A stretch of DNA of 64,000 bases from assembly GCF_009746585.1 (NCBI RefSeq), contig NZ_WRPO01000018.1, positions 1 to 64,000 on the forward strand, in the 5' to 3' direction. The stretch is from Novosphingobium aquimarinum. GTDB lineage: Bacteria > Pseudomonadota > Alphaproteobacteria > Sphingomonadales > Sphingomonadaceae. The notes under the pieces were generated by a model. It was given only the letters and a program-made list of their open reading frames with translations. It was not told the DNA's origin and did no database searches. A program made the translations under genes and the position numbers. Within the stretch, counting starts at the first letter, position 1. The number at the start of each line of letters is the position of its first letter. This document shows, in pieces, positions 1-64,000 of the stretch.

Positions 1-125
1 CCCTGCCAGTTGACAGCAGGTCACCGCCGCTTGGGCTCATGCCCCCTCACAGCAGAGGGCAAGGCATTCGTTCAATTCCTCCTTTCTCCTTTGCATTCCA
101 GTCATATGCGCGCGAGGCGCACTCT

Positions 126-2057
126 ATGAAATATCTGACCGCCATTGCCTTGCTGGCGTTGCCCGGGCTCGCGCTGGCGCAAGACCTGCCGGCCGACGAT
201 GCCGCGCCGAAGCCCGCCGCGATCACGGCCGACGGCATACCGCCGGTGCCGGCCGAACTCGCGGCCGAAACGCGGCCCTACTTCGAATATCGCACTGCCT
301 CGTTCTCGGGTTGGGACCCCAAGGACAAGTCGATGCTGATCGCGACGCGGTTTGCCGATACGGTGCAGCTGCACACGGTGGCGCGGCCCGGCGCGGCGCG
401 CGAACAGATCACCTTCGAGGCCGAGCCGGTGCGCAGCGGCAGCTATTCGCCCGAGAAGGGCGACGTCCTGCTCGCCAGCAAGGACATCGGCGGCAACGAG
501 TTCTACCAGATCTACCGCATCGACGGCGGCAAGCTGCAGCTGCTCACCGATGGCAAGAGCCGCAACGGCATGGGGGCCTGGACCGACGACGGCAGCCTGG
601 TCGCCTTCAGCTCGACCAAGCGCAACGGCAAGGACACCGATCTCTACGTGATGGATCCGCGCGATCCTTCGACCACGCGCATGCTTGCCGAGCGCGAGGG
701 TGGCGGCTGGTTCGTGGTCGACTTCCTGCCCGATGGCTCGAAGGCGCTGGTGGTCAATTACATCTCGGTGACCAACAGCGAGCTCTATCTCGCCGACGTC
801 GCGACCGGCGCGATCACGCGGGTGACGCCCAAGGGCGAGACCGTCTCCTACGGCGCCATCGCGGTGGCGAAAGACGGCAAAGTCTGGGCGACGACCGACG
901 CGGGCTCCGACTTCAAGCGGCTCGGCACGGTAAACATCAAGACCGGCAAGTTCACCCCGGTGGTCGAGGAACCCTGGGACGTCGACGAGTTCGACGTCTC
1001 CGAGGACGGCAAGACGATCGCCTATGTCGTCAATGCCGCCGGCCGTACCGAGCTCAAGCTCTACGACGTCGCCAGTGGGCAGACGCGCAAGGTCGATCTG
1101 CCGCCGGGCATCGCCAGCGGCGTCGAGATCGCGCCGTGGGGCGAAGTGGGCTTTACCTTCATTTCCAACCAGGCCGCGGCCGATGCCTACAGCGTCTACC
1201 CCGCGACGCTGAAAGTCACGCGCTGGACCACCAGCGAAATGGGCGGGCTCGATCCCGAGGACAATGTCCTGCCCGAACTGGTCGAAGTGACCAGCTTCGA
1301 CGGCGAAAAGATGTCGGGCTTTCTTTATCGCCCCGACCCGAAGAAATTTCCCGGCAAGCGCCCGCTGATCGTCAGCATCCATGGCGGACCGGAGGGTCAG
1401 GCGAGCGCCAGCTTCATCGGGCGTTCGAACTACTACGTTAATGAACTGGGCATCGCGATGCTGCTGCCCAACGTGCGCGGCTCCTCCGGCTTCGGCAAGC
1501 GCTTCGTGGGTCTCGACAATGGGCCGTTCAAGCGCGAGGATTCGGTCAAGGACGTGGCCGCCTTCCTAGATGCGATGGACAACGACCCCGGCATCGACAC
1601 GGCGCGGATGGGCGTCGCGGGCGGCTCCTATGGCGGCTACATGTGCTATGCGAGCGCGATCCGCTATGCCGCCCGGTTCAAAGGCGCGCAGTGCACGGTG
1701 GCGATCTCCAACTTCGTCACGTTCCTCGAGAATACCGAGGATTACCGCCGCGATCTGCGCCGTGTCGAATACGGCGACGAACGCGATCCGGCGCAGCGCA
1801 AGAAGCTGCTCGAGATCAGCCCGTTGACGCGCGCGAGCGAGATCCGCATGCCGCTGATGGTCGCGACCGGCGCCAACGATCCCCGCGTGCCTGCCTCCGA
1901 AGCCGATCAGGTGATCGCCGCGGTGCGTGGCACCGGCAACGAGGCCTGGCACTTCCTCGCCGCCAACGAAGGACACGGTTTCCAGAAGAAGGAAAACGCC
2001 GACTACTATACCTGGGCGGCGATCCTGTTCTGGGAGAAGGTGCTGCTCGGCAAATAG
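126..2057 (+). CDS. Exported S9-family (prolyl oligopeptidase type) serine peptidase
   Basis: 643-residue secreted or periplasmic peptidase of the S9 family, which cleaves short peptides. The ATG at 126 is preferred to the in-frame upstream ATG at 39 because it opens directly on a signal peptide (MKYLTAIALLALPGLALA). An N-terminal beta-propeller-like region (about residues 50-390) precedes an alpha/beta hydrolase domain. The catalytic triad is readable: Ser501 in GGSYGGY, Asp585 in GANDPRV and His617 in NEGHGF. It is monocistronic and followed by a GC hairpin before the divergent-function BlaI/M56 pair. The family assignment is secure; the substrate is unknown. Confidence 0.93.
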   Translation: MKYLTAIALLALPGLALAQDLPADDAAPKPAAITADGIPPVPAELAAETRPYFEYRTASFSGWDPKDKSMLIATRFADTVQLHTVARPGAAREQITFEAEPVRSGSYSPEKGDVLLASKDIGGNEFYQIYRIDGGKLQLLTDGKSRNGMGAWTDDGSLVAFSSTKRNGKDTDLYVMDPRDPSTTRMLAEREGGGWFVVDFLPDGSKALVVNYISVTNSELYLADVATGAITRVTPKGETVSYGAIAVAKDGKVWATTDAGSDFKRLGTVNIKTGKFTPVVEEPWDVDEFDVSEDGKTIAYVVNAAGRTELKLYDVASGQTRKVDLPPGIASGVEIAPWGEVGFTFISNQAAADAYSVYPATLKVTRWTTSEMGGLDPEDNVLPELVEVTSFDGEKMSGFLYRPDPKKFPGKRPLIVSIHGGPEGQASASFIGRSNYYVNELGIAMLLPNVRGSSGFGKRFVGLDNGPFKREDSVKDVAAFLDAMDNDPGIDTARMGVAGGSYGGYMCYASAIRYAARFKGAQCTVAISNFVTFLENTEDYRRDLRRVEYGDERDPAQRKKLLEISPLTRASEIRMPLMVATGANDPRVPASEADQVIAAVRGTGNEAWHFLAANEGHGFQKKENADYYTWAAILFWEKVLLGK

Positions 2058-2065
2058 GATCGGGG

Positions 2066-2090
2066 CGGGGTCGACGTTCGTCGATCCCCG
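2066..2090 (+). terminator. GC hairpin after the S9 peptidase gene
   Basis: Inverted repeat 9 bases after the peptidase stop: CGGGGTCGAC pairs with GTCGATCCCCG, leaving one bulged base and a 4-base loop. No T-run follows, so it is at best a weak intrinsic terminator or an RNA 3'-end stabiliser. Confidence 0.35.
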
Positions 2091-2215
2091 TCCGCGCTTC
2101 GTCGAACGCTGGGCCTGCAGACCGTCGCGGCGCTTGTGGCGCGGGTGGCCTGACTGCGTCATGCCTTGCGATCGCTGCGGACGACTGCGCGCTTGCATTC
2201 ACTTGCGGTTCATGG

Positions 2216-2243
2216 TTACAAACGTAGTCGATTACACGCGTAA
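2216..2243 (+). promoter_or_regulatory. Tandem operator-like repeats upstream of the BlaI-type repressor
   Basis: Two related 12-base inverted repeats lie 16 bp apart: TTACAAACGTAG at 2216-2227 and TTACACGCGTAA at 2232-2243. Each has the form TTAC-N4-GTAR. BlaI/MecI repressors bind paired dyads of the TACA/TGTA type over their own promoter, so these are inferred to be autoregulatory operators. A possible -35 (TTGCAT, 2193-2198) would put the -10 on the first repeat. The second repeat ends 15 bases before the TTG start. Confidence 0.5.
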
Positions 2244-2258
2244 ACGAAGGAGGGGTCC

Positions 2259-2645
2259 TTGGCGCATTCGAACAGCCAGCCCGAGCGGATCAGTGATGCC
2301 GAGCACGCCGTCATGGAAGTGCTCTGGACGAAGAGCCCGCTGACTGCGTCCGAAGTGTGCGAGCGTGTCTGCGGCGAACGCGACTGGAGTCTGGCGACGG
2401 TCAAGACGCTGCTCTCGCGCCTCGTCGCCAAGAACGCGCTGGCGACCAAGCCCGACGGCAAGCGCTTCCTCTATTCGCCCGCGATCGCCCGGTCCGACTA
2501 TGTCGGCACCGAGAGCCGCCGGCTGGTCGATCGCCTGTTCGGGGGGCGGGCGGCACCGCTTTTCGCGCATCTGGCCCAATCGGAATCGCTGACCAATCAG
2601 GATATTGCCGAGATCGAGGCGCTCTTGCAGGAGCTCAAGCAATGA
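2259..2645 (+). CDS. BlaI/MecI/CopY-family transcriptional repressor
   Basis: 128-residue winged-helix repressor of the BlaI/MecI family. The N-terminal DNA-binding part begins with SDAEHAVMEVLW and contains a recognition-helix region (SLATVKTLLSRL) followed by the wing. The C-terminal helical part (residues about 80-128) would dimerise. Start is TTG at 2259 with a strong Shine-Dalgarno (AAGGAGG, 2247-2253). The stop overlaps the start of the M56 gene (ATGA), the usual blaI-blaR arrangement, so the protease is inferred to inactivate this repressor on signal. Its own operators are probably the two repeats just upstream. The target regulon is unknown, and no beta-lactamase gene is in the window. 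Confidence 0.9.
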   Translation: MAHSNSQPERISDAEHAVMEVLWTKSPLTASEVCERVCGERDWSLATVKTLLSRLVAKNALATKPDGKRFLYSPAIARSDYVGTESRRLVDRLFGGRAAPLFAHLAQSESLTNQDIAEIEALLQELKQ

Positions 2646-4504
2646 CCGCGTGGCTGCTCGATACGCTGTTGATGACCGGGTTCCTGATGGGGCTGGTGCT
2701 GCTCGTCCGCAAGCCGGTCGGCCGCTGGTTCGGCCCCAAGGCGGCTTACGCGCTCTGGGCGCTGCCGATGATCCGGCTGTTCCTGCCGCCGCTGGTCCTG
2801 CCCGAAGCCGCTGTCGCACCGCGACCTTCGCTTCAGTTCGTGCCGATGCCGGACGAGAAGCTCATCCTCGTAAGCTTTCCGGCCGAACCTGCGACGCCGA
2901 TGGCGATGCCGGTCGAGACCCAGCCTGCGGGCCTGCTCGAGTCGCTGCCTTGGAGCCAGATCCTGCTGACTGTGTGGCTGGCGGGCGCCGCGATCTTCCT
3001 GCTGCACCGTTTTGTCGCCTATCACGCCATGCGCGCCGAACTGCTGCGCGGATCGCGCCGCGTCGGCCATTCGGGCAATGTGCGCATCGTCGAGAGCCCG
3101 GCGGTCGCGGCACCGCTTGCCTTCGGCGTGTTCGATCGCGTCGTCGCGCTGCCCGCGGGATTTCTCGCGACGGCCGATTCCGACGTGTCCGATTTCGCCA
3201 TCGCGCACGAGTTGGAGCATCACGCCGGCAACGACCTGGTCGCCAACTTCGCAGTGCAGCCGCTGTTCGCGCTGCACTGGTTCAATCCGATCGGCTGGAT
3301 GGCCTGGCGGTCGCTGCGCAGCGATCAGGAAGCCGCTTGCGACGCGCGCGTGATGGCTGGCCGGGGCCGCGCCGAGCGGGAACGCTATGGCCGCCTGATC
3401 GCCGAATTCGCGGTCGGTCCGCGGCTTGCGCTTGCCGCGCCGATGGCGGGGCCGTTGCGTGGCGACAAGCCCATCATTCATCGGCTGAAGGCACTGGTCC
3501 GCAACGACGTTTCGGAGCGGCGCAAGCTGCTCGGCCGCAGCCTCTTCGCAATGGCGGTGATCGGCGTTCCGGCGACCGCGACTGTGACTTACGCGGCGGT
3601 CGAAAGCGACGAGGCCCCCGAAAGCATGGCGGCGCGCGATCCCCGGACCGAGCACGCGGCGCTGACCGGGCGCGGCATGCGCACGATCGTGAAAGGGAAC
3701 TGGGCGGCCGACTGCCCCGAGGGTCGCCATGACACCGATTGCCTGGAACGCGCCGACCACGGCCCGACGTTCGAGCGGCACGTCGAGCACAACGACACGG
3801 TCTACCGTCTCCTCACGTCCGAACCGATGAGCGACGAACAGGCTCTCGCGGAAATCGATCGGGCCGAAAGCGAAAGCGCTCGGGCCGAGCGCGAGAGCGA
3901 CTGGGCCGAGCGCGAAGCGGATCGAGCCGAGCAGGAAGCCGACCGTGCCGAACGCGATGCCGATCGGGCGGAACGCGACGCCGACCGCCTGGCTCGCCGA
4001 CAGGAGCGGCTGGCCGCGCGCATGGAGAAAGAAGCCGACCGCGCCGAGCGCGATGCCGAACGGCGTGCCCGCGATATCGAGCGCGATGCCGAACGGCGTG
4101 CCCGCGATATCGAGCGCGAGGCCGACCGGATCGAACGCCGCGCCGAGGCCGCGGCCGCGATGGCGCCCACGGTCGAACATTCGATGTCCTCCGATGGGAA
4201 AGTGCAGACCATCCGGATCGCCAGCAAGGACAGCACGGGCAAGCACCGCCTGGTGCAGAAGATGGTGATCGACAGCTCGTGCGCGGCCGGAAGTCGCGCG
4301 CACGCTTCGGCCAGGGACTCGCACGGCACGATGGTCGCCTACATCTGCGCCGGGGCGCCGAATACCGCCGGCTACGTCCGCCAGGCGATGTCGCAGGCGC
4401 GCGCGCAGATCGTCGCCAACGGCGCCATTCCGGCAAGCGTGCGGGCTCAGGTCCTCAGCAATTTCGACCGCGAAATGGTCCGCGCCGAGGCCGAAGCCGA
4501 CTGA
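2642..4504 (+). CDS. M56-family (BlaR1-like) membrane metallopeptidase with long coiled-coil C-terminal region
   Basis: 620-residue membrane protease that partners the BlaI repressor. Predicted membrane spans are near residues 3-22, 33-54, 106-126 and 301-320. The zinc motif HELEH is at residues 189-193, with a downstream SDQEAACDA segment matching the conserved M56 acidic region. BlaR1 proteins carry a penicillin-binding sensor after the last span. Here residues about 403-505 form a very charged repeat rich in ADRAERD heptads and ERDAERRARDI hendecads, followed by a roughly 110-residue domain with two cysteines (SSCAAG and AYICAG). Sphingomonads are known to carry BlaI-M56 pairs, but the sensed signal is unknown. 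The ATG overlaps the repressor stop. Confidence 0.88.
   Translation: MTAWLLDTLLMTGFLMGLVLLVRKPVGRWFGPKAAYALWALPMIRLFLPPLVLPEAAVAPRPSLQFVPMPDEKLILVSFPAEPATPMAMPVETQPAGLLESLPWSQILLTVWLAGAAIFLLHRFVAYHAMRAELLRGSRRVGHSGNVRIVESPAVAAPLAFGVFDRVVALPAGFLATADSDVSDFAIAHELEHHAGNDLVANFAVQPLFALHWFNPIGWMAWRSLRSDQEAACDARVMAGRGRAERERYGRLIAEFAVGPRLALAAPMAGPLRGDKPIIHRLKALVRNDVSERRKLLGRSLFAMAVIGVPATATVTYAAVESDEAPESMAARDPRTEHAALTGRGMRTIVKGNWAADCPEGRHDTDCLERADHGPTFERHVEHNDTVYRLLTSEPMSDEQALAEIDRAESESARAERESDWAEREADRAEQEADRAERDADRAERDADRLARRQERLAARMEKEADRAERDAERRARDIERDAERRARDIEREADRIERRAEAAAAMAPTVEHSMSSDGKVQTIRIASKDSTGKHRLVQKMVIDSSCAAGSRAHASARDSHGTMVAYICAGAPNTAGYVRQAMSQARAQIVANGAIPASVRAQVLSNFDREMVRAEAEAD
4046..4111 (+). 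repeat. Perfect 33-bp tandem duplication inside the M56 coiled coil
   Basis: The 33 bases at 4046-4078 are repeated exactly at 4079-4111, and a diverged third unit follows. In frame each unit encodes the 11-residue ERDAERRARDI, a hendecad. Perfect identity at all three codon positions points to recent duplication, so the number of units may vary between strains. Confidence 0.9.
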
Positions 4505-4532
4505 TCGACGATCTCGACCATGGAGTGGAGGG

Positions 4533-5069
4533 TCAGGGCCCGCAGGTCCAGGTGCCGGGGACGGGCTCGGGCTCTTCGGCGCCGCTGGTGAAGCGCAGCG
4601 AGGCATTGCGCGTGGCGGCTTCGCTTCGATCGGCGAGCGGCTCGCCTTGCGTTTCCACCCAGATGTTCGCGTCCTCGCCTCCCAGCGCTGCGCGGGTTTC
4701 GAGCGCTCCGAAGCCGCCGCGACCAAGCCCCATCAGCAGAATCGGTCCCTGGCCGGTGCGGGCGAGGCCCATCGACCGTTCCTGCGAACCGACGTTGGCA
4801 CGTGCGATCAGCAAGGTGTGGCCCTTGAGATTGGTGAAGGCACAGGCAAGCTCGCCTTTGAGCTCGGCGTTCTCGATGTCCTCGGTCCGGATCGGCAGCA
4901 GCAGTCCGCGTCTCTCGATCCGCTCGCTGCCGTCGAGCGATGCGGCTGGGGTTGGGGCGGGGGCAGGCGTCGCGAGCGTAGCCGTGTCGTCGGACGCGTC
5001 GCGGTCGCTCGGTGCCGTGCAGGCGCTCAGCAGGAGCGTGGCGGCGAGCGTGAGGCCAGGTCCCTTCAT
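4533..5069 (-). CDS. Hypothetical lipoprotein
   Basis: 178 residues. A lipoprotein signal peptide ends in the lipobox LLSAC (Cys17). A low-complexity linker rich in Ala, Thr and Pro follows, then a compact domain with Cys76-type and C-terminal Cys residues (ELACAF and TWTCGP) that could form a disulfide. I do not recognise the family. It is convergent with the M56 gene, 28 bases away, and divergent from creD. It is likely anchored in the outer membrane facing the periplasm. Confidence 0.7.
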   Translation of the reverse strand: MKGPGLTLAATLLLSACTAPSDRDASDDTATLATPAPAPTPAASLDGSERIERRGLLLPIRTEDIENAELKGELACAFTNLKGHTLLIARANVGSQERSMGLARTGQGPILLMGLGRGGFGALETRAALGGEDANIWVETQGEPLADRSEAATRNASLRFTSGAEEPEPVPGTWTCGP

Positions 5070-5210
5070 CGCGCGCCGCCCATGCCGCGGTCAGTGCTTG
5101 ATCGCCTTCGTTCAGGATAGGGCAACTTCCCGAGCCTGATGAGGGCGAAACGTTCTCCACGAGCGATGAACCGTTCGTGGGCCGAAAGATTGCCAAGTGG
5201 GAGGCGCGAA

Positions 5211-6605
5211 ATGGAAACCGAAGCCGCAGACGTCCGTCGCGAACGCTCGCCCGGAGTGAAACTGCTCTTCGCCGCGCTGATCGGTGTGGCCCTGATGATA
5301 CCGCTGCTCCTGGTCTATGCGCTCGTCTACGATCGGCAGGACCAGTCGAACACCGCGCAGGCCGCCATCAATGCCGGATGGGGCGGTCCGCAAGTGATCG
5401 CAGGGCCGCTGCTGGTCGTCCCCTATCGCACCACCGAGACCCAGGTCGAGACCATCGGCGGCAAGCCGGTGCCAAAAACGGTGGAAGTGGAACGCGAACT
5501 GTTCCTCTCGCCGGTTAGCAACGACGTCACCACCAAAGTGCGGCCGCAGGAACGGCGCAAGTCGATTTACCGTGCGGTGCTGTTCGAAGCCCAGATCGCG
5601 GGCCGCGCGCGGTTCGCCTTGCCGACCGACCTGCCGCGTTTCGGCGTCGAAGGCAGCAAGCTCGACTGGAATCGCGCGCAACTGCGCGTCGGCGCCTCTG
5701 ATGCGCGCGGCCTGACGCGCGGGGGCCGGATCGTCGCCGACGGCAAGCCGCTGACCGTGCAGCCGGGCAAGGGGCCTGCTGCCACAGGTGGGCAGGGCTT
5801 CTTCGCGTTCGTGCCGTGGGACGGCGCGGGCCAGCTCGACGTCGCTTATGACTACGGCTTGCGGGGCAGCGGCTCGCTCAGCTTGGTCCCGCGCGGTGGC
5901 CGCACGCAGTGGCAAGTCGCCTCGTCATGGCCGAGCCCCGGCTTCAGCGGCGGCTTCCTGCCCGAGACACGCGAAGTCGGCGACCAGGGCTTCACCGCCA
6001 GCTACGCGGTCGACAAGCTGGCGCTGGGGCAGCCGCCCGTCTCGATCGGCGAAGAACCGGGCGCCGCCGAGCCAGCCAGCAGCTATCGCGGGAGGGCCGG
6101 TCTGAGCGACCAGACCACCACGATCACGGTCGGACTGGTCGAACCGGTCGATCTCTACGCGAAAGTCGATCGCGCGGTGAAGTACGGCTTCCTGTTCATC
6201 GGCTTCACTTTCGTCGCTTATCTGCTGTTCGACGTCGTCGGCGGAGCGCGTGTCGCGCCGGCGGAGTATCTGCTGACCGGGGCAGGGCTGGTGCTGTTCT
6301 TCGTGCTGCTGCTCGCCTTTGCCGAAGTGATCGGCTTTACCGGCGCTTACTTGCTGGCGAGCGGCGCGGTGATCGGACTGCTGACGGCCTACAGCGCTGC
6401 CGTGCTGCGCAGCTGGCGGCGCGCCGGGTTCATCGGCGCCTTGCTGGTGGGCCTCTATGCGACGCTGTTCGTGCTGCTCAATCTCGAGGCGCTCAGCCTG
6501 CTGATCGGCTCGGTGCTGCTGTTCGCGGCGCTGGCCGGGGTGATGTACGCCACGCGCAAGGTCGACTGGGGCCAGGTCGGCCGACACGTGCCGGCCGAAG
6601 CCTAG
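5211..6605 (+). CDS. creD: Cell envelope integrity protein CreD (inner membrane)
   Basis: 464 residues, close to the roughly 450 of E. coli CreD. One membrane span lies near residues 17-37, then a large periplasmic domain, then five or six closely packed spans from about residue 324 to 455. The start ATG at 5211 was chosen over upstream candidates because a GGGAGG-type ribosome site lies at 5199-5204 and the protein then begins just before the first span. In enterobacteria creD belongs to the CreBC regulon. No creB or creC is adjacent here, but the gene sits near a BlaI/M56 pair, which is also envelope-stress related. Confidence 0.9.
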   Translation: METEAADVRRERSPGVKLLFAALIGVALMIPLLLVYALVYDRQDQSNTAQAAINAGWGGPQVIAGPLLVVPYRTTETQVETIGGKPVPKTVEVERELFLSPVSNDVTTKVRPQERRKSIYRAVLFEAQIAGRARFALPTDLPRFGVEGSKLDWNRAQLRVGASDARGLTRGGRIVADGKPLTVQPGKGPAATGGQGFFAFVPWDGAGQLDVAYDYGLRGSGSLSLVPRGGRTQWQVASSWPSPGFSGGFLPETREVGDQGFTASYAVDKLALGQPPVSIGEEPGAAEPASSYRGRAGLSDQTTTITVGLVEPVDLYAKVDRAVKYGFLFIGFTFVAYLLFDVVGGARVAPAEYLLTGAGLVLFFVLLLAFAEVIGFTGAYLLASGAVIGLLTAYSAAVLRSWRRAGFIGALLVGLYATLFVLLNLEALSLLIGSVLLFAALAGVMYATRKVDWGQVGRHVPAEA

Positions 6606-6618
6606 CGGGAGCGCGTGC

Positions 6619-7434
6619 TCAGCCGTTCGGCTTTTCGGCGGCGGCGGGCTCGAGCGTGGCCGAGGTGATGTGCCAGCCCTGCGAGCGGCCCATGCCGCGG
6701 TTGGGCTGGCGCAGCACGTACTTGCCGGTAAAGCGCTGCTTACGCCCGTTCTCTAGCGTGGCTTCGACCGTCACCGGCACTTCGACGTAAAGCGATCCCG
6801 CCGCGCCTTCGACCCGGCCGGGCTTGCCGGTCTTGACCGAAGTGCTCGCGGTCTGGGCGTAGCCCTTTTGGAATTCCTCGAAGGTCTGCTCGGGATTGCC
6901 GTCCGGCCCCCAGGCTTGCCATGCCGTGCCGAGGTCGTGCGCGCCGATTGCATCGTAATAGCGCTTTACCGCCGCCACGGCGGCAGCAGCGCTGCGCGGC
7001 GGCGGCGTGCAGGCATCGGGCAGGAGGCCCTCGCCATCGTCGAACACCGCGCAGGATCGCGCGATCTCGCCTTCGATCATCGCGCAGGAATTGAGCGGGT
7101 TGCAGGGTGGGTGAGTCGCCGGCGAGACCTCGCGGCACGTGCGCGCGAGTTGCCAGGCGGTGCCTTCGCCGCGCTGCGAGGAACACGTCAGCGTCTCACG
7201 TGCCGCCGGCTGCCCGTCTTCGGCGGGCGTGGTCGCGGCGGCATCGATGGCGCTCGCCTCGGTCGAAGCGATGCCCGCCGGATCCGCGGCTTCGCTCGCC
7301 ATCATCGCGGTGTCCGGCGTCTCCGTCGCGGTGTCAGTCGGCGCCTCGCCCCCACAGGCGGACAGCGCAAGCGCAAGAATGGTCGCGAGCGTTGCCGCGC
7401 GGGGCGCTGTCGCATGGTTCGGGCTGCGTCGCAT
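6619..7434 (-). CDS. Hypothetical lipoprotein
   Basis: 271 residues with a lipobox LSAC (Cys27) followed by a Thr/Ala-rich linker. The C-terminal half (about residues 150-265) has four or more cysteines in its first part and an NTF2-like or DUF4440-like feel (RYYDAIGAHDLGTAW). That last point is only an impression. The ATG at 7434 has a good ribosome site (GAGGGAG); the longer reading frame starting at 7509 overlaps the neighbouring dehydrogenase stop and is not supported. It converges with creD, 13 bases apart. Confidence 0.72.
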   Translation of the reverse strand: MRRSPNHATAPRAATLATILALALSACGGEAPTDTATETPDTAMMASEAADPAGIASTEASAIDAAATTPAEDGQPAARETLTCSSQRGEGTAWQLARTCREVSPATHPPCNPLNSCAMIEGEIARSCAVFDDGEGLLPDACTPPPRSAAAAVAAVKRYYDAIGAHDLGTAWQAWGPDGNPEQTFEEFQKGYAQTASTSVKTGKPGRVEGAAGSLYVEVPVTVEATLENGRKQRFTGKYVLRQPNRGMGRSQGWHITSATLEPAAAEKPNG

Positions 7435-7499
7435 CGTGATCAATCTCCCTCGACGATCCAACGCGCATGACCGCAGACGGCTCCCGCACGCGGATCGAT

Positions 7500-8648
7500 C
7501 TAGCGCCACCGCAAACGCTCCGGCGAAAGCTGGGCGACGCTGGTGACGCCCATCAGCTTCATCCCGCGCTCGATCTCATCCTTGAGGATCGCGATCGCCC
7601 GCTCGACCCCCGGCTGTCCCGCCGCCGCGAGTGCGTAGAGATAGAGCCGGCCACCGCTGGCACAATCCGCACCGGCGCACAGCGCTTTCAGCACGTGCGT
7701 GCCGCGTCGCACGCCGCCGTCGCAGATCACTTCGATGCGCCCATCCGCGGCGTCGACGATCTCGCGCAGCTGGTCGAACGGCGCGCGGCTGCCGTCGAGC
7801 TGGCGGCCGCCGTGGTTCGAGACCATCACCGCATCCGCACCGATCGCGATCGCGCGCTTGACGTCGCTGGCGCTCATCACCCCCTTGAGCACGAAGGTGC
7901 CGCCCCAGTCCTGCCGGATCTGCTCGGCGGTCTCCCAGGTCATCGAGGGATCGAGCATGGTGTTGAAGTAGCCCGCGATCGAGACCGCTTCGCCAGTGCC
8001 CGCATCGACGTGCGTATCGAGGTTGGGCAGCGCGAACTTCTCGCGAAACACATAATCGAGCGCCCAGCGCGGCTTTATCGCGTAGGACAGCGCCGACGAC
8101 GGCGTGAACCGGGGCGGCGACGTGAAGCCGCTGCGCGCGCAGCGTTCGCGCTTGCCCGAGACGATCGTATCGACGGTGAGCGCGATGGCATCGAATTTCG
8201 CGGCCTGGCAGCGCTGGATCATCGAGGCGTTGAGGCCCTTGTCCTTGTGCACATAGAGCTGGAACATCTTGGGGCTGTCGCCCATCGCGCCGATTTCCTC
8301 GATCGAGACGGTCGCGAGACTGGAGATGCCGAACCACAGCCCGAATTTGCTCGCCGCACGCGCCACCGCGCGTTCGCCTTGCCAGTGAAACACCCGCTGC
8401 AAGGCGGTGGGCGAGAGGATCAGGGGAAGAGCGGAGCGGCGCCCGAGGATCTCGATCGAGGTGTCGATCTCGGCGACGCCCGCGAGCACGTCGGGCACCA
8501 GATCGGCATCGTCGAACGCGGCGGTGTTGCGGGCTTTGGTGGTTTCGTCGTCGGCGGCGCCGTCGATGTAATCGAACACCGGCCAGGGCAGGCGCTGTTT
8601 CGCAAGGCGGCGGAAGTCGGCAACGTTGTGGCAATCGGCGAGGCGCAT
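7500..8648 (-). CDS. FMN-dependent alpha-hydroxy-acid (L-lactate-type) dehydrogenase
   Basis: 382-residue TIM-barrel flavoenzyme that oxidises L-lactate or a related 2-hydroxy acid. Family signatures are present: the N-terminal FDYIDGAADDE segment, FQLYVHKD, LTVDTIVSGKRER, and SNHGGRQLD with the catalytic His279 and the following Arg. Length matches LldD (about 380). Substrate choice (lactate, mandelate, glycolate) cannot be read from the sequence. It is separated from the next minus-strand gene upstream by a 308-base gap holding a REP-like element. Its stop lies 65 bases from the start of the lipoprotein gene downstream. Confidence 0.92.
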   Translation of the reverse strand: MRLADCHNVADFRRLAKQRLPWPVFDYIDGAADDETTKARNTAAFDDADLVPDVLAGVAEIDTSIEILGRRSALPLILSPTALQRVFHWQGERAVARAASKFGLWFGISSLATVSIEEIGAMGDSPKMFQLYVHKDKGLNASMIQRCQAAKFDAIALTVDTIVSGKRERCARSGFTSPPRFTPSSALSYAIKPRWALDYVFREKFALPNLDTHVDAGTGEAVSIAGYFNTMLDPSMTWETAEQIRQDWGGTFVLKGVMSASDVKRAIAIGADAVMVSNHGGRQLDGSRAPFDQLREIVDAADGRIEVICDGGVRRGTHVLKALCAGADCASGGRLYLYALAAAGQPGVERAIAILKDEIERGMKLMGVTSVAQLSPERLRWR

Positions 8649-8771
8649 CGCGTCGCTCTAGGGCGGCAAGGCCTTTTCGGCAATCGCGTGGGGGGGCGTG
8701 TTGTTGGGAGGACGCGCAGGGGGACGCATGGCGGATCGTCCGCGAGAGGCAACGAGCCATGCCCTCCAACA

Positions 8772-8866
8772 CCGTCATGCTGAACTCGTTTCAGCATCCA
8801 TGTCTCTGTCCGGCAAAGCGCTCGACGTGTGGCAAGATGGATGCTGAAACAAGTTCAGCATGACGG
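8772..8866. repeat. REP-like palindromic element, copy 1
   Basis: Two 30-base arms, 8772-8801 and 8837-8866, are inverted copies with one mismatch and a 35-base spacer. Each arm is itself a small hairpin (TGCTGAA then TTCAGCA). It lies in the 8649-8956 gap (308 bases). Apart from this element I see nothing definite there beyond G-rich sequence at 8689-8730. Confidence 0.93.
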
Positions 8867-8956
8867 GTGATAGAGGATTATCGACGATCCGACTGTTCAG
8901 TCCGAACGACTCAGCCTCGTCCGGCGGTCGCCAGCATGGACCCACCACCAATGGCG

Positions 8957-9550
8957 TCAGTCGTTGTCTTTGTTTTTCTCAGCCTCTTTCTCGGCCTTTT
9001 CGCGCGCTTCCTCAGCGTCGAGTGCGGCCTTGTATTTCGCGACGACGGCGGGCGTGGCGGGTGAGGCGGGATATTTGCAGCCCTTGGCGCCGCCCACGCC
9101 TTTGAGATACCCGCGCCGCGCCAGCCCTGCCTGGATGGCGGCCCGGAACTTGCGCTCGTGATCGTTCGCGCCCGAAACCTCGCGGATCAGCCCGCGAAAC
9201 GGAATGAACGAACTCACCACCCATTTGCCGACGCGGCCCGCGCTGATGCGCTTGCGCTCTTCTTCGGGCAGATCGATGTCGGGGCCCAGGATCGCATCGA
9301 GCTGCCGCACTTCCTTGGACAGGTTGCTGCACTTCGAAAGGCCCGCCAGCGAATAGGGGCGCTCCTGCGCCGCGACGAGCATGGCCGGGATCGGGTCCTT
9401 GCTGATGTTCAGATCGCTGATCGGGGTCTTGGCGATGTCCATCGCGTTCGGGTCACGATCGGTGACTCGCGCGTTCTGGTCCTGTGCAGCCCAGGCAGGC
9501 GCCGCCATCAAGCCGGCTCCTGCCAGGATCGTCAGCATTTCGCGTCGCAT
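8957..9550 (-). CDS. Small exported protein of unknown function
   Basis: 197 residues with a signal peptide (MRREMLTILAGAGLMAAPAWA). The ATG at 9550 has a clear AGGAG site; the longer frame upstream only mirrors the peptidase gene. The mature part contains two cysteines (SKCSNL and AKGCKY), a basic middle region and a charged Lys/Glu C-terminal tail likely to be helical. I do not recognise a family, although orthologues are expected in sphingomonads. It follows the zinc peptidase gene by 26 bases and may be co-transcribed with it. Confidence 0.75.
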   Translation of the reverse strand: MRREMLTILAGAGLMAAPAWAAQDQNARVTDRDPNAMDIAKTPISDLNISKDPIPAMLVAAQERPYSLAGLSKCSNLSKEVRQLDAILGPDIDLPEEERKRISAGRVGKWVVSSFIPFRGLIREVSGANDHERKFRAAIQAGLARRGYLKGVGGAKGCKYPASPATPAVVAKYKAALDAEEAREKAEKEAEKNKDND

Positions 9551-9576
9551 ATCGGGTCTCCTGTTGCCCGGCGAGG

Positions 9577-10443
9577 TCAGGCCCCGCCGGCGAATGTGTC
9601 GCACTGGTCTTCGTCGCCCGTTTTCAGACCGCGCTCCAGCCACTGCATACGCTGTGCGCTTGAACCGTGGGTGAAGCTCTCGGGATTGGCGGCACGCCCG
9701 GCGTTGCGCATCAGCTTGTCGTCGCCGATGCTGCTCGCTGCGGTGAGGCCTTCCTCCATGTCGCCGGGCTCGATCCGGTCGCGGTTGAGACCCGCCCAGA
9801 CACCCGCATAGCAATCCGCCTGCAGTTCCATGCGGACCTGCAGCGCATTGGCGCGGCTGCGGTCCTGCGCCTGCGCGCTGCGGACCTGATCGGCGAGGCC
9901 GGTGAGATACTGCACATGATGGCCGTACTCATGCGCGATGACGTAATAGCGTGCGAAATCGCCCGGCGCGCCGAGCTCGCGGTTGAGCTGATCGTAGAAG
10001 CTGGTGTCGATGTAGATGCCCTGGTCGGCGGGACAATAAAATGGGCCCATCGCGCTTTGCGCCGCGCCGCAGCCCGATTTGGTGCCGCCGGTGTAGAACA
10101 TCAGCTTGGGCGGCGTGAACTGGATGTTCGCCTCGCGAAACAGCGGCTCCCAGGTGCGGTTGAGCGAATCGAGCGCGTTGCAGGCTTCGAGCGAATAGGC
10201 ATTCTGCTCGCAGATCTCGGTGACGCTGCGATTGTCGGGCGCGGATTGCGGCGCGCTGCCGCCTTGCTGCTGCACCGATTCGATGGTGCCGATCATCTGC
10301 CCGGGATCGACCCCGAAGACGAGCGCGCCGATCAGCGCGATGACCAGCGTGCCGCAGCCCAGCTTGCCGCCGCCGCCGCCCGGAAAGCCGCGTCCACCGC
10401 TGCCGACATTGATATTGGAAGGATCGAACCGATTGAGTTTCAC
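9577..10443 (-). CDS. YpfJ/KPN_02809-family neutral zinc metallopeptidase
   Basis: 288-residue membrane-anchored protease. After a short N-terminal segment (VKLNRFDPSN) and a glycine-rich stretch comes one membrane span (about residues 31-50). The zinc motif HEYGHH has ligands His171 and His175 and catalytic Glu172; Glu206 in MELQADCYAG is the expected third ligand. The cysteines that flank the catalytic domain in this family are present. The GTG at 10443 matches the usual N-terminus of the family, whereas the longer frame to 10506 adds an atypical extension. The physiological substrate is unknown. Confidence 0.88.
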   Translation of the reverse strand: MKLNRFDPSNINVGSGGRGFPGGGGGKLGCGTLVIALIGALVFGVDPGQMIGTIESVQQQGGSAPQSAPDNRSVTEICEQNAYSLEACNALDSLNRTWEPLFREANIQFTPPKLMFYTGGTKSGCGAAQSAMGPFYCPADQGIYIDTSFYDQLNRELGAPGDFARYYVIAHEYGHHVQYLTGLADQVRSAQAQDRSRANALQVRMELQADCYAGVWAGLNRDRIEPGDMEEGLTAASSIGDDKLMRNAGRAANPESFTHGSSAQRMQWLERGLKTGDEDQCDTFAGGA

Positions 10444-10611
10444 GCCGCGAGTGCCCCCGTATTTGCGCGCCAGCCCTTCGAAAAGTGCGGACGAGCCTCG
10501 CGCCAATCCCCGCGCGTCCGGTATCTAAATCGAGAAAGGGCGCGCGGGTTCCCCACCATTGCGCGCAGGCTCACCTTGCCGGAACCGCGGGTTAGTATAG
10601 AAAAACTCATA

Positions 10612-12120
10612 ATGAACAGGGGCATCTCCGCTTTATTGCCGCGCCTTGCGGGCGTGTGTTTTGCGCTCGTCGCGCTGGCGGGCTGTGCCCACGCGGCGAC
10701 GTCACGGGTGGACCGCGACATCGCGGACCGGCTGCGCACGCATATCGAAGTGCTCGCGGCGGACGATTTCGAAGGTCGCGAGCCCGGTACCGAGGGCGAG
10801 GCGCAAACCTTGCGCTATCTTGGCCGCCAGTGGTTCGACATCGGCCTCGTGTCCGGCACCAACGATCCGGGCAACGAGTGGTTCGCCCCGGTGGAACTGG
10901 TCGCGCGCGAGCCGGCGGGCTCCACCGTCCAGTTTTTTCGTCGCGGGCGTCCGTTGTTCGTCGATCCCAGCGAAGTGATGGTGCTCACCTCCGGCCGCCG
11001 CGCGCTGGTGCGCGATGCGCCGCTGCTGTTCGTGGGGCGGGCCGAGGATCTCGACTTTACCCGCACCGAACTGGCGGGCCGCGTCGCCGTGCTGCTCGAC
11101 GGCGATATCGAAGGCGGCGAGCGGCAGAACGCGCTGCTCAAGCAAGGCGCCGCCGGCGTGCTCACCGTGCTCGACGGCGAACGCACGCTCGAGCAAGTGG
11201 AGGCGCGGCGCCGCCGGTCGGGCTATGCGCTCGCCGACGACAGCCTGGGCGGAGACCTGGAAGGGTTCGTCACCGGCGAGGCGATGACGTCGTTGCTCAG
11301 AGGATCGAAATACACGCTGGCCGGGCTCGAGAAGATGTCCCGAGAACCCGGGTTCTCGCCGATCGCGTTCGAATTGACTGCCTCGCTGGAGGCCACGACG
11401 CGCGAGACCACGATCCGCACCCACAATCTGATCGGCAAGATCCCGGGCCGTCGCCCCGATGCAGGCGCGGTGCTGTTCGTGGCGCACTGGGATCATTTCG
11501 GCGTCTGCGGCGAGGAAACCGCCGAGGACAGGATCTGCAACGGCGCGATCGACAATGCCAGCGGCGTCGCCGCGCTGACCGAAGTCGCGCGGCAACTGAC
11601 CAAGGGGCGCCAGCCCGACCGCGACATCTATTTCCTCGCAACGACCGCCGAGGAGCTTGGGCTGCTCGGCGCCCACGCCTTCGCGGAAAATCCGCCGCTG
11701 CCGCTCGAATCGATCGTGGCCGCGTTCAACATCGATTCGATCGCGCTGGCACCGGCGCATACGCCGGTGGCGATCGTCGGGCGCGGGATGACCGGGCTCG
11801 ACAGCGAGATCGAACGCGTCGCGCGCCGCGAGAAGGTGAAAGTCGTGCCCGGCGACGAGGCCAACGAATACGTCAAGCGGCAGGACGGCTGGGCGCTGCT
11901 GCAGCACGATGTCCCGACAGTGATGGTCACGACCTCCTATGGCGAAATCGACCGGATGCGCCGCTTCTTCGACGGCGACTACCATCGGCCGAGCGACGAT
12001 CTGTCCCATCCGCTCGAATTGGGCGGCGCGGTGGAAGACGTGCGCATGCTGGTCGCGCTCGGCCGCTGGTTCGCCGATGTCCGCCGCGTTCCGAAGCCGC
12101 CGTCGACACCGGCCAACTGA
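10612..12120 (+). CDS. M28-family zinc aminopeptidase, lipoprotein
   Basis: 502 residues. A lipobox LAGC (Cys25) suggests a lipid-anchored periplasmic enzyme. A PA-like inserted domain (about residues 110-250) precedes the M28 catalytic core. Expected co-catalytic zinc ligands are all visible: His292 (HWDH), Asp314 (AIDNASG), Glu347 and Glu348 (TAEELG), Asp375 (NIDS) and His458 (DYHRPSDD). The ATG at 10612 is chosen because the signal peptide starts there; the ribosome site is poor. The gene is divergent from the YpfJ-type peptidase. It probably releases N-terminal amino acids from peptides. Confidence 0.9.
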   Translation: MNRGISALLPRLAGVCFALVALAGCAHAATSRVDRDIADRLRTHIEVLAADDFEGREPGTEGEAQTLRYLGRQWFDIGLVSGTNDPGNEWFAPVELVAREPAGSTVQFFRRGRPLFVDPSEVMVLTSGRRALVRDAPLLFVGRAEDLDFTRTELAGRVAVLLDGDIEGGERQNALLKQGAAGVLTVLDGERTLEQVEARRRRSGYALADDSLGGDLEGFVTGEAMTSLLRGSKYTLAGLEKMSREPGFSPIAFELTASLEATTRETTIRTHNLIGKIPGRRPDAGAVLFVAHWDHFGVCGEETAEDRICNGAIDNASGVAALTEVARQLTKGRQPDRDIYFLATTAEELGLLGAHAFAENPPLPLESIVAAFNIDSIALAPAHTPVAIVGRGMTGLDSEIERVARREKVKVVPGDEANEYVKRQDGWALLQHDVPTVMVTTSYGEIDRMRRFFDGDYHRPSDDLSHPLELGGAVEDVRMLVALGRWFADVRRVPKPPSTPAN

Positions 12121-13650
<1,530 letters not shown>

Positions 13651-13688
13651 GGCTTCATGGGCTTCGCAAACCGCATCCGCGGTTTGCG

Positions 13689-13774
13689 GCGGCACCAGCC
13701 CACGCCCCCACCCGACCTCCCATACAGTGTATCCTGCCGATGGGAGGTCGGGTGGGGGCGTGGGCTGGTGCCGC
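13689..13774. repeat. Perfect 34-bp inverted repeat between guaB and rsmB
   Basis: Arms at 13689-13722 and 13741-13774 are exact reverse complements separated by an 18-base loop. Both are GC-rich (core CCCACGCCCCCACCCGACC). There is no T-run after it. It ends 15 bases before the methyltransferase start, so a stable RNA hairpin would sit in the leader. It is unrelated in sequence to the three REP-like copies in this window. Confidence 0.92.
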
Positions 13775-13788
13775 AAAGGTTCGGACGG

Positions 13789-14985
13789 ATGTCCGGAACC
13801 TACAAAGAGATGACTCCCGCCGCGCGCATCCAGGCCGCGATCGAGATTCTCGATCTCGTGATCGCCGCCGCGCACAGCGATGGTGCGCCCGCCGACCGCA
13901 TTGTCTCGGACTGGTTCCGTACGCGCCGCTTTGCAGGCAGCAAGGATCGGCGCGCCGTGCGCGAGCTGGTCTATCAGGCGATCCGCAGCTGCGGCGAGAT
14001 CCCGGACACTGGCCGCGCGGCGCTGTTGCGGCTGGCCGAGACCGATCCGCAATTGCTCGCGCTGTTCGATGGCTCGACGCACGGCCCGGCGCCGGTGAGC
14101 GAAGAGGATCATGCCGCGGCCGGCGGCATCGCGCCGTCCTGGCTGATGCAGCGGCTCGCAGCGAGCGGCGTCGATGAGGACGAGGCAGCGCATCTGCTCG
14201 ATCGCGCCCCACTCGACGTGCGGATCAATGCATTGCGGGCCGGCCTCGCCGAACCGCCCGAAGGCGGCGAACCGCTGCCGCTGACCGGCGGGCTGCGCTA
14301 TCCGCCGGGCGCCGCGATCGACCAGAGCGAGGCGTTCCGCACAGGCGCGATCGAGGTTCAGGACGCCGGCTCGCAGCTCGCCTGCCTCGCGGCGGGCGTG
14401 CGCGCAGGCGAGCGCGTGATCGATCTGTGCGCGGGGGCAGGGGGCAAGTCGCTCGCGCTCGCCGCCACGGTGGGTGAGAGCGGCACAGTGATCGCCAGCG
14501 ACACCGATCGCTCCCGGCTCTCCCGACTGATGCCGCGCGCGGTGCGGGCCGGAGCCGATGCGATCATCGAAACCGCGCTGCTCGATCCCGGCCGCGAACT
14601 CGAGGCGCTGAGCGCCTGGCGCGGCGCCGCCGACGCGGTCCTGGTCGATGCGCCATGCTCGGGGACAGGAACCTGGCGGCGCAATCCCGAAGCGCGTTGG
14701 CGGCTCAATCCGCAGCGTCTGGCGCGCTACGCGGCGCTGCAATCGCGCGTGCTCGATGTGGCGGCGGACCTGGTCAAGCCAGGTGGCTCGCTGACCTATA
14801 TCGTCTGTTCGCTGCTCGACGAGGAAGGCGCCGCCCAGGCCGCCGCGTTCCTCGCGCGCCATCCCCGGTTCCGCACCGCCAACATCGAAACCGGGGCCGG
14901 CACCGTCCACGGAGACGGGGTCCGGCTGACACCCCATCGCGACGGAACGGATGGGTTTTTCATCGCACGTTTCGCTTTGCTGTGA
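13789..14985 (+). CDS. rsmB: RsmB-family 16S rRNA (cytosine-C5) methyltransferase
   Basis: 398 residues. S-adenosylmethionine-dependent enzyme that methylates a cytosine in rRNA. An N-terminal NusB-like RNA-binding helical domain (about residues 1-140) precedes the Rossmann methyltransferase domain, with DLCAGAGGKS for cofactor binding, VDAPCSGTGTW for the release cysteine and IVCSLL for the nucleophilic cysteine. The ATG at 13789 follows AAAGG at about 9 bases; a second ATG at 13810 (MTPAARI) is possible. RsmB is the best match, but RsmF-like specificity cannot be excluded without alignment. Confidence 0.88.
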   Translation: MSGTYKEMTPAARIQAAIEILDLVIAAAHSDGAPADRIVSDWFRTRRFAGSKDRRAVRELVYQAIRSCGEIPDTGRAALLRLAETDPQLLALFDGSTHGPAPVSEEDHAAAGGIAPSWLMQRLAASGVDEDEAAHLLDRAPLDVRINALRAGLAEPPEGGEPLPLTGGLRYPPGAAIDQSEAFRTGAIEVQDAGSQLACLAAGVRAGERVIDLCAGAGGKSLALAATVGESGTVIASDTDRSRLSRLMPRAVRAGADAIIETALLDPGRELEALSAWRGAADAVLVDAPCSGTGTWRRNPEARWRLNPQRLARYAALQSRVLDVAADLVKPGGSLTYIVCSLLDEEGAAQAAAFLARHPRFRTANIETGAGTVHGDGVRLTPHRDGTDGFFIARFALL

Positions 14986-15036
14986 TAGCGTGACGCCATC
15001 ATGACCAGGACCCAGCTCTCGGCCAAGGATCTGTTA

Positions 15037-15543
15037 ATGCGCTTCACTCCCTTCGCTCTGGCGCTGTCTTTAGTTGCCGTTTCCACGTCCAGCGTTCTTC
15101 ATTCCTCTTCCGGCCCGGACCTCGATCCGCGCGCCGCGGCGCTCGTTTCGCAAAGCCATGCGTTGATCGCGGCGGGCAACGTCAACGAGGCGATCGGCGC
15201 GCTCGAATCGGCGCTGACTCTTGCGCCCGCGAATGTCGAAGTGCTGCTGGCGCTGGCCGCCGCCAATCGCCTGAACGGCATGCAGGGCAAGGCTCTGCAC
15301 TACTATCGCGAAGCGCTGCAGGGCGATCCGCGGAATCTCGCCGCGATCGCGGGTGAGGGCGAGGCGCTCGCCGAAAAGGGCGCGACCGAGAAAGCGAACC
15401 GCAATCTGGCGCGGCTCAAGGGCCTGTGCGGCACAAGCTGCGACGAAACCCAGCAGCTTTCTGCGGCGATCCAACGCGGCCCCGCCAAGCGCATGGTGAG
15501 CGCCGAGGCCGTGACCCCCAAGCCGGTCGTTCAGGAGAATTGA
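15037..15543 (+). CDS. Exported TPR-repeat protein
   Basis: 168 residues. A signal peptide (MRFTPFALALSLVAVSTSS) is followed by two or three tetratricopeptide units (about residues 35-135), for example NVNEAIGALESALTLAPANVEVL and the KALHYYREALQGDP segment. A pair of cysteines (GLCGTSC) lies after the repeats. ATG at 15037 is preferred because AAGGA is seven bases upstream; ATG at 15001 is in frame but spoils the signal peptide. Likely a periplasmic scaffold; partner unknown. Translationally coupled to the next gene. Confidence 0.78.
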   Translation: MRFTPFALALSLVAVSTSSVLHSSSGPDLDPRAAALVSQSHALIAAGNVNEAIGALESALTLAPANVEVLLALAAANRLNGMQGKALHYYREALQGDPRNLAAIAGEGEALAEKGATEKANRNLARLKGLCGTSCDETQQLSAAIQRGPAKRMVSAEAVTPKPVVQEN

Positions 15544-16064
15544 CGATCGCGTTGCCCTCGCTCCGGCGGGCAGAGGCGGGCGATGCGGCTGCCATAGCGC
15601 ACCTGCTGCGGACCTCGATCGAGGTGCTTTGCACTGCGGACCATCAGGGCGATCCGGCGCACCTTTCGGAGTGGCTCGCCAACAAGACCCCCGAGGAAGT
15701 GAGCAGCTGGATCGCCGATGCGCGCAACCAGATCTTCGTGGCCGTGGACGGACACGGCGTCGCCGGGGTCGGCGCTATCCGCGACGCCTCGATGATCATG
15801 CTCAACTATGTCTCGCCCCGCGCGCGATTCTCGGGAATCAGCAGTGCTTTGATGGCCGCGCTGGAGGCCGTCGCTCGCGAGGCCGGCAGTGCGCAAGTCC
15901 GGCTGGAGAGCACGATCACGGCGCGCGAATTCTATCAGGCGCGCGGCTATCGCTTGCTGGTCGGAGCGGACGCCGGTTGCGGCTCGCGCTGCCTCGCGAT
16001 GGGCAAGGATATCGCTGCCGCCCCTCAGATCAGCGGGCGGAATTCATCGAGCACCGTGCGGTAG
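15540..16064 (+). CDS. GNAT-family N-acetyltransferase
   Basis: 174 residues. The acetyl-CoA-dependent GNAT fold is suggested by LRRAEAGDAAAIAHLL at the N-terminus, the strand MIMLNYVSPRARFSGISSALM in the position of the pantetheine-binding loop (RARFSGIS), and the C-terminal ITAREFYQARGY. Start is TTG at 15540, overlapping the TPR stop, with CAGGAG at 15532-15537; no ATG start fits. The 3' end overlaps the convergent rppH by 40 bases. Substrate unknown. Confidence 0.82.
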   Translation: MTIALPSLRRAEAGDAAAIAHLLRTSIEVLCTADHQGDPAHLSEWLANKTPEEVSSWIADARNQIFVAVDGHGVAGVGAIRDASMIMLNYVSPRARFSGISSALMAALEAVAREAGSAQVRLESTITAREFYQARGYRLLVGADAGCGSRCLAMGKDIAAAPQISGRNSSSTVR

Positions 16065-16507
16065 ATCCGCTTCTTGAACGGCACGATCAGGTCGGGCAGC
16101 AACTCGGGATCGATCCAGCGAAATTCGCAGAACTCGGGCGACTTGTGGGCCTTGAGGTCGATGTCCTCATCGGTGCCGATGAAGCGCGCGAGGAACCAGT
16201 GCTGGCGCTGGCCGCGGTATTTGCCGCCCCACAGCTTGCCCATCAGCTCTTCGGGCAGGTCGTAGAACACTTCTTCGCGAGTCTGCGCCAGGATCTGGAC
16301 GTTGTCGTCCTTCACGCCGGTCTCTTCCCACAGTTCGCGCAGCACCGCTTCGCGCAAGTCTTCGCCATCGTCGACCCCGCCTTGCGGCATCTGCCACCAA
16401 TCGCCTTCGCGATTGTCGATCCGCTTGCCGACGAAGGCCTTGCCCGCCGCATTGACCAGCATGATGCCCACGCAAGGGCGGTACTGCATTTTCGAAATGT
16501 CCATCAT
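16025..16507 (-). CDS. rppH: RNA pyrophosphohydrolase (Nudix)
   Basis: 160 residues, the normal length. Removes pyrophosphate from the 5' end of triphosphorylated RNA and so triggers decay. The Nudix box GGVDDGEDLREAVLRELWEE fits the GX5EX7REUXEEXGU pattern, and the WWQMPQGG segment before it is typical of RppH. The reading frame begins MMDIS, so the second ATG could be the start. It converges on the GNAT gene with a 40-base overlap. Confidence 0.93.
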   Translation of the reverse strand: MMDISKMQYRPCVGIMLVNAAGKAFVGKRIDNREGDWWQMPQGGVDDGEDLREAVLRELWEETGVKDDNVQILAQTREEVFYDLPEELMGKLWGGKYRGQRQHWFLARFIGTDEDIDLKAHKSPEFCEFRWIDPELLPDLIVPFKKRIYRTVLDEFRPLI

Positions 16508-16778
16508 CGGCAGGCCCTATGCTTGACCGGCGTGGAGCTTGCAACGATTTGGGGTGGAGATCGAGCTGATCCAAGTCCGCTTCATGGAGGAAACCATGGC
16601 GCATGGGACCGCGCTTGACTAGCGTCTTGCCGGCACATTCACCGAACTTCGCTTTGACCCCAGAAGGTTTTTCTAGGTTGCGCGAAGGGTTGAACCCAAT
16701 ATCGGGGAAGCCGACATAGCTTGTATTCGGAGCAGAATGCGCTTCGCGGGCACCGCCCCGGGCAAGGTAAGGAAGACA

Positions 16779-18725
16779 ATGGCTACGATTATCGCCGAAA
16801 GAGATACCGCAAAGACCGACGGCACGGATTCGCCCGAGGCGGTTGTCGTCCGCTTCGCGGGCGATTCGGGTGACGGGATGCAGCTCACGGGCGGGCAGTT
16901 CACGCTTTCGACCGCGCTTGCCGGCAACGATCTTGCCACCTTCCCGGACTTTCCTGCCGAGATCCGCGCTCCGCAAGGCACGCTGTTCGGCGTCTCGGCG
17001 TTCCAGATCAATTTCGGTTCGAGCGAGATCACGACCGCGGGCGACGCACCCGACGTTCTGGTGGCGATGAACCCGGCGGCGCTGAAAACCAATGTGCAGG
17101 CGCTCAAGCCCGGCGGTCTGGTCATCGCCGACACCGGCGAATTCACCAAGCGCAACCTCGACAAGGCCAAGTACGAAACCAGCCCGATCGACGATGGCAG
17201 CCTCGCCAAGTGGGACGTGCTGGCGTTCGACATCAGCGCGCTGACGCTCGAATCGGTGAAGGAGTTCGGCCTCGGCAACAAGGAGGCGCTGCGCTGCAAG
17301 AACATGTGGACGCTGGGTCTGGCGCTCTGGATGTTCGATCGTGATCGCGCCCCGCTGATCGATTGGCTGCGCACCAAATTCGCCAAGAACCCCGTGCTCG
17401 CCGACGCCAACATCGCCGCGCTGAACGCGGGCCATGCTTATGGCGAGACCGCCGAGATTTCCGGGCCGCTGCGCAAGCTGCACGTCGATCCGGTCGCTGC
17501 CGAAGCCGGGGTCTACCGCACGATTACCGGCGCCGAGGCGGTGTCGCTCGGGCTGGTGGCCGGCGCGCAGCTGGCGGGCCTGCCGATGTTCTTCGGCGGC
17601 TATCCGATCACGCCCGCTTCGGCGATCCTGCACCACTTGGTGAAGATGAAGGAATTCGGTGTCACCACCTTCCAGGCCGAGGACGAGATCGCCGCGATCT
17701 GTGCCGCGATCGGCGCGTCCTATGCGGGAAGCCTGGGCGTGACTTCGTCCTCCGGCCCAGGCATCGCGCTCAAGGGTGAGGCGATGGGTCTCGCGGTGAT
17801 GACCGAGCTGCCGCTGGTGATCGTCAATTCGCAGCGCGGCGGGCCATCGACGGGTCTGCCCACCAAGACCGAGCAATCCGATCTCTATCAGGCGGTCTAC
17901 GGCCGCAATGGCGACGCTTCGCTGCCGGTGGTCGCGGCGCGCTCGCCGTCCGATGCCTTCGAATGCGCGATCGAGGCCTGCCGGATCGCCACTCAGTTCA
18001 TGACGCCAGTGATGCTGCTGACCGACGGCTACATCGCCAATGCGGCCGAGCCCTGGAAAGTCCCGGATCCCGCCAACTACGCGCCGTTCCCGGTCGAGTT
18101 CCTCGAGGAAGCCAACGGTCCCGACGGCAAGCCGCTGCCGTACAAGCGCGACGAGAACGGCGTGCGCCCGTGGATCAAGCCCGGCACCGCGGGCCTGATG
18201 CACCGGATCGGCGGCATCGAGAAGGGCATCGACACCGGCAACATCGACTATGCGCCCGACGTCCACCAGACGCAGACCGATGCCCGCAAGGACAAGGTCG
18301 ATCGCGTGGCGAAGGCTGTTCCTGCGCAGGAGGTTTCGCTGGGCGACGAGACCGGCAAGCTGGCCGTGGTCGGCTGGGGCTCGACGTACGGCCCGATCAA
18401 CCAGGCCGTGCGTCGCGCCCGGCGCAAGGGGATGGCCGTCAGCCATATCCACGTCCGCCACGTCTGGCCGCTGCCCGCCAACCTCGGCGAGCTGCTCACC
18501 GGGTTCGACAAGGTGCTCGTGCCGGAGATGAACACCGGCCAATTCAAGACGGTGCTGCGCGACCAGTTCCTCGTCGACGCAGTGCCGCTCAACAAGACCA
18601 GCGGCCAGCCTTTTGCCATTGCCGAACTCGAACATGCCATCGGCACGTTCTTCGACGGCATTCCCGGCCACGACGAAGGCGAAGTCCCCGTCAACGACAC
18701 CCAGCTTCCGAGCCCCGAGGCCTGA
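16779..18725 (+). CDS. korA: 2-oxoacid:acceptor (probably 2-oxoglutarate:ferredoxin) oxidoreductase, fused gamma-alpha subunit
   Basis: 648 residues. The N-terminal gamma-type domain (about residues 18-215: VRFAGDSGDGMQLTG) is fused to the alpha domain (GGYPITPASAILHHL, FQAEDEIAAICAAIGASYAG, SSGPGIALKGEAMG). With the beta subunit it oxidatively decarboxylates a 2-oxoacid to the acyl-CoA using thiamine diphosphate and a low-potential acceptor. The ATG at 16779 follows AAGGA; an ATG at 16737 lacks a ribosome site. The beta gene starts one base after this stop, so they form an operon. 2-oxoglutarate specificity is inferred from the two-subunit KorAB arrangement. Confidence 0.9.
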   Translation: MATIIAERDTAKTDGTDSPEAVVVRFAGDSGDGMQLTGGQFTLSTALAGNDLATFPDFPAEIRAPQGTLFGVSAFQINFGSSEITTAGDAPDVLVAMNPAALKTNVQALKPGGLVIADTGEFTKRNLDKAKYETSPIDDGSLAKWDVLAFDISALTLESVKEFGLGNKEALRCKNMWTLGLALWMFDRDRAPLIDWLRTKFAKNPVLADANIAALNAGHAYGETAEISGPLRKLHVDPVAAEAGVYRTITGAEAVSLGLVAGAQLAGLPMFFGGYPITPASAILHHLVKMKEFGVTTFQAEDEIAAICAAIGASYAGSLGVTSSSGPGIALKGEAMGLAVMTELPLVIVNSQRGGPSTGLPTKTEQSDLYQAVYGRNGDASLPVVAARSPSDAFECAIEACRIATQFMTPVMLLTDGYIANAAEPWKVPDPANYAPFPVEFLEEANGPDGKPLPYKRDENGVRPWIKPGTAGLMHRIGGIEKGIDTGNIDYAPDVHQTQTDARKDKVDRVAKAVPAQEVSLGDETGKLAVVGWGSTYGPINQAVRRARRKGMAVSHIHVRHVWPLPANLGELLTGFDKVLVPEMNTGQFKTVLRDQFLVDAVPLNKTSGQPFAIAELEHAIGTFFDGIPGHDEGEVPVNDTQLPSPEA

Positions 18726-18726
18726 C

Positions 18727-19782
18727 ATGAACGACATGACCCCCATCACCACGACGCTCAAGGACTGGGAAACCGACCAGGAGGTCCGCTGGTGCCCCGG
18801 CTGCGGTGACTACGCGATCCTGAAGGCGGTGCAGCGCACGCTGCCGCAGATCGGCGCGGATCCCAAGAACACCGTGTTCGTCTCGGGCATCGGCTGTTCC
18901 AGCCGCTTTCCGTACTATGTCGAAAGCTACGGCTTCCACACCATTCACGGCCGCGCGCCGGCGTTCGCGACGGGCATCAAGCTCGCCAACCCGGACCTCG
19001 ACGTGTGGCTGGTGACGGGCGACGGCGACGGCATGTCGATCGGCGGCAATCACACGATGCACGTGTTGCGCCGCAATCTCGATTGTCAGATCCTGCTGTT
19101 CAACAACGAGATCTACGGCCTCACCAAGGGTCAGTTCTCGCCGACCAGCCGCCTCGGCACGCCGAGCCCGTCGAGCCCGCTCGGTTCGGTCGACCGGCCC
19201 GCGAGCCCCTGCGCTTTCGCGCTGGGATCGGGCGCGCGGTTCGTGGCGCGGGGCTTCGACGTTTCGAAGAAGCTGCCCGACGTGCTCGTCGCGGCGCACA
19301 AGCACAAGGGCGCGGCGTTCATCGAGATTTTCCAGAACTGCATCGTCTACAACAAGGACCGCTTCGACGACTTCGCCAAGGCCAAAGGCGTCGATTCCGA
19401 ACAGCTGTGGTGCGAGGACGGAGAGCCGCTGCTGTTCGACGGCGGCACCAAGGGTCTGGCGCTGTGCGTCGAGACGCTGACGCTCAAGATCGTCGACGTA
19501 ATCGACGGCGACTGGAAGGCAGCGGGCGTGGTCGTGCACAACGTCAAGAACCGCGGCCTCGCGCATATGCTGGTCGACTTGCGCGTCTCGCCCGCCTTTG
19601 CCGACTTCCCCATGGCGCTCGGCGTGCTTTACGACGATCCGCGCCCGACTTTCGAAGGCGCCATCGCCGAGGAGAAGGCCAGGGCCAGCCAAGGCAAAGT
19701 CGCCGATCTCGGCAAGCTGCTCGCCAAGGGCCAGACCTGGACCGTCGAGGAAAAGGACGCGTCGCACGGCCTGATGGAGTAA
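18727..19782 (+). CDS. korB: 2-oxoacid:acceptor oxidoreductase, beta subunit
   Basis: 351 residues. Contains the iron-sulfur and thiamine diphosphate binding features of the family: WCPGCGDY near residue 23, GIGCSSRFPYY, and GDGDGMSIGGNH followed by NNEIYGLTKGQ. Partner of the fused gamma-alpha subunit immediately upstream; the ATG at 18727 lies one base beyond that stop. No ferredoxin gene is adjacent, so the electron acceptor is not evident. Confidence 0.92.
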   Translation: MNDMTPITTTLKDWETDQEVRWCPGCGDYAILKAVQRTLPQIGADPKNTVFVSGIGCSSRFPYYVESYGFHTIHGRAPAFATGIKLANPDLDVWLVTGDGDGMSIGGNHTMHVLRRNLDCQILLFNNEIYGLTKGQFSPTSRLGTPSPSSPLGSVDRPASPCAFALGSGARFVARGFDVSKKLPDVLVAAHKHKGAAFIEIFQNCIVYNKDRFDDFAKAKGVDSEQLWCEDGEPLLFDGGTKGLALCVETLTLKIVDVIDGDWKAAGVVVHNVKNRGLAHMLVDLRVSPAFADFPMALGVLYDDPRPTFEGAIAEEKARASQGKVADLGKLLAKGQTWTVEEKDASHGLME

Positions 19783-19801
19783 TGGCCGGGGCGACCCGAA
19801 C

Positions 19802-20773
19802 TTGGACAATCTGACTCACAGCCTCGCCGGCTGGGTTCTGGCCGAAACCGGGCTCAAGCGCCGGACGAGGAAGGGCCTCGCCGCGCTGGTGCTCGCCGCG
19901 AACATGCCGGACATCGACGTGTTCCTCGGTTGGGTGCCGTGGCTGCCGCTCGCCACGCATCGCGGCTTCACGCATGGCCTGCTGGGCGGAGTCGTGGTGA
20001 TGCCGCCGATCCTGGCCGGGCTGTTGTGGCTGCTCGATCGCTGGCAGCTCTCGCGCGGCACCAGTTTTCGCAGTGGCTTGTCCATGCATTTCGGCTGGCT
20101 GCTGGCGCTGTGCTATCTCGGCGCGATCACCCATCCGCTGCTCGACTGGCAGAACACTTACGCGGTGCAGCTGATGTCGCCGTGGAACGCGCGTTGGTAT
20201 CACAACGACGCGCTGTTCATCATCGATCCGTGGATCTGGCTGACGCTGGGCCTCGGCATCTGGCTGTCGCGAAGGCGGGCGAAGCGGAGCGGGCCGCATG
20301 ACGGAAGGCCCGCGATCCTGGCAGCCCTGGTGGTCGTGATCTACATCGCTGGCAACGGCGTGATCTCGCAATGGGCCCGCCAAGCGCCCGCGGCGGGGCC
20401 GCCATTCGCAAATCCCGAACGGGCCTTCGCGTCTCCGCCGCCGCTGGCTTTCTGGAAGCGCGATGTGGTCTGGCTGGAGAAAGGCCGGGTCGGGCGCGCT
20501 CAGTACAACGTCTTCGCCGATCATTCCGAATTGGCGCGTCAGGCCTCGCTCATGCCCAACAATCTTGCGGACCCGATCGTGCGCCAAGCGATGCACGGCG
20601 ATCCGGAGGTCGAGAAGTTTCTGCGCTGGTCGGTGATGACCACCGCGAACGTCGAGCCGGAGGCTTGCAGTGCGATCGTCACCTTCGGCGATGCGCGCTT
20701 CTCGGTCCTCCCAACGCGCGGCAACTTTACGGAAAGCACGCGCGTGCCGCTCCGGCGACCCGGCTGCCCCTAG
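19802..20773 (+). CDS. YdjM/DUF457-family membrane-bound metal-dependent hydrolase
   Basis: 323 residues. Histidine and aspartate motifs of the family are all in the N-terminal half: NLTHSLAGW, ANMPDIDVF, HRGFTHGLLG and THPLLDWQNT. Four or so membrane spans fall between residues 55 and 190 and a soluble tail follows. The TTG start at 19802 gives the conserved N-terminus (MDNLTHSL); no ATG or GTG fits. It begins 19 bases after korB but is functionally unrelated as far as can be seen. Its stop overlaps the convergent PAP2 gene by four bases. Confidence 0.85.
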   Translation: MDNLTHSLAGWVLAETGLKRRTRKGLAALVLAANMPDIDVFLGWVPWLPLATHRGFTHGLLGGVVVMPPILAGLLWLLDRWQLSRGTSFRSGLSMHFGWLLALCYLGAITHPLLDWQNTYAVQLMSPWNARWYHNDALFIIDPWIWLTLGLGIWLSRRRAKRSGPHDGRPAILAALVVVIYIAGNGVISQWARQAPAAGPPFANPERAFASPPPLAFWKRDVVWLEKGRVGRAQYNVFADHSELARQASLMPNNLADPIVRQAMHGDPEVEKFLRWSVMTTANVEPEACSAIVTFGDARFSVLPTRGNFTESTRVPLRRPGCP

Positions 20774-21483
20774 CCGGCGCGCGCTTCGGCGACATCGACG
20801 GTGGCGCGCGCCGGGCTGTAGAGCAGGGCGCTCGCGAGAAACGCCCAGCCGGCCCCGCCGAGCCAACCAGCGATAACGTCGCTCGGCCAGTGGACGCCCA
20901 GCCACACGCGGCTCCAGGCGATCAGCGCGCTGATCACGAGCGCGGTGGCGACCACCGTGATCCGGACCGACTGGCGCGGGCTGATCGCGGCGAAGGCCAG
21001 TGCGATCGCGATGTAGACCACCGCCGCGTTGAAGCTGTGTCCGCTCGGGAAGCTGTTGCCGCCCGCGTCCATCAGATGCGGCACGATCTCGGGGCGCGGG
21101 CGACCGACCAGCAGCTTTGCGCCGCTATTGACCAGCCAGCCCCCCGCCACGGTGAGCGCAAGCAAGGTCGCCTCGCGGCGCAGCTTCATGAACAAGAGCG
21201 CGACCACCGCCATGATCGCGAACAGGTTGCGCAGCAGTACGCCGCCGAGCGCGGTCGTGTCGCGCACTGCCTCGAGCACCCATTTCGGGCCGAGCGGCTT
21301 GAGGTCGGCATTGCGCCAGAACAGCAGGCCCGCTTTGTCGATAGTGTCGGTGTGGCCCGTCGAGACGGCCCAGACCATCGCCGCGAACCCGGCCCAGCAC
21401 AGGCAGGCCACCACCAGCGCGCGGCGCGGATCGATGCGATAGCCGCGTTCGGGCAGCGTTACCTGTTCGGCGGGTACGGTCAT
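20770..21483 (-). CDS. PAP2-superfamily membrane phosphatase
   Basis: 237 residues with about six membrane spans. The three-part phosphatase signature is complete: KLLVGRPRP, PSGHSFNAA and SRVWLGVHWPSDV. Members dephosphorylate undecaprenyl diphosphate, phosphatidate or related lipids in the periplasm; which one applies cannot be told here. The gene is divergent from the photolyase gene with 41 bases between starts. Confidence 0.9.
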   Translation of the reverse strand: MTVPAEQVTLPERGYRIDPRRALVVACLCWAGFAAMVWAVSTGHTDTIDKAGLLFWRNADLKPLGPKWVLEAVRDTTALGGVLLRNLFAIMAVVALLFMKLRREATLLALTVAGGWLVNSGAKLLVGRPRPEIVPHLMDAGGNSFPSGHSFNAAVVYIAIALAFAAISPRQSVRITVVATALVISALIAWSRVWLGVHWPSDVIAGWLGGAGWAFLASALLYSPARATVDVAEARAG

Positions 21484-21524
21484 AAGGGAAAGGAACAGGG
21501 CAGGGGGGACAGCGTTCCCGATGG

Positions 21525-22919
21525 ATGTCCGATACGTCCGAAAACGTCCAGATCGTCTGGTTCCGCCGGGATCTGCGCCTCGCCGACCAGCCCGCCCTGC
21601 ATGCCGCCGCTGCCGCGGGACCCGTCGTTCCGGTGTTCGTGCTCGATGACGAGCGCGCGGGGGATCGCAAGCTGGGCGGTGCCTCTCGCTGGTATTTGCA
21701 CGGCAGCCTCGAATCGCTGGGATCGAGCCTCGCCCGGCACCGCTCGCGGCTGATTTTGCGCAAAGGCGATGTGGTCCAGGAACTGATGGCGATCGCGCGG
21801 GCGACGGGGGCGACGCGCATTCACGCGATCCGGCACTACGAACCCTGGTGGCGCGAGGCCGAGTCCGAACTCGGCAGCGAAATCGAGCTGTGCCTCTACG
21901 ATGGCAATTACCTGATGCCGCCCGGAAGCGTCACCACCGGATCGGGCGATCCCTACAAGATCTATACGCCGTTCGCGAAAGCTCTGGCGCAGGAATTGCC
22001 CGCACGCGACGTGCTCGAAGAGCCTTCGCTGTCCTTGCCCGACAGCTGGCCCGATAGCGACGCTCTGGACGACTGGGACCTGCTGCCGACCAAGCCGGAC
22101 TGGGCGGGCGGCATGCGCGGGTTCTGGGCACCCGGCGAAGCGGCGGCGCACGAGACGCTCGCGGGGTTCAAGGACCGGGTGTCCGACTATGAGGACGATC
22201 GCAATCTTCCGTCGATCGACGGCTCCTCGCGGCTCTCACCCCATCTGCATTTAGGCGAGATTTCGCCGGCGCAGGTGTGGGACGCGCTTTCGCGGCACAG
22301 CGGCAAGGGCGCGGATACCTTCCGCGGCGAAGTGATGTGGCGCGATTACACGCAGAACGTGATCTACCAGTTCCCGAAATACCCCGAGAGCAGTTACCGC
22401 GACACCTTCGGCTCGGGCTTTCGCTGGCGCGATCCCAAGCAGACCAAGGGCGCCGCCGAAGACCTCGAGGCCTGGCAGAAGGGCATGACCGGCTATCCGA
22501 TCGTCGATGCCGGCATGCGCCAGCTCTGGGCACTGGGCTGGATGCACAACCGCGTGCGGATGATCGCCGCGAGCTTTCTGATCAAGCACTTGCTGATCGA
22601 CTGGCGATATGGCGAACGCTGGTTCTGGGATACGCTGGTCGATGCCGATTACGCCAACAACGGGGTGAACTGGCAATGGGTCTCGGGCAGCGGCGTCGAT
22701 TCCAACATGTTTCCGCGAATCATGGCGCCGCTGACTCAGTCGGACAAATTCGATGCCGCCGATTACATCCGCGAATGGGTGCCCGAATTGAAGCAATTGC
22801 CCGACGACGAGATTCATGATCCGGACGATGCCAAGCGCGGCGATTATCCGGCGAAAAGGATCGGGCATAAAGAGGCCCGCGAGCGCGCTCTGGAGGCGTA
22901 TCACGCATCAAAGGACTAG
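21525..22919 (+). CDS. phrB: Deoxyribodipyrimidine photolyase (class I)
   Basis: 464 residues. Repairs cyclobutane pyrimidine dimers with blue light using reduced FAD. An N-terminal antenna domain (VQIVWFRRDLRLADQPAL) precedes the FAD domain with SRLSPHLHLGEIS, TGYPIVDAGMRQLWALGWMHNR and DADYANNGVNWQW. These match bacterial photolyases rather than cryptochrome-like or (6-4) FeS-type proteins. ATG at 21525 is used; ATG at 21521 is out of frame. The next gene, cfa, starts 45 bases downstream. Confidence 0.93.
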   Translation: MSDTSENVQIVWFRRDLRLADQPALHAAAAAGPVVPVFVLDDERAGDRKLGGASRWYLHGSLESLGSSLARHRSRLILRKGDVVQELMAIARATGATRIHAIRHYEPWWREAESELGSEIELCLYDGNYLMPPGSVTTGSGDPYKIYTPFAKALAQELPARDVLEEPSLSLPDSWPDSDALDDWDLLPTKPDWAGGMRGFWAPGEAAAHETLAGFKDRVSDYEDDRNLPSIDGSSRLSPHLHLGEISPAQVWDALSRHSGKGADTFRGEVMWRDYTQNVIYQFPKYPESSYRDTFGSGFRWRDPKQTKGAAEDLEAWQKGMTGYPIVDAGMRQLWALGWMHNRVRMIAASFLIKHLLIDWRYGERWFWDTLVDADYANNGVNWQWVSGSGVDSNMFPRIMAPLTQSDKFDAADYIREWVPELKQLPDDEIHDPDDAKRGDYPAKRIGHKEARERALEAYHASKD

Positions 22920-22964
22920 GCAGGCCGATTGCCACAGCTTCGTTAATCGCGCATACGTAACATC

Positions 22965-24257
22965 ATGAATGCGCAGCTTCCGGGACGTGGGGACAAGCTG
23001 GTTGCTGGCGGTCGTGGCCTTGGATTCGGCTCCTCGTGGGTCGGACGGCTCTGGGCCGGCGGAGCCAACCGTCTGATCGACCGCATCGATAGCGGCCTCG
23101 ATCGTGGATCGATCGAGGCGACTTTGCCGGATGGCACGACGCGGTTGCTCGGCGGGCGCGCGCCGGGCTTCGACGCCGTCGTCCATCTCAAGAGTTACCG
23201 GGCGCTGGTGCGGCTCGCCACCGGCGGTTCGGTCGGCTGGTATCAGGCCTGGGAAGCGGGCGAGTGGTCGAGCCCCGATCCGGTGCCGCTGTTCGCGCTG
23301 TTCATGGATTGCGCGGAACCGCTCGGTAACGCGGCGCGCGCGACCGGACCGTGGCGTTGGCTGGCGAAGCTCGCCCACCGCTTGAATCGCAACACCCGCG
23401 AGGGCTCGCAGCGCAACATCCATGCGCACTACGATCTCGGCAACGATTTCTACCAGCAGTGGCTGGGCGAGACGATGATCTATTCGAGCGCAATCTATGC
23501 GCCCGTCGCGCCCGGTCCCAGTGCCGCCTCGCAGTTTTTCGAGACGCTCGATCTTGCCCAGTCGGCCAAGGTCAGCGCGATCCTGAAGCGGCTCGATCTG
23601 CAGCCGGGCGACAAGGCGCTGGAAATCGGCTGCGGCTGGGGCACGCTCGCGGCTTTCATGGCCGAAGCGCACGGTGCGCATGTCGATGCGATCAGCTTGT
23701 CCGACGAACAGCTCGCTTACGCCCGCAAGCGCTGGTCGGTGGCCTCGGGCAGCGTCGACTTTCGCCGCCAGGACTATCGCGATGTCGCAGGGCGCTACGA
23801 CGCGATCGCCAGCGTCGAAATGGTCGAGGCGGTCGGCCGCGAATACTGGGGCGAGTTTCTCGACTGCCTGGTGCGCAACCTCAAGCCGGGCGGGCGCGCG
23901 GCGTTGCAGTACATCGCCATTCGCGACGAACTGTTCGAAAACTACGCGCGCAGTCCGGATTTCATCCAGTCCTACGTTTTCCCCGGCGGCATGCTGCTCA
24001 ACGAGCCGGAATTCCGGGCGCTGGCGCACGAACGGGGGTTGTCTTGGGAGGACAAGCTCAGCTTCGGTCAGGACTACGCCCGCACGCTAAAGGAATGGCG
24101 CGCGAATTTCGATGTCGCCGTCGAAGAGGGCCGGTTGCCCGCGGGCTTCGACCGGCGTTTCGTCGAGCTATGGCGCTATTATCTGATGTATTGCGAAGGC
24201 GGATTCGCGGGCGGCGGCATCGATGTCGCGCAAGTGACGCTGGTCAAGCAAGCCTGA
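22965..24257 (+). CDS. cfa: Cyclopropane-fatty-acyl-phospholipid synthase
   Basis: 430 residues. Transfers a methylene from S-adenosylmethionine to unsaturated acyl chains of membrane phospholipids. An N-terminal lipid-binding domain precedes the methyltransferase domain: NIHAHYDLGNDFYQQWLG, LEIGCGWGTLAAF for cofactor binding, EYWGEFLDCLVRNLKPGG, YVFPGGML, and YYLMYCEGGF with the conserved active-site cysteine. No ribosome site is obvious before ATG 22965, which is nonetheless the only good start. Confidence 0.93.
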   Translation: MNAQLPGRGDKLVAGGRGLGFGSSWVGRLWAGGANRLIDRIDSGLDRGSIEATLPDGTTRLLGGRAPGFDAVVHLKSYRALVRLATGGSVGWYQAWEAGEWSSPDPVPLFALFMDCAEPLGNAARATGPWRWLAKLAHRLNRNTREGSQRNIHAHYDLGNDFYQQWLGETMIYSSAIYAPVAPGPSAASQFFETLDLAQSAKVSAILKRLDLQPGDKALEIGCGWGTLAAFMAEAHGAHVDAISLSDEQLAYARKRWSVASGSVDFRRQDYRDVAGRYDAIASVEMVEAVGREYWGEFLDCLVRNLKPGGRAALQYIAIRDELFENYARSPDFIQSYVFPGGMLLNEPEFRALAHERGLSWEDKLSFGQDYARTLKEWRANFDVAVEEGRLPAGFDRRFVELWRYYLMYCEGGFAGGGIDVAQVTLVKQA

Positions 24258-24266
24258 CCGATCGGT

Positions 24267-24288
24267 CGCGCCGGGCAAAGCCGGCGCG
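24267..24288. terminator. Hairpin between convergent cfa and PilZ genes
   Basis: Perfect 8-bp stem CGCGCCGG / CCGGCGCG with a six-base loop (GCAAAG), in the 38-base gap between convergent genes. There is no T-run on either side. The position suggests a shared transcription end. Confidence 0.45.
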
Positions 24289-24295
24289 GGGCCCC

Positions 24296-24676
24296 TCAAC
24301 GGCGGTAGGTGCCGTCGCCACGCCAGCGCGAGAGCAGGTTGTCGTGGATGATCGGGCTCAGCAAGTGATCGAAGGCGCATCCGACCAGTCCGTTGTCCCA
24401 CCAGACCACCGTGGCCTGCAGCGATTCCATGCCCGGCAGCGTCAGCCAGACGAGAGTGCCCTTGTTGAGCCTGTTCAACGCGGTGGCCGAGAAGCCCGAC
24501 AGCGAAAGATCGCGCACCACCGTCTGGTAGCTCTTCGAGCCGGAAGGCCTGAGCCCCGCCGGGATCGAGAGGCGGGTTCGCGGCGCGCTGCGGTCTTCCT
24601 GGGCGGCCGTGGAATAAGAGTCGCTGTTCTGGTTTTCTGTCATCACCGCACTGCTCATCGTTCGAACGTCTGGCAC
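24296..24676 (-). CDS. PilZ-domain protein (probable c-di-GMP receptor)
   Basis: 126 residues. A single PilZ domain: the arginine segment RSAPRTRLSI, then DLSLSGFSATAL (the D/NxSxxG motif), ending with VVWWDNGLVGCAF. Such stand-alone PilZ proteins bind cyclic di-GMP and act on motility or envelope functions. The GTG at 24676 is chosen for its well-spaced GAGGG; in-frame ATGs at 24658 and 24643 are alternatives. A CtrA-box-like sequence lies about 50 bases upstream. Confidence 0.82.
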   Translation of the reverse strand: MPDVRTMSSAVMTENQNSDSYSTAAQEDRSAPRTRLSIPAGLRPSGSKSYQTVVRDLSLSGFSATALNRLNKGTLVWLTLPGMESLQATVVWWDNGLVGCAFDHLLSPIIHDNLLSRWRGDGTYRR

Positions 24677-24722
24677 GCTCCGCCCTCAAAATGCGCGCCT
24701 TGCCGAAAGATGTCAGTCGAAA

Positions 24723-24738
24723 GTTAACGCGAGCTTAC
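24723..24738 (-). promoter_or_regulatory. CtrA-box-like sequence upstream of the PilZ gene
   Basis: On the minus strand it reads GTAA-N7-TTAAC, one mismatch from the CtrA consensus TTAA-N7-TTAA(C). It lies 47 to 62 bases upstream of the PilZ start and touches the end of the SDR gene. CtrA control of motility and PilZ genes is common in alphaproteobacteria; binding here is inferred. Confidence 0.3.
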
Positions 24739-25448
24739 GTCGGTTGGTTAATCGTCTCGCGATGCCCGGTCTCGAACGGTTCGCCGAGCAATGCCAGAAT
24801 GCGCTCCGCAACGGCCTCGGGAGGCTTGAGCGAAGCGGCGTCCTCTCCTGGAAAGGCGCGGGCCCGCATCGCGGTGCGCGTGGCACCCGGATTGACCAGC
24901 GCGACTCGCAGCTTCGCGAGCTTGGCGGTTTCCTGCGCGTAGCACTGCAGCAGCGTGTCGAAGGCGGCCTTGGTCGAGCCATAGGCGCCCCAGAAGGCGC
25001 GCGGATTGGCGCCGACGCTGCTGGTCACGCCGATCACGCGGCCATCGGCGCTTTGCCGCAACATCCGGTCGAAATTGGCGATCAGCGCCTGCGTCGCGAG
25101 CACGTTGACGGTCAGCGCCTTGTTGAACGATGCCTGGTCGATATCCGCGACCGAGGTGAGTTCGGGCAGGAACGCAGCGTTGATGACGAGAATGTCGAGC
25201 TTGTCCCAGCGCTGTCCGACCGCGGTGGCGAGCCGCGCGATGCCGTCGGGCTCGGTCAGATCTACCGGAGCGATCGTCGCCGATCCACCCGCTTCGAAAA
25301 TGGCCTCCTCGACCTTCTCGAGCGATGCGGTATCGCGCGCGGTCAGCACGACATGCGCGCCGGCCCCGGCCAGCGCCCGCGCCGTCGCGGCGCCGATGCC
25401 GCGGCTGGCGCCGGTGACCAGCGCGATCTGTCCCGAAAGGTCGGTCAT
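24735..25448 (-). CDS. SDR-family NAD(P)-dependent oxidoreductase
   Basis: 237 residues. Classical short-chain dehydrogenase: TGASRGIG for cofactor binding, NAA in place of NNAG, and YGSTK (YxxxK) as the catalytic pair with an upstream serine (GVTSSVG). Its ATG directly abuts the purF stop (zero spacing), so it is co-transcribed with purF. The substrate is unknown. Confidence 0.9.
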   Translation of the reverse strand: MTDLSGQIALVTGASRGIGAATARALAGAGAHVVLTARDTASLEKVEEAIFEAGGSATIAPVDLTEPDGIARLATAVGQRWDKLDILVINAAFLPELTSVADIDQASFNKALTVNVLATQALIANFDRMLRQSADGRVIGVTSSVGANPRAFWGAYGSTKAAFDTLLQCYAQETAKLAKLRVALVNPGATRTAMRARAFPGEDAASLKPPEAVAERILALLGEPFETGHRETINQPT

Positions 25449-26918
25449 TCAGGCAACCTTGTTGATCGGCAGCGTCAGCAGGTCGTGCCGCTCGCGCTCG
25501 GCAAGATCGGTGAGGCTGGTCGGGTATTCACCCGAGAAGCAGGCATCGCAGAATTGCGGGCTCTTGTTGTTGCGGTTCTGCTCGCCGACGGCCCGATAAA
25601 GACCGTCGATCGAGACGAAGGCCAGACTGTCGGCCTTGATGAACTCCGCCATGGCCGCCGTGTCCATCGTCGCGGCGAGCAGCTTGGAGCGTTCGGGCGT
25701 GTCGACGCCATAGAAGCAGGAATTGCTGGTCGGCGGGCTGGCGACGCGGAAATGCACTTCGGCGGCGCCGGCATCGCGCATCATCTCGACGATCTTTTTC
25801 GACGTCGTGCCGCGCACGATCGAATCGTCTATGAGGACGATGCGTTTTCCCTCGACGATGGCCCGGTTGGCATTGTGCTTGCGCTTCACGTCGGCGTGGC
25901 GCGCGCCTTCCGACGGCTGGATGAAGGTGCGCCCGACATAGTGCGAGCGGATGATGCCGAGTTCGAACGGTATGCCCGATTGCTGGGCATAGCCGATCGC
26001 GGCGGGCATGCCGCTGTCGGGAACCGGGATCACGGCATCGGCCGCGACGACCGATTCCTTGGCCAGCTCCACCCCGATCTGCTTGCGCACGGCGTAGACC
26101 GAGCGGCCGTCCATCACCGAATCGGGACGGCTGAAGTAGACGTGCTCGAAGATGCACGGCCGCGGCTTGGGATTGCCGAACGGGCGATGGCTCGAGATCG
26201 TGCCTTGCTGGTCGACCTGGACCAGTTCGCCGGGCTCGATCGAGCGAATGAATTCGGCACCGATCACGTCGAACGCGACGCTCTCGCTCGAAAAGACGAT
26301 GGCGTCGCCCAGCCGGCCCATCACCAGCGGGCGGATGCCCAGCGGATCGCGGCAGGCGATGATCCCGTCCGGGGTCATGCAAATCAGCGAATAGGCGCCC
26401 TCGACCATCCGCAAGGCATCGACGAAGCGGTCGAGCAGGGTCGGGTACCGGCTCGTGGCGACGAGGTGGATGATGACTTCGGTGTCGGACGTCGACTGGA
26501 AGATCGCGCCGCGCTGCACGAGTTCGCGCTTGAGGCTGGCGGCGTTCGAGATGTTGCCGTTGTGTGCGATCGAGAACCCGCCCGAGGCGAGGTCGGCGAA
26601 TAGCGGCTGCACGTTGCGCAGTCCCGCGCCGCCGGTCGTCGAATAGCGCACGTGGCCAGACGCCATCGAACCGGGCTGGACATGGTGGAGATCGCCGCCT
26701 TCGAACACCGAAGCGACATGGCCGATGCCGCGCTGGGCATAGAATTCCTTGCCGTCGTACGTGACGATCCCGCAGGCTTCCTGGCCCCGGTGTTGCAGGG
26801 CGTGCAGCCCCAGCGCGGTCACCGCAACGGCGTGTTCGGCGCCGATCACGCCGAAAATGCCGCATTCCTCGCGCAGCTTGTCGCCGTCGAGGTCACAGAA
26901 AGGATTGGTGAAATTCAT
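25449..26918 (-). CDS. purF: Amidophosphoribosyltransferase
   Basis: 488 residues. Catalyses the first step of purine synthesis, making phosphoribosylamine from PRPP and glutamine. A short propeptide ends before the N-terminal nucleophile Cys19 (REECGIFG). The glutaminase domain (HNGNISN) is followed by the phosphoribosyltransferase domain with VLIDDSIVRGTTSKK. The later cysteines (SNSCFYG and FCDACFSG) fit the iron-sulfur, Bacillus-type enzymes. ATG at 26918 gives the expected propeptide; the longer frame to 26957 adds an atypical tail. Confidence 0.95.
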   Translation of the reverse strand: MNFTNPFCDLDGDKLREECGIFGVIGAEHAVAVTALGLHALQHRGQEACGIVTYDGKEFYAQRGIGHVASVFEGGDLHHVQPGSMASGHVRYSTTGGAGLRNVQPLFADLASGGFSIAHNGNISNAASLKRELVQRGAIFQSTSDTEVIIHLVATSRYPTLLDRFVDALRMVEGAYSLICMTPDGIIACRDPLGIRPLVMGRLGDAIVFSSESVAFDVIGAEFIRSIEPGELVQVDQQGTISSHRPFGNPKPRPCIFEHVYFSRPDSVMDGRSVYAVRKQIGVELAKESVVAADAVIPVPDSGMPAAIGYAQQSGIPFELGIIRSHYVGRTFIQPSEGARHADVKRKHNANRAIVEGKRIVLIDDSIVRGTTSKKIVEMMRDAGAAEVHFRVASPPTSNSCFYGVDTPERSKLLAATMDTAAMAEFIKADSLAFVSIDGLYRAVGEQNRNNKSPQFCDACFSGEYPTSLTDLAERERHDLLTLPINKVA

Positions 26919-27135
26919 AGACTCGTCCGGCCCGGGAGCGCTTCTCACGACGCGCATGTGCCGCCTGGCACCCGCGAAAGCAAGGGCCAGTTGTTACGGA
27001 TTGATGGCAGTCGCATTCCCGAGACGCCCCGGCGCGGTACGCGATGCCCGCGTGCGACCGCTTGCCAGCCTCGCGCCGGGGCCCTAATCGCGAGGCTCAA
27101 CGACGCCGAACCGGCATTAACGACGGGCCCCCCGC

Positions 27136-28377
27136 TTGCTTCTCTCTCCCTTCGAATGGACCATCGCCAAGCGCTACATGCTTCCCGGCAGGGGCGAGGC
27201 GTTCATCGCGCTCGTCGCGGGCATCAGCCTGTTCGCGGTGATGCTCGGCGTTGCCGCGCTTGTCATCGTGATGAGCGTGATGAACGGGTTCCGCGCCGAA
27301 CTGTTCGACAAGATCACCGGGCTCAACGGCCATGCCATCATCCAGGCCTATGGTGGCCGGCTCGACGACTGGAAATCGGTGCTGCAGGACGTGCGCGAGA
27401 CGCCCGGCGTCACGCACGCCTCGCCGCTGATCGAGCAGCCGCTCCTGGCGAGCTTCAATGGCCGCGTCGAGGCGATCCTGGTCCGCGGCAACACCAGGCA
27501 AGACATCGACGAACTGCGCCCCAAAGTCCTTTCCGGCGACATCGGCGCGCTCGGTCCGGGACGCGACAACGTGGCGATCGGCTCGCAGCTGGCGCAAAAC
27601 CTCGGCGCGCGCGTGGGCGACACGATCACGGTGATCAACCCGGCGGGTCGAGCCACCCCGTTCGGCACCGTGCCACGACAAATCGCCTATACGATCTCGG
27701 CGATCTTCGAGATCGGCGTCTACGATTACGATCAGGCCTACGTCATAATGCCGGTGCAGGACGCACAGACTTTGCTGCTGACCGGCGACACCATCAGCAT
27801 GATCGAAGTGACGACCGACGATCCCGATCGGGTCGACACGATCCTCGCCCCGCTCGAACAGAAGCTGGCTGGCCGTGCGGTGGTGAGCGACTGGAAGAAG
27901 ATCAACGCTTCGCTGTTCGAGGCGCTCGCGGTGGAGCGCGTGGCGATGTTCGTGGTGCTCTCGATCATCGTCCTGGTCGCGGTGTTCAATATCCTGTCTT
28001 CGCTGATCATGCTGGTGCGTGCGAAAACGCGGGACATCGCAATCCTGCGCACGATGGGCGCGACGCGACGCTCGCTGCTGAAGATCTTCGTGACGACCGG
28101 CTTCCTGATCGGCGCACTCGGCACTGTGGCGGGCGTGGCGCTGGGCTTCGTGTTTCTCTATTTCCGCCAGCCGATCGTGCACGGGGTGGAAATCCTCACC
28201 GGGCAGAACTTGTGGGACCCTTCGATCCGTTTCCTCACCGAACTGCCCAGCCGCCCCGACCCGGTCGAGATCGTGGTGATCTGCGTCATGGCACTGGTCT
28301 TCAGCTTCGTTGCGACGCTCTATCCCGCAATGAAGGCGGCGAGCACCGATCCTGTGCAGGTTCTCCGCTATGAGTAA
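27136..28377 (+). CDS. Lipoprotein-releasing ABC transporter permease (LolC/LolE/LolF type)
   Basis: 413 residues. Inner-membrane permease that extracts outer-membrane lipoproteins for transfer to LolA. Layout is the MacB/FtsX type: an N-terminal span after [14 protein letters not shown], a periplasmic domain (about residues 50-260), then three C-terminal spans containing the conserved [15 protein letters not shown] segment. Start is TTG at 27136, which gives the family N-terminus. Only one permease gene accompanies lolD, so the complex is either a homodimer or the LolF-type hybrid. Confidence 0.92.
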
Positions 28378-29044
28378 TCCCGTCGTCCGCATTGCCGGCC
28401 TCACGCGCAGTTTCGAGCAGGGCGGCGTCACCATCGACGTGTTGCGCGGTGTCGATCTCGTCATCGAGCCCGGCGAGATCGTCGCGCTGCTCGGGCCCTC
28501 CGGTTCGGGCAAGTCGACGATGCTGCAGGCGCTCGGACTGCTCGAGGGCGGTTTCGGCGGAAGGATCGAGATCGCGGGCACCGATGCCTCGAAGCTGGGC
28601 AAGGACCAGCGGGCGGCGATGCGGCGCGATCACATCGGCTTCGTCTACCAGTTCCACCACCTGCTGCCCGATTTCAACGCGATCGAGAACGTCGTTCTGC
28701 CGCAATTGGTGACGGGCAAGCCGCGCGGCGAAGCGGACGAGCGCGCGCGCGAGCTGCTCAGCGCATTGGGCCTCGCGCAGCGGCTTGACCATCGCCCCAG
28801 CCAACTCTCGGGCGGCGAGCAGCAGCGCGTCGCGGTCGCCCGCGCGCTGGCCAATCGCCCGCGGCTGGTGCTGGCGGACGAGCCCACCGGCAATCTCGAC
28901 GAAGCCACCGCCAACAAAGTCTTTGCCCAATTCCTCGAACTAGTGCGCGGGGAGGGCAGCGCTGCGCTGGTCGCCACCCACAACGAACGGCTGGGTGGCT
29001 TGATGGACCGGGTGGTGCGGCTGCATGAGGGCGTACTCGACTAG
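28370..29044 (+). CDS. lolD: Lipoprotein-releasing system ATP-binding protein
   Basis: 224 residues. ATPase of the Lol transporter. Walker [10 protein letters not shown], the family-specific [12 protein letters not shown] stretch, signature [15 protein letters not shown], Walker [13 protein letters not shown] and the H-loop ATHN are all present. The ATG overlaps the permease stop by eight bases, so the two are coupled. Confidence 0.96.
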
Positions 29045-29102
29045 GAACCGGCACCCGGGGTCGCGTGTTCCTTGCACAAGTGACCATTAAAGGAGCCGGA
29101 TC

Positions 29103-29375
29103 ATGAGCAGCAACCCGACCACATACCAGGGCGAGCCCGGCGACATCGAGTTCGACTGGGACGATGCTGCAGACCTGCAAAAGGCCGAAGACAGCGGCAT
29201 GCTGCGGCGCTTTCAAAGCGTCCGCCGAGGCACCGTTGCGGAGCTGGTGCGCTTCGTGATGGATCTGCCCGAGGACGAGCAGCAGAACTACGCCATCCAG
29301 AAGAGCGGTGATGCCCGCTTCGAGATCGGCGCGATCCGCGCCCTCGCGCGCCGCTCCGGCTTTCCGGGTCGGTGA
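29103..29375 (+). CDS. Small acidic conserved-hypothetical protein
   Basis: 90 residues with no signal peptide or membrane span. The N-terminal third is very acidic (GDIEFDWDDAADLQKAEDSG); the rest is helical and basic, ending in RRSGFPGR. A strong AAAGGAG site sits before the ATG. I do not recognise a family, although the codon use matches its neighbours. It lies between lolD and the glutathione peroxidase gene. Confidence 0.7.
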   Translation: MSSNPTTYQGEPGDIEFDWDDAADLQKAEDSGMLRRFQSVRRGTVAELVRFVMDLPEDEQQNYAIQKSGDARFEIGAIRALARRSGFPGR

Positions 29376-29430
29376 GGGAGACAGCGCAGATCCATCGCGC
29401 CCACGCCCGCGCTCACGTTCGCGCGTCACT

Positions 29431-29910
29431 ATGACGACGATCGGCGATTACACCGTCGCGCGCCCGGACGGGACGCCGCTCGACTTGTCGGAAAAGGCGG
29501 GCAAGGTTCTGCTGATCGTCAACACCGCGAGCAAGTGCGGCTTCACGCCGCAGTACGAGGGGCTCGAGGCGCTGTGGCGCAAGTATCGGGATCGCGGCTT
29601 CGAGATCCTGGCATTTCCGTGCAACCAGTTCGGGCATCAGGAGCCCGGGACCGCCGAAGAGATCGCGAGCTTTTGCGACGCGAACTTCGGCGTGACCTTT
29701 CCCTTGCTGGCCAAGATCGAGGTCAACGGGGCGGGCGCCGATCCGCTCTATCGCTGGCTCAAGTCCGAAGCCCCCGGGCTGCTGGGAAGCAAGGCGGTCA
29801 AGTGGAACTTCACCAAGTTCCTCGTCGATCGCGAAGGCCGGGTCGTGCGACGCTATGCACCGACCGACAAGCCGGCCTCGCTCGAACAGGACATCGAAAA
29901 GCTGCTGTAG
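29431..29910 (+). CDS. Glutathione peroxidase-family thiol peroxidase
   Basis: 159 residues, usual for the bacterial enzymes. Reduces hydroperoxides with glutathione or thioredoxin. The active-site cysteine is Cys36 (NTASKCGFTPQY) with no selenocysteine, plus FPCNQFGHQEPG (Gln) and WNFTKFL (Trp, Asn). Start ATG at 29431; longer frames run into the preceding gene. A REP-like palindrome follows 50 bases after the stop. Confidence 0.93.
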   Translation: MTTIGDYTVARPDGTPLDLSEKAGKVLLIVNTASKCGFTPQYEGLEALWRKYRDRGFEILAFPCNQFGHQEPGTAEEIASFCDANFGVTFPLLAKIEVNGAGADPLYRWLKSEAPGLLGSKAVKWNFTKFLVDREGRVVRRYAPTDKPASLEQDIEKLL

Positions 29911-29959
29911 GGTCTGGCTGGCAGTTGGAGAGCCATGGCATTGTGCCGCCTCTAACCCT

Positions 29960-30050
29960 CGTCATGCTGAACTCGTTTCAGCATCCATACTGCCTCCCGG
30001 GCAAGTCTTGCTGATCGAGAGATGGATGCTGAAACGAGTTCAGCATGACG
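29960..30050. repeat. REP-like palindromic element, copy 2
   Basis: Arms 29960-29988 and 30022-30050 are perfect 29-base inverted copies with a 33-base spacer. It lies between the convergent glutathione peroxidase and Yip1-like genes, where it could act as a shared 3' end for both transcripts. The arm sequence matches copy 1. Confidence 0.95.
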
Positions 30051-30087
30051 GGGCAGGGCTGATGGCTCGGTGGAGGCGCAAGCGATT

Positions 30088-31257
30088 CTAGCTGACCAGA
30101 TCCTCGAGTTCGTCGGGGTCGACCGAAGCGACGGCGGCTTTCAGCTCGTCGATGTTCTGCGCATAGCCATTCGCTTCGACCAGAAATCGATCGGCGACGA
30201 TGCGGCCGAACTTGCCGCGCGAAGTCGTGTTGCTCCATTGCTCGGTCTGCATGGCGCCGTCGACGGTTCCGGTCCGCTCGTAGCCGTCGGCATCCTCGCG
30301 CGACTGCTCGACACCGAGCGCGGAGCCCAGCCCGGCGAGCGCGCCGATCCCGTGCATGTCGGTGATCTTGAGATCGAAGCTGCGTTCCTCGGCAGTGTAG
30401 GTGCCTTCGACCGAAGTGCCCATCGAGCCAGCGCCCATCGTTTCGACGGCCGTGCGTTCGTAGGCGCCGAGTTTGGCGGGGAGCAGGCCCTTGAGGCTGT
30501 CGACCGCCACCGGCTTGGGCTTGCCAGAGGCCGCGTCTTCCATGCGCTGGCTCATCTTCTCGACCTCGCCGACGTCGATCGAGCCCATGCCGGGAATCGC
30601 GACGGTCCCGCTGACTTCGCCGTCGTCGCTGCTGGACGAGATCATGGCCGCCGGTCCGCCGAAGCTCGCCATCGTGATCAGCCCGACGATGGGCGCGATG
30701 ATCAGCGACAGCACGATCGCGCAGATGATCGTGACCGCGACGTAACCGCCAGCCTTGGCTTCGGGGACTTTCATCAGCAGCGGCGCGCCGGTGTAGAACA
30801 GGTAGATGCTGTAGAGCCCCAGCAGCCCGAACACGCCGAGCGCGGGGACGAGACTGAAAATGCCCGCCAGAAAGCTCGCCGTCGCCCCGAAGGCAACGAG
30901 TTTGAGCGCGTTCAGGCGATTGCTCTGCCCGTCGAACTTGGGCGCGAGCCAATCGGCGATCAGCGCCAGAACGAAGACGCCGATCACTGTCAGCACGTAG
31001 CTCAGCACCGCGCTGGTGATCGCGCTCATCAGTGAGGGGCGGAAGCTGAAACCGAAGCCGCCATAGCCGAAAACCTGGCCGCCGATGAAGCTGGCGACCG
31101 GTCCGATCGCGGCGAGCGGCAGCACCCAACTCTTGAAGATATGGCCCTGGCTCATCGGCTCTGCGGCGATGACCGGCCATTCCTCCTTAGGCTTCAGAAT
31201 GATGGCCTTGGCTCTGTCCACGAGCGACTTGTGCCCGCTCGTCGCTGGATTTTCCAT
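30088..31257 (-). CDS. Yip1-like multi-span membrane protein
   Basis: 389 residues. After a 45-residue cytoplasmic start (SLVDRAKAIILKPKEEWPVI, typical of bacterial YIP1-domain proteins) there are five membrane spans up to about residue 205. The C-terminal half is soluble and polar and contains no recognised motif. ATG at 31257 has a very strong AGGAGGG site; the longer frame is not used. Function unknown; orthologues with this N-terminus are common in sphingomonads. Confidence 0.8.
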   Translation of the reverse strand: MENPATSGHKSLVDRAKAIILKPKEEWPVIAAEPMSQGHIFKSWVLPLAAIGPVASFIGGQVFGYGGFGFSFRPSLMSAITSAVLSYVLTVIGVFVLALIADWLAPKFDGQSNRLNALKLVAFGATASFLAGIFSLVPALGVFGLLGLYSIYLFYTGAPLLMKVPEAKAGGYVAVTIICAIVLSLIIAPIVGLITMASFGGPAAMISSSSDDGEVSGTVAIPGMGSIDVGEVEKMSQRMEDAASGKPKPVAVDSLKGLLPAKLGAYERTAVETMGAGSMGTSVEGTYTAEERSFDLKITDMHGIGALAGLGSALGVEQSREDADGYERTGTVDGAMQTEQWSNTTSRGKFGRIVADRFLVEANGYAQNIDELKAAVASVDPDELEDLVS

Positions 31258-31392
31258 GATCAACCCTCCTAGCTCCTGCCGCCGAAGATAGACCCAATTC
31301 TCTGGCAAGTTGCAAGCTTGGCGAGTCCCTGTCCCCAACTTGCGGGGCCGCTGCGCTTGATCGGAAGGCCGCCACGGGAGTAACTATGGGCG

Positions 31393-34300
31393 ATGGCTTT
31401 CGTCCCTTTCGTGCCCCTTCGGATCTTCTCCTGCTACACGATGCTCGACGGCGCGATCGATCCCAAAGCGATCGCCAAAGTGGCCAAGGAGCGCGGCTTT
31501 CCCGCGGCCGCACTGTGCGATCGCAACGGCCTCTATGCGTCGAGCGCTTATGCCGGCGCGGCGCGCGGAAGCGGCATCCAGCCGATCATCGGCACCTTCC
31601 TGGCGGTCGCGCGCGACGAGAAGTCGGGGCTCGGCGAACCGCTGATCGACTGGCTCGGTCTCTATGCGCAGGACGAGACCGGCTGGAACAACTTGTGCCA
31701 CCTCGTCAGCCTCGCGCATCTCGCGCGCCCGGTCGAGTTCGATCCGCATGTCACGCGTGATGCCTTCGAAGGCCACGCGGACGGGCTGATCTGCCTCACC
31801 GGGGGAGCGGAAGGCGCGTTGGCGCGGCACTTTGCCGCGGGCGAGACCGAGGCCGCCGAGGCGGAAGCGACCTGGCTGCAGCGTTGTTTCGGCGATCGGC
31901 TCTACATCGAGATTTCGCGCACCGGCGATCCGGTGGAGGACGCCAGCGAAGACGCGCTGATCGATCTGGCGTACGCGCGCGGCCTTCCGCTGGTCGCGAC
32001 CAACCCCGCGCAGTTCGCCGAGCCGGGGTTCCACAAAGCGCACGACGCGATGCTGTGCATCGCCAATTCGACCCACATCGATGCCGCGGATCGGCCGCGC
32101 TCGGAGCGCGAGCGCTGGGTGAAGTCGCACCCGATGATGAAGGAGCTGTTCGCCGATCTGCCCGAGGCGATCGCCAACACGCTGGTCGTCGCGCAGCGCT
32201 GCGCCTTTGCGCCGCCCAAGCGCAAGCCGCTGCTGCCCAGCCTGGCGGGCGACCGCGAGGGCGAGGCGAAGATGCTGGCCGCCGACGCGCGGATGGGCCT
32301 GGCGCGCCGCCTTGCTCCCTATTGGCCGGAGACCACCGTCGAGGATCTCGACGCCGTGATGGTCTTGCCCGAAGACGAGCGCGCGTCCGCCTTCGCTGAG
32401 CGGCTCGCGCCGCAAGGCGTCGAGGACGTGTTTCTGGAATACGCCAAGCGCCTCGATTTCGAAGTCAAGATCATCATCGGGATGGGGTTTCCGGGCTACT
32501 TCCTGATCGTGGCCGACTTCATCAAGTGGGCCAAGGACAACGGCATTCCGGTGGGGCCGGGGCGCGGTTCGGGCGCGGGCTCGGTGGTCGCCTGGGCGCT
32601 GACCATCACCGATCTCGATCCGCTCAAGCTGGGCCTGCTGTTCGAACGCTTCCTCAATCCCGAGCGCGTCTCGATGCCGGACTTCGACATCGACTTTTGC
32701 GAAACCCGGCGCGGTGAAGTGATCCGCTATGTCCAGGCCAAGTACGGCCACGATCACGTCGCGCAGATCATCACGTTCGGCAAGATGAAGGCGCGCGCAG
32801 TGCTGCGCGATTGCGGCCGCATCCTGCAGATGAGCTACGGACGAGTCGATGGGCTGACCAAGATGGTGCCCAACCACCCGACCGACCCGTGGACGCTCGA
32901 ACGTGCGCTCAACGGCGCCGCCGATTTCCGTCGCGAGTACGAGAACGACAACGAGGTGAAGCGCCTCGTCGATCTCGCCAAGCAACTGGAAGGCCTGCCG
33001 CGCAACTCCTCTACCCACGCGGCGGGTGTGGTTATTGGTGACCGACCGCTCTCGCAGCTCGTCCCGCTCTACCGTGATCCGCGGTCGGACATGCCCGTCA
33101 CCCAGTTCGACATGAAATATGTCGAGGATTCGGGTCTGGTGAAGTTCGACTTTCTCGGCCTCAAAACGCTGTCGGTGCTACGCAAGGCGACCGATCTGCT
33201 CGAACGGCGCGGCATCACTGTCGATCTGTCCACGCTGCCCTGGGACGATCCACAGGTCTACGAACTGCTCAAGCGTGGCGACACCGTCGGCGTGTTCCAG
33301 CTCGAATCGGAAGGCATGCGGCGGACGCTGGCGGCGGTGAAGCCGACCAATTTCGGTGACATCATCGCGCTCGTCTCGCTCTACCGGCCGGGTCCGATGG
33401 ACAACATTCCACTGTTCGGCCAGCGCAAGAACGGCCTCGCCGAAATCGAGTATCCGCACGAGAAGCTCTCGCTGATCCTCGCCGAGACGTATGGCATCTT
33501 CGTTTACCAGGAACAGGTCATGCAGGCCGCGCAGATCCTGGCGGGCTATTCGCTGGGCGATGCCGACTTGCTGCGCCGCGCGATGGGCAAGAAGATCCAG
33601 GCCGAAATGGACATCCAGCGCCAGCGTTTTGTCGCCGGCTGCAAGGAAGTCTCCGGCATCGACGCGCCCAAGGCCAACGAGCTGTTCGACTTGATCGACA
33701 AGTTCGCGGGCTACGGCTTCAACAAGTCGCACGCCGCCGCCTACGCGCTGCTCGCGTATCATACCGCCTGGCTCAAGGCCCATTACCCGCATGAATTCTA
33801 CGCGGCCTCGATGTGCTTCGACATGCACCAGTCGGAAAAGCTGGCGATCTTCGTCGACGACATGCGCCGCAACGGCTTCGAACTCGCGCCGCCCGACATC
33901 AACGCCTCGGAAGCCGAGTTCATGGTCGACGTCACCGAGGAAGGCCACGCGGTGCGCTATGCGCTCGCGGGCATTCGCAACGTCGGCGAAAAGGCGATGG
34001 AGGCGGTGGTCGCCGAGCGGCAGGCGAACGGCCGCTTCGCCGATCTCGACGACGTGTTCCGCCGCGCGCCCGCCGGATCGATGAACCGCCGCCAGCTGGA
34101 AAGCCTGGCCGCCGCCGGCGCCTTTGACGGTCTCGAACCCAATCGAGCCCGCGTGCTTGCCAATGCCGATACGCTGCTTGCCGAAGCGGACCGCTCCGCG
34201 CGCGAACGCACCAGCAATCAGCATGGGTTGTTCGGTGGCGACGACCACGAGGAACAGTCGCTGCGGCTGATCGATTGCGCGCCGTGGGACCGCGTCGAGC

Positions 34301-34959
34301 AGATGGAAAAGGAGCGCGAGGTGTTCGGCTTCTATTTCGCCGCGCATCCGGTCGAACAATGGCGCGCGATCGCTTCGGCCAACGGCGCGCGGACTTACGC
34401 GAGCTTGATGACCGGCGGCGGCGACGGGCGCTCGGGCGCGGTCATGGCCGCGCTGGTCGAGAACGTGCAGCGGCGCAAGACCAAGCGCGGCAAGGACTAT
34501 GTCCTGGCCGACTTTTCCGACCAGTCGGGCCAGTTCTCCGCCTCATGCTTCGAGGAAAGCATGGTCGAGAGCTTCGTGCGCTGGGCGAAGGAGGGCACTT
34601 GCGTGCTGCTGACGGTCGAACTCGACAGCCCGAGCCCCGACGAGCCCCCACGCGTCACCGTGCGCGGTGCGCGTCCGCTCGCCGAAGTGCGCACCGATGC
34701 ACGAATGCTGCTCAAGCTCGACGTGCATCGCGTCGAAGCGCTGCGCGAACTGGCGCTGCTATTGCGTCCGGGCGAAAAGAACTGCGGCGAAGTGATCGCC
34801 CGCCTGCATCTCGAGGATGGGCAAGTGCAGAACGTCCGTCTCGGTCGCAGCTTCGCGCTCGACGGGGATTTCGCCGAGCAACTGGCGCAAGTCGAGGGGC
34901 TGGCCAATGTGGCGCTGACGGCGCGGCGCAGCGGCGATCACTTGCGGCTGGTGGCCTGA
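31393..34959 (+). CDS. dnaE: DNA polymerase III alpha subunit
   Basis: 1188 residues. Replicative polymerase. N-terminal PHP domain, then the C-family polymerase core with GPGRGSGAGSVVAWAL and the catalytic MPDFDIDFCETRRGE (Asp432, Asp434), a helix-hairpin-helix region, and an OB-fold at about residues 1010-1090. The PHP domain begins FVPLRIFSCYTMLDGAI, so the first metal-binding histidines seen in active PHP domains are missing. The ATG at 31393 follows a GGGAG site at 31375-31379. It is divergent from the Yip1-like gene. Confidence 0.96.
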   Translation: MAFVPFVPLRIFSCYTMLDGAIDPKAIAKVAKERGFPAAALCDRNGLYASSAYAGAARGSGIQPIIGTFLAVARDEKSGLGEPLIDWLGLYAQDETGWNNLCHLVSLAHLARPVEFDPHVTRDAFEGHADGLICLTGGAEGALARHFAAGETEAAEAEATWLQRCFGDRLYIEISRTGDPVEDASEDALIDLAYARGLPLVATNPAQFAEPGFHKAHDAMLCIANSTHIDAADRPRSERERWVKSHPMMKELFADLPEAIANTLVVAQRCAFAPPKRKPLLPSLAGDREGEAKMLAADARMGLARRLAPYWPETTVEDLDAVMVLPEDERASAFAERLAPQGVEDVFLEYAKRLDFEVKIIIGMGFPGYFLIVADFIKWAKDNGIPVGPGRGSGAGSVVAWALTITDLDPLKLGLLFERFLNPERVSMPDFDIDFCETRRGEVIRYVQAKYGHDHVAQIITFGKMKARAVLRDCGRILQMSYGRVDGLTKMVPNHPTDPWTLERALNGAADFRREYENDNEVKRLVDLAKQLEGLPRNSSTHAAGVVIGDRPLSQLVPLYRDPRSDMPVTQFDMKYVEDSGLVKFDFLGLKTLSVLRKATDLLERRGITVDLSTLPWDDPQVYELLKRGDTVGVFQLESEGMRRTLAAVKPTNFGDIIALVSLYRPGPMDNIPLFGQRKNGLAEIEYPHEKLSLILAETYGIFVYQEQVMQAAQILAGYSLGDADLLRRAMGKKIQAEMDIQRQRFVAGCKEVSGIDAPKANELFDLIDKFAGYGFNKSHAAAYALLAYHTAWLKAHYPHEFYAASMCFDMHQSEKLAIFVDDMRRNGFELAPPDINASEAEFMVDVTEEGHAVRYALAGIRNVGEKAMEAVVAERQANGRFADLDDVFRRAPAGSMNRRQLESLAAAGAFDGLEPNRARVLANADTLLAEADRSARERTSNQHGLFGGDDHEEQSLRLIDCAPWDRVEQMEKEREVFGFYFAAHPVEQWRAIASANGARTYASLMTGGGDGRSGAVMAALVENVQRRKTKRGKDYVLADFSDQSGQFSASCFEESMVESFVRWAKEGTCVLLTVELDSPSPDEPPRVTVRGARPLAEVRTDARMLLKLDVHRVEALRELALLLRPGEKNCGEVIARLHLEDGQVQNVRLGRSFALDGDFAEQLAQVEGLANVALTARRSGDHLRLVA

Positions 34960-35068
34960 ACGGGCTCGGCGGGCCGCCTCGAGGCAATCTGCTAGGTTCG
35001 AAATCGGACGAAGGCCCCGCTCCCCCAACGGAACGAGGCCTCCAATCTGCGCAAAACGCGTGATTCGC

Positions 35069-35356
35069 TTACTTGTTGGTCACCTTGTCGGCCGCCGAAT
35101 CGACAGCTTCGCCGACCGAACTGGCCGCATCGCCGACTTCGTTGGCGGCGCTGGCGATCGCGTTGTCCTTGGCGACCTCGCTCGAGTTGGACTGGCTGAA
35201 CAGGTAGATCCCCCCCACGACCGCGACCAGAAGCACGAGCGCCATGATGATGCCGGCGCCACCGCCGCTCTTGGTGGGCTCCCCGTCGCGGATGACGGTG
35301 GTATGCGCCGACGGAGTGCCTTCCCCTTCGACAGTAGTGATGCGTTCTTCAACCAT
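35069..35356 (-). CDS. Small single-span membrane protein
   Basis: 95 residues. A polar N-terminus, one membrane span (about residues 34-54, IIMALVLLVAVVGGIYLF), then an alanine-rich helical tail with repeated small residues (NEVGDAASSVGEAVDSAADKV). AAGGAG precedes the ATG at 35356. Similar small proteins occur in sphingomonads; no function is known to me. A relic of an enoyl-CoA hydratase gene lies just upstream on the same strand. Confidence 0.75.
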   Translation of the reverse strand: MVEERITTVEGEGTPSAHTTVIRDGEPTKSGGGAGIIMALVLLVAVVGGIYLFSQSNSSEVAKDNAIASAANEVGDAASSVGEAVDSAADKVTNK

Positions 35357-35458
35357 GACGGGCTCCTTTATGGACCACTTTGTTGTGAGGGGGGTAACGC
35401 GCTCGGCCCGAACCGGTTTCAGAAAAATCGTGCTTAATATGAATTTTGGGATGGGAAC

Positions 35459-35557
35459 GTTCATCGCCTCTTTGGTGAGGCGCAGGCCCATCGGCGCATT
35501 GGCGAGCATTTCCCCGGCAAGTGCCAGGCCCTTGTCGAGGTCATCGCAAAAGCCCGG
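35459..35557 (-). pseudogene. Relic of an enoyl-CoA hydratase gene (C-terminal fragment)
   Basis: Minus-strand frame 35557-35459 reads PGFCDDLDKGLALAGEMLAN then APMGLRLTKEAMN, which is the usual C-terminal helix pattern of crotonase-family enzymes (A-P-x-x-L-R-x-T-K-E-x-x-N). An in-frame TAG at 35558-35560 (shared with the next gene's stop) precedes it and the similarity ends at 35459, so only about 33 codons survive. Interpretation as a deletion remnant is inferred. Confidence 0.6.
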
Positions 35558-36628
35558 CTAGAGCAGCGTGAGTTGCCCGCCGGGGCCGGGTTTGCGGAAC
35601 TGCGCGCAATCGAGCCGCGCATTCGGCCCGGTCATGCCTTGGCGCTTCATCGCCAGGCGGAAGCGACTGCGGAACAGATCCGCCCAGACGCCTTCGGGGC
35701 GCATCCGGTTGACGAAGCGCGGATCGTTGTCGCGTCCGCCGCGGATCGAGCGGATCGTCGCCATCACTTTGCCGGCGCGGTCCGGGAAATGGGTTTCGAG
35801 CCATTCGCGAAACAGCGGTGCCACTTCGTGCGGCAGCCGCACGATGATCCAGGTTGCGGCGCGCACGCCGTGAGCGGCCGCCGCTTCGAGGATGGCCTCG
35901 ATGTATTGGTCAGTGATCGAGGGGATCACCGGCGCGACCGAGACGTGGCAGGGCACTCCGGCTTCGACCAGCGCGCCGAGCGCGGCGATCCGCTTGCCGG
36001 GCGCGGCGGCGCGCGGTTCGAGCAGCCGTGACAGGCGCGGCTCCATGCTCGTAACCGAAATCCCGACCGAGACGAGATGCAGCCGCGCCATTGCGGTCAG
36101 CACGTCGAGATCACGCAGGATGCGGTCGGACTTGGTGGTGATCGTCACCGGATGGCGCGTCTCGAGGCACAATTCGAGCACCTCGCGCATGATCCGGTAT
36201 TCCGCCTCGATCGGCTGGTAGGGGTCGGTGTTGGTGCCCATCGCGATCGGGGCAGGGCGATAGCCGCGCTTGGCCAGCGTCTCGCGCAGCAGCCGCGCGG
36301 CAGCAGGCTTGGCGAAGAGCTTCGTCTCGAAATCGAGCCCGGGCGACAAGTCGTGATAAGCATGCGTCGGGCGCGCGAAGCAGTAGATGCAGCCGTGCTC
36401 GCAGCCGCGATAGGCATTGACCGAACGGTCGAACGGGATATCCGGCGACGCGTTGAAGCTGAGGATCGACCGAGGATGTTCCTCGGTCACAGTTGTCCGC
36501 AGCTTGTCCACAGGGCCATCGACAGAGTCCTGCACATCCAACCAGTCGCCATCGGCTTCGCGTTGGTCGAGACCGAAGCGGCGTGATGCCTCACCCGATT
36601 GAGCCCCACGGCCCTTGCTCTGCTCCAT
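35558..36628 (-). CDS. PA0069-family radical SAM protein (SplB-like)
   Basis: 356 residues. The radical SAM cluster motif CEHGCIYC (CX3CX2C) is followed by MGTNTDPYQPIE and a TIM-barrel pattern, as in the PA0069 group related to spore photoproduct lyase. The reaction of this subgroup is not established. The ATG at 36628 gives a plausible N-terminus with a long polar lead of about 50 residues. It runs in the same direction as the P450 gene, 43 bases downstream of it. Confidence 0.9.
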   Translation of the reverse strand: MEQSKGRGAQSGEASRRFGLDQREADGDWLDVQDSVDGPVDKLRTTVTEEHPRSILSFNASPDIPFDRSVNAYRGCEHGCIYCFARPTHAYHDLSPGLDFETKLFAKPAAARLLRETLAKRGYRPAPIAMGTNTDPYQPIEAEYRIMREVLELCLETRHPVTITTKSDRILRDLDVLTAMARLHLVSVGISVTSMEPRLSRLLEPRAAAPGKRIAALGALVEAGVPCHVSVAPVIPSITDQYIEAILEAAAAHGVRAATWIIVRLPHEVAPLFREWLETHFPDRAGKVMATIRSIRGGRDNDPRFVNRMRPEGVWADLFRSRFRLAMKRQGMTGPNARLDCAQFRKPGPGGQLTLL

Positions 36629-36671
36629 GCGCAGAACATAATACGAACATTGCGCGAGCGCGAGTCCGAAT

Positions 36672-37877
36672 TCAGCGCCAGTCGAGCATCAATTCCGTGA
36701 GCGCACCGACGTTGCCGGCGCGGTAACGCGGGCGACTCCCTGGCGCGATCCGGAAGGTGGGGATGGCGGCAAGCCATTCCTCGAGGAACACGATGCCTTC
36801 CATTCGCGCCAGCCCCGCGCCGACGCAGCGATGCGCGCCACTGCCCAACGTCGTATGCCGGATCGGCGGCAGCTTGCGGTCGAAATCGACCTGGCGCGCG
36901 CGCTCGAAGCAGCTTTCGTCGAGGTTGTGCATCGAGGCGTTGAGATAGACGAGGTCGCCTTCACGCATGGTCACGCCATCGATCGCGATGTCCTCGGTGC
37001 AGCCCCGCGTTACCGAGACCATCGGATAACGGCGCATGAGTTCGTCGGTCGCCGCCGGGATAAGATCGGGTTCGGCGCGCAGCCTTGCCTGGTCCTCGGG
37101 ATGGCGCGCGAGGTGCAGCGCGAACTGGCCGAACATGGAAACCACCGTGTCGAGCCCGCCGAACAGGAGATTTCGGCACATCCGCATCGCTTCGTCCATC
37201 GTCCAGGCGCGCCCTTCGATCGGCACGGCGAGAATGCGGCTGAACAAGTCCTCGCCCGGATCGGCGAGCCGTTCTCGCACGTAGGGCGCGAGATACTCGT
37301 CGGCCGCATCGCGCAACTGCTCGACGGTCATCGAGCCGTCGGGGCGCGTCAGCTGCTGGCCGAGCGGTCGCAGCTTCGGGCGGTCCTGCGTGGGTACGCC
37401 GATCAGTGTGAGGAAGATGTGAATCGGCAGAACCTCGGCGAAACGCGTCATGAATTCGCAGCTGCCCGCCGGCTTGAGCTCGGCGATCAGTTCGCGCGCG
37501 ACCTCGCGCACCAGCGGTTCCATCGCGGCGACATGGTGATTGGCAAAGCCCTTCATCACCGCGGTGCGAAACGGCTTGTGCTCGGGAGGGTCCTGCTGGA
37601 GCGGGATGAAGCGCATCACTTCGGCGAGGCCTGGCACGACGGCCAGCGGCTCGCTCGAAAGGCGCTCGCTATCTCCCCAGAGCGCGCGGGTGGTGGCCCC
37701 ATCGGCGGCAATCCAGTGCCCGCCGTTGGCCGTGGTCCAGACGACGGCGGGTCCGCCGCGCAAGCTGTCCCACGCGGCGAAATAGTCGACTTCGGCGCCG
37801 GGCGGCGCGAACACGTCGAAATCGACGACGCGATCGGCAGGGACGTGCTCGGGGATTGCTGCAGCGCTGGTCGCCAT
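36672..37877 (-). CDS. Cytochrome P450
   Basis: 401 residues, soluble bacterial class. The I-helix is NLLFGGLDTVVSMFG, the K-helix ExxR motif is in ELMRRY, and the heme loop GSGAHRCVGAGLAR carries the axial Cys351. No membrane anchor. No ferredoxin or reductase gene is adjacent, so redox partners are elsewhere. ATG at 37877 is preceded by AAGGAGAGG, part of a perfect inverted repeat. The substrate cannot be inferred. Confidence 0.94.
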   Translation of the reverse strand: MATSAAAIPEHVPADRVVDFDVFAPPGAEVDYFAAWDSLRGGPAVVWTTANGGHWIAADGATTRALWGDSERLSSEPLAVVPGLAEVMRFIPLQQDPPEHKPFRTAVMKGFANHHVAAMEPLVREVARELIAELKPAGSCEFMTRFAEVLPIHIFLTLIGVPTQDRPKLRPLGQQLTRPDGSMTVEQLRDAADEYLAPYVRERLADPGEDLFSRILAVPIEGRAWTMDEAMRMCRNLLFGGLDTVVSMFGQFALHLARHPEDQARLRAEPDLIPAATDELMRRYPMVSVTRGCTEDIAIDGVTMREGDLVYLNASMHNLDESCFERARQVDFDRKLPPIRHTTLGSGAHRCVGAGLARMEGIVFLEEWLAAIPTFRIAPGSRPRYRAGNVGALTELMLDWR

Positions 37878-37886
37878 GACCTGCCT

Positions 37887-37906
37887 CTCCTTATTATTTT
37901 AAGGAG
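37887..37906 (-). promoter_or_regulatory. Inverted repeat covering the P450 ribosome binding site
   Basis: CTCCTTA-N6-TAAGGAG, a perfect 7-bp dyad with an AT-only loop. On the coding (minus) strand the second arm is the Shine-Dalgarno AAGGAG. It may be an operator, an RNA hairpin that hides the ribosome site, or chance in an AT-rich promoter. The rest of 37907-37986 shows nothing definite. Confidence 0.35.
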
Positions 37907-37986
37907 GAAGCTATCCGGAGCGACGGCGCTAACAACTCGCTCTTTGACCAGCCGGTGCCTGTTTTCAGCCTCCGGCCGGTCGTCGC

Positions 37987-38514
37987 TCAGCTCTCGCGCA
38001 GGCGGGGCAGCAGTTCGACGAAGTTGCAGGGCCGGTTGCGGCTGTCGAGCTGTTCGGCGAGGATACCGTCCCAGCCGTCCTTCACCGCGCCGTTCGAGCC
38101 GGGCAGGGCGAAGATGTAGGTTCCCCGGCTGACCACGGCGTGCGCGCGCGACTGGACGGTCGAGGTGCCGATGGTCTTGTAGCTCAGCCAGCGGAACAGC
38201 TCGCCGAAGCCGGGAATGTCCTTTTCCTTCACGCGGTCGAGCGCTTCCGGCGTGACGTCGCGGCCGGTAAGACCGGTGCCGCCGGTGCTGACCACAACGT
38301 CGATCTCCTGGTCGTCGATCCAGTTGTTGAAGCGGCTGGCGACTCGCGCCGCATCGTCGCGCTCGATCGCGCGTGCGGCGAGGCGGTGCCCCGCGGCCTT
38401 GATTCGCTCGGCGAGGATATCGCCCGAAGTGTCGTTTTCGGCAGTGCGCGTGTCCGAAATCGTCAGCAGCGCAATCGCGACCGGCTTGAACTCGCGGCTC
38501 TCGTCAACGGGCAT
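37987..38514 (-). CDS. moaB: Molybdenum cofactor biosynthesis protein B
   Basis: 175 residues. MoaB/MogA fold that binds molybdopterin and is linked to its adenylylation. VVVSTGGTGLTGRDVTPEAL and FALPGSNGAVKDGWDGIL are the conserved loops, with IALLTISDTRT at the N-terminus. Its start overlaps the end of the lytic transglycosylase gene by 11 bases, so the two are translationally coupled although the functions differ. No other moa genes are in the window. Confidence 0.95.
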   Translation of the reverse strand: MPVDESREFKPVAIALLTISDTRTAENDTSGDILAERIKAAGHRLAARAIERDDAARVASRFNNWIDDQEIDVVVSTGGTGLTGRDVTPEALDRVKEKDIPGFGELFRWLSYKTIGTSTVQSRAHAVVSRGTYIFALPGSNGAVKDGWDGILAEQLDSRNRPCNFVELLPRLRES

Positions 38515-40303
38515 TCGCGATGGTCCCGTTGGCCGCCATGCGCACGGCCCGCGAGCCGGTGAGCCCCGGGAAAGTCGGCCACATACCTTGTGCGAGCGCG
38601 ATGCGGCTTTCGGAATCGCCGCCCGCCTGCCGCTCGTACATCCAGTAATTACGCATGACGATGTTCACGTAGCCGCGCGTTTCCCAATAGGGGATCGACT
38701 CCATCCACAGCAGCGGATCGCCGCCGTCGTGCACTTCGCTGTTCCAGCGCATCACCGGCGAAAGCCCGGCGTTGTAGGCCGCCATCACCTTGGGCAGCAG
38801 TCCTTGCGTGCCCGAGGAGGTCTGGAGCACTTGCATGTGCCGCTGGCCGAACGCGAGATTGACTTCGGGGCGATTGAGATCGCTTTCGTTGCCGGTGTAG
38901 CCGAGCGTGCCCGAATGGTCCTTCGCGGCGGCTGGCATGATCTGCATCAGCCCGCGCGCGCCGGCCGGACTGACGACGCTGGTGCGGAACACCGATTCCT
39001 GCAGCGCGTGCGCGTAGACCAGCGCCGGATCGACCGTCCAGCCGCCCACCGGCGTCCACTTCGGGGTGGGGAAGCGAGTCGCCGGTTCGGGCTTGCCGCC
39101 ATTGGGCGCGTTGTACGCCATCCACAGCTGGGTGGAGGGCAGGCCCATGTCGCGCGCCAGCCGGCTGAGCGGCTCGTACTGCGAGGGGCTGCCGATGCGA
39201 GCCTGATGCCGCAAGACTTCGTCCGCGAGCGATGCCTGGCCGATCTCGTTGAGCGCGACCGCGGTGCGCACGTTGTCGATACCGCGCAACTGCTGCCAGT
39301 CGGCTTGCGCGAAGTCGGCTCCGGCGTGTTGCTCGGGCACCTTGAGGCCCAGGCTCTCGAAGGCGAGCATGCCATAAAGCGTCTCGTCGCGCTTCGCCGC
39401 CATCCGCAGCACGTCGGCAGCCGCTTCGGGCTTGCGACAGCGGACCAGCGCGCGGCTCTGCCAGTAGTAGGATGCGGACGTCAGCTCGTCGTTGGTCGAG
39501 CGCGCGGCGGCGTTGCGGAATGCGTCGGCGGCGCCGTCGCAGTCGCCCAGGCGCCAGGCCGCGAGCCCCGCGGTCCACCAGGCTTCGCCGACCCAGTCGC
39601 CCGTGCCTTGCGCGGCGCGCTGCGCCAGTTCGTAAGCCGGGGCATCCTGATTCTCGATGTAGAAGCTCCAGGCGATCCGCTGGCGCCATTCGGCCAGCGC
39701 CGAAGGGCTGAGCGATGTCTCGATCCCGTCGAGCAAAATGCGCGCGCCGAGCGGATCGTCGTTCTTGATGCGATCGAGGATCCCGTCGGAAATGGCGGCG
39801 GGCATCGTCCCGTCGTTGATCGCGGCAGGTTTGATGCGCTTGGCAAACGTGGGAAGCCGCACGAACGGCTGCTCGGCGGGGAGGGGGGGCAGCGTTTCCG
39901 CGCCACGCTTCAGCGCGAGCCGACCGATCTGGTCTGCCCCGGGAAGGCTGGTGCCTTGCGCGAGCCAGTTCTGCAGTTCGGGCAGCTCGATCCTCGGCGA
40001 GCCGGCGGCGAGATAGTATTCGGCGCGGGCCTGCTGGTGCAGCGGGCCGTCGGGCCGCTCGGCGAACATCTGCTGGACTTTCGCCCAGTCCTTGCTTTCG
40101 ATCGCGGCGAAGACCTGCTTGTAATACTCACGGTCATCGTGGCTGAGCAGCGAAGGCACCGCTGAACGGTCCGCGCGATTGCGGAAGTAATCGACCGCAG
40201 CGCTGTTGGCCAAGGCCGGCACTGGCGCGGCGAGGGCGGCGCAACAGGCGGCAAGCAGAACTGTCTTGATAGCAGATTGCAACGTTCGAGTTCCCCGGTT
40301 CAT
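38504..40303 (-). CDS. Periplasmic soluble lytic murein transglycosylase
   Basis: 599 residues. A signal peptide (ends APVPALA) leads a long alpha-superhelical region (about residues 35-410) and a C-terminal Slt domain with the catalytic glutamate in ALQESVFRT, then AGARGLMQIMP and AYNAG. Cleaves peptidoglycan glycan strands to 1,6-anhydro ends. The ATG at 40303 starts the signal peptide; the longer frame to 40393 only mirrors the gene upstream. Length fits Slt70-type proteins. Confidence 0.93.
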   Translation of the reverse strand: MNRGTRTLQSAIKTVLLAACCAALAAPVPALANSAAVDYFRNRADRSAVPSLLSHDDREYYKQVFAAIESKDWAKVQQMFAERPDGPLHQQARAEYYLAAGSPRIELPELQNWLAQGTSLPGADQIGRLALKRGAETLPPLPAEQPFVRLPTFAKRIKPAAINDGTMPAAISDGILDRIKNDDPLGARILLDGIETSLSPSALAEWRQRIAWSFYIENQDAPAYELAQRAAQGTGDWVGEAWWTAGLAAWRLGDCDGAADAFRNAAARSTNDELTSASYYWQSRALVRCRKPEAAADVLRMAAKRDETLYGMLAFESLGLKVPEQHAGADFAQADWQQLRGIDNVRTAVALNEIGQASLADEVLRHQARIGSPSQYEPLSRLARDMGLPSTQLWMAYNAPNGGKPEPATRFPTPKWTPVGGWTVDPALVYAHALQESVFRTSVVSPAGARGLMQIMPAAAKDHSGTLGYTGNESDLNRPEVNLAFGQRHMQVLQTSSGTQGLLPKVMAAYNAGLSPVMRWNSEVHDGGDPLLWMESIPYWETRGYVNIVMRNYWMYERQAGGDSESRIALAQGMWPTFPGLTGSRAVRMAANGTIANAR

Positions 40304-40319
40304 CCCCAGCGATTTCCGA

Positions 40320-41138
40320 TCAGGCTCGGTTCCATTCGAGCCATGCTTTCCAAAGAGCCGCTTTCCAGAAGGGACGCTGGTCCATCCCGGCAAGAGCTCT
40401 TGCAGCGAGCATCGGTATCGTCACGCCTTCATGCTTAAGAATTGCTAAACTTGCAGGGCCTTGCGGTGGCTCGTTGCCAAGCAGCGGCAGGACGTTGAAA
40501 CCCAAGACGAGCAAGCGCCTGGGCTCTGCCAATGCGATGTGCCTGAGCACGGCAGGCGCCAATACCGCGGGTTCCGCGCCGTGCCAGTCCGTGCCGGGGC
40601 TGTGCCGAGGCAGGAAGCTGGCATGATAGACCGAATCCGCATTGAACTTCGCTGCCTGAAGGAAGCCTTCGAGCAGACGCCCTTGCGGACCTGACAACAA
40701 CCGCTCGCGGTCGCCGACTTCGGGTTCGGGCACCAGCACCATCAGCTCGGCGCCGTGGGGACCGCGCGGCGGGATCCGCTGCCCGGTCCGGCCTTCGTCG
40801 AGCGCGGGCTCTTGCATCCACCACTGCTGAAAGGCCGCCAGATCGGTGGGCAGGCTTTCCGGAGGAATGGTGTGAGCACTTGGGGCAAGCGCCGAGGTCG
40901 ACGCAATCTGGCGGGGGGCGCTCACCGCTTCGCGAGAGCTTGGGGGGGCCTGGTCGTTCGCCGGGGCCATGGATCCGCGATCCGTCGGTGCCTGGTTGGC
41001 CGACGATTCGGCAGCGCCGGACGCGTCGATCCAGCTCTTCGGCTCGTCGACGAAGTCGCAATCCACGCCGGCTTCGCGCCACCAGTCGAGGACGGCAGCG
41101 AACTCACGCGCGAAATCGGGATTTGACCCAGTGGGCAT
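40320..41138 (-). CDS. Uracil-DNA-glycosylase-fold protein, probably diverged
   Basis: 272 residues from ATG 41138 (a TTG at 41174 would add 12). The N-terminal 110 residues are low-complexity and Ala/Ser/Pro-rich after an initial helix (FAREFAAVLDWWREAG). The C-terminal half resembles family 4/5 uracil-DNA glycosylases in order of elements (LMVLVPEPE, GRLLEGFLQAAKF, LVLGFNVLPLLG, KAALWKAWLEW). The active-site GExPG motif, the cluster cysteines and the HPS motif are not evident, so activity is doubtful. It lies 16 bases upstream of the transglycosylase gene on the same strand. Assignment is by overall pattern only. Confidence 0.6.
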   Translation of the reverse strand: MPTGSNPDFAREFAAVLDWWREAGVDCDFVDEPKSWIDASGAAESSANQAPTDRGSMAPANDQAPPSSREAVSAPRQIASTSALAPSAHTIPPESLPTDLAAFQQWWMQEPALDEGRTGQRIPPRGPHGAELMVLVPEPEVGDRERLLSGPQGRLLEGFLQAAKFNADSVYHASFLPRHSPGTDWHGAEPAVLAPAVLRHIALAEPRRLLVLGFNVLPLLGNEPPQGPASLAILKHEGVTIPMLAARALAGMDQRPFWKAALWKAWLEWNRA

Positions 41139-41231
41139 GCCACGGGTCTTGACCTGCCGCACTCCACCAATCAAGGCTCTTTAAATGGCTAATCGCCCGG
41201 TAAAACAAAAGACGACAGGACACGGAGCCCC

Positions 41232-42884
41232 ATGAGCGAACGCGAATCGATGCCTTATGACGTGGTCGTTGTCGGCGGCGGACCCGCCGGCCTATCCACC
41301 GCGATCCGGTTGAAGCAGATCGATCCCGAGCTCAGCGTGGTGGTGCTCGAAAAGGGCTCAGAGATCGGCGCGCACATCCTTTCGGGTGCGGTGGTCGATC
41401 CCAAGGCGCTCGACGAATTGCTGCCCGAATGGCGCGAGATGGACTGCCCGCTGGCCGAAACGCCGGTGACCGACAACTGGCACTGGTACATGACCAAGGG
41501 CAAGAAGCTCTCGATGCCGCATATCCTGATGCCGCCGTTCATGTCGAACGACGGCAACTACACCGGCTCGCTCGGCAATCTGTGTCGCTGGCTGGCGGAA
41601 AAGGCCGAGGAAATGGAGATCGAGATCTTCCCCGGCTTCCCCGCCGCGGAAGTTCTCTATGACGATCAGGGCCGCGTGACCGGCGTTGCCACCGGCGACA
41701 TGGGTGTGGCGCGCGACGGCAGCCACAAGGGCGACTACCAGCCCGGCATGGAACTGCTCGGCAAGTACACCGTGTTCTGCGAAGGCGCGCGAGGTCAACT
41801 GACCAAGCTGCTGAAAGTGCAGTACGATCTGGAGGCCGATTGCGAGCCTCAGGTCTATGGTCTCGGCATCAAGGAGCTGTGGGACATCGATCCCGACAAG
41901 CACGTCCCCGGCCGCGTGATCCACACCCAGGGCTGGCCGCTCTCGGAGAGTGATAGCTGGGGTGGCGGGTTCCTCTACCACCAGGCCAACAATCAGGTGG
42001 CGATCGGGTTCGTCACCGCGCTCGATTACAAGAATCCCTACGTCTATCCGTTCGAGGAATTCCAGCGCTGGAAGCAGCACCCGGAGATTCGCGCGATTCT
42101 CGAAGGTGGCAAGCGCGTTGCGTACGGTGCGCGTGCGATCAACGAGGGCGGCTGGCAGTCGGTGCCCAAGCTGGCGTTCCCCGGCGGTGTGCTTGCGGGC
42201 TGTTCGGCGGGCTTCGTCAACGTGCCGCGTATCAAGGGCACGCACACCGCGATGAAGAGCGGCATGCTTGCCGCCGAAGCGATTGCCGCTGCGATCAAGG
42301 CGGGCCGCGAGCAGGACAGCCTCGACGAATACGATGCCGCGGTGCGCGACAGCTGGATCGCAACGGAGCTCAAGCTCGTCCAGAACGCCGAGCCGCTTGT
42401 CGCCAAGTGGGGCGGCGAGATGGGCACCGTGCTGGCCGGCGCCGATATGTGGCTGCGCACGCTGTTCGGCTTCGGCGTCGCCAAGCCGATGAAGCACCAC
42501 CCGGACTACCGCGCCACCGGCCGCGCCGATCTGTATAAGCCGATCGCCTATCCCAAGCCCGATGGCCAGATCACCTTCGACCGGCTCACCAGCGTGTCGT
42601 TCTCGTTCACCAACCACGAGGAAGACCAGCCGTGCCACTTGAAGCTCAAGGACCCGGACTATCCGACCGCGGTGGAACTGCCGGTCTATGGCGGCCCTTC
42701 GACCCGGTACTGCCCGGCGGGCGTCTATGAGTACGTGACCAACGAGGACACTGGCGAAAAGCGTTTCCAGATCAACGCGCAGAACTGCGTCCACTGCAAG
42801 ACGTGCGATATCAAGGATCCGGGTCAGCAGATCGTCTGGACCGCGCCAGAGGGCGGCGGCGGGCCGAATTACCCGAATATGTGA
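41232..42884 (+). CDS. Electron-transfer-flavoprotein:ubiquinone oxidoreductase
   Basis: 550 residues, standard length. Passes electrons from reduced ETF (fed by acyl-CoA dehydrogenases) to ubiquinone at the inner membrane. FAD motif VVVGGGPAGLSTAIRL at the N-terminus, family segment GSEIGAHILSGAVVDP, and a C-terminal 4Fe-4S ferredoxin-like domain (RYCPAGVYEY and CVHCKTCDIKDP). It would serve the isovaleryl-CoA dehydrogenase at 50.2 kb. An 11-bp inverted repeat (42882-42892 with 42939-42949) follows the stop. Confidence 0.95.
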   Translation: MSERESMPYDVVVVGGGPAGLSTAIRLKQIDPELSVVVLEKGSEIGAHILSGAVVDPKALDELLPEWREMDCPLAETPVTDNWHWYMTKGKKLSMPHILMPPFMSNDGNYTGSLGNLCRWLAEKAEEMEIEIFPGFPAAEVLYDDQGRVTGVATGDMGVARDGSHKGDYQPGMELLGKYTVFCEGARGQLTKLLKVQYDLEADCEPQVYGLGIKELWDIDPDKHVPGRVIHTQGWPLSESDSWGGGFLYHQANNQVAIGFVTALDYKNPYVYPFEEFQRWKQHPEIRAILEGGKRVAYGARAINEGGWQSVPKLAFPGGVLAGCSAGFVNVPRIKGTHTAMKSGMLAAEAIAAAIKAGREQDSLDEYDAAVRDSWIATELKLVQNAEPLVAKWGGEMGTVLAGADMWLRTLFGFGVAKPMKHHPDYRATGRADLYKPIAYPKPDGQITFDRLTSVSFSFTNHEEDQPCHLKLKDPDYPTAVELPVYGGPSTRYCPAGVYEYVTNEDTGEKRFQINAQNCVHCKTCDIKDPGQQIVWTAPEGGGGPNYPNM

Positions 42885-42973
42885 TGGGCGATGAGGGGCG
42901 TTGGTTGGCTTTTTGATCGTCGCCGCCGCGCTTTGTTGATCGCCCATCATGATAAATGGTAGCCGTAAACACG

Positions 42974-43064
42974 CGTCACCCTGAACTCGTTTCAGGGTCC
43001 ATTTCTCGTAACGCAATGCCGGTCCGGGAGGCGGAATGGATGCTGAAACGAGTTCAGCATGACG
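42974..43064. repeat. REP-like palindromic element, copy 3 (variant arm)
   Basis: Arms 42974-43002 and 43036-43064, spacer 33 bases. The right arm equals copy 2. The left arm reads ACCCTGAA...TTCAGGGT instead of ATGCTGAA...TTCAGCAT, so its own small hairpin is still perfect while pairing with the other arm is lost at six positions. Lies between the ETF-QO gene and ispE. Confidence 0.9.
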
Positions 43065-43102
43065 GGGTTTCTAGGATGAGGCTCGGTTTCAGGTGACGTG
43101 AT

Positions 43103-43912
43103 GTGAGCGCAGAGACCGCCTACGCCAAGATCAACCTCGCGCTGCATGTCCGCAGGCGGCGCGAGGATGAGTATCATGAACTCGAAACGGTGTTCGCCTT
43201 CGTCGATCAGGGCGATCGGCTGACGGCGCGCGTGGCGGCGCAGGACGAGCTCCGAACGCATGGTGAGTTCGCCGGGCAACTCACGGATCCGTTTGGCAAT
43301 ATCGTCGCGCAGGCCTTGTCCGGACTGCCGCATGGCAAGGGCTGGGCGGTCGAACTGGAGAAGCGCTTGCCGGTCGCAGCCGGGCTGGGCGGTGGCTCGG
43401 CGGACGCGGGGGCGGTGTTCCGGATGGTGGAGACCGAACACGGCTTGCCCGAAGACTGGCATGCGCGCGCGGCGAAGCTGGGCGCGGATGTGCCGGCCTG
43501 CGTGCGCAGCGAGGCTTGCATCGGTAGGGGGACCGGCACCGAGCTCGAACCCGTGCCGAACGATCTGGCCGGTTGTCCGGTCCTGCTGGTCAATCCGCGC
43601 GTGGCACTGGCGACGGGGCCGGTGTTCAAGGGCTGGGACGGCAAGGATCGCGGCGCTCTGCCCGAGGGCGACTTGCGCGCGATCGCGCTCGCCGGCCGCA
43701 ATGACCTCGAAGCGCCGGCTATCGTGATCGCGCCGGTGATCGCCGACGTGCTGGAAGCCCTGCGCAGGACTGCGCCATGGCTCGCGCGCATGTCGGGCTC
43801 GGGCGCGACCTGTTTCGCGCTCTACGATACCCCGCAAGCGCGCGACGCGTCGGCTGCAGCGATCGCTTCCGAGCATGCCGACTGGTGGCAGATGAGCGGA
43901 GCCTTGCGATAA
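43103..43912 (+). CDS. ispE: 4-diphosphocytidyl-2-C-methyl-D-erythritol kinase
   Basis: 269 residues. GHMP kinase of the methylerythritol phosphate route to isoprenoids. AYAKINLALHV at the N-terminus, the ATP loop PVAAGLGGGSADAGA, and the C-terminal MSGSGATCFAL motif are diagnostic. Start is GTG at 43103. Its TAA overlaps the ATG of the next gene (TAATG), so the two are coupled. Confidence 0.95.
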   Translation: MSAETAYAKINLALHVRRRREDEYHELETVFAFVDQGDRLTARVAAQDELRTHGEFAGQLTDPFGNIVAQALSGLPHGKGWAVELEKRLPVAAGLGGGSADAGAVFRMVETEHGLPEDWHARAAKLGADVPACVRSEACIGRGTGTELEPVPNDLAGCPVLLVNPRVALATGPVFKGWDGKDRGALPEGDLRAIALAGRNDLEAPAIVIAPVIADVLEALRRTAPWLARMSGSGATCFALYDTPQARDASAAAIASEHADWWQMSGALR

Positions 43913-44634
43913 TGTCCGAAGCTTATCGCCTTCTCGGTACACCCAGCGCGGGTGGCATCCTCATCGTCGCCGATCACGCCTCGAATCGTGTGCCCGACGA
44001 CATTGCGCTGGGCATCGATCCCGCGCTCATGAGCGAGCACATCGCCATCGACATCGGCGTCGCCGGGATCGCTGAGCACATGGTCCGCCACGACGGCGTC
44101 GCCGCGATGCTGGGCAACGTCAGCCGCCTCGTGTGCGACACCAACCGCACCGAAACCGATCCCGCCGCGATCCCTGAAGCCAGCGACGGCCACCCGATCC
44201 CCGGCAACATCGGCATCGACCGCGAGGCGCGACTGGCGCGCTTTCATCGCCCGTTTCACCACCGCCTGACGCGGCTGCTCGCAGACACGCCGCCCGCGCT
44301 GACGCTGATCCTGCACAGCTACACACCGCGCCTCGCCAGCAGGCCCGACGAACTTCGCCCCTGGCACTGCGGGCTCCTCTACGACAACGACGATCGCGGC
44401 GCGCGCCTCGCGCAGCCGCTGCTCGAGGCCGATGGCCTCGTGGTCGGCGACCAACTGCCGTATTCGGGCAAAGTCTATAACGCCGCGATCGAGCGGCACG
44501 TCGAAAGCGCGGGGCGGGCCTATCTCTACATCGAGGTCCGGCAGGATCTGATCGAGGATCGGGCCGGGCAGGCCGAGTGGGCCGAGCGGCTGGAGCGGAT
44601 CTGCCGGCAGATAGGCGCGCAGCTTGCTCGATGA
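43912..44634 (+). CDS. N-formylglutamate amidohydrolase-family protein
   Basis: 240 residues. Matches the FGase family by ILIVADHASNRVPDD, VCDTNRTETDP, ILHSYTPRL and GQLPYSGKVYN-type segments (here GDQLPYSGKVY). Family members hydrolyse N-formylglutamate or related substrates with a metal ion. Coupled to ispE by a TAATG overlap, with no histidine-degradation gene nearby, so the histidine-pathway role is uncertain. Confidence 0.88.
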   Translation: MSEAYRLLGTPSAGGILIVADHASNRVPDDIALGIDPALMSEHIAIDIGVAGIAEHMVRHDGVAAMLGNVSRLVCDTNRTETDPAAIPEASDGHPIPGNIGIDREARLARFHRPFHHRLTRLLADTPPALTLILHSYTPRLASRPDELRPWHCGLLYDNDDRGARLAQPLLEADGLVVGDQLPYSGKVYNAAIERHVESAGRAYLYIEVRQDLIEDRAGQAEWAERLERICRQIGAQLAR

Positions 44635-44685
44635 CGGCGGCGCCTATTGCTCGGCCGGCTGCGCGATGAGGGGAGGGAGTACTCG

Positions 44686-45057
44686 ATGCAGTCCTTGCTG
44701 ATCGATCTGGCACACGCCACTCGGGCCGGGTTCGAGGCGGTGGGGATCCTCGCGATCATTATCGGCGCGGTCTGGTCCGCGCTTCAGGCGCTGATCGACC
44801 GGGTTCGCGCGGGTCGTTGGGACGTGCGCTGTTTCCGCTCACGCCTGGGCCGCTCGATCCTGCTCGGGCTGGAATTCCTGGTCGCCGGGGACATCATCAA
44901 CACCGTGGCGCTCGAACCGAGCCTCGAGAGCGTGGGCATTCTCGGCGCGGTCGTGGTGATCCGGACGTTCCTGAGCTGGTCGCTCGAAGTCGAGATCGAG
45001 GGCAGATGGCCGTGGCAAAGCAAGCGGTCACCGAACGAAAACGGCGCTTCCGGCTGA
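44686..45057 (+). CDS. DUF1622 membrane protein
   Basis: 123 residues with two or three membrane spans (about residues 17-37, 58-75 and 85-100). The conserved DUF1622 core is clear: RLGRSILLGLEFLVAGDI then VVIRTFLSWSLEVEIEG. Function unknown in all cases I know. GGGAGGGAG precedes the ATG at 44686. Confidence 0.88.
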   Translation: MQSLLIDLAHATRAGFEAVGILAIIIGAVWSALQALIDRVRAGRWDVRCFRSRLGRSILLGLEFLVAGDIINTVALEPSLESVGILGAVVVIRTFLSWSLEVEIEGRWPWQSKRSPNENGASG

Positions 45058-45179
45058 GCCGTCGCCTGGTTTTCGCGGCATAGATCCCCCATTTTTGCAT
45101 CGCCAGGCGCTGCGGATTCCTTTAGGGCCGGCCCCCGCACCCGTGGTTTTCCACCGCGTTCCACCGGAGTTTGACTGAC

Positions 45180-47036
45180 ATGCCCGCCTATCGTTCCCGC
45201 ACCACCACTCACGGCCGCAACATGGCAGGCGCGCGCGGGCTGTGGCGCGCGACCGGCATGAAGGACAGCGATTTCGGCAAGCCGATCATCGCGGTGGTGA
45301 ACTCGTTCACCCAGTTTGTGCCGGGCCACGTCCACCTCAAGGATCTTGGCCAGCTGGTCGCGCGCGAGATTGAGGCGTCGGGCGGCGTCGCCAAGGAGTT
45401 CAACACCATCGCGGTCGATGACGGCATCGCCATGGGCCACGACGGCATGCTCTATTCCTTGCCGAGCCGTGATCTTATCGCCGACAGCGTGGAGTACATG
45501 GTCAATGCGCATTGCGCCGATGCGATGGTGTGCATCTCGAACTGCGACAAGATTACGCCGGGCATGCTGATGGCGGCGATGCGGATCAACATTCCTTGCG
45601 TGTTCGTCTCGGGCGGGCCGATGGAGGCGGGCAAGGTCGTGCTCAAGGGCAAGGAGCGCGCGCTGGACCTGGTCGATGCGATGGTTGCGGCCGCCGACGA
45701 AAGCTATTCGGACGAGGACGTGACGGCCATCGAACGTTCGGCCTGCCCGACCTGCGGTTCGTGCTCCGGCATGTTCACGGCCAATTCGATGAATTGCCTG
45801 ACCGAGGCGCTGGGCCTCTCGCTGCCCGGCAACGGCTCGACCCTCGCCACCCACGGCGATCGCGAACGGCTGTTCCGTGAAGCGGGGCGGCTCGTGGTCG
45901 ATCTTTGTCATCGCTATTACGAGAACGACGACGAAGCCGCGCTGCCGCGCAATATCGCCACGTTCGAAGCGTTCGAGAACGCGATGAGCCTCGATATCGC
46001 GATGGGCGGATCGACCAACACCGTGCTCCACTTGCTGGCCGCCGCGCACGAGGCCGGGGTCGACTTCACGATGAACGACATCGACCGGCTTTCGCGCCAG
46101 GTTCCGTGCCTTTCGAAAGTCGCGCCGGCCAAGGCGGATGTGCACATGGAAGACGTGCACCGGGCCGGCGGGATCATGGCGATCCTGGGCGAGCTGGACC
46201 GTGCCGGGCTGCTTCATGCCGAGTGCCCGACGGTCCATGCGCGCACGTTGGGCGACGCGCTCAAGCGCTGGGACATCGCGCAGACCAACGAACCGAGCGT
46301 GCAGGAATTCTACCGCGCCGCGCCTGGCGGGGTGCCGACGCAAGTCGCCTTCAGCCAGTCGCGCCGCTGGAGCGAACTCGATCTCGACCGCGAGGGGGGC
46401 GTGATCCGGTCCAAGGAGCACGCCTTCTCGCAGGACGGCGGACTTGCGGTGCTTTACGGCAATATCGCGCGCGATGGCTGCATCGTGAAGACGGCCGGCG
46501 TCGACGAATCGATCCTAAAATTCACCGGGAAGGCAAGGGTCTACGAAAGTCAGGACGCGGCAGTCGCCGGCATCCTGGGCGGGCAGGTCGAAGCAGGCGA
46601 TGTGGTGGTGATCCGTTATGAAGGCCCGCGTGGCGGTCCCGGCATGCAGGAAATGCTGTACCCCACCAGTTATTTGAAATCGAAGGGCCTTGGCGCCGAA
46701 TGCGCGCTGCTGACGGACGGGCGCTTCTCGGGCGGCACCTCCGGCCTTTCCATCGGCCACGTCTCGCCGGAAGCGGCCGAAGGCGGCGCGATCGGACTGG
46801 TCGAGAACGGCGACATCATCGAGATCGACATTCCGGGGCGCACGATCAATCTCGACGTCACCGACGCTGAACTGGCGCAGCGCCGCGCGAACCACGAAAC
46901 GAAGGGTGACGACGCTTGGCAGCCGGTCCATCCGCGCCAGCGCAAGGTCTCGCCCGCGTTGCAGGCCTACGCGGCCATGACCACGAGCGCGGCGCGCGGC
47001 GCGGTGCGTGACGTCACGCAGCTGAAGCGGGGCTGA
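45180..47036 (+). CDS. ilvD: Dihydroxy-acid dehydratase
   Basis: 618 residues. Dehydrates 2,3-dihydroxy-3-methyl acids in valine, leucine and isoleucine synthesis. Cluster cysteines are visible in [11 protein letters not shown] and [18 protein letters not shown]; later motifs [28 protein letters not shown] and [21 protein letters not shown] are intact. ATG at 45180 is preferred to TTG 45171 because the GGAG site at 45166 is then correctly spaced. The lipoprotein and the NAD(P)H-hydrate repair gene follow closely, suggesting one operon. Confidence 0.97.
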
Positions 47037-47040
47037 GGCG

Positions 47041-47397
47041 ATGCGGGTTCTGCTGGCCGGATTGCCGTTGTCGCTGCTTGCCGCCTGCTCTTCGGGCGAT
47101 ACGCCGCCGCCCGTCGCGGAAGGCGAGGAGCATGTTGCCTGCGCCGTCGGCGGCGAGACGGAGATGAAGGAAGTCTGTGCGGTCGAACGGTCCGAAGCCG
47201 ACGGGAAGCTTACGCTGGTGGTGCGCCATCCGGACGGCGCGTTCCGGCGCTTCGACGTGTTGACCGACGGCCGCGGCCTGGCGGTCAGCGACGGTGCCGA
47301 GGAGGCGGTTACGCGCCTCGAGGATGGCAAGTTCGCAGTCACGGTGGGCGAGGACCGCTATCTCTTTCCGATGACGGCGAAGCATGCAGGGCAGTGA
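47041..47397 (+). CDS. Small hypothetical lipoprotein
   Basis: 118 residues. Lipobox LLAAC (Cys16) and two further cysteines (HVACAVGG and EVCAVER). The remainder is a beta-rich domain of unknown family. It starts four bases after ilvD and its 3' end overlaps the NAD(P)H-hydrate repair gene by 14 bases, so it is firmly inside that operon. Confidence 0.78.
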   Translation: MRVLLAGLPLSLLAACSSGDTPPPVAEGEEHVACAVGGETEMKEVCAVERSEADGKLTLVVRHPDGAFRRFDVLTDGRGLAVSDGAEEAVTRLEDGKFAVTVGEDRYLFPMTAKHAGQ

Positions 47398-48781
47398 GCA
47401 AGTCCTGACAGTCGCGCAGATGCGCGCGGCCGAGCAAGCCCTGATCGAGGCTGGGTCGAGCGTCGAGGCGCTGATGGACACCGCCGGTCGCGGGGCCGCC
47501 GAATGGATCTGGCGGATCGCCGGTCGTGGCCGGGTGACGGTGTTGTGCGGGCCCGGCAACAATGGCGGCGACGGCTATGTGATCGCGGAAAGCCTGCGCA
47601 CGCGCGGCGCCGATGTCGCGGTGATTGCGGCGATGCCGCCGACGTCCCAAGCCGCCGAGAAGGCGCGCAGCGCCTATCGGGGCGACGTGCTGGGCCCGGA
47701 CGCCGCCCGCTCGGGCGAAGTCTTCGTCGATTGCCTGTTCGGAAGCGGGCTGACCCGCGCGCTGAGCGCCGAACATGTCCAGCTGCTGACGAGTCTCGTG
47801 GCCGGACATGGCCAGTCGATCGCGATCGACGTGCCGAGCGGGATCGACAGCGATCGCGGCCTCGCGCTCAACGAGGACTTGCCGACTTACGATCTCACGC
47901 TGGCTCTGGGCGCCTGGAAGTTCGCGCATATGCTGATGCCGGCGGCTTCGATGATGGGCACGCTGCGCTTCGTGCCGATCGGCGTGGAGCCGGTCGCGGG
48001 TGCGGCCAGCATGATCTCGCAGCCCCGGATCGCTGCGCCCGATGCGCAGGCGCACAAGTACAAGCGCGGCCTGCTCGCAGTCGTCGGGGGCGAGATGCAG
48101 GGCGCCGCGATGCTGGCGGCGCACGCCGCTCAAGGTGCCGGGGCCGGCTATATCAAGGTGTTCGCCGATAGCGCGGCGCGCGCGCCGCACGACATCGTGG
48201 TCGATACCGGGCGCTTGTCCGATGTTCTGGTCGACGATCGCAACACGGCGGTGCTGGTCGGGCCGGGTCTGGGGCGGCGCGGCGAAGCGCGCGAGCGGCT
48301 GGCGATCGCGTTGGGCGATCCGGTGCCGGTGGTGGCCGATGCCGATGCGCTCGTGCTGCTTGGCCCGCGCAGCCTTGCCGGACGTGAAGCGCCGACCATC
48401 GCGACGCCGCACGAGGGCGAACTGGTCGCGCTCGAACGCGCTTTCGATCTCGACGGCACCGGCTCGAAGCCGGACCGCGCCGTAGCCCTGGCAGCGGCCT
48501 CGGGCATGATCGTGGTCGCCAAGGGGCCGGATACGCTGGTCGCCGCGCCCGATGGCCGCCTCGCCTGCGCCCCGCGCGCGACGAGCTGGCTGTCGACGGC
48601 AGGGACCGGCGATGTGCTGGCAGGCGTGATCGCCAGTCGCGCCGCGACCGGGGTGGACGCGTTCACCGCGGCTTGCGAGGGCGTGTGGCTGCATGGCGCG
48701 GCTGCGCGGCTGTGTCCGCCGGCATTTTCCGCGAACCAGCTTGCCGCTGCGGTTCCCAAGGCGCTTGCCGCCTGCCTGTGA
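47384..48781 (+). CDS. Bifunctional NAD(P)H-hydrate epimerase / ADP-dependent dehydratase
   Basis: 465 residues. Repairs hydrated NADH and NADPH. The N-terminal epimerase (YjeF_N) domain covers about residues 1-200 with GPGNNGGDGYVIA and DCLFGSGLTR; the C-terminal ribokinase-like dehydratase covers about 210-465 with KYKRGLLAVVGG, TPHEGEL and TAGTGDVLAGVI. This fused form is the usual bacterial Nnr protein. The ATG at 47384 lies inside the preceding lipoprotein gene. Confidence 0.94.
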   Translation: MQGSEQVLTVAQMRAAEQALIEAGSSVEALMDTAGRGAAEWIWRIAGRGRVTVLCGPGNNGGDGYVIAESLRTRGADVAVIAAMPPTSQAAEKARSAYRGDVLGPDAARSGEVFVDCLFGSGLTRALSAEHVQLLTSLVAGHGQSIAIDVPSGIDSDRGLALNEDLPTYDLTLALGAWKFAHMLMPAASMMGTLRFVPIGVEPVAGAASMISQPRIAAPDAQAHKYKRGLLAVVGGEMQGAAMLAAHAAQGAGAGYIKVFADSAARAPHDIVVDTGRLSDVLVDDRNTAVLVGPGLGRRGEARERLAIALGDPVPVVADADALVLLGPRSLAGREAPTIATPHEGELVALERAFDLDGTGSKPDRAVALAAASGMIVVAKGPDTLVAAPDGRLACAPRATSWLSTAGTGDVLAGVIASRAATGVDAFTAACEGVWLHGAAARLCPPAFSANQLAAAVPKALAACL

Positions 48782-48786
48782 GCGAG

Positions 48787-49995
48787 ATGCCTGTAAACGA
48801 ACCGGGCACGATCCTGCGCGTCGCCGCCAAGGGCGATGGCGTCACGGCGGATGGACGCCACGTCCCGCTCTCGGCACCGGGCGACGTCTTGCTCGCCGAC
48901 GGCACGCTGCAACCCGGTCCGCACCACGCCGCGCCGCCGTGCCGCCACTTCGGCACGTGTGGCGGCTGCCAGCTTCAGCATCTCGACGAGGAGGCGCTGG
49001 CGGCCTTCGTTGGTGAGCGTGTCGCCAATGCGGCCGAGGGGCAGGGGCTCGAACCGGCGATGGTGGCGCCGCCGCATCTCTCGCCGCCGAGGAGCCGCCG
49101 CCGCGCCACGCTTCATGCCCAGCGCAGCGCGGGGCGGATCGTCATCGGGTTTCGCGAGGCGGGCTCGCACAAGATCGTCGACATGGCCGAATGCCATGTG
49201 CTCGACCCCGCGTTGTTCGCGCTGGTCGCACCGCTGCGCAAGCTGCTCGCGCGCCAGCAAGGCAAGCGCCTTGCCGCCGACATCGAACTGGCGCTTTGCG
49301 ATCAGGGCGTCGACATCGCCATCAAGGGCCTCGCGGTCGAAGGGCTCGCCGCCACCGAAGCCATGCTGGATTTCGCTCGCGATCAGAGCCTTGCGCGGCT
49401 GACACTCGATCAGGGCTATGGCCCCGAAGCGCTGTGGGAGCCTGAACCCGCGACCGTGACTTTGGCCGGCGCGCCGGTGTCGCTGCCGCCCGGCGCCTTT
49501 CTCCAGGCCACCGCGGACGGCGAAGCGGCGCTCTTGGCGGCCGCGCGCGAATGGCTGGACGGAACCGCGACGGTCGCGGACTTGTTTTCGGGCCTCGGTA
49601 CTTTCGCGTTTGGTCTGGCCGGGCCGGGCCGCAAGGTGCTCGCCGCCGAAGCCGCGCGCGAGCCGCATCTGGCGTGCAAGGCGGCCGCGGGCCGGGCACA
49701 GCGTCCGGTTCATGCGCTGCACCGCGACTTGTTCCGCAATCCCTTGCAGGTCGAAGAGCTCGATCGCTTCGAGGCGGTGCTGCTCGATCCGCCACGCGCC
49801 GGCGCACGCGATCAGGTCGATCGGATTGCGGCCAGTCAGGTGGCCCGCGTCGTCTATATCAGTTGCAACCCGGCGAGCTGGGCACGCGACGGAGCGCGGC
49901 TGCGCGAAGGCGGCTACCGGCTGGAGGCGCTGCGCCCGGTCGGCCAGTTCCGCTGGTCCACCCATGTCGAACTCGCAAGTTACTGGACCCGTTAG
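48787..49995 (+). CDS. 23S rRNA (uracil-C5) methyltransferase, RlmD/RumA-like
   Basis: 402 residues. Class I SAM RNA m5U methyltransferase. Iron-sulfur cysteines in CRHFGTCGGCQLQ with a fourth at AECHVL, the SAM motif VADLFSGLGTFAF, then LLDPPRAG and the catalytic VVYISCNPASWARD. The N-terminal TRAM-like domain is short. The ATG at 48787 is listed, but GTG at 48778, which overlaps the previous stop, is equally possible. The exact uridine is not determined. Confidence 0.9.
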   Translation: MPVNEPGTILRVAAKGDGVTADGRHVPLSAPGDVLLADGTLQPGPHHAAPPCRHFGTCGGCQLQHLDEEALAAFVGERVANAAEGQGLEPAMVAPPHLSPPRSRRRATLHAQRSAGRIVIGFREAGSHKIVDMAECHVLDPALFALVAPLRKLLARQQGKRLAADIELALCDQGVDIAIKGLAVEGLAATEAMLDFARDQSLARLTLDQGYGPEALWEPEPATVTLAGAPVSLPPGAFLQATADGEAALLAAAREWLDGTATVADLFSGLGTFAFGLAGPGRKVLAAEAAREPHLACKAAAGRAQRPVHALHRDLFRNPLQVEELDRFEAVLLDPPRAGARDQVDRIAASQVARVVYISCNPASWARDGARLREGGYRLEALRPVGQFRWSTHVELASYWTR

Positions 49996-50223
49996 GCGCA
50001 CCGTCGACACCGACCAGTGCGAGCCGATCGGCAGCACTTGTCCTTGCCGCCTCTCCGTCGCGCCGGATGGCGACACCGCACCTCTTGCGCAGACCTTCAC
50101 GTTCGTCGCCCGGCCGCGACGGACAGGGGTGGCGCGCAACAATGTTTCCGGTCTAGGACAGATGAAACGAGCACGGCGCAACAGGCCTTGTTCGAAACGA
50201 CAACGCTAGCGGAGAGAATACCC

Positions 50224-51387
50224 ATGCGCGCCACCCCCGATTTCGACTTCGCGCTCGGCGAAAGTGCGGAGATGATTCGCGAAACCACCGCGCGTTTCGC
50301 CGATGAGCAAATCGCGCCGCTGGCCGCAAAGATCGATGCGGAAGACTGGTTCCCGCGCGAGGAACTGTGGCCCGCTATGGGTGAATTGGGGCTCCACGGC
50401 ATCACGGTCGAAGAGGACTGGGGCGGCGTCGGCCTCGGCTATCTCGAGCATGTGATCGCGGTCGAGGAAGTGAGCCGCGCCTCAGCCTCGATCGGGCTGT
50501 CCTATGGCGCGCATTCCAACTTGTGCGTCAATCAGATCCGCCGCTGGGGCTCGGAAGAGCAGAAGGCCAAGTACCTTCCCAAGCTGATCTCGGGCGAGCA
50601 CGTCGGCAGCCTCGCCATGTCCGAGGCCGGGGCAGGGTCCGACGTGGTTTCGATGAAGCTGCGCGCGGCGGCGGTTTCGGGCGGCTTCCGGCTGAACGGA
50701 ACCAAGTTCTGGATCACCAACGGGACTTATGCCGATACTCTGGTGGTCTATGCCAAGACCGGCGAGGGCTCAAAGGGCATCACCGCGTTCCTGATCGAAA
50801 AGGGTATGGAAGGCTTCTCGATCGGTCAGAAGATAGACAAGCTGGGCATGCGCGGCTCGCCCACGTGCGAGCTGGTGTTCGACGACTGCTTCGTGCCCGA
50901 AGAGAACGTGATGGGTCCGCTCAATGGCGGGGTCGGCGTGCTGATGAGCGGACTGGATTACGAGCGGGTCGTGCTTGCGGGGCTCCAGCTCGGGATCATG
51001 CAGGCTTGCCTCGATACCGTCATTCCGTTCGTTCGTGAAAGGAAGCAGTTCGGCAAGCCGATCGGCACGTTCCAGCTGATGCAGGCCAAAGTCGCGGACA
51101 TGTACGTCGCGCTGCAGTCGGCGCGGGCATACGTCTACGCCGTCGCAAAGGCTTGCGATGCGGGCCGTACGACGCGTTTCGATGCGGCGGGAGCGATCCT
51201 GCTTGCCAGCGAAAGCGCGTTTCGCGTGTCGGGAGAGGCCGTGCAGGCGCTGGGCGGAGCGGGCTACACGAAGGATTGGCCGGTCGAGCGCTATCTGCGC
51301 GACGCCAAGCTGCTCGATATCGGCGCGGGCACCAACGAAGTGCGGCGCATGCTCATCGGTCGCGAACTGATCGGCTCGGGAGCCTAG
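50224..51387 (+). CDS. ivd: Isovaleryl-CoA dehydrogenase
   Basis: 387 residues. FAD acyl-CoA dehydrogenase acting in leucine breakdown; electrons go to ETF. Segments typical of IVD are conserved: [59 protein letters not shown] and [13 protein letters not shown], whose Glu matches the relocated catalytic base of IVD. The C-terminal [15 protein letters not shown] is intact. Other leucine-pathway genes are not in the window. The upstream 228 bases contain no clear gene. Confidence 0.93.
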
Positions 51388-51396
51388 ACGCCCGAG

Positions 51397-51576
51397 CTAC
51401 GCCGCCATCAGGCTGCGGACCTCGCGGGTCGGCAGCGTTTCGAATGGGGGTTGGAAGCCGAGCAGCTCGTACATCGATTTCTCGAGGTATGGCGCTGCAT
51501 CGCCGGCGCGCATATCCACTCTGGCGCATTGGCCGATGCCGGGCAGTTCGGTGCGAAAGATACCCTTGCGAACCAT
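51397..51576 (-). CDS. Small hypothetical protein
   Basis: 59 residues, soluble, one cysteine (GIGQCARVDM). ATG at 51576 is preceded by AGGAG at good spacing; the ATG at 51585 would be too close to it. It converges with ivd, 9 bases apart. No family recognised. The reading frame, ribosome site and natural ending make it plausible, but it could be spurious. Confidence 0.5.
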   Translation of the reverse strand: MVRKGIFRTELPGIGQCARVDMRAGDAAPYLEKSMYELLGFQPPFETLPTREVRSLMAA

Positions 51577-51585
51577 GTGTTCCAT

Positions 51586-52070
51586 GCTCCTGAGCTCTGC
51601 GCGCTCGATACGCTGTCTCGATGCCGCGAGTCAAACGTATGCGGCACACCGGGCCACCCGACTTTTCCACCTGGTTCTCCACAGGATGACCGGGAATAAT
51701 TGCAAAAACCGGCGCTTGGGACCTGCAAATTTCATCGAGTGGGCCGCTGCAACAGGGGTCCGCAGTTGCGAAGAGATGATCCTGCCGCAAAGTCAGCAAA
51801 TCGGGTGAAGTCGCGGCAACTGGCTGAAAGCGCCGCAAGTTTCGTTCGTAGCGCGAAACGGCCCGTCATTGTGCGCTGCAACACGGGAAGCTCCTATGCC
51901 CGCGCGTTGCTTCCTGGTGCCCGGTTTCATTGTGTTTTAAGACTTTTTCCTTTAAAATGAACAGGTCGAAAAAGGGAACGAATGCGGGAATTATTCGTTT
52001 TCTAATCGCGTTCGAGGCCTGTCGCGAGATGTTCTCAGTGGCTCGCCTGGAGGGTGAGGATAAGAAACAC
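51586..52070. other. Gene-poor, less GC-rich stretch
   Basis: 485 bases without a convincing gene. Base composition drops clearly toward 51930-52010, with TTTTAAGACTTTTTCC and AAAA-rich runs unlike the rest of the window. Two near-matches to a DnaA box occur (51663-51671 and 51675-51683) but nothing else suggests an origin. It may hold the promoter of the small ORF that follows, or be scar sequence from a rearrangement. Confidence 0.5.
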
Positions 52071-52268
52071 ATGGAAGCCACGAACAACTTCGCCGTGTTC
52101 GAGAGGGGGGCAAGTCCTTCTCGGGTCATCCCGATCAATGGTCGCTCGGGTGTGTGGCGAACCCAATCAGAAGAGAAGCGCGAACCCAGATCTGTCGCAG
52201 GACTGGTCGTCGCAGTGGGACTGAGCTTGTCCGTCTGGGTTGGCGTGGGGTTAGCCGTCCTGAGCTGA
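52071..52268 (+). CDS. Small single-span membrane protein (orphan)
   Basis: 65 residues: a polar, Arg- and Ser-rich N-terminus and one C-terminal membrane span (about residues 43-64, AGLVVAVGLSLSVWVGVGLAVL). ATG at 52071 follows GAGGAT at about ten bases. The frame opens upstream to 51930, but that part lies in the atypical AT-rich stretch. No family recognised. Confidence 0.5.
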   Translation: MEATNNFAVFERGASPSRVIPINGRSGVWRTQSEEKREPRSVAGLVVAVGLSLSVWVGVGLAVLS

Positions 52269-52353
52269 ACCGGTAGGCGCGACTTGCGCCAACCCGTGTC
52301 TGGCTCGCGATGAGAGAGCGAACCGTGATACATTATCGCGCGTTTGCAACACC

Positions 52354-52533
52354 ATGGCGAACCCTGAGGATAATCCAGATGAATGCTGCCGCAATTGCGC
52401 GACGCATTTCGTCATGCCGGGTGTTCTCGCAATTCTCCTGGCGTTCTTCGCCCTGTTCATCGCGCCGTTCGCAGCCGATGATCCGGTGATCTCGAAAGAA
52501 GCCAATGCCGCCTCGGTCATTGAGCGCGACTGA
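52354..52533 (+). CDS. Small single-span membrane protein with cysteine cluster
   Basis: 59 residues. N-terminal DECCRNC (Cys-Cys-x-x-Cys), then a membrane span (about residues 20-42, VMPGVLAILLAFFALFIAPF), then an acidic tail ending VIERD. The ribosome site before ATG 52354 is poor. The cysteine group next to a membrane helix could bind a metal or cluster; this is speculation. It lies between the other orphan and a TolC-type relic. Confidence 0.45.
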   Translation: MANPEDNPDECCRNCATHFVMPGVLAILLAFFALFIAPFAADDPVISKEANAASVIERD

Positions 52534-52539
52534 TCGGTT

Positions 52540-52779
52540 TCAGCCGGGTCCGGTGCTCGGTTCTTCCACCGCCTGATCTTCCAGCAGCCAGCCACCGGCC
52601 GTGGCGACACAGAGGCGTGCGATATTCTGCGCCTGGCGCGGGCGCGCTTCGATCAAGGACAGCTGCGCGCGCTGCGACGTCCGCCTGACGTCGAGCACTT
52701 GCGGAACCCCGAAGCTGCGCCGCGATAGATGCAGCGATCGCGCCGCGACATCCTCCGCAATCGGGCTGCGAGTTCGCGA
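52540..52779 (-). pseudogene. Relic of a TolC/NodT-family outer-membrane efflux protein (C-terminus)
   Basis: On the minus strand, frame 52779-52540 reads without interruption for 79 codons after an in-frame TGA at 52780-52782. It includes VPQVLDVRRTSQRAQLSLIE and ARLCVATAGGW, the last helix pattern of TolC-like proteins (vLD-x-qR-x-x-x-aq-x-x-l-x-eAr ... GGW). There is no start codon and the rest of the protein (about 350 residues expected) is absent. An overlapping minus-strand frame (52517-52906) is not a real gene. Confidence 0.65.
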
Positions 52780-52908
52780 TCATCGAATTCGGCTTTCCTC
52801 TTGCGCTTCGATCGAGATCGGACTTTCGGCGTTCATCATTATTTTTGATAACGGACAGGAAATCGGAGATACTAAGCACGGCTAGTATCGGCAAAAGGGA
52901 AGCCATAG

Positions 52909-53706
52909 ATGCCCACGAAGGCGCAGAATGATCGTGTCCTCATGCTGGAGGGCGTGCACAACTTCAGAGACTACGGCGGCTATCGAATTGCGGGTGGCGG
53001 CCGCCTCCGGCGTGGCTGGTTATGGCGTTCGGGCCAGCATTACGGCGCGACCGATGCCGATCTGGTGGCGATCGACGCCCTCGGCATCACCGCCGTGTTC
53101 GACTTGCGCACCGATGACGAGCGTGCGCACCACCCTTGCCGCCGCCCCGCGGAGTTCTCGGCCACGATCAACTATGCGGATTCGCCCGACCGGGGAAATG
53201 CGCCGCATCTGGTCGCCGCGCGCTCCGTGCCGAAGCGCACTCCCGAAGCGACACGAGCCATGCTTCGCAAGACCTACGAAACGATTGCTTTTCGCCCCGA
53301 GCTGCAGGCTGCGATCAAGGGTTATCTGGCCGAATTGACTGAAGGTCGCGGGCCGAGCCTGATCAATTGCATGGCCGGAAAGGATCGCACGGGTATCGCG
53401 GTGGCGATGCTCCACCTTGCCACCGGCGTCCATCGCGACGACATCATGGCGGACTACCTGCTGACCAAGACGGCAGGCGATCCGGAAGCCCGGATCCTGT
53501 CGGGGCTCGAGATCATCCGGCAGAAGGCCTGCGAGATCGACGAGGCTTCCGCGCGCACCCTGATGGACGTCGACGCGGACTATCTGGAAACCGCGCTGGC
53601 AGCGATCGAGGATCGCTACGGCACGACCGACGCATTCCTCGAAGAAGCGTTCGGTCTCGACGATCCGAAGCGCGAACGGCTGAGGGATGCACTGGTCGAA
53701 AGCTGA
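52909..53706 (+). CDS. Tyrosine-protein phosphatase (Y_phosphatase3 type)
   Basis: 265 residues. N-terminal NFRDYGGYRI and GWLWRSGQH, then FDLRTDDER (the general-acid loop region), and the P-loop CMAGKDRTG with Cys154 and Arg160 (CX5R). The residue before the nucleophile is Asn153 where most family members have His. No signal peptide, so cytoplasmic. The ATG at 52909 follows AAAGGGAA. The substrate (phosphotyrosine or phosphoinositide-like) is unknown. Confidence 0.88.
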   Translation: MPTKAQNDRVLMLEGVHNFRDYGGYRIAGGGRLRRGWLWRSGQHYGATDADLVAIDALGITAVFDLRTDDERAHHPCRRPAEFSATINYADSPDRGNAPHLVAARSVPKRTPEATRAMLRKTYETIAFRPELQAAIKGYLAELTEGRGPSLINCMAGKDRTGIAVAMLHLATGVHRDDIMADYLLTKTAGDPEARILSGLEIIRQKACEIDEASARTLMDVDADYLETALAAIEDRYGTTDAFLEEAFGLDDPKRERLRDALVES

Positions 53707-53720
53707 CGCCAGACTTAGGC

Positions 53721-54590
53721 TCAGCCGAGAAAGGCCCTGACGTCCTGCATGAAGCGATCGAACTGGTCGTGGTGCAGCCAGTGCCCGGCATCCTCGTACT
53801 CGACAAGCTCCGCATTGCGGAAATGGTCGAGTCGCCCATCCGAGGCCGGGCTCGCGGCGAAGCTGTCGGTGCCCCACAGCATCAGCACCGGGCAGGTGAT
53901 CTCCTGCCACAAGGCCGCCTTGTCTTCATAAGGGATGTCGGTCGCGTTCCAGACGTTGAGGTAGTTGTCGAACTTCCACGACCAGGTGCCGTCCTCGTTG
54001 CGGCTGGCACCATGGATCGTGAGATGCCGCGCCTGCTCTTCGCTGAGGAAAGGATTTTCGCTGGTCATGCGCTGATAGGCCGTGCGCAGCGATTCGTAGC
54101 GGCGCGGGACGCGGGCGGAGGCGGCGCGCTTAGCCTCGATCCACTCGCGCAAGCGCTTTGCCGCCCCGATCGTTTCGCTTGCGTGATCGGGGGCGGGGCC
54201 GAGACCTTCGATGTTGACTAGCTTCGCCACCTTTTCGGGATAGAGCCCGGCAAACCGCGTCGCGATATTGCCGCCCAGCGAATGCGCGATGATCGTGACC
54301 GTTTCGTAGCTTAACGTCTGCACCAGTTGCGCGAAATCGTAGACGAAAGCGTCCATGGCGTAGTTGCCCTCGGGCGACCACTGGCTGTCGCCGTGGCCGC
54401 GCAGATCGGGCGCGATGACGTGCCAGTCCTTCCGCAATTCCTCGGCCACCCAATCCCAACTGCGGCAATGGTCGCGCCCGCCGTGCTGGAGGATGAGCGG
54501 TGGAGCATCGCGATTGCCCCAGTCGACATAATGCAGATTGAGTCTCTGCGAGACGAAGCGGTTGGATGTGGGGCCGGCGAGGTTCTTCAT
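53721..54590 (-). CDS. Alpha/beta-fold hydrolase
   Basis: 289 residues from ATG 54590 (a TTG at 54626 would add 12). Oxyanion segment ILQHGGRDHCRSW, nucleophile elbow IIAHSLGGN, an acid in MLWGTDSF and the catalytic His in AGHWLHHD. Similar to epoxide hydrolase or haloperoxidase-like esterases; no more specific call is justified. It converges with the phosphatase gene, 14 bases apart. Confidence 0.85.
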   Translation of the reverse strand: MKNLAGPTSNRFVSQRLNLHYVDWGNRDAPPLILQHGGRDHCRSWDWVAEELRKDWHVIAPDLRGHGDSQWSPEGNYAMDAFVYDFAQLVQTLSYETVTIIAHSLGGNIATRFAGLYPEKVAKLVNIEGLGPAPDHASETIGAAKRLREWIEAKRAASARVPRRYESLRTAYQRMTSENPFLSEEQARHLTIHGASRNEDGTWSWKFDNYLNVWNATDIPYEDKAALWQEITCPVLMLWGTDSFAASPASDGRLDHFRNAELVEYEDAGHWLHHDQFDRFMQDVRAFLG

Positions 54591-54799
54591 GCCGAAAGCA
54601 GTGAACCCGTGCAGCGTGAATTTCAATCGGGCTTGGCTTCAGAGCGCTCGCTTCCGCCCAAGCCGCCGATCGTCATTGCAATCGCAATATTCTTCCTCGA
54701 AAGCGCTGATTTGCGGGGACGAAAAAATTCCACGCTGGTCTGTTCCTTGGCAAACGGCCCCCTCCGTCGCTATCTCGCCTATCGGAAGGAACGCGAACC

Positions 54800-55771
54800 A
54801 TGGCCACACATACCACCCGCATGCTCATCATCGGTTCGGGCCCAGCCGGGCTCACCGCGGCGATCTACGGAGCGCGCGCCGGGATGGAACCCATCGTGGT
54901 GCAAGGGCTGCAACCCGGCGGACAGCTCACCATCACCACCGATGTCGAAAACTATCCGGGCTTCCGGGACGTCATCCAGGGCCCCTGGCTGATGGAGGAA
55001 ATGCAGGCCCAGGCCGAGCATGTCGGCACCCGGATGTTGTGGGACACGATCGTCGAAGTCGACCTCAGCGGACCGATGTTCCGCGCCATCGGCGACGGCG
55101 GCGACGTCTACGAAGGCGAAACGCTGGTGATCGCGACTGGCGCGCAAGCCAAATGGCTGCATGTGCCGGGCGAACAGGAATTGTCGGGCAAAGGCGTTTC
55201 GGCCTGCGCGACTTGCGACGGCTTCTTCTATCGCGGCAAGAAAGTGGTGGTGATCGGCGGCGGCAACACCGCGGTCGAGGAAGCGCTGTACCTCACCAAC
55301 CATTCTGAAGACGTGACCCTGATCCATCGCCGCGATTCGCTGCGGTCGGAAAAGATCCTGCAGGATCGGCTGATGGCCAACCCGCGCATCTCGGTGTTGT
55401 GGAACAAGCGCGTCGAGCGCTTCGTCGCGCATCCCGAGGCCGGCGACTTGCGGGCGCTGGAGTTGATCGACACCGAAACGGGCGAAAAGAGCGAATTCGA
55501 AACCGAGGGCGCCTTCGTTGCCATCGGCCACGCGCCCTCGACCGAACTGTTCAAGGGCAAGCTGGAGATGGATTCGTCCGGCTACCTGATCGTCGAGCCG
55601 GGCACCCCGCGCACTGCGATCCCCGGCGTGTTCGCTTGCGGCGACGTCATGGATCACACGTATCGGCAGGCGGTCACCGCGGCGGGCGTGGGCTGCATGG
55701 CCGCGCTCGATGCCGAGCGCTATCTTGCCGAAAAGGCGTTCGCCGAAAAAGTGACCGAAGCGGCCGAGTGA
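54800..55771 (+). CDS. trxB: Thioredoxin-disulfide reductase
   Basis: 323 residues. NADPH-dependent flavoprotein that reduces thioredoxin. FAD motif IIGSGPAGLTAAIYGARAG, redox-active CATC (Cys136 and Cys139), NADPH motif VIGGGNTAVEEALYL and the C-terminal FACGDVMDHTYRQAVTAAG. Length and motifs are standard. AGGAA precedes the ATG. It converges on the XrtA hydrolase genes with one base between stops. Confidence 0.96.
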   Translation: MATHTTRMLIIGSGPAGLTAAIYGARAGMEPIVVQGLQPGGQLTITTDVENYPGFRDVIQGPWLMEEMQAQAEHVGTRMLWDTIVEVDLSGPMFRAIGDGGDVYEGETLVIATGAQAKWLHVPGEQELSGKGVSACATCDGFFYRGKKVVVIGGGNTAVEEALYLTNHSEDVTLIHRRDSLRSEKILQDRLMANPRISVLWNKRVERFVAHPEAGDLRALELIDTETGEKSEFETEGAFVAIGHAPSTELFKGKLEMDSSGYLIVEPGTPRTAIPGVFACGDVMDHTYRQAVTAAGVGCMAALDAERYLAEKAFAEKVTEAAE

Positions 55772-55772
55772 G

Positions 55773-56552
55773 TCAGTCGCGCAGCGCCGCAAGCGCGCGT
55801 TCGACCAGCCAGTCCTGCGCGTGCGGCTCGACATAGCTGTGCGTCGCGCCGGGGCAGCGGTGGACTTCGGCTCCGCTCAAGTCCCAGGCCGAGAGGAAGG
55901 CCTGTCCGGTCCGGTCGCGTTCGGCGACCAGCCAGGTGACGGGGCCGCCAAAGCGGGACAGCCCCGCCTTCATCTCCTCGACCAGCGTGCTCGGCGGCGG
56001 CGCCGGTCGCAGCGCGCTGATAAGGCTGCCGACGAGGCCGGAGATCGATACCTTGCCGGTCAGGAGCCGGCGGATCGCGGCGGGATCGGCGAGGCGCTGC
56101 CGGTAATGACGGCGCACTTCATCCGAGGCCGGCGGGGCATCGTCCTCGACGGCGTCGTACGTCCAGGTGTTGGATAGGATCAGCGCATCGCAGCCGGCGC
56201 CGCTCGCGAGAAGCAGCGCGCTCGCCGCATCGCAATTGCCCATGCCGACCACGCGCGAGACTTGCGGACATTGTTCGCGCAATGTCTGTAAGGCGGCTTC
56301 TATGTCCTTGTCACTGTTCCGAAATTCTAGGTTCTCGCCTTCGCTGTCACCGGTGCCGCGCCGATCGAAGCGCAGGACCGAGTATCCGGCCGCCGCAATC
56401 CGCGCGGCGAAGCGCGCTTGGCCGCCCCAGGCGCCCGAGCGCAGTTCGTTGCCGCCGGTGACCAACAGCAGCGCCGTCTTCCCCGCGGCCTCGTCGAGGG
56501 TGCCGACCAGCATGTCGCCAGCACAGTCGAAGGTCAGGAACCGGCGAGTCAT
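55773..56552 (-). CDS. Exosortase A system-associated hydrolase 1
   Basis: 259 residues, alpha/beta hydrolase of the group that co-occurs with exosortase A loci. LLVTGGNELRSGAWGGQ, FDRRGTGDSEGEN and the elbow GNCDAAS, which places Cys (not Ser) as the nucleophile, then GATHSYVEP for the His. Last gene of the four-gene minus-strand operon; its ATG overlaps the hydrolase 2 stop (ATGA). The substrate is unknown; it may act on a thioester carried by the nearby ACP (inference). Confidence 0.85.
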   Translation of the reverse strand: MTRRFLTFDCAGDMLVGTLDEAAGKTALLLVTGGNELRSGAWGGQARFAARIAAAGYSVLRFDRRGTGDSEGENLEFRNSDKDIEAALQTLREQCPQVSRVVGMGNCDAASALLLASGAGCDALILSNTWTYDAVEDDAPPASDEVRRHYRQRLADPAAIRRLLTGKVSISGLVGSLISALRPAPPPSTLVEEMKAGLSRFGGPVTWLVAERDRTGQAFLSAWDLSGAEVHRCPGATHSYVEPHAQDWLVERALAALRD

Positions 56553-57223
56553 GGTTTCATGGCCTCAGCAATGATCGCGGCCAGAGCATCGGCCTGCGCT
56601 GCATTTTCGCCCGGCTCGGCTCGCAGCCACAACCCGCTACCGCCGACGCGATCCTGCGCGATGATCTCGGCGTCGGGTGAGGTCTCAAGTGTGTCGAATG
56701 CGCATAGAAACGCGGCGCCGAGACGATGTCCGGCAAGCTCGAGCCCTTCGCGCTGGCCGGCTTCGCGCAGGCTCTCGCTGGTCTCCTCGCGACCGGCCTC
56801 GCGCGCGGAGACGACGCGGCTGCGGATCATCTGGCGCAGCAGGTTCGCCGCCTTGACCGGGGCATAGTGCAGGACACGTGGCGCCCTCGGCGCAAACGGA
56901 CACCCGCCGCGAATGCCAAGAACCGCCGTCGCGCCGAACTGCACTGCTGCCGCGTCCATCGCGCGCTGCCAGCCCGATACGGTCTGGTCTTGCAGGCTCG
57001 CCAAGCTTTCGTTGGTGCCGGGAAGATCTGGCAGGATCGTATCGATATCCGCCGCGTCGAGCCGGCGCATCGTCTCTACCGTCAGCCGACGCAGGCGATT
57101 GGCCTCGTCGAACAACGCGGGAACGATCAGCAGGCGCGCGGCGCGTCCGGAATCGAAAGTCAGGGCATATTCGAAAGTTTCGCCACCGTCGGCGGCGGGG
57201 CATGACCAGTGCCGGGGAGTCAC
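56549..57223 (-). CDS. Exosortase A system-associated hydrolase 2
   Basis: 224 residues from GTG 57223 (VTPRHWSCPAADGG). The reading frame is open further upstream but overlaps the ACP gene, so the GTG is preferred although its ribosome site is poor. It has alpha/beta-hydrolase features (LLIVPALFDEANRLRRL, DLPGTNES), but the elbow position reads GIRGG, with no Ser or Cys nucleophile. The chain is also shorter than the usual roughly 265 residues. It may be a non-catalytic partner of hydrolase 1. Confidence 0.8.
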   Translation of the reverse strand: MTPRHWSCPAADGGETFEYALTFDSGRAARLLIVPALFDEANRLRRLTVETMRRLDAADIDTILPDLPGTNESLASLQDQTVSGWQRAMDAAAVQFGATAVLGIRGGCPFAPRAPRVLHYAPVKAANLLRQMIRSRVVSAREAGREETSESLREAGQREGLELAGHRLGAAFLCAFDTLETSPDAEIIAQDRVGGSGLWLRAEPGENAAQADALAAIIAEAMKP

Positions 57224-57251
57224 GCGGCGGCGGGGTTGGTCGGGTGGCGAG

Positions 57252-57515
57252 TCACACCGTGGCGCGCTTGGCCTCGACGAACCCGAGCAGCGCGCCGTAT
57301 GTTTCCAGCATTTCGCCTTCAATTTCATCGTCTTCGATGATGATGTCGAGACGGTCCTCGATCTCGGTAAGCAGCCCCGCGACCGCCATCGAGTCGAGCT
57401 CGGGCAAATGGCCGAACAGCCCGGTATCGGCATCGAAGCTGTCTGCCTGACCGGGCTTGAGACCGAGCACGTCCGTCAGAATCTGGCGCAGGATCTGGTC
57501 GCTGTCGTCAGCCAT
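57252..57515 (-). CDS. Acyl carrier protein, exosortase A system-associated
   Basis: 87 residues, all helical and strongly acidic. The phosphopantetheine site is Ser42 in LPELDSMAVAG. A typical ACP core (about residues 5-80). It sits between the GNAT/FemAB-like gene and hydrolase 2 on the minus strand, opposite the AMP ligase, which is the obvious candidate to load it. It is not close to fatty-acid synthesis genes. Confidence 0.9.
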   Translation of the reverse strand: MADDSDQILRQILTDVLGLKPGQADSFDADTGLFGHLPELDSMAVAGLLTEIEDRLDIIIEDDEIEGEMLETYGALLGFVEAKRATV

Positions 57516-57565
57516 CGGGTTTCTCGCTCGCACTGCCAAAAAGTCCATGTCCGGGGGGCTCGCCC

Positions 57566-58579
57566 TTAACCGCGCTTCGCGGTTGCGGCAAGGCGCCTCA
57601 GCCCGATCCGCATGATTTGCGGCCAGTTGCGTGGGACCATCGGGCGATAGAGCATCAGCCGATAGCGGCTGCGGACCTGTTCCATCCAGTCGCGTTTGTA
57701 GGGATCGTTGCCGGTGCCGAAATCGATGGCGGCCACGCGGTCCTCGTCGATAACATGGCGGAAGAGCGCTGCCGACAGAACGGTGCCGGGCGAAAGCGGC
57801 TTCGCACTCTCGCGATGGGCGAGCTTGTGAATGAAGGCGGTGCCACCTTCGACGGTCCACATTTGCGCGGCGATCGCCTCGCCGCCCGCGTAGGCAACGC
57901 CGAGCCGCAAGCGCCCAGCTGCGCCTTCGGCCTCGGCAAAGGCGCGCAGGAACGCGGGGCTGCCTTCTTCGGGCTTCCAGCTTTCGGAGTAGATCGCTTC
58001 GTAAGCGGCCCAGACGTCCTCGTCGAAGCGCGTGAGCACCTGGGTTTCGACCTTTCCGGACTTGCGCTTCAGCGTCGTGCGCAGCTTGCCCGGGCGGCCC
58101 GCCAGGTATTGCTCGTAACTGCGGCCGTCGAGTTCGAGGTAGTGATTGACGTCGCAGGGCTCGCATACCGCGAACCAGCCTGCCCTGCGGAACGCTTCGG
58201 CAAGACGGGTCGCACTGCCGTCTTCGCCCGACAGGCCACGCAGTTCGAGCCGATCGGCCTGTGTCGCAAGGTCGGTCGCGATCGCTCCGAGCAAGCATGC
58301 GGCGTCGGCGCCTTCGGAAAGGATCGGCCGCACTCGAAAGCTGTACCAGTTGCCGAGCGCGGCGAAACCGTCGCCATCGCGGCGCAGTGGCAGGATCGCG
58401 ACCGCCTCGCCTTCGCGCGCGACCGCTAGCAGCGGCGCGATGCCGCAGTGCGCGGCGAGCGCCTGCCACCAGTCGATCCGATCGAACGGCGCATCGCGCG
58501 CCCGATCCGACAGCAGGCGACCCAGCACGGCATCGGATTGCACTTCCTTAAGATCGGCGTGATATTCGACCCTGACCAC
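57566..58579 (-). CDS. GNAT/FemAB-like acyltransferase, XrtA system-associated
   Basis: 337 residues. Two GNAT-like halves as in the FemAB/CelD (Acetyltransf_6) group; conserved parts include NHYLELDGRSYEQYL, GKLRTTLKRKSGKV and AAIDFGTGNDPYKRDWM. The GTG at 58579 is chosen because GGGAAGG lies at the right distance. An in-frame GTG at 58612 has no ribosome site. First gene of the minus-strand operon; it probably transfers an acyl or aminoacyl group, perhaps from the ACP (inference). Confidence 0.85.
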   Translation of the reverse strand: MVRVEYHADLKEVQSDAVLGRLLSDRARDAPFDRIDWWQALAAHCGIAPLLAVAREGEAVAILPLRRDGDGFAALGNWYSFRVRPILSEGADAACLLGAIATDLATQADRLELRGLSGEDGSATRLAEAFRRAGWFAVCEPCDVNHYLELDGRSYEQYLAGRPGKLRTTLKRKSGKVETQVLTRFDEDVWAAYEAIYSESWKPEEGSPAFLRAFAEAEGAAGRLRLGVAYAGGEAIAAQMWTVEGGTAFIHKLAHRESAKPLSPGTVLSAALFRHVIDEDRVAAIDFGTGNDPYKRDWMEQVRSRYRLMLYRPMVPRNWPQIMRIGLRRLAATAKRG

Positions 58580-58617
58580 TCGAACCTTCCCGACTTTTCC
58601 GGAGCCAGACACGGTAA

Positions 58618-60144
58618 ATGCCCGGCATGCCCGTAACTCCCGTCCTGCCGATCGACCACCTGCCGCTGCGGGGTGCCGACGCCGACCAGGCGCTCGTCCT
58701 GCGTTCGGGAACGCTTAGCTACGAGGCCTTAAGATCGCGTGTCTCGAGGTTGGCGGGCTGGCTGGCGCAGCAGTTGCCCGAGACAGGCGCGCGCGTCGCC
58801 ACTTGGGCGACGAAGGGCGAGTTGACGTGCCTGATGCCACTAGCCGCGGCGCGGGCGGGGCTGATTCACGTGCCGGTCAATCCGCTGCTCAAGCGTGCGC
58901 AAGTCGCGCATATCCTCGCCGACAGCGGCGCACGGATGCTGATCGGCACGCCGGCGCGGTTGAAGACGTTGGAACCGGCTGATGTGCCAGGCGATTGCCT
59001 GATAACCGATGAAGAACAGGCACTTACTGATGCGACTTCGGGCGAATCGGAATTGCCACCCAGCGACGCAGAACCCGACGCGTTGGCGGCCATTCTCTAC
59101 ACCAGCGGTTCGACGGGACGACCAAAAGGCGTGATGCTCAGCCACGCGAATCTCTGGCTCGGCGCGGAGAGTGTTGCGGATTATCTTGGCCTGACGGCTG
59201 AGGATCGAACGCTGGCCGTGCTGCCGTTCGCCTTCGACTATGGCCAGAACCAGCTGTTATCGACCTGGTATGCCGGTGGCTGTGTCGTTCCGATCGACTA
59301 TCTTTTGCCGCGGGATCTGGTGAAGGCGGTCGGTAGGCATGCGATCACGACGCTGGCGGCCGTGCCGCCGCTGTGGGTGCAGCTATGCGAGCTCGATTGG
59401 CCCGCCGATGTTGCAGCCACCCTCAAGCGGCTGACCAATAGCGGCGGCGCGCTCACGCCTGATCTCGTCCGGCGGCTGCGCGGTCTGTTTCCCGAGGCAA
59501 GGCTTTTTGCCATGTACGGCCTGACCGAGGCGTTCCGCTCGACTTATCTCGATCCGGTCCTGATCGATACGCACCCGACCTCGATGGGTTCAGCGATCCC
59601 CCATGCGGAAATTCTGGTTATCAATGACTTGGGAGGGGTTGCCGAGATTGGAGAGGAAGGCGAACTGGTCCACTGTGGCCCCCTCGTGGCGGCGGGATAC
59701 TGGCAGGACGCACAGCGCACGGCGGAACGCTTTCGACCTGCGCCTGCGGCATCGCGCTACGGCGGCATGGCGGTCTGGTCCGGGGACCGGGTCCGCCGCG
59801 ACGCCGAAGGGTTGCTCTATTTCGTTGGACGGCGCGATGCGATGATCAAGTCCGCCGGCAATCGCATCAGCCCGCAGGAGATCGAGGAAGCCGCCCTGGC
59901 AACCGGTCTCGTCGCAGAGGCGGTCGCCCTCGGCGTTGCCGACGAGCGGCTGGGGCAGGCGGTGCACCTGGTCGTAAGGCCCGCGGCAGACAGATCCGAA
60001 GCTGAAGCAGAACTTCCTCGTAAGCTGATGCAAGTATTGCCGAATTTCATGCAGCCCCAAGTCATCCACTGGAAGGCGACAATGCCCATCGGACCGAACG
60101 GAAAGATCGACCGCGCTGGCCTCGGCGCAGAGTTGGCGCGATGA
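58618..60144 (+). CDS. Acyl-CoA ligase (AMP-forming), exosortase A system-associated
   Basis: 508 residues. Adenylate-forming enzyme: P-loop AILYTSGSTGRPKGVMLSH, YGLTEAFRSTYL, then SGDRVRRDAEGLLYFVGR and the C-terminal lysine in PNGKIDRAG. This ligase is characteristic of XrtA/PEP-CTERM exopolysaccharide loci. It is divergent from the GNAT gene with only 38 bases between the chosen starts. Its stop overlaps the next ATG (ATGA). The acid it activates is unknown. Confidence 0.92.
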   Translation: MPGMPVTPVLPIDHLPLRGADADQALVLRSGTLSYEALRSRVSRLAGWLAQQLPETGARVATWATKGELTCLMPLAAARAGLIHVPVNPLLKRAQVAHILADSGARMLIGTPARLKTLEPADVPGDCLITDEEQALTDATSGESELPPSDAEPDALAAILYTSGSTGRPKGVMLSHANLWLGAESVADYLGLTAEDRTLAVLPFAFDYGQNQLLSTWYAGGCVVPIDYLLPRDLVKAVGRHAITTLAAVPPLWVQLCELDWPADVAATLKRLTNSGGALTPDLVRRLRGLFPEARLFAMYGLTEAFRSTYLDPVLIDTHPTSMGSAIPHAEILVINDLGGVAEIGEEGELVHCGPLVAAGYWQDAQRTAERFRPAPAASRYGGMAVWSGDRVRRDAEGLLYFVGRRDAMIKSAGNRISPQEIEEAALATGLVAEAVALGVADERLGQAVHLVVRPAADRSEAEAELPRKLMQVLPNFMQPQVIHWKATMPIGPNGKIDRAGLGAELAR

Positions 60145-61367
60145 AGCCGCTCGGCCCGATCCCCACCGGCTATTCGGCCATCGACGGCGTGCTTGCCGTG
60201 GGCGGGCGCAAAGTCACGGACTGGGTGGACGAGGAAGGCGCAACGCCGCTGTTCCTCTATTCCGCCGATCTTGTCAGGTCGCGCATTGCTCAGCTGCGCA
60301 CCGCGCTCCCCGAGAGAATCGCGCTGCATTACGCGGTGAAAGCCAATCCCTTTGCGCCGCTGCTGGCGATGATGAACGGTCTCGTCGACGGGTTCGACAT
60401 CGCATCGGGCGGAGAGCTCGAGATCGTGCGCGCGGCGGGCATCGATCCGCGCGCCGTCAGCTTCGCCGGGCCGGGCAAGCGCGATGCCGAACTCGAAGCC
60501 GCCATCGTTGCCGGTGTCACGCTCAATCTCGAATCGGAAGGCGAGGCCGCGCGGGCGCTGGCGATTGCCGAGCGACTTGGCGTGACGCCGCAGCTGGCAG
60601 TGCGGGTCAATCCCGATTTCGACCTCAAGGGATCGGGCATGAAGATGGGCGGCGGCGCCAAGCCCTTCGGCGTGGATGCCGAGCGCGTGCCTGCCTTGGT
60701 GCGCCATCTGATCGATGCGGGAGCCGACTGGCAGGGCTTTCACATCTTCGCTGGCAGCCAGGCGCTCGATGCCGAGGCGATCGCCGATACGCAAGCGCAG
60801 ACGCTGGCGTTAGCTGCCCGCCTAACGCAAGAGATCGGGCAAAGCCCGCCGCGCTGCAATCTGGGCGGCGGCTTCGGCATTCCCTACTTTCCCGGCGATA
60901 CGCCGCTCGACCTCGATCTGGTCGGCCAGCGTCTCGCAGAGGCGATGGCCGCGCTCCCTGGCAAGATCGAATCGACTCAATTCTGCATCGAACTCGGCCG
61001 CTACCTCGTCGGCGAGGCGGGGGTCTATCTGGCCCGTGTGATCGATCGCAAGGAAAGCCACGGCGAGATCTTTCTCGTCACCGACGGCGGGCTGCATCAC
61101 CAGCTCGCCGCCTCGGGCAACTTCGGCACCGTGGTACGCCGCAATTACCCCAGCGCGATCGCGACGCGCTTCGGCGCCGAGCCCGAGGAGGAAGCCACGA
61201 TCGTCGGCTGCCTGTGCACGCCGCTCGACAAACTGGCGGACAAGGGCGGTTTTCCGCGGGCCGATGTGGGCGATCTCGTCGCGGTGTTCTGCGCCGGGGC
61301 CTATGGTGCCAGCGCCAGCCCCGCGTCCTTCTTGGGACAGGGGCCCGCGCGTGAACGCCTCGTCTGA
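60141..61367 (+). CDS. PLP-dependent decarboxylase, exosortase A system-associated
   Basis: 408 residues. Fold type III decarboxylase related to diaminopimelate and ornithine decarboxylases. PLP lysine is Lys67 (HYAVKANP); other marks are FDIASGGELE, NLGGGFGIPY, ELGRYLVGEAGVY and GCLCTPLDKLA, with the active-site cysteine in CLCTPLD. Coupled to the ligase by ATGA. A decarboxylase beside a ligase and ACP suggests a small amine or amino acid joins the polysaccharide pathway (inference). Confidence 0.93.
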   Translation: MKPLGPIPTGYSAIDGVLAVGGRKVTDWVDEEGATPLFLYSADLVRSRIAQLRTALPERIALHYAVKANPFAPLLAMMNGLVDGFDIASGGELEIVRAAGIDPRAVSFAGPGKRDAELEAAIVAGVTLNLESEGEAARALAIAERLGVTPQLAVRVNPDFDLKGSGMKMGGGAKPFGVDAERVPALVRHLIDAGADWQGFHIFAGSQALDAEAIADTQAQTLALAARLTQEIGQSPPRCNLGGGFGIPYFPGDTPLDLDLVGQRLAEAMAALPGKIESTQFCIELGRYLVGEAGVYLARVIDRKESHGEIFLVTDGGLHHQLAASGNFGTVVRRNYPSAIATRFGAEPEEEATIVGCLCTPLDKLADKGGFPRADVGDLVAVFCAGAYGASASPASFLGQGPARERLV

Positions 61368-61372
61368 ATTCC

Positions 61373-61384
61373 TGTAAACTTACA
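61373..61384. promoter_or_regulatory. Short palindrome upstream of the export/chain-length genes
   Basis: TGTAA-AC-TTACA, a perfect 5-bp dyad just after the decarboxylase stop, at the head of the 197-base gap before the export gene. It may be a regulator site for the second half of the locus. No sigma-54 promoter (TGGCAC-N5-TTGC) was found in the gap. Confidence 0.3.
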
Positions 61385-61564
61385 AGGATCTGAGCGTCCC
61401 GATCTGGGACCGCACCTAAGTTTGGCGGGCAAGGCTAACGCATTGTTCACCCTTTTTTACGATAGCGGAGGCTGGATATAGCCGGCCCCCGCCCGATCGG
61501 GACATGCGCCTGATCGGGACTTGCGCACACCGACGGTGGGCACTGGCGTAACGAAGGACGCATT

Positions 61565-62209
61565 ATGCCCAATGCCCGTATTGCTCGCCTGACCGGTGGC
61601 ATCGCGCTAGCCAGCCTCGCGCTGACCGGCTGCATGTCGGGTGCGAACAAGCCGGAGCTGCCGCCGGCCTCGTTCGTGGCGATGCAGGAAGGCCCCGGCG
61701 AGGAATACGTCATCGGTCCGCTCGACCAGCTGACGATCTTCGTCTGGCGCAACCCGGAGCTTGGCGCGAAAGTTCAGGTGCGGCCCGACGGGCGCATCAC
61801 CACCCCGCTGATCACCGACATGCCTGCCGTGGGTAAGACGCCCTCGATGCTCGCCGAAGACATCCGGCTGCAGCTCTCGCAATACATCGAGGAGCCGCTG
61901 GTCTCGGTGATCGTCAACGAATTCGCCGGCACGTTCAGTCAACAGGTCCGCATCGTCGGCGCGACCGAAAAGCCGGCCTCGATCCCCTACCGCGCCAACA
62001 TGACGGTGCTCGACGCGATGATCGCGGTCGGCGGCCTGTCCGAATACGCGGCGGGCAACAAGGCGAGGCTGATCCGCTTCGACAAGGAACTGGGCAAGCA
62101 GCGCGAATTCGCGATGCGGCTGGGCGACTTGCTCAAGAAGGGGGACAGCTCCGCGAACGTGATGCTGAGCCCCGGCGACGTGATCATCATCCCCGAAAGC
62201 ATGTTCTGA
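61565..62209 (+). CDS. XrtA-type polysaccharide export lipoprotein
   Basis: 214 residues. Wza-related outer-membrane export protein. Lipobox LTGC (Cys23), then the poly_export segment (YVIGPLDQLTIFVWRNPEL, VRPDGRITTPLI) and an SLBB domain (VRIVGATEKPASIPYRANM, MLSPGDVIIIPESMF). The short form without a long C-terminal barrel is usual in XrtA loci. AAGGA precedes the ATG. Followed 16 bases later by the chain-length gene. Confidence 0.94.
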   Translation: MPNARIARLTGGIALASLALTGCMSGANKPELPPASFVAMQEGPGEEYVIGPLDQLTIFVWRNPELGAKVQVRPDGRITTPLITDMPAVGKTPSMLAEDIRLQLSQYIEEPLVSVIVNEFAGTFSQQVRIVGATEKPASIPYRANMTVLDAMIAVGGLSEYAAGNKARLIRFDKELGKQREFAMRLGDLLKKGDSSANVMLSPGDVIIIPESMF

Positions 62210-62225
62210 GGACGCGCGGCCACCC

Positions 62226-63746
62226 ATGAACGTCGTTTACGAAGAACTGCTCGCAGCGATCCACAGCGTCTGGCACCGGCGCTGGCTGGCGCTGGCCGTC
62301 GCGTGGGCGGTGTGTTTGGTCGGCTGGCTGGTCGTGGCGCTGATCCCGAACAGCTACGAATCGAAGGCGCGCCTGTTCGTGCAGCTCGACGACGCGCTGG
62401 CCGAGCAGGTCGGCATCGGCGTCGCCGACCGCAAGCGCGACATCGAGCGCATTCGTCAGACGCTGACCAGCGCGGTCAATCTCGAGAAGGTCGTGCGCTC
62501 GACCCCGATCGGCGACACGATCACCAGCCCCAAGCAGCTGGAGGCCAAGGTCCTCGCGCTGGCGGAGAACATCGATGTCGTGAGCCAGCAGGACAACCTG
62601 TTCGAGATCACCGCCATTTCCAACGATCCGTCCTTCTCGGACGCCGAGAACGCGCAGCTCGCCCGCAGCGTGGCGCAAAAGCTGATCGACATCTTCCGCG
62701 AAGAGAACCTTGCCGGAAACCGCGGCGAAATGAGCGAGACGATCGAGTTCGTGAACCAGCAGCTCGCCCAGCGCGAGAAGCAGCTGGAACGAGCCGAGCA
62801 GGAGCGAATGGCGTTCGAAGCGGCGCATCCCGAAATGGCGCAAGGCGCTGCGGCCACGGCCCAGCGGCTCGAAGCCTCGCGCTCGGAACTGCGCGGCGTG
62901 GAAGCCGATCTGGCGGCGGCCCAGAGCGCGCTCGCCGCGATCGACGGGCAGCTCGCGGGCACTCCGCAGAGCCTGCCGGGCGGCACAGCCGGCAGCGCCG
63001 CCGCTGCGCTGCAACGCGCCCAGACCGAGCTTGCCGGAATGCGCGCGCGCGGGTTGACCGACAACCACCCCGACGTGATCAGCACCAGGAACCAGCTTGC
63101 TTCTCTCAAAGCCGCGGCCGAGCGGGAGCAATCTTCGGGCGGCGGCGTGCCGAACCCGGCCTTCACCTCGCTGCAGTCGATCCGCGCCGAACGGCAGGCC
63201 AATGTCCAGTCGCTCAACTCGCGCAAGGCGTCGCTGCAGTCGGAAGTCGCCAATTTCTCGGCTGCCGCGCTCGATAATCCCGAGGCTTCGGCCGACTACC
63301 AGCGGATCAATCGCGACTACGACGTGCTGCGCCAGCAGTACGACAAGCTCTTGCAGGACCGCGAGGAACTGAAGCTGCGCGGCGAAATCAAGACCGAGCG
63401 CGAGGCCGTGAAGTTCGAGGTCGTGGACCCGCCGACGACGCCGGTCGCACCGACCGCGCCAAATCGCCCGATGCTGCTGTTCGGGGTGTTGATCGCCGGT
63501 CTTGGCGCGGGCGCCGGCTCCGCCTTCGCGCTAGGCAAGATCCGCTCGACCTTCGCCACCACGGCCTCGCTCGAGCGCGCGACCGGGCTGCCGGTGCTGG
63601 GCGCGATCTCGCAGACCATGACCGATGCGGCCCGCAAGCTGCGCCGCCGCCGGCTCAAGTATTTCTACGGCGCCACGGCGGCGCTCGGCGGCTTGTTCGT
63701 CGTGCTGCTCGCAGCCGAATTCATCCAGCGCGGCCTGGTCGCGTGA
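62226..63746 (+). CDS. XrtA system polysaccharide chain-length determinant (Wzz-like)
   Basis: 506 residues. Inner-membrane co-polymerase. An N-terminal span (about residues 20-40), the Wzz domain, a long periplasmic coiled coil (about 165-390, for example LAQREKQLERAEQERMAFEA), and C-terminal spans near 415-435 and 475-500. The short cytoplasmic end has no Walker motifs; the kinase is the next gene. Seventeen bases separate it from the export gene. Confidence 0.94.
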   Translation: MNVVYEELLAAIHSVWHRRWLALAVAWAVCLVGWLVVALIPNSYESKARLFVQLDDALAEQVGIGVADRKRDIERIRQTLTSAVNLEKVVRSTPIGDTITSPKQLEAKVLALAENIDVVSQQDNLFEITAISNDPSFSDAENAQLARSVAQKLIDIFREENLAGNRGEMSETIEFVNQQLAQREKQLERAEQERMAFEAAHPEMAQGAAATAQRLEASRSELRGVEADLAAAQSALAAIDGQLAGTPQSLPGGTAGSAAAALQRAQTELAGMRARGLTDNHPDVISTRNQLASLKAAAEREQSSGGGVPNPAFTSLQSIRAERQANVQSLNSRKASLQSEVANFSAAALDNPEASADYQRINRDYDVLRQQYDKLLQDREELKLRGEIKTEREAVKFEVVDPPTTPVAPTAPNRPMLLFGVLIAGLGAGAGSAFALGKIRSTFATTASLERATGLPVLGAISQTMTDAARKLRRRRLKYFYGATAALGGLFVVLLAAEFIQRGLVA

Positions 63747-63759
63747 GGAGACGGGAACG

Positions 63760-64000
63760 ATGACCGAACACACCAGGATCCCGCTCCCCGGCGAACCCGG
63801 CAGCAAGGACGGGAGCGATCAGGACGAGACCAAGCGCTCCAACTCGCTGCTCGAACGGGCCGTCGATCACTTCAAGATCGCGGGTCTTTCGGCACCCCCG
63901 ATCCCGCTCGACGCGATCTCTGCCGCGAGCCGCAAGCCCCGGCCGAGCCCCCCTGCCGCCAAGAAGCCGGCCGATCCGGCGACCACCGAGGCGCCTGCTG
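63760..64000 (+). CDS. Start of an XrtA-associated tyrosine autokinase (cut by window edge)
   Basis: ATG at 63760 after GAGGAG, 13 bases beyond the chain-length gene, open to the window end (80 codons). Only a Pro- and Ala-rich, charged N-terminal part is visible (MTEHTRIPLPGEPGS; NSLLERAVDHFKIAGL). The Walker motifs would lie to the right. The kinase call rests on position after the Wzz-like gene and on the similar N-terminus of known XrtA kinases. Confidence 0.75.
   Translation, partial: MTEHTRIPLPGEPGSKDGSDQDETKRSNSLLERAVDHFKIAGLSAPPIPLDAISAASRKPRPSPPAAKKPADPATTEAPA

Follow-up and report, generated by a model that had tools for sequence, protein, structure and literature searches.

To our knowledge, the decarboxylation of carrier-bound aspartate is known solely from natural-product assembly. 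For vicenistatin (VinN/VinL/VinO), fluvirucin (FlvN) and the bolagladins (BolO/BolC/BolN), publications describe a stand-alone enzyme that adenylates the side-chain carboxyl of aspartate or methylaspartate, a stand-alone acyl carrier protein (ACP), and a PLP decarboxylase whose substrate is the residue carried by the ACP, an equipment that the locus studied here resembles. For AfcQ/AfcK/AfcP of AFC-BC11 (Burkholderia), PMC12186527 reports an in vitro reconstitution in which L-Asp becomes beta-Ala while bound to a single carrier.

The window analysed here is a whole stretch of 64,000 nucleotides from Novosphingobium aquimarinum (contig NZ_WRPO01000018.1). It carries a set of six genes for which the original prediction knew of no proven chemistry; this stands for the gene set as such, but the homologues VinN/VinL/VinO and AfcQ/AfcK/AfcP have shown chemistry, according to the accessible parts of their literature. 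From homology, residues and linkage, we propose with a probability of roughly 0.65 that the core of the set is a three-gene line turning aspartate into beta-alanine on a carrier. In open-licence PubMed Central, outside which most subscription journals lie, we found no paper describing the gene set or tying an exosortase to carrier-bound beta-alanine; the main text of the paper defining PEP-CTERM and EpsH (PMC1569441) mentions neither decarboxylase, acyl carrier, hydrolase, ligase nor acyltransferase.

The six genes and their neighbours

All six predicted genes were found again at the same positions (Table 1), their scores for TIGR03098, TIGR03099, TIGR03100 and TIGR03101 being read against the curated NCBIfam cut-offs. 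The description of two tightly overlapping operons was slightly overstated: four-base overlaps join the ligase to the decarboxylase and hydrolase 2 to hydrolase 1, but the remaining junctions are short gaps. The set does adjoin XrtA and exopolysaccharide genes, as had been claimed. XrtA lies on the same contig about 10 kb downstream, with an EpsI domain in the same frame, and near it are genes named after the XrtA system (ATPase, deacetylase, FemAB, glycosyltransferase, amidotransferase, and a kinase below its cut-off). No polyketide synthase or NRPS was found among the scanned window neighbours of the locus.

Table 1. Features of the six-gene locus and two adjoining genes.
Feature	Position	Strand	Family match or motif
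Hydrolase 1	55773-56552	-	TIGR03100, 203.6 bits (cut-off 168.45)
Hydrolase 2	56549 to about 57223	-	TIGR03101, only 37.6 bits (cut-off 202.75)
Stand-alone acyl carrier protein (ACP)	57252-57515	-	PF00550; Ser42 in LPELDS (counted on the translation)
GNAT-fold acyltransferase	57566 to about 58612	-	PF13480 (Acetyltransf_6)
Adenylating ligase	58618-60144	+	TIGR03098, 640.8 bits (cut-off 592.35)
Fold type III PLP decarboxylase	60141-61367	+	TIGR03099, 586.5 bits (cut-off 478.45)
XrtA-system polysaccharide export protein (neighbour)	61565-62209	+	TIGR03027
XrtA-system chain-length determinant (neighbour)	62226-63746	+	TIGR03007

The GNAT protein, whose start is uncertain (the GTG at 58612 or a later one), gave no NCBIfam match at E 0.001, TIGR03019 (XrtA-associated FemAB) included; the protein that does match TIGR03019 has its own gene further downstream. 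Among the 13 Sphingomonadaceae genomes of the phylum sample described below, GNAT is present in 6 and absent in 7, and we regard it as an accessory member of the set.

The serine nucleophile of serine alpha/beta-hydrolases is absent from both hydrolases. Hydrolase 1 has the triad Cys107-Asp213-His238, kept in 63 of 64 aligned rows with a gap in the last one, and hydrolase 2 has an arginine (Arg105) at the nucleophile elbow in 64/64. The idea of two editing hydrolases finds no support, because one enzyme has a cysteine triad and the other no nucleophile. For hydrolase 2 a Pfam search at E 0.001 gave no match, and structure prediction proposed an alpha/beta-hydrolase fold; this fold and the adjacency of hydrolase 1 suggest that it belongs to TIGR03101 despite its sub-cut-off score. 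In the fold search feruloyl esterases came top for both proteins, and DcsB and GrgF, which use a cysteine nucleophile, ranked 4 and 5 for hydrolase 1. We predict hydrolase 1 to be a thioesterase or an acyltransferase and hydrolase 2 to be its non-catalytic partner, a pairing that may have a parallel in class III PHA synthase, made of a cysteine enzyme and a partner.

The Bep exopolysaccharide cluster was considered as a characterised example, as it has a TIGR03100-type hydrolase, and was set aside: its accessible main text (PMC3584217) speaks of neither a ligase nor a decarboxylase.

Ligase and decarboxylase

VinN (3wvn), the 3-methylaspartate-ACP ligase, is the top PDB match to the ligase among rows made of a single stretch, with 172.9 bits. 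Above it stand, as sums, five rows of linear gramicidin synthase A (LgrA, 269 bits) and 8xjz (191.8 bits over two stretches); LgrA was dropped as the closest relative because its score adds two domains (120.7 + 146.0 in the row shown). The residues that bear on a VinN-type reading are Asp207, Tyr208, Ser275, Met299, Arg307 and Lys496. Asp207, Ser275, Met299 and Arg307 correspond to Asp230, Ser299, Met323 and Arg331 of VinN, an equivalence drawn from spacing and published numbering rather than from a residue-by-residue alignment. The pocket is spaced as in VinN, with 24 positions from Ser to Met and 8 from Met to Arg, against 21 and 9 in GrsA (residue numbers from the accessible parts of PMC7756342, PMC12186527, PMC9484153 and PMC11253843), and the Met-to-Arg distance of 8 agrees with the shortened beta13-beta14 loop of VinN-type enzymes.

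The counterpart of Asp230, the holder of the amino group, is conserved in all 27 relatives that have a letter there (one further relative has a gap), and Arg307 is kept in 28/28 ligases bearing YGLTE. For the equivalent arginine of AfcQ (Arg311, for Arg331 of VinN) it has been proposed that it sets the selectivity by positioning L-Asp for reaction at the beta-carboxyl (PMC12186527). On the other hand VinN Lys330 has no counterpart: the ligase has Phe306, and 28 relatives have Phe (25) or His (3). We treat this lysine as non-essential, since in the accessible accounts the assignment of BolO relies on Asp230, Ser299 and Arg331, and that of AfcQ on Arg331. Besides, Ser275 is replaced by Thr or Ala in 8/28 relatives; this variability, together with the change of Lys330 to Phe306, leaves room for glutamate or another acidic amino acid as substrate. 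The ligase nevertheless looks like an enzyme that would work as a VinN-type L-Asp beta-carboxyl:ACP ligase, a prediction that goes less far than proven membership of that family.

The nearest solved structure to the decarboxylase is BtrK (223.7 bits, versus 138.3 for the best diaminopimelate decarboxylase). At the position of the Cys-Glu of LysA, whose CE(S/T) motif binds the D-centre, the decarboxylase has Cys359-Thr360; the same replacement of CE is seen in BtrK of the butirosin system (BtrK/BtrI), as the motif CTP. CT is found in 31/31 relatives (CT[PST]) and in 80/80 named loci, and CE in 13/13 LysA proteins. In the tree, a single branch (SH-aLRT 100) sets the decarboxylase and BtrK apart from LysA, though the branch of BtrK is long and the search was quick. 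The genome encodes a separate LysA, above cut-off. Unlike LysA, the decarboxylase would thus probably act on ACP-bound isoaspartate.

These features bear on the original prediction, in which the decarboxylase produces an amine of its own that is coupled to an organic acid carried by the ACP, the product serving XrtA as a linker or a decoration. Its gene set and the XrtA linkage were correct, and its first step agrees with ours, the acid being probably activated by the ligase and then held on the ACP. The separate amine finds no such agreement: the decarboxylase is nearest to the type acting on a carrier-bound residue and lacks the CE of diaminopimelate decarboxylases, the ligase carries the aspartate typical of amino-acid substrates, and, as described below, ligase and decarboxylase are retained without XrtA. 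The scheme as a whole is highly improbable.

We rather propose that the substrate of the ligase is an acidic amino acid, in all likelihood L-aspartate, whose side chain the enzyme would adenylate at the carboxyl and which it would load onto the Ser42-phosphopantetheine of the ACP, giving isoaspartyl-S-ACP; the PLP decarboxylase would then strip the free alpha-carboxyl of the bound residue to leave beta-alanyl-S-ACP. Both intermediates are probable because the ligase resembles VinN and the decarboxylase is nearest to BtrK, with CT for CE. Among 63 full-length named loci found via the decarboxylase, the ligase is present in 63 and the ACP in 61. Starting from glutamate, the same line would yield gamma-aminobutyryl-S-ACP, as in butirosin biosynthesis. 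The closest solved relative of the decarboxylase is indeed a glutamyl-ACP decarboxylase, but the ligase resembles the aspartate-type VinN and shares four pocket residues with it (Asp, Ser, Met and Arg), and butirosin's own ligase belongs to a different family, so that we hold the glutamate version to be improbable.

Distribution with XrtA and possible uses of the product

In a phylum sample of 299 genomes, the decarboxylase is above cut-off in 19, of which 17 have XrtA above cut-off (Fisher p 9e-23, uncorrected for ancestry); one of the two others (G155) has a weaker exosortase match. Within Sphingomonadaceae, XrtA above cut-off is absent from 32 of 125 decarboxylase-bearing genomes, where other exosortase types are possible. 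The decarboxylase does not therefore occur only with XrtA, as a component of the XrtA/PEP-CTERM system should, and its persistence in XrtA-free genomes of the family weakens the proposed role in protein sorting. Among the XrtA-free loci inspected in 20 of these 32 genomes, ligase and decarboxylase are kept in all and the ACP in 17, with none within about 9 kb in the other three; hydrolases 1 and 2 and GNAT are absent from 20/20, and 18/20 have no polysaccharide export (Wza-type) gene within about 9 kb. Several retain other XrtA-system genes, so some may be recent losses. As the triad of ligase, ACP and decarboxylase is kept without hydrolases or GNAT in many XrtA-free Sphingomonadaceae, it probably serves another purpose too.

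Ten frames of recurring neighbours of XrtA-free and triad-only loci were scanned: four had no Pfam match, and those matched include thioredoxin-reductase-like, deformylase, formyltransferase, iron-sulfur, GHMP-kinase and hotdog-thioesterase proteins. The hotdog thioesterase is near the triad in 12 loci and may merely be an old neighbour. In XrtA-free loci no release enzyme is fixed.

In genomes with XrtA and exopolysaccharide genes, hydrolases 1 and 2, sometimes with GNAT, would probably release the beta-alanyl group or transfer it to a sugar amine. One destination could be the XrtA-linked polysaccharide, where GNAT, FemAB or hydrolase 1 would place the ACP-derived beta-alanyl (or GABA) group on an amino sugar freed of its acetyl group; we consider this a serious possibility, if somewhat short of even odds. 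The frequent company of XrtA in the 299-genome sample points this way, as do the deacetylase and FemAB of the locus itself and the disappearance of hydrolases and GNAT from all 20 inspected loci without XrtA. Moreover, the triad has glycosyltransferases and a polysaccharide deacetylase nearby both on pSymB of Sinorhizobium meliloti, where the annotated stretch contains no XrtA, and in genome G107, which has no XrtA above cut-off. At the opposite, we know of no polysaccharide with beta-alanine from these organisms, a quarter or so of the family's decarboxylase genomes (the 32/125 above) do without XrtA, mostly without a Wza-type gene nearby where inspected, and the seven genomes lacking GNAT fit poorly.

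As for the other purpose of the triad, our leading guess is that it supplies beta-alanine for pantothenate and coenzyme A in place of PanD in genomes that lack panD, hydrolase 1 or another thioesterase releasing the product. That ligase and decarboxylase outlast XrtA, the hydrolases and GNAT fits with such a role. Among the 19 module genomes panD is found in none and panC in all, versus panD in 164 of the 280 others, and the genome studied here gave no match to PanD. The 18 module-less Sphingomonadaceae genomes comprise 6 with panD and 5 others missing panC; panD-positive or panC-negative genomes are thus 0/13 with the module and 11/18 without (p 4.4e-4), or by genus 0/8 versus 7/13 (p 0.018, one mixed genus scored against), statistics that ignore shared ancestry. 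Table A2 of PMC7142369 lists for 19 Sphingomonadales no aspartate decarboxylase, no glutamate decarboxylase and two PYD3.

Several observations nevertheless count against a coenzyme A role. Seven of the 18 module-less family genomes carry panC without panD, panD occurs in 6 of 16 genomes with a sub-cut-off decarboxylase match, and the triads of Sinorhizobium and Burkholderia belong to loci for polysaccharides or natural products. According to PMC7142369, AAM transaminase, a possible other source of beta-alanine, is listed for 13/19 Sphingomonadales, rhizobial beta-alanine comes from uracil degradation, and 17% of 204 alphaproteobacteria have panD, so that its absence is confounded by ancestry. 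Mainly because of the AAM transaminase and of panD in the weak-match genomes, we rate this role lower and rather doubt it as the main one. The two uses of beta-alanine can coexist. In a wider and equally tentative form, Sphingomonadaceae and further bacteria that lack panD would turn aspartate into beta-alanine on an ACP to feed pantothenate and coenzyme A, a route concealed by gene names of the exosortase A system. XrtA/exopolysaccharide loci would have taken over this route, together with a pseudo-hydrolase and an acyltransferase of the Cys type, for polysaccharide decoration. If true, the source of beta-alanine in sphingomonads gains a new candidate.

Comparison with known systems

Of the exosortase A system-associated families, TIGR03098, TIGR03099 and TIGR03100 are passed by ligase, decarboxylase and hydrolase 1, whereas hydrolase 2 is far below TIGR03101. 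The NCBIfam names imply an acyl-CoA ligase and a role with XrtA; residues and XrtA-free genomes argue against both, and if our reading is true many database records are misnamed as protein-sorting components and acyl-CoA ligase. PanD (aspartate 1-decarboxylase) would share with the proposed line the substrate aspartate and the product beta-alanine, but it is a pyruvoyl enzyme acting on free aspartate and is unrelated to the PLP decarboxylase. BtrK differs by its substrate, glutamyl-ACP, the decarboxylase here being predicted to act on isoaspartyl-ACP; the ligase and transferase of butirosin are of other families than those of our locus.

Locus L083 of Burkholderia cenocepacia was tried as AFC-BC11 and rejected: its Arg-to-Lys distance is 191, versus 192 for AfcQ in the accessible published text, and the residue needed as start for the Arg311 numbering is Gln. 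L083 is a different locus, whose genes include KAS III-like and acyl-CoA-dehydrogenase-like ones.

The additional enzymes of the AFC cluster (oxidases, KAS III-like enzymes and a fatty acyl-AMP ligase) did not turn up among the scanned neighbours of our locus. Compared with VinN, the ligase has Phe in place of Lys330, and the setting is an exopolysaccharide/XrtA locus, or one without such genes. If the proposed line from aspartate to beta-alanine is true, the decarboxylation of carrier-bound aspartate thus extends from these natural-product systems into surface-polymer or core metabolism.

Gene content and residues of the module

All six genes, re-located in the window, lie where the original prediction had placed them (see table); ligase and decarboxylase overlap by four bases. 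Hydrolase 2 has no Pfam match. The contig extends 10.7 kb beyond the window. The motif of the open frame at 52909-53706 resembles that of tyrosine-phosphatase-like proteins.

Features of the window, of the contig beyond it and of related loci
Feature	Position	Strand	Match or content
Open frame	52909-53706		NCMAGKDRTG motif
GNAT		-
ACP		-
Hydrolase 2		-	TIGR03101, 37.6 bits only, below cut-off 202.75
Hydrolase 1		-	TIGR03100, 203.6 bits, cut-off 168.45
Ligase	58618-60144	+	TIGR03098, 640.8 bits, cut-off 592.35
Decarboxylase	60141-61367	+	TIGR03099, 586.5 bits, cut-off 478.45
Tyrosine kinase	beyond window		under its cut-off
583-residue protein	beyond window		no NCBIfam match
ATPase, deacetylase, FemAB, glycosyltransferase, amidotransferase	beyond window		all over cut-offs of XrtA-system families
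XrtA	beyond window		single frame with EpsI
L006 (G000:C10, downstream of window)	7183-8661		the XrtA frame of the row above; XrtA match 2-260, EpsI match 321-483
L085 (Streptomyces plasmid)	7995-12905		ligase with KR pair after YGLTE like VinN, carrier, BtrK-like decarboxylase
L083 (Burkholderia cenocepacia replicon)	8686-19941		triad; three KAS III-like and two acyl-CoA dehydrogenase-like genes, LuxR-type regulator
L082 (Sinorhizobium meliloti pSymB)	10192-26523		triad in polysaccharide-type cluster: glycosyltransferases, deacetylase, O-antigen ligase family gene
L162, hotdog (4HBT) thioesterase	13602-14153		near triad

Among PDB sequences matching the ligase over a single stretch, VinN (3wvn) scores highest (172.9 bits); LgrA (269 bits; separate domains 120.7 and 146.0) and 8xjz (191.8 bits) score above it, with two matched stretches apiece. 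In the excerpts of the source papers, VinN loads 3-methylaspartate on the ACP VinL (review PMC11284099) by its beta-carboxyl (PMC7756342); Asp230, Phe231, Ser299, Met323, Lys330 and Arg331 form its pocket, and its loop is shorter by one residue than that of other A domains (PMC7756342, PMC9484153, PMC11253843). The counterparts in our ligase, deduced from spacing and published numbering, are Asp207, Tyr208, Ser275, Met299, Phe306 and Arg307, so that Lys330 is not kept. The Ser-Met and Met-Arg spacings are 24 and 8 in both enzymes, against 21 and 9 in GrsA, and the Asp-Ser distance is 68 in the ligase against 69 in VinN (VinN and GrsA figures from the excerpted papers).

We aligned 35 ligase-like proteins of the sampled loci and kept the 28 with YGLTE, dropping seven. 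Met, Arg and the catalytic Lys are invariant (28/28), Asp is present in 27 with one gap, the Ser position holds Ser (20), Thr (7) or Ala (1), and the Phe306 position Phe (25) or His (3). Of 80 named loci, 78 show the pattern M..AFR[SA], and the two unmatched may be truncated; the Arg is kept in all 20 XrtA-free loci, one of which has MFGLTE for MYGLTE. For AfcQ, the excerpt of PMC12186527 proposes that the counterpart of Arg331 blocks the usual binding of L-Asp and turns the beta-carboxyl to the catalytic Lys. We read the ligase as one that would most likely load L-Asp on the ACP; the loss of Lys330 counts against this reading, as does glutamate as a possible alternative substrate.

The decarboxylase, which would then yield beta-alanyl-S-ACP, scores 223.7 bits against BtrK and 138.3 against the best-matching diaminopimelate decarboxylase. 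BtrK, the glutamyl-S-BtrI decarboxylase, carries CTP at the same motif as the decarboxylases of the named loci (80/80); CT[PST] in 31/31 relatives replaces the CE[ST] found in 13/13 sampled LysA. In a tree of 49 rows, obtained by a quick search and with BtrK on a long branch, a single branch (SH-aLRT 100) has the 13 LysA on one side and the remaining 36 rows, BtrK among them, on the other; also on the latter side are genes of S. meliloti pSymB (50% identity) and of a Burkholderia locus (46%). Carrier-bound aspartate is, in the excerpts, the described substrate of BolN (bolagladin) and AfcP (AFC-BC11) (PMC7756342, PMC12186527), and for AfcP this action was demonstrated in vitro (PMC12186527).

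Hydrolase 1 has Cys107, Asp213 and His238, kept in 63 of 64 aligned relatives (one gap) and invariant in an alignment of 14; it is modelled as an alpha/beta-hydrolase with Z up to 23.5 (mean pLDDT 83.7, falling below 50 in two short stretches). Hydrolase 2 shares this fold (mean pLDDT 94.6, Z 18.0), with Arg105 at the nucleophile position in 15/15 and 64/64 sequences of two counts. In a Shinella plasmid and in one sampled genome (G126) the two are fused in the order 2-1; by eye, the nucleophile position is Gly or Arg in the N-terminal half, and in the C-terminal half it is Cys. We take hydrolase 1 to be catalytic and hydrolase 2 to be its non-catalytic partner, and the activity might be that of a thioesterase or an acyltransferase.

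Linkage to XrtA and its loosening

Among 299 genomes of the phylum, 19 carry the decarboxylase and 20 XrtA over cut-off, and 17 both, always on the same contig by listed coordinates (no more than about 11 kb apart in 13, and about 107 kb at the most). Two genomes have the decarboxylase without XrtA over cut-off. In G107 the neighbours of the triad are glycosyltransferases, a deacetylase and a gene that matches Wzy weakly; G155 retains the XrtA-system deacetylase and ATPase, and a weaker exosortase match lies elsewhere in it. The reverse is found in G007, G015 and G267, all of family f30. The GNAT occurs in 6 of 13 Sphingomonadaceae genomes of this sample and is absent in 5/5 of genus g2.

In 149 Sphingomonadaceae (E up to 1e-110 for the decarboxylase; for XrtA E up to 1e-62, with all its matches over cut-off), 125 have the decarboxylase and 96 XrtA: 93 both, 32 the decarboxylase only, 3 XrtA only (86, 94 and 90% complete) and 21 neither. 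We inspected 20 loci of the 32 decarboxylase-only genomes, "XrtA-free" meaning no XrtA match at E up to 1e-62, a definition that leaves room for other exosortases. They hold ligase (20), decarboxylase (20) and ACP (17; none found within about 9 kb in L183, L186 and L197), and hydrolase 1, hydrolase 2 and GNAT in 0/20. Export, chain-length, deacetylase and FemAB genes are retained in two; four others match ATPase, amidotransferase or chain-length genes, one weakly. Besides, in 63 full-length named loci each accessory gene occurs in 56, the same 7 lacking all three. The presence of hydrolases and GNAT is therefore tied to XrtA more closely than that of the triad.

In L162 and 11 other loci a hotdog (4HBT) thioesterase is found close to the triad; 9 of these 12 are among the 27 loci that are triad-only or XrtA-free. 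The enzyme may serve to release the product, or may be a long-standing neighbour.

Possible destinations: polysaccharide or coenzyme A

The own genome has no panD match. In the phylum sample panD occurs in 164/299 genomes and in 0/19 with the module, all of which have panC (19/19), a pattern confounded by the rarity of panD in alphaproteobacteria; among 16 more genomes, in which the decarboxylase match stays under cut-off, 6 have panD. Within the family, we checked 18 of 24 module-less genomes (G317, G331 and four unlisted left out): six have panD, five others lack panC, and seven have panC without panD. The 13 module genomes of the family in the phylum sample have panC (13/13) and no panD (0/13). 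Being panD-positive or panC-negative thus separates 11/18 from 0/13 (Fisher p 4.4e-4), panD alone 6/18 from 0/13 (p 0.028), and the first contrast, taken over hand-sorted genera with a single mixed one scored against the coenzyme A idea, 7/13 from 0/8 (p 0.018), all ignoring deeper ancestry. By our count in the excerpted Table A2 of PMC7142369, 0/19 Sphingomonadales are listed with aspartate decarboxylase, 0/19 with glutamate decarboxylase, 2/19 with PYD3 and 13/19 with AAM transaminase. The triad is a candidate source of beta-alanine in most of them, beside transaminases. Against coenzyme A stand the seven module-less family genomes that need another source, and the strong XrtA linkage: where XrtA is present, use in a polysaccharide is still the favoured reading.

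Related and known systems

The triad-like genes of L085 share a small biosynthetic locus with a holo-ACP synthase, a hotdog protein, ectoine synthase and EctA, and L083 looks like a natural-product locus. L082 has no XrtA in its annotated stretch; 27 Sinorhizobium records carry the decarboxylase. In the samples named, the analysis shows the gene content, the residues, the position in the tree, the decoupling from XrtA and the panD pattern; substrate, product, destination and what the hydrolases do are inferred. The chemistry of the module is of a known kind, that of VinN/VinL/VinO; what would be new is the setting, and a housekeeping role if it has one.
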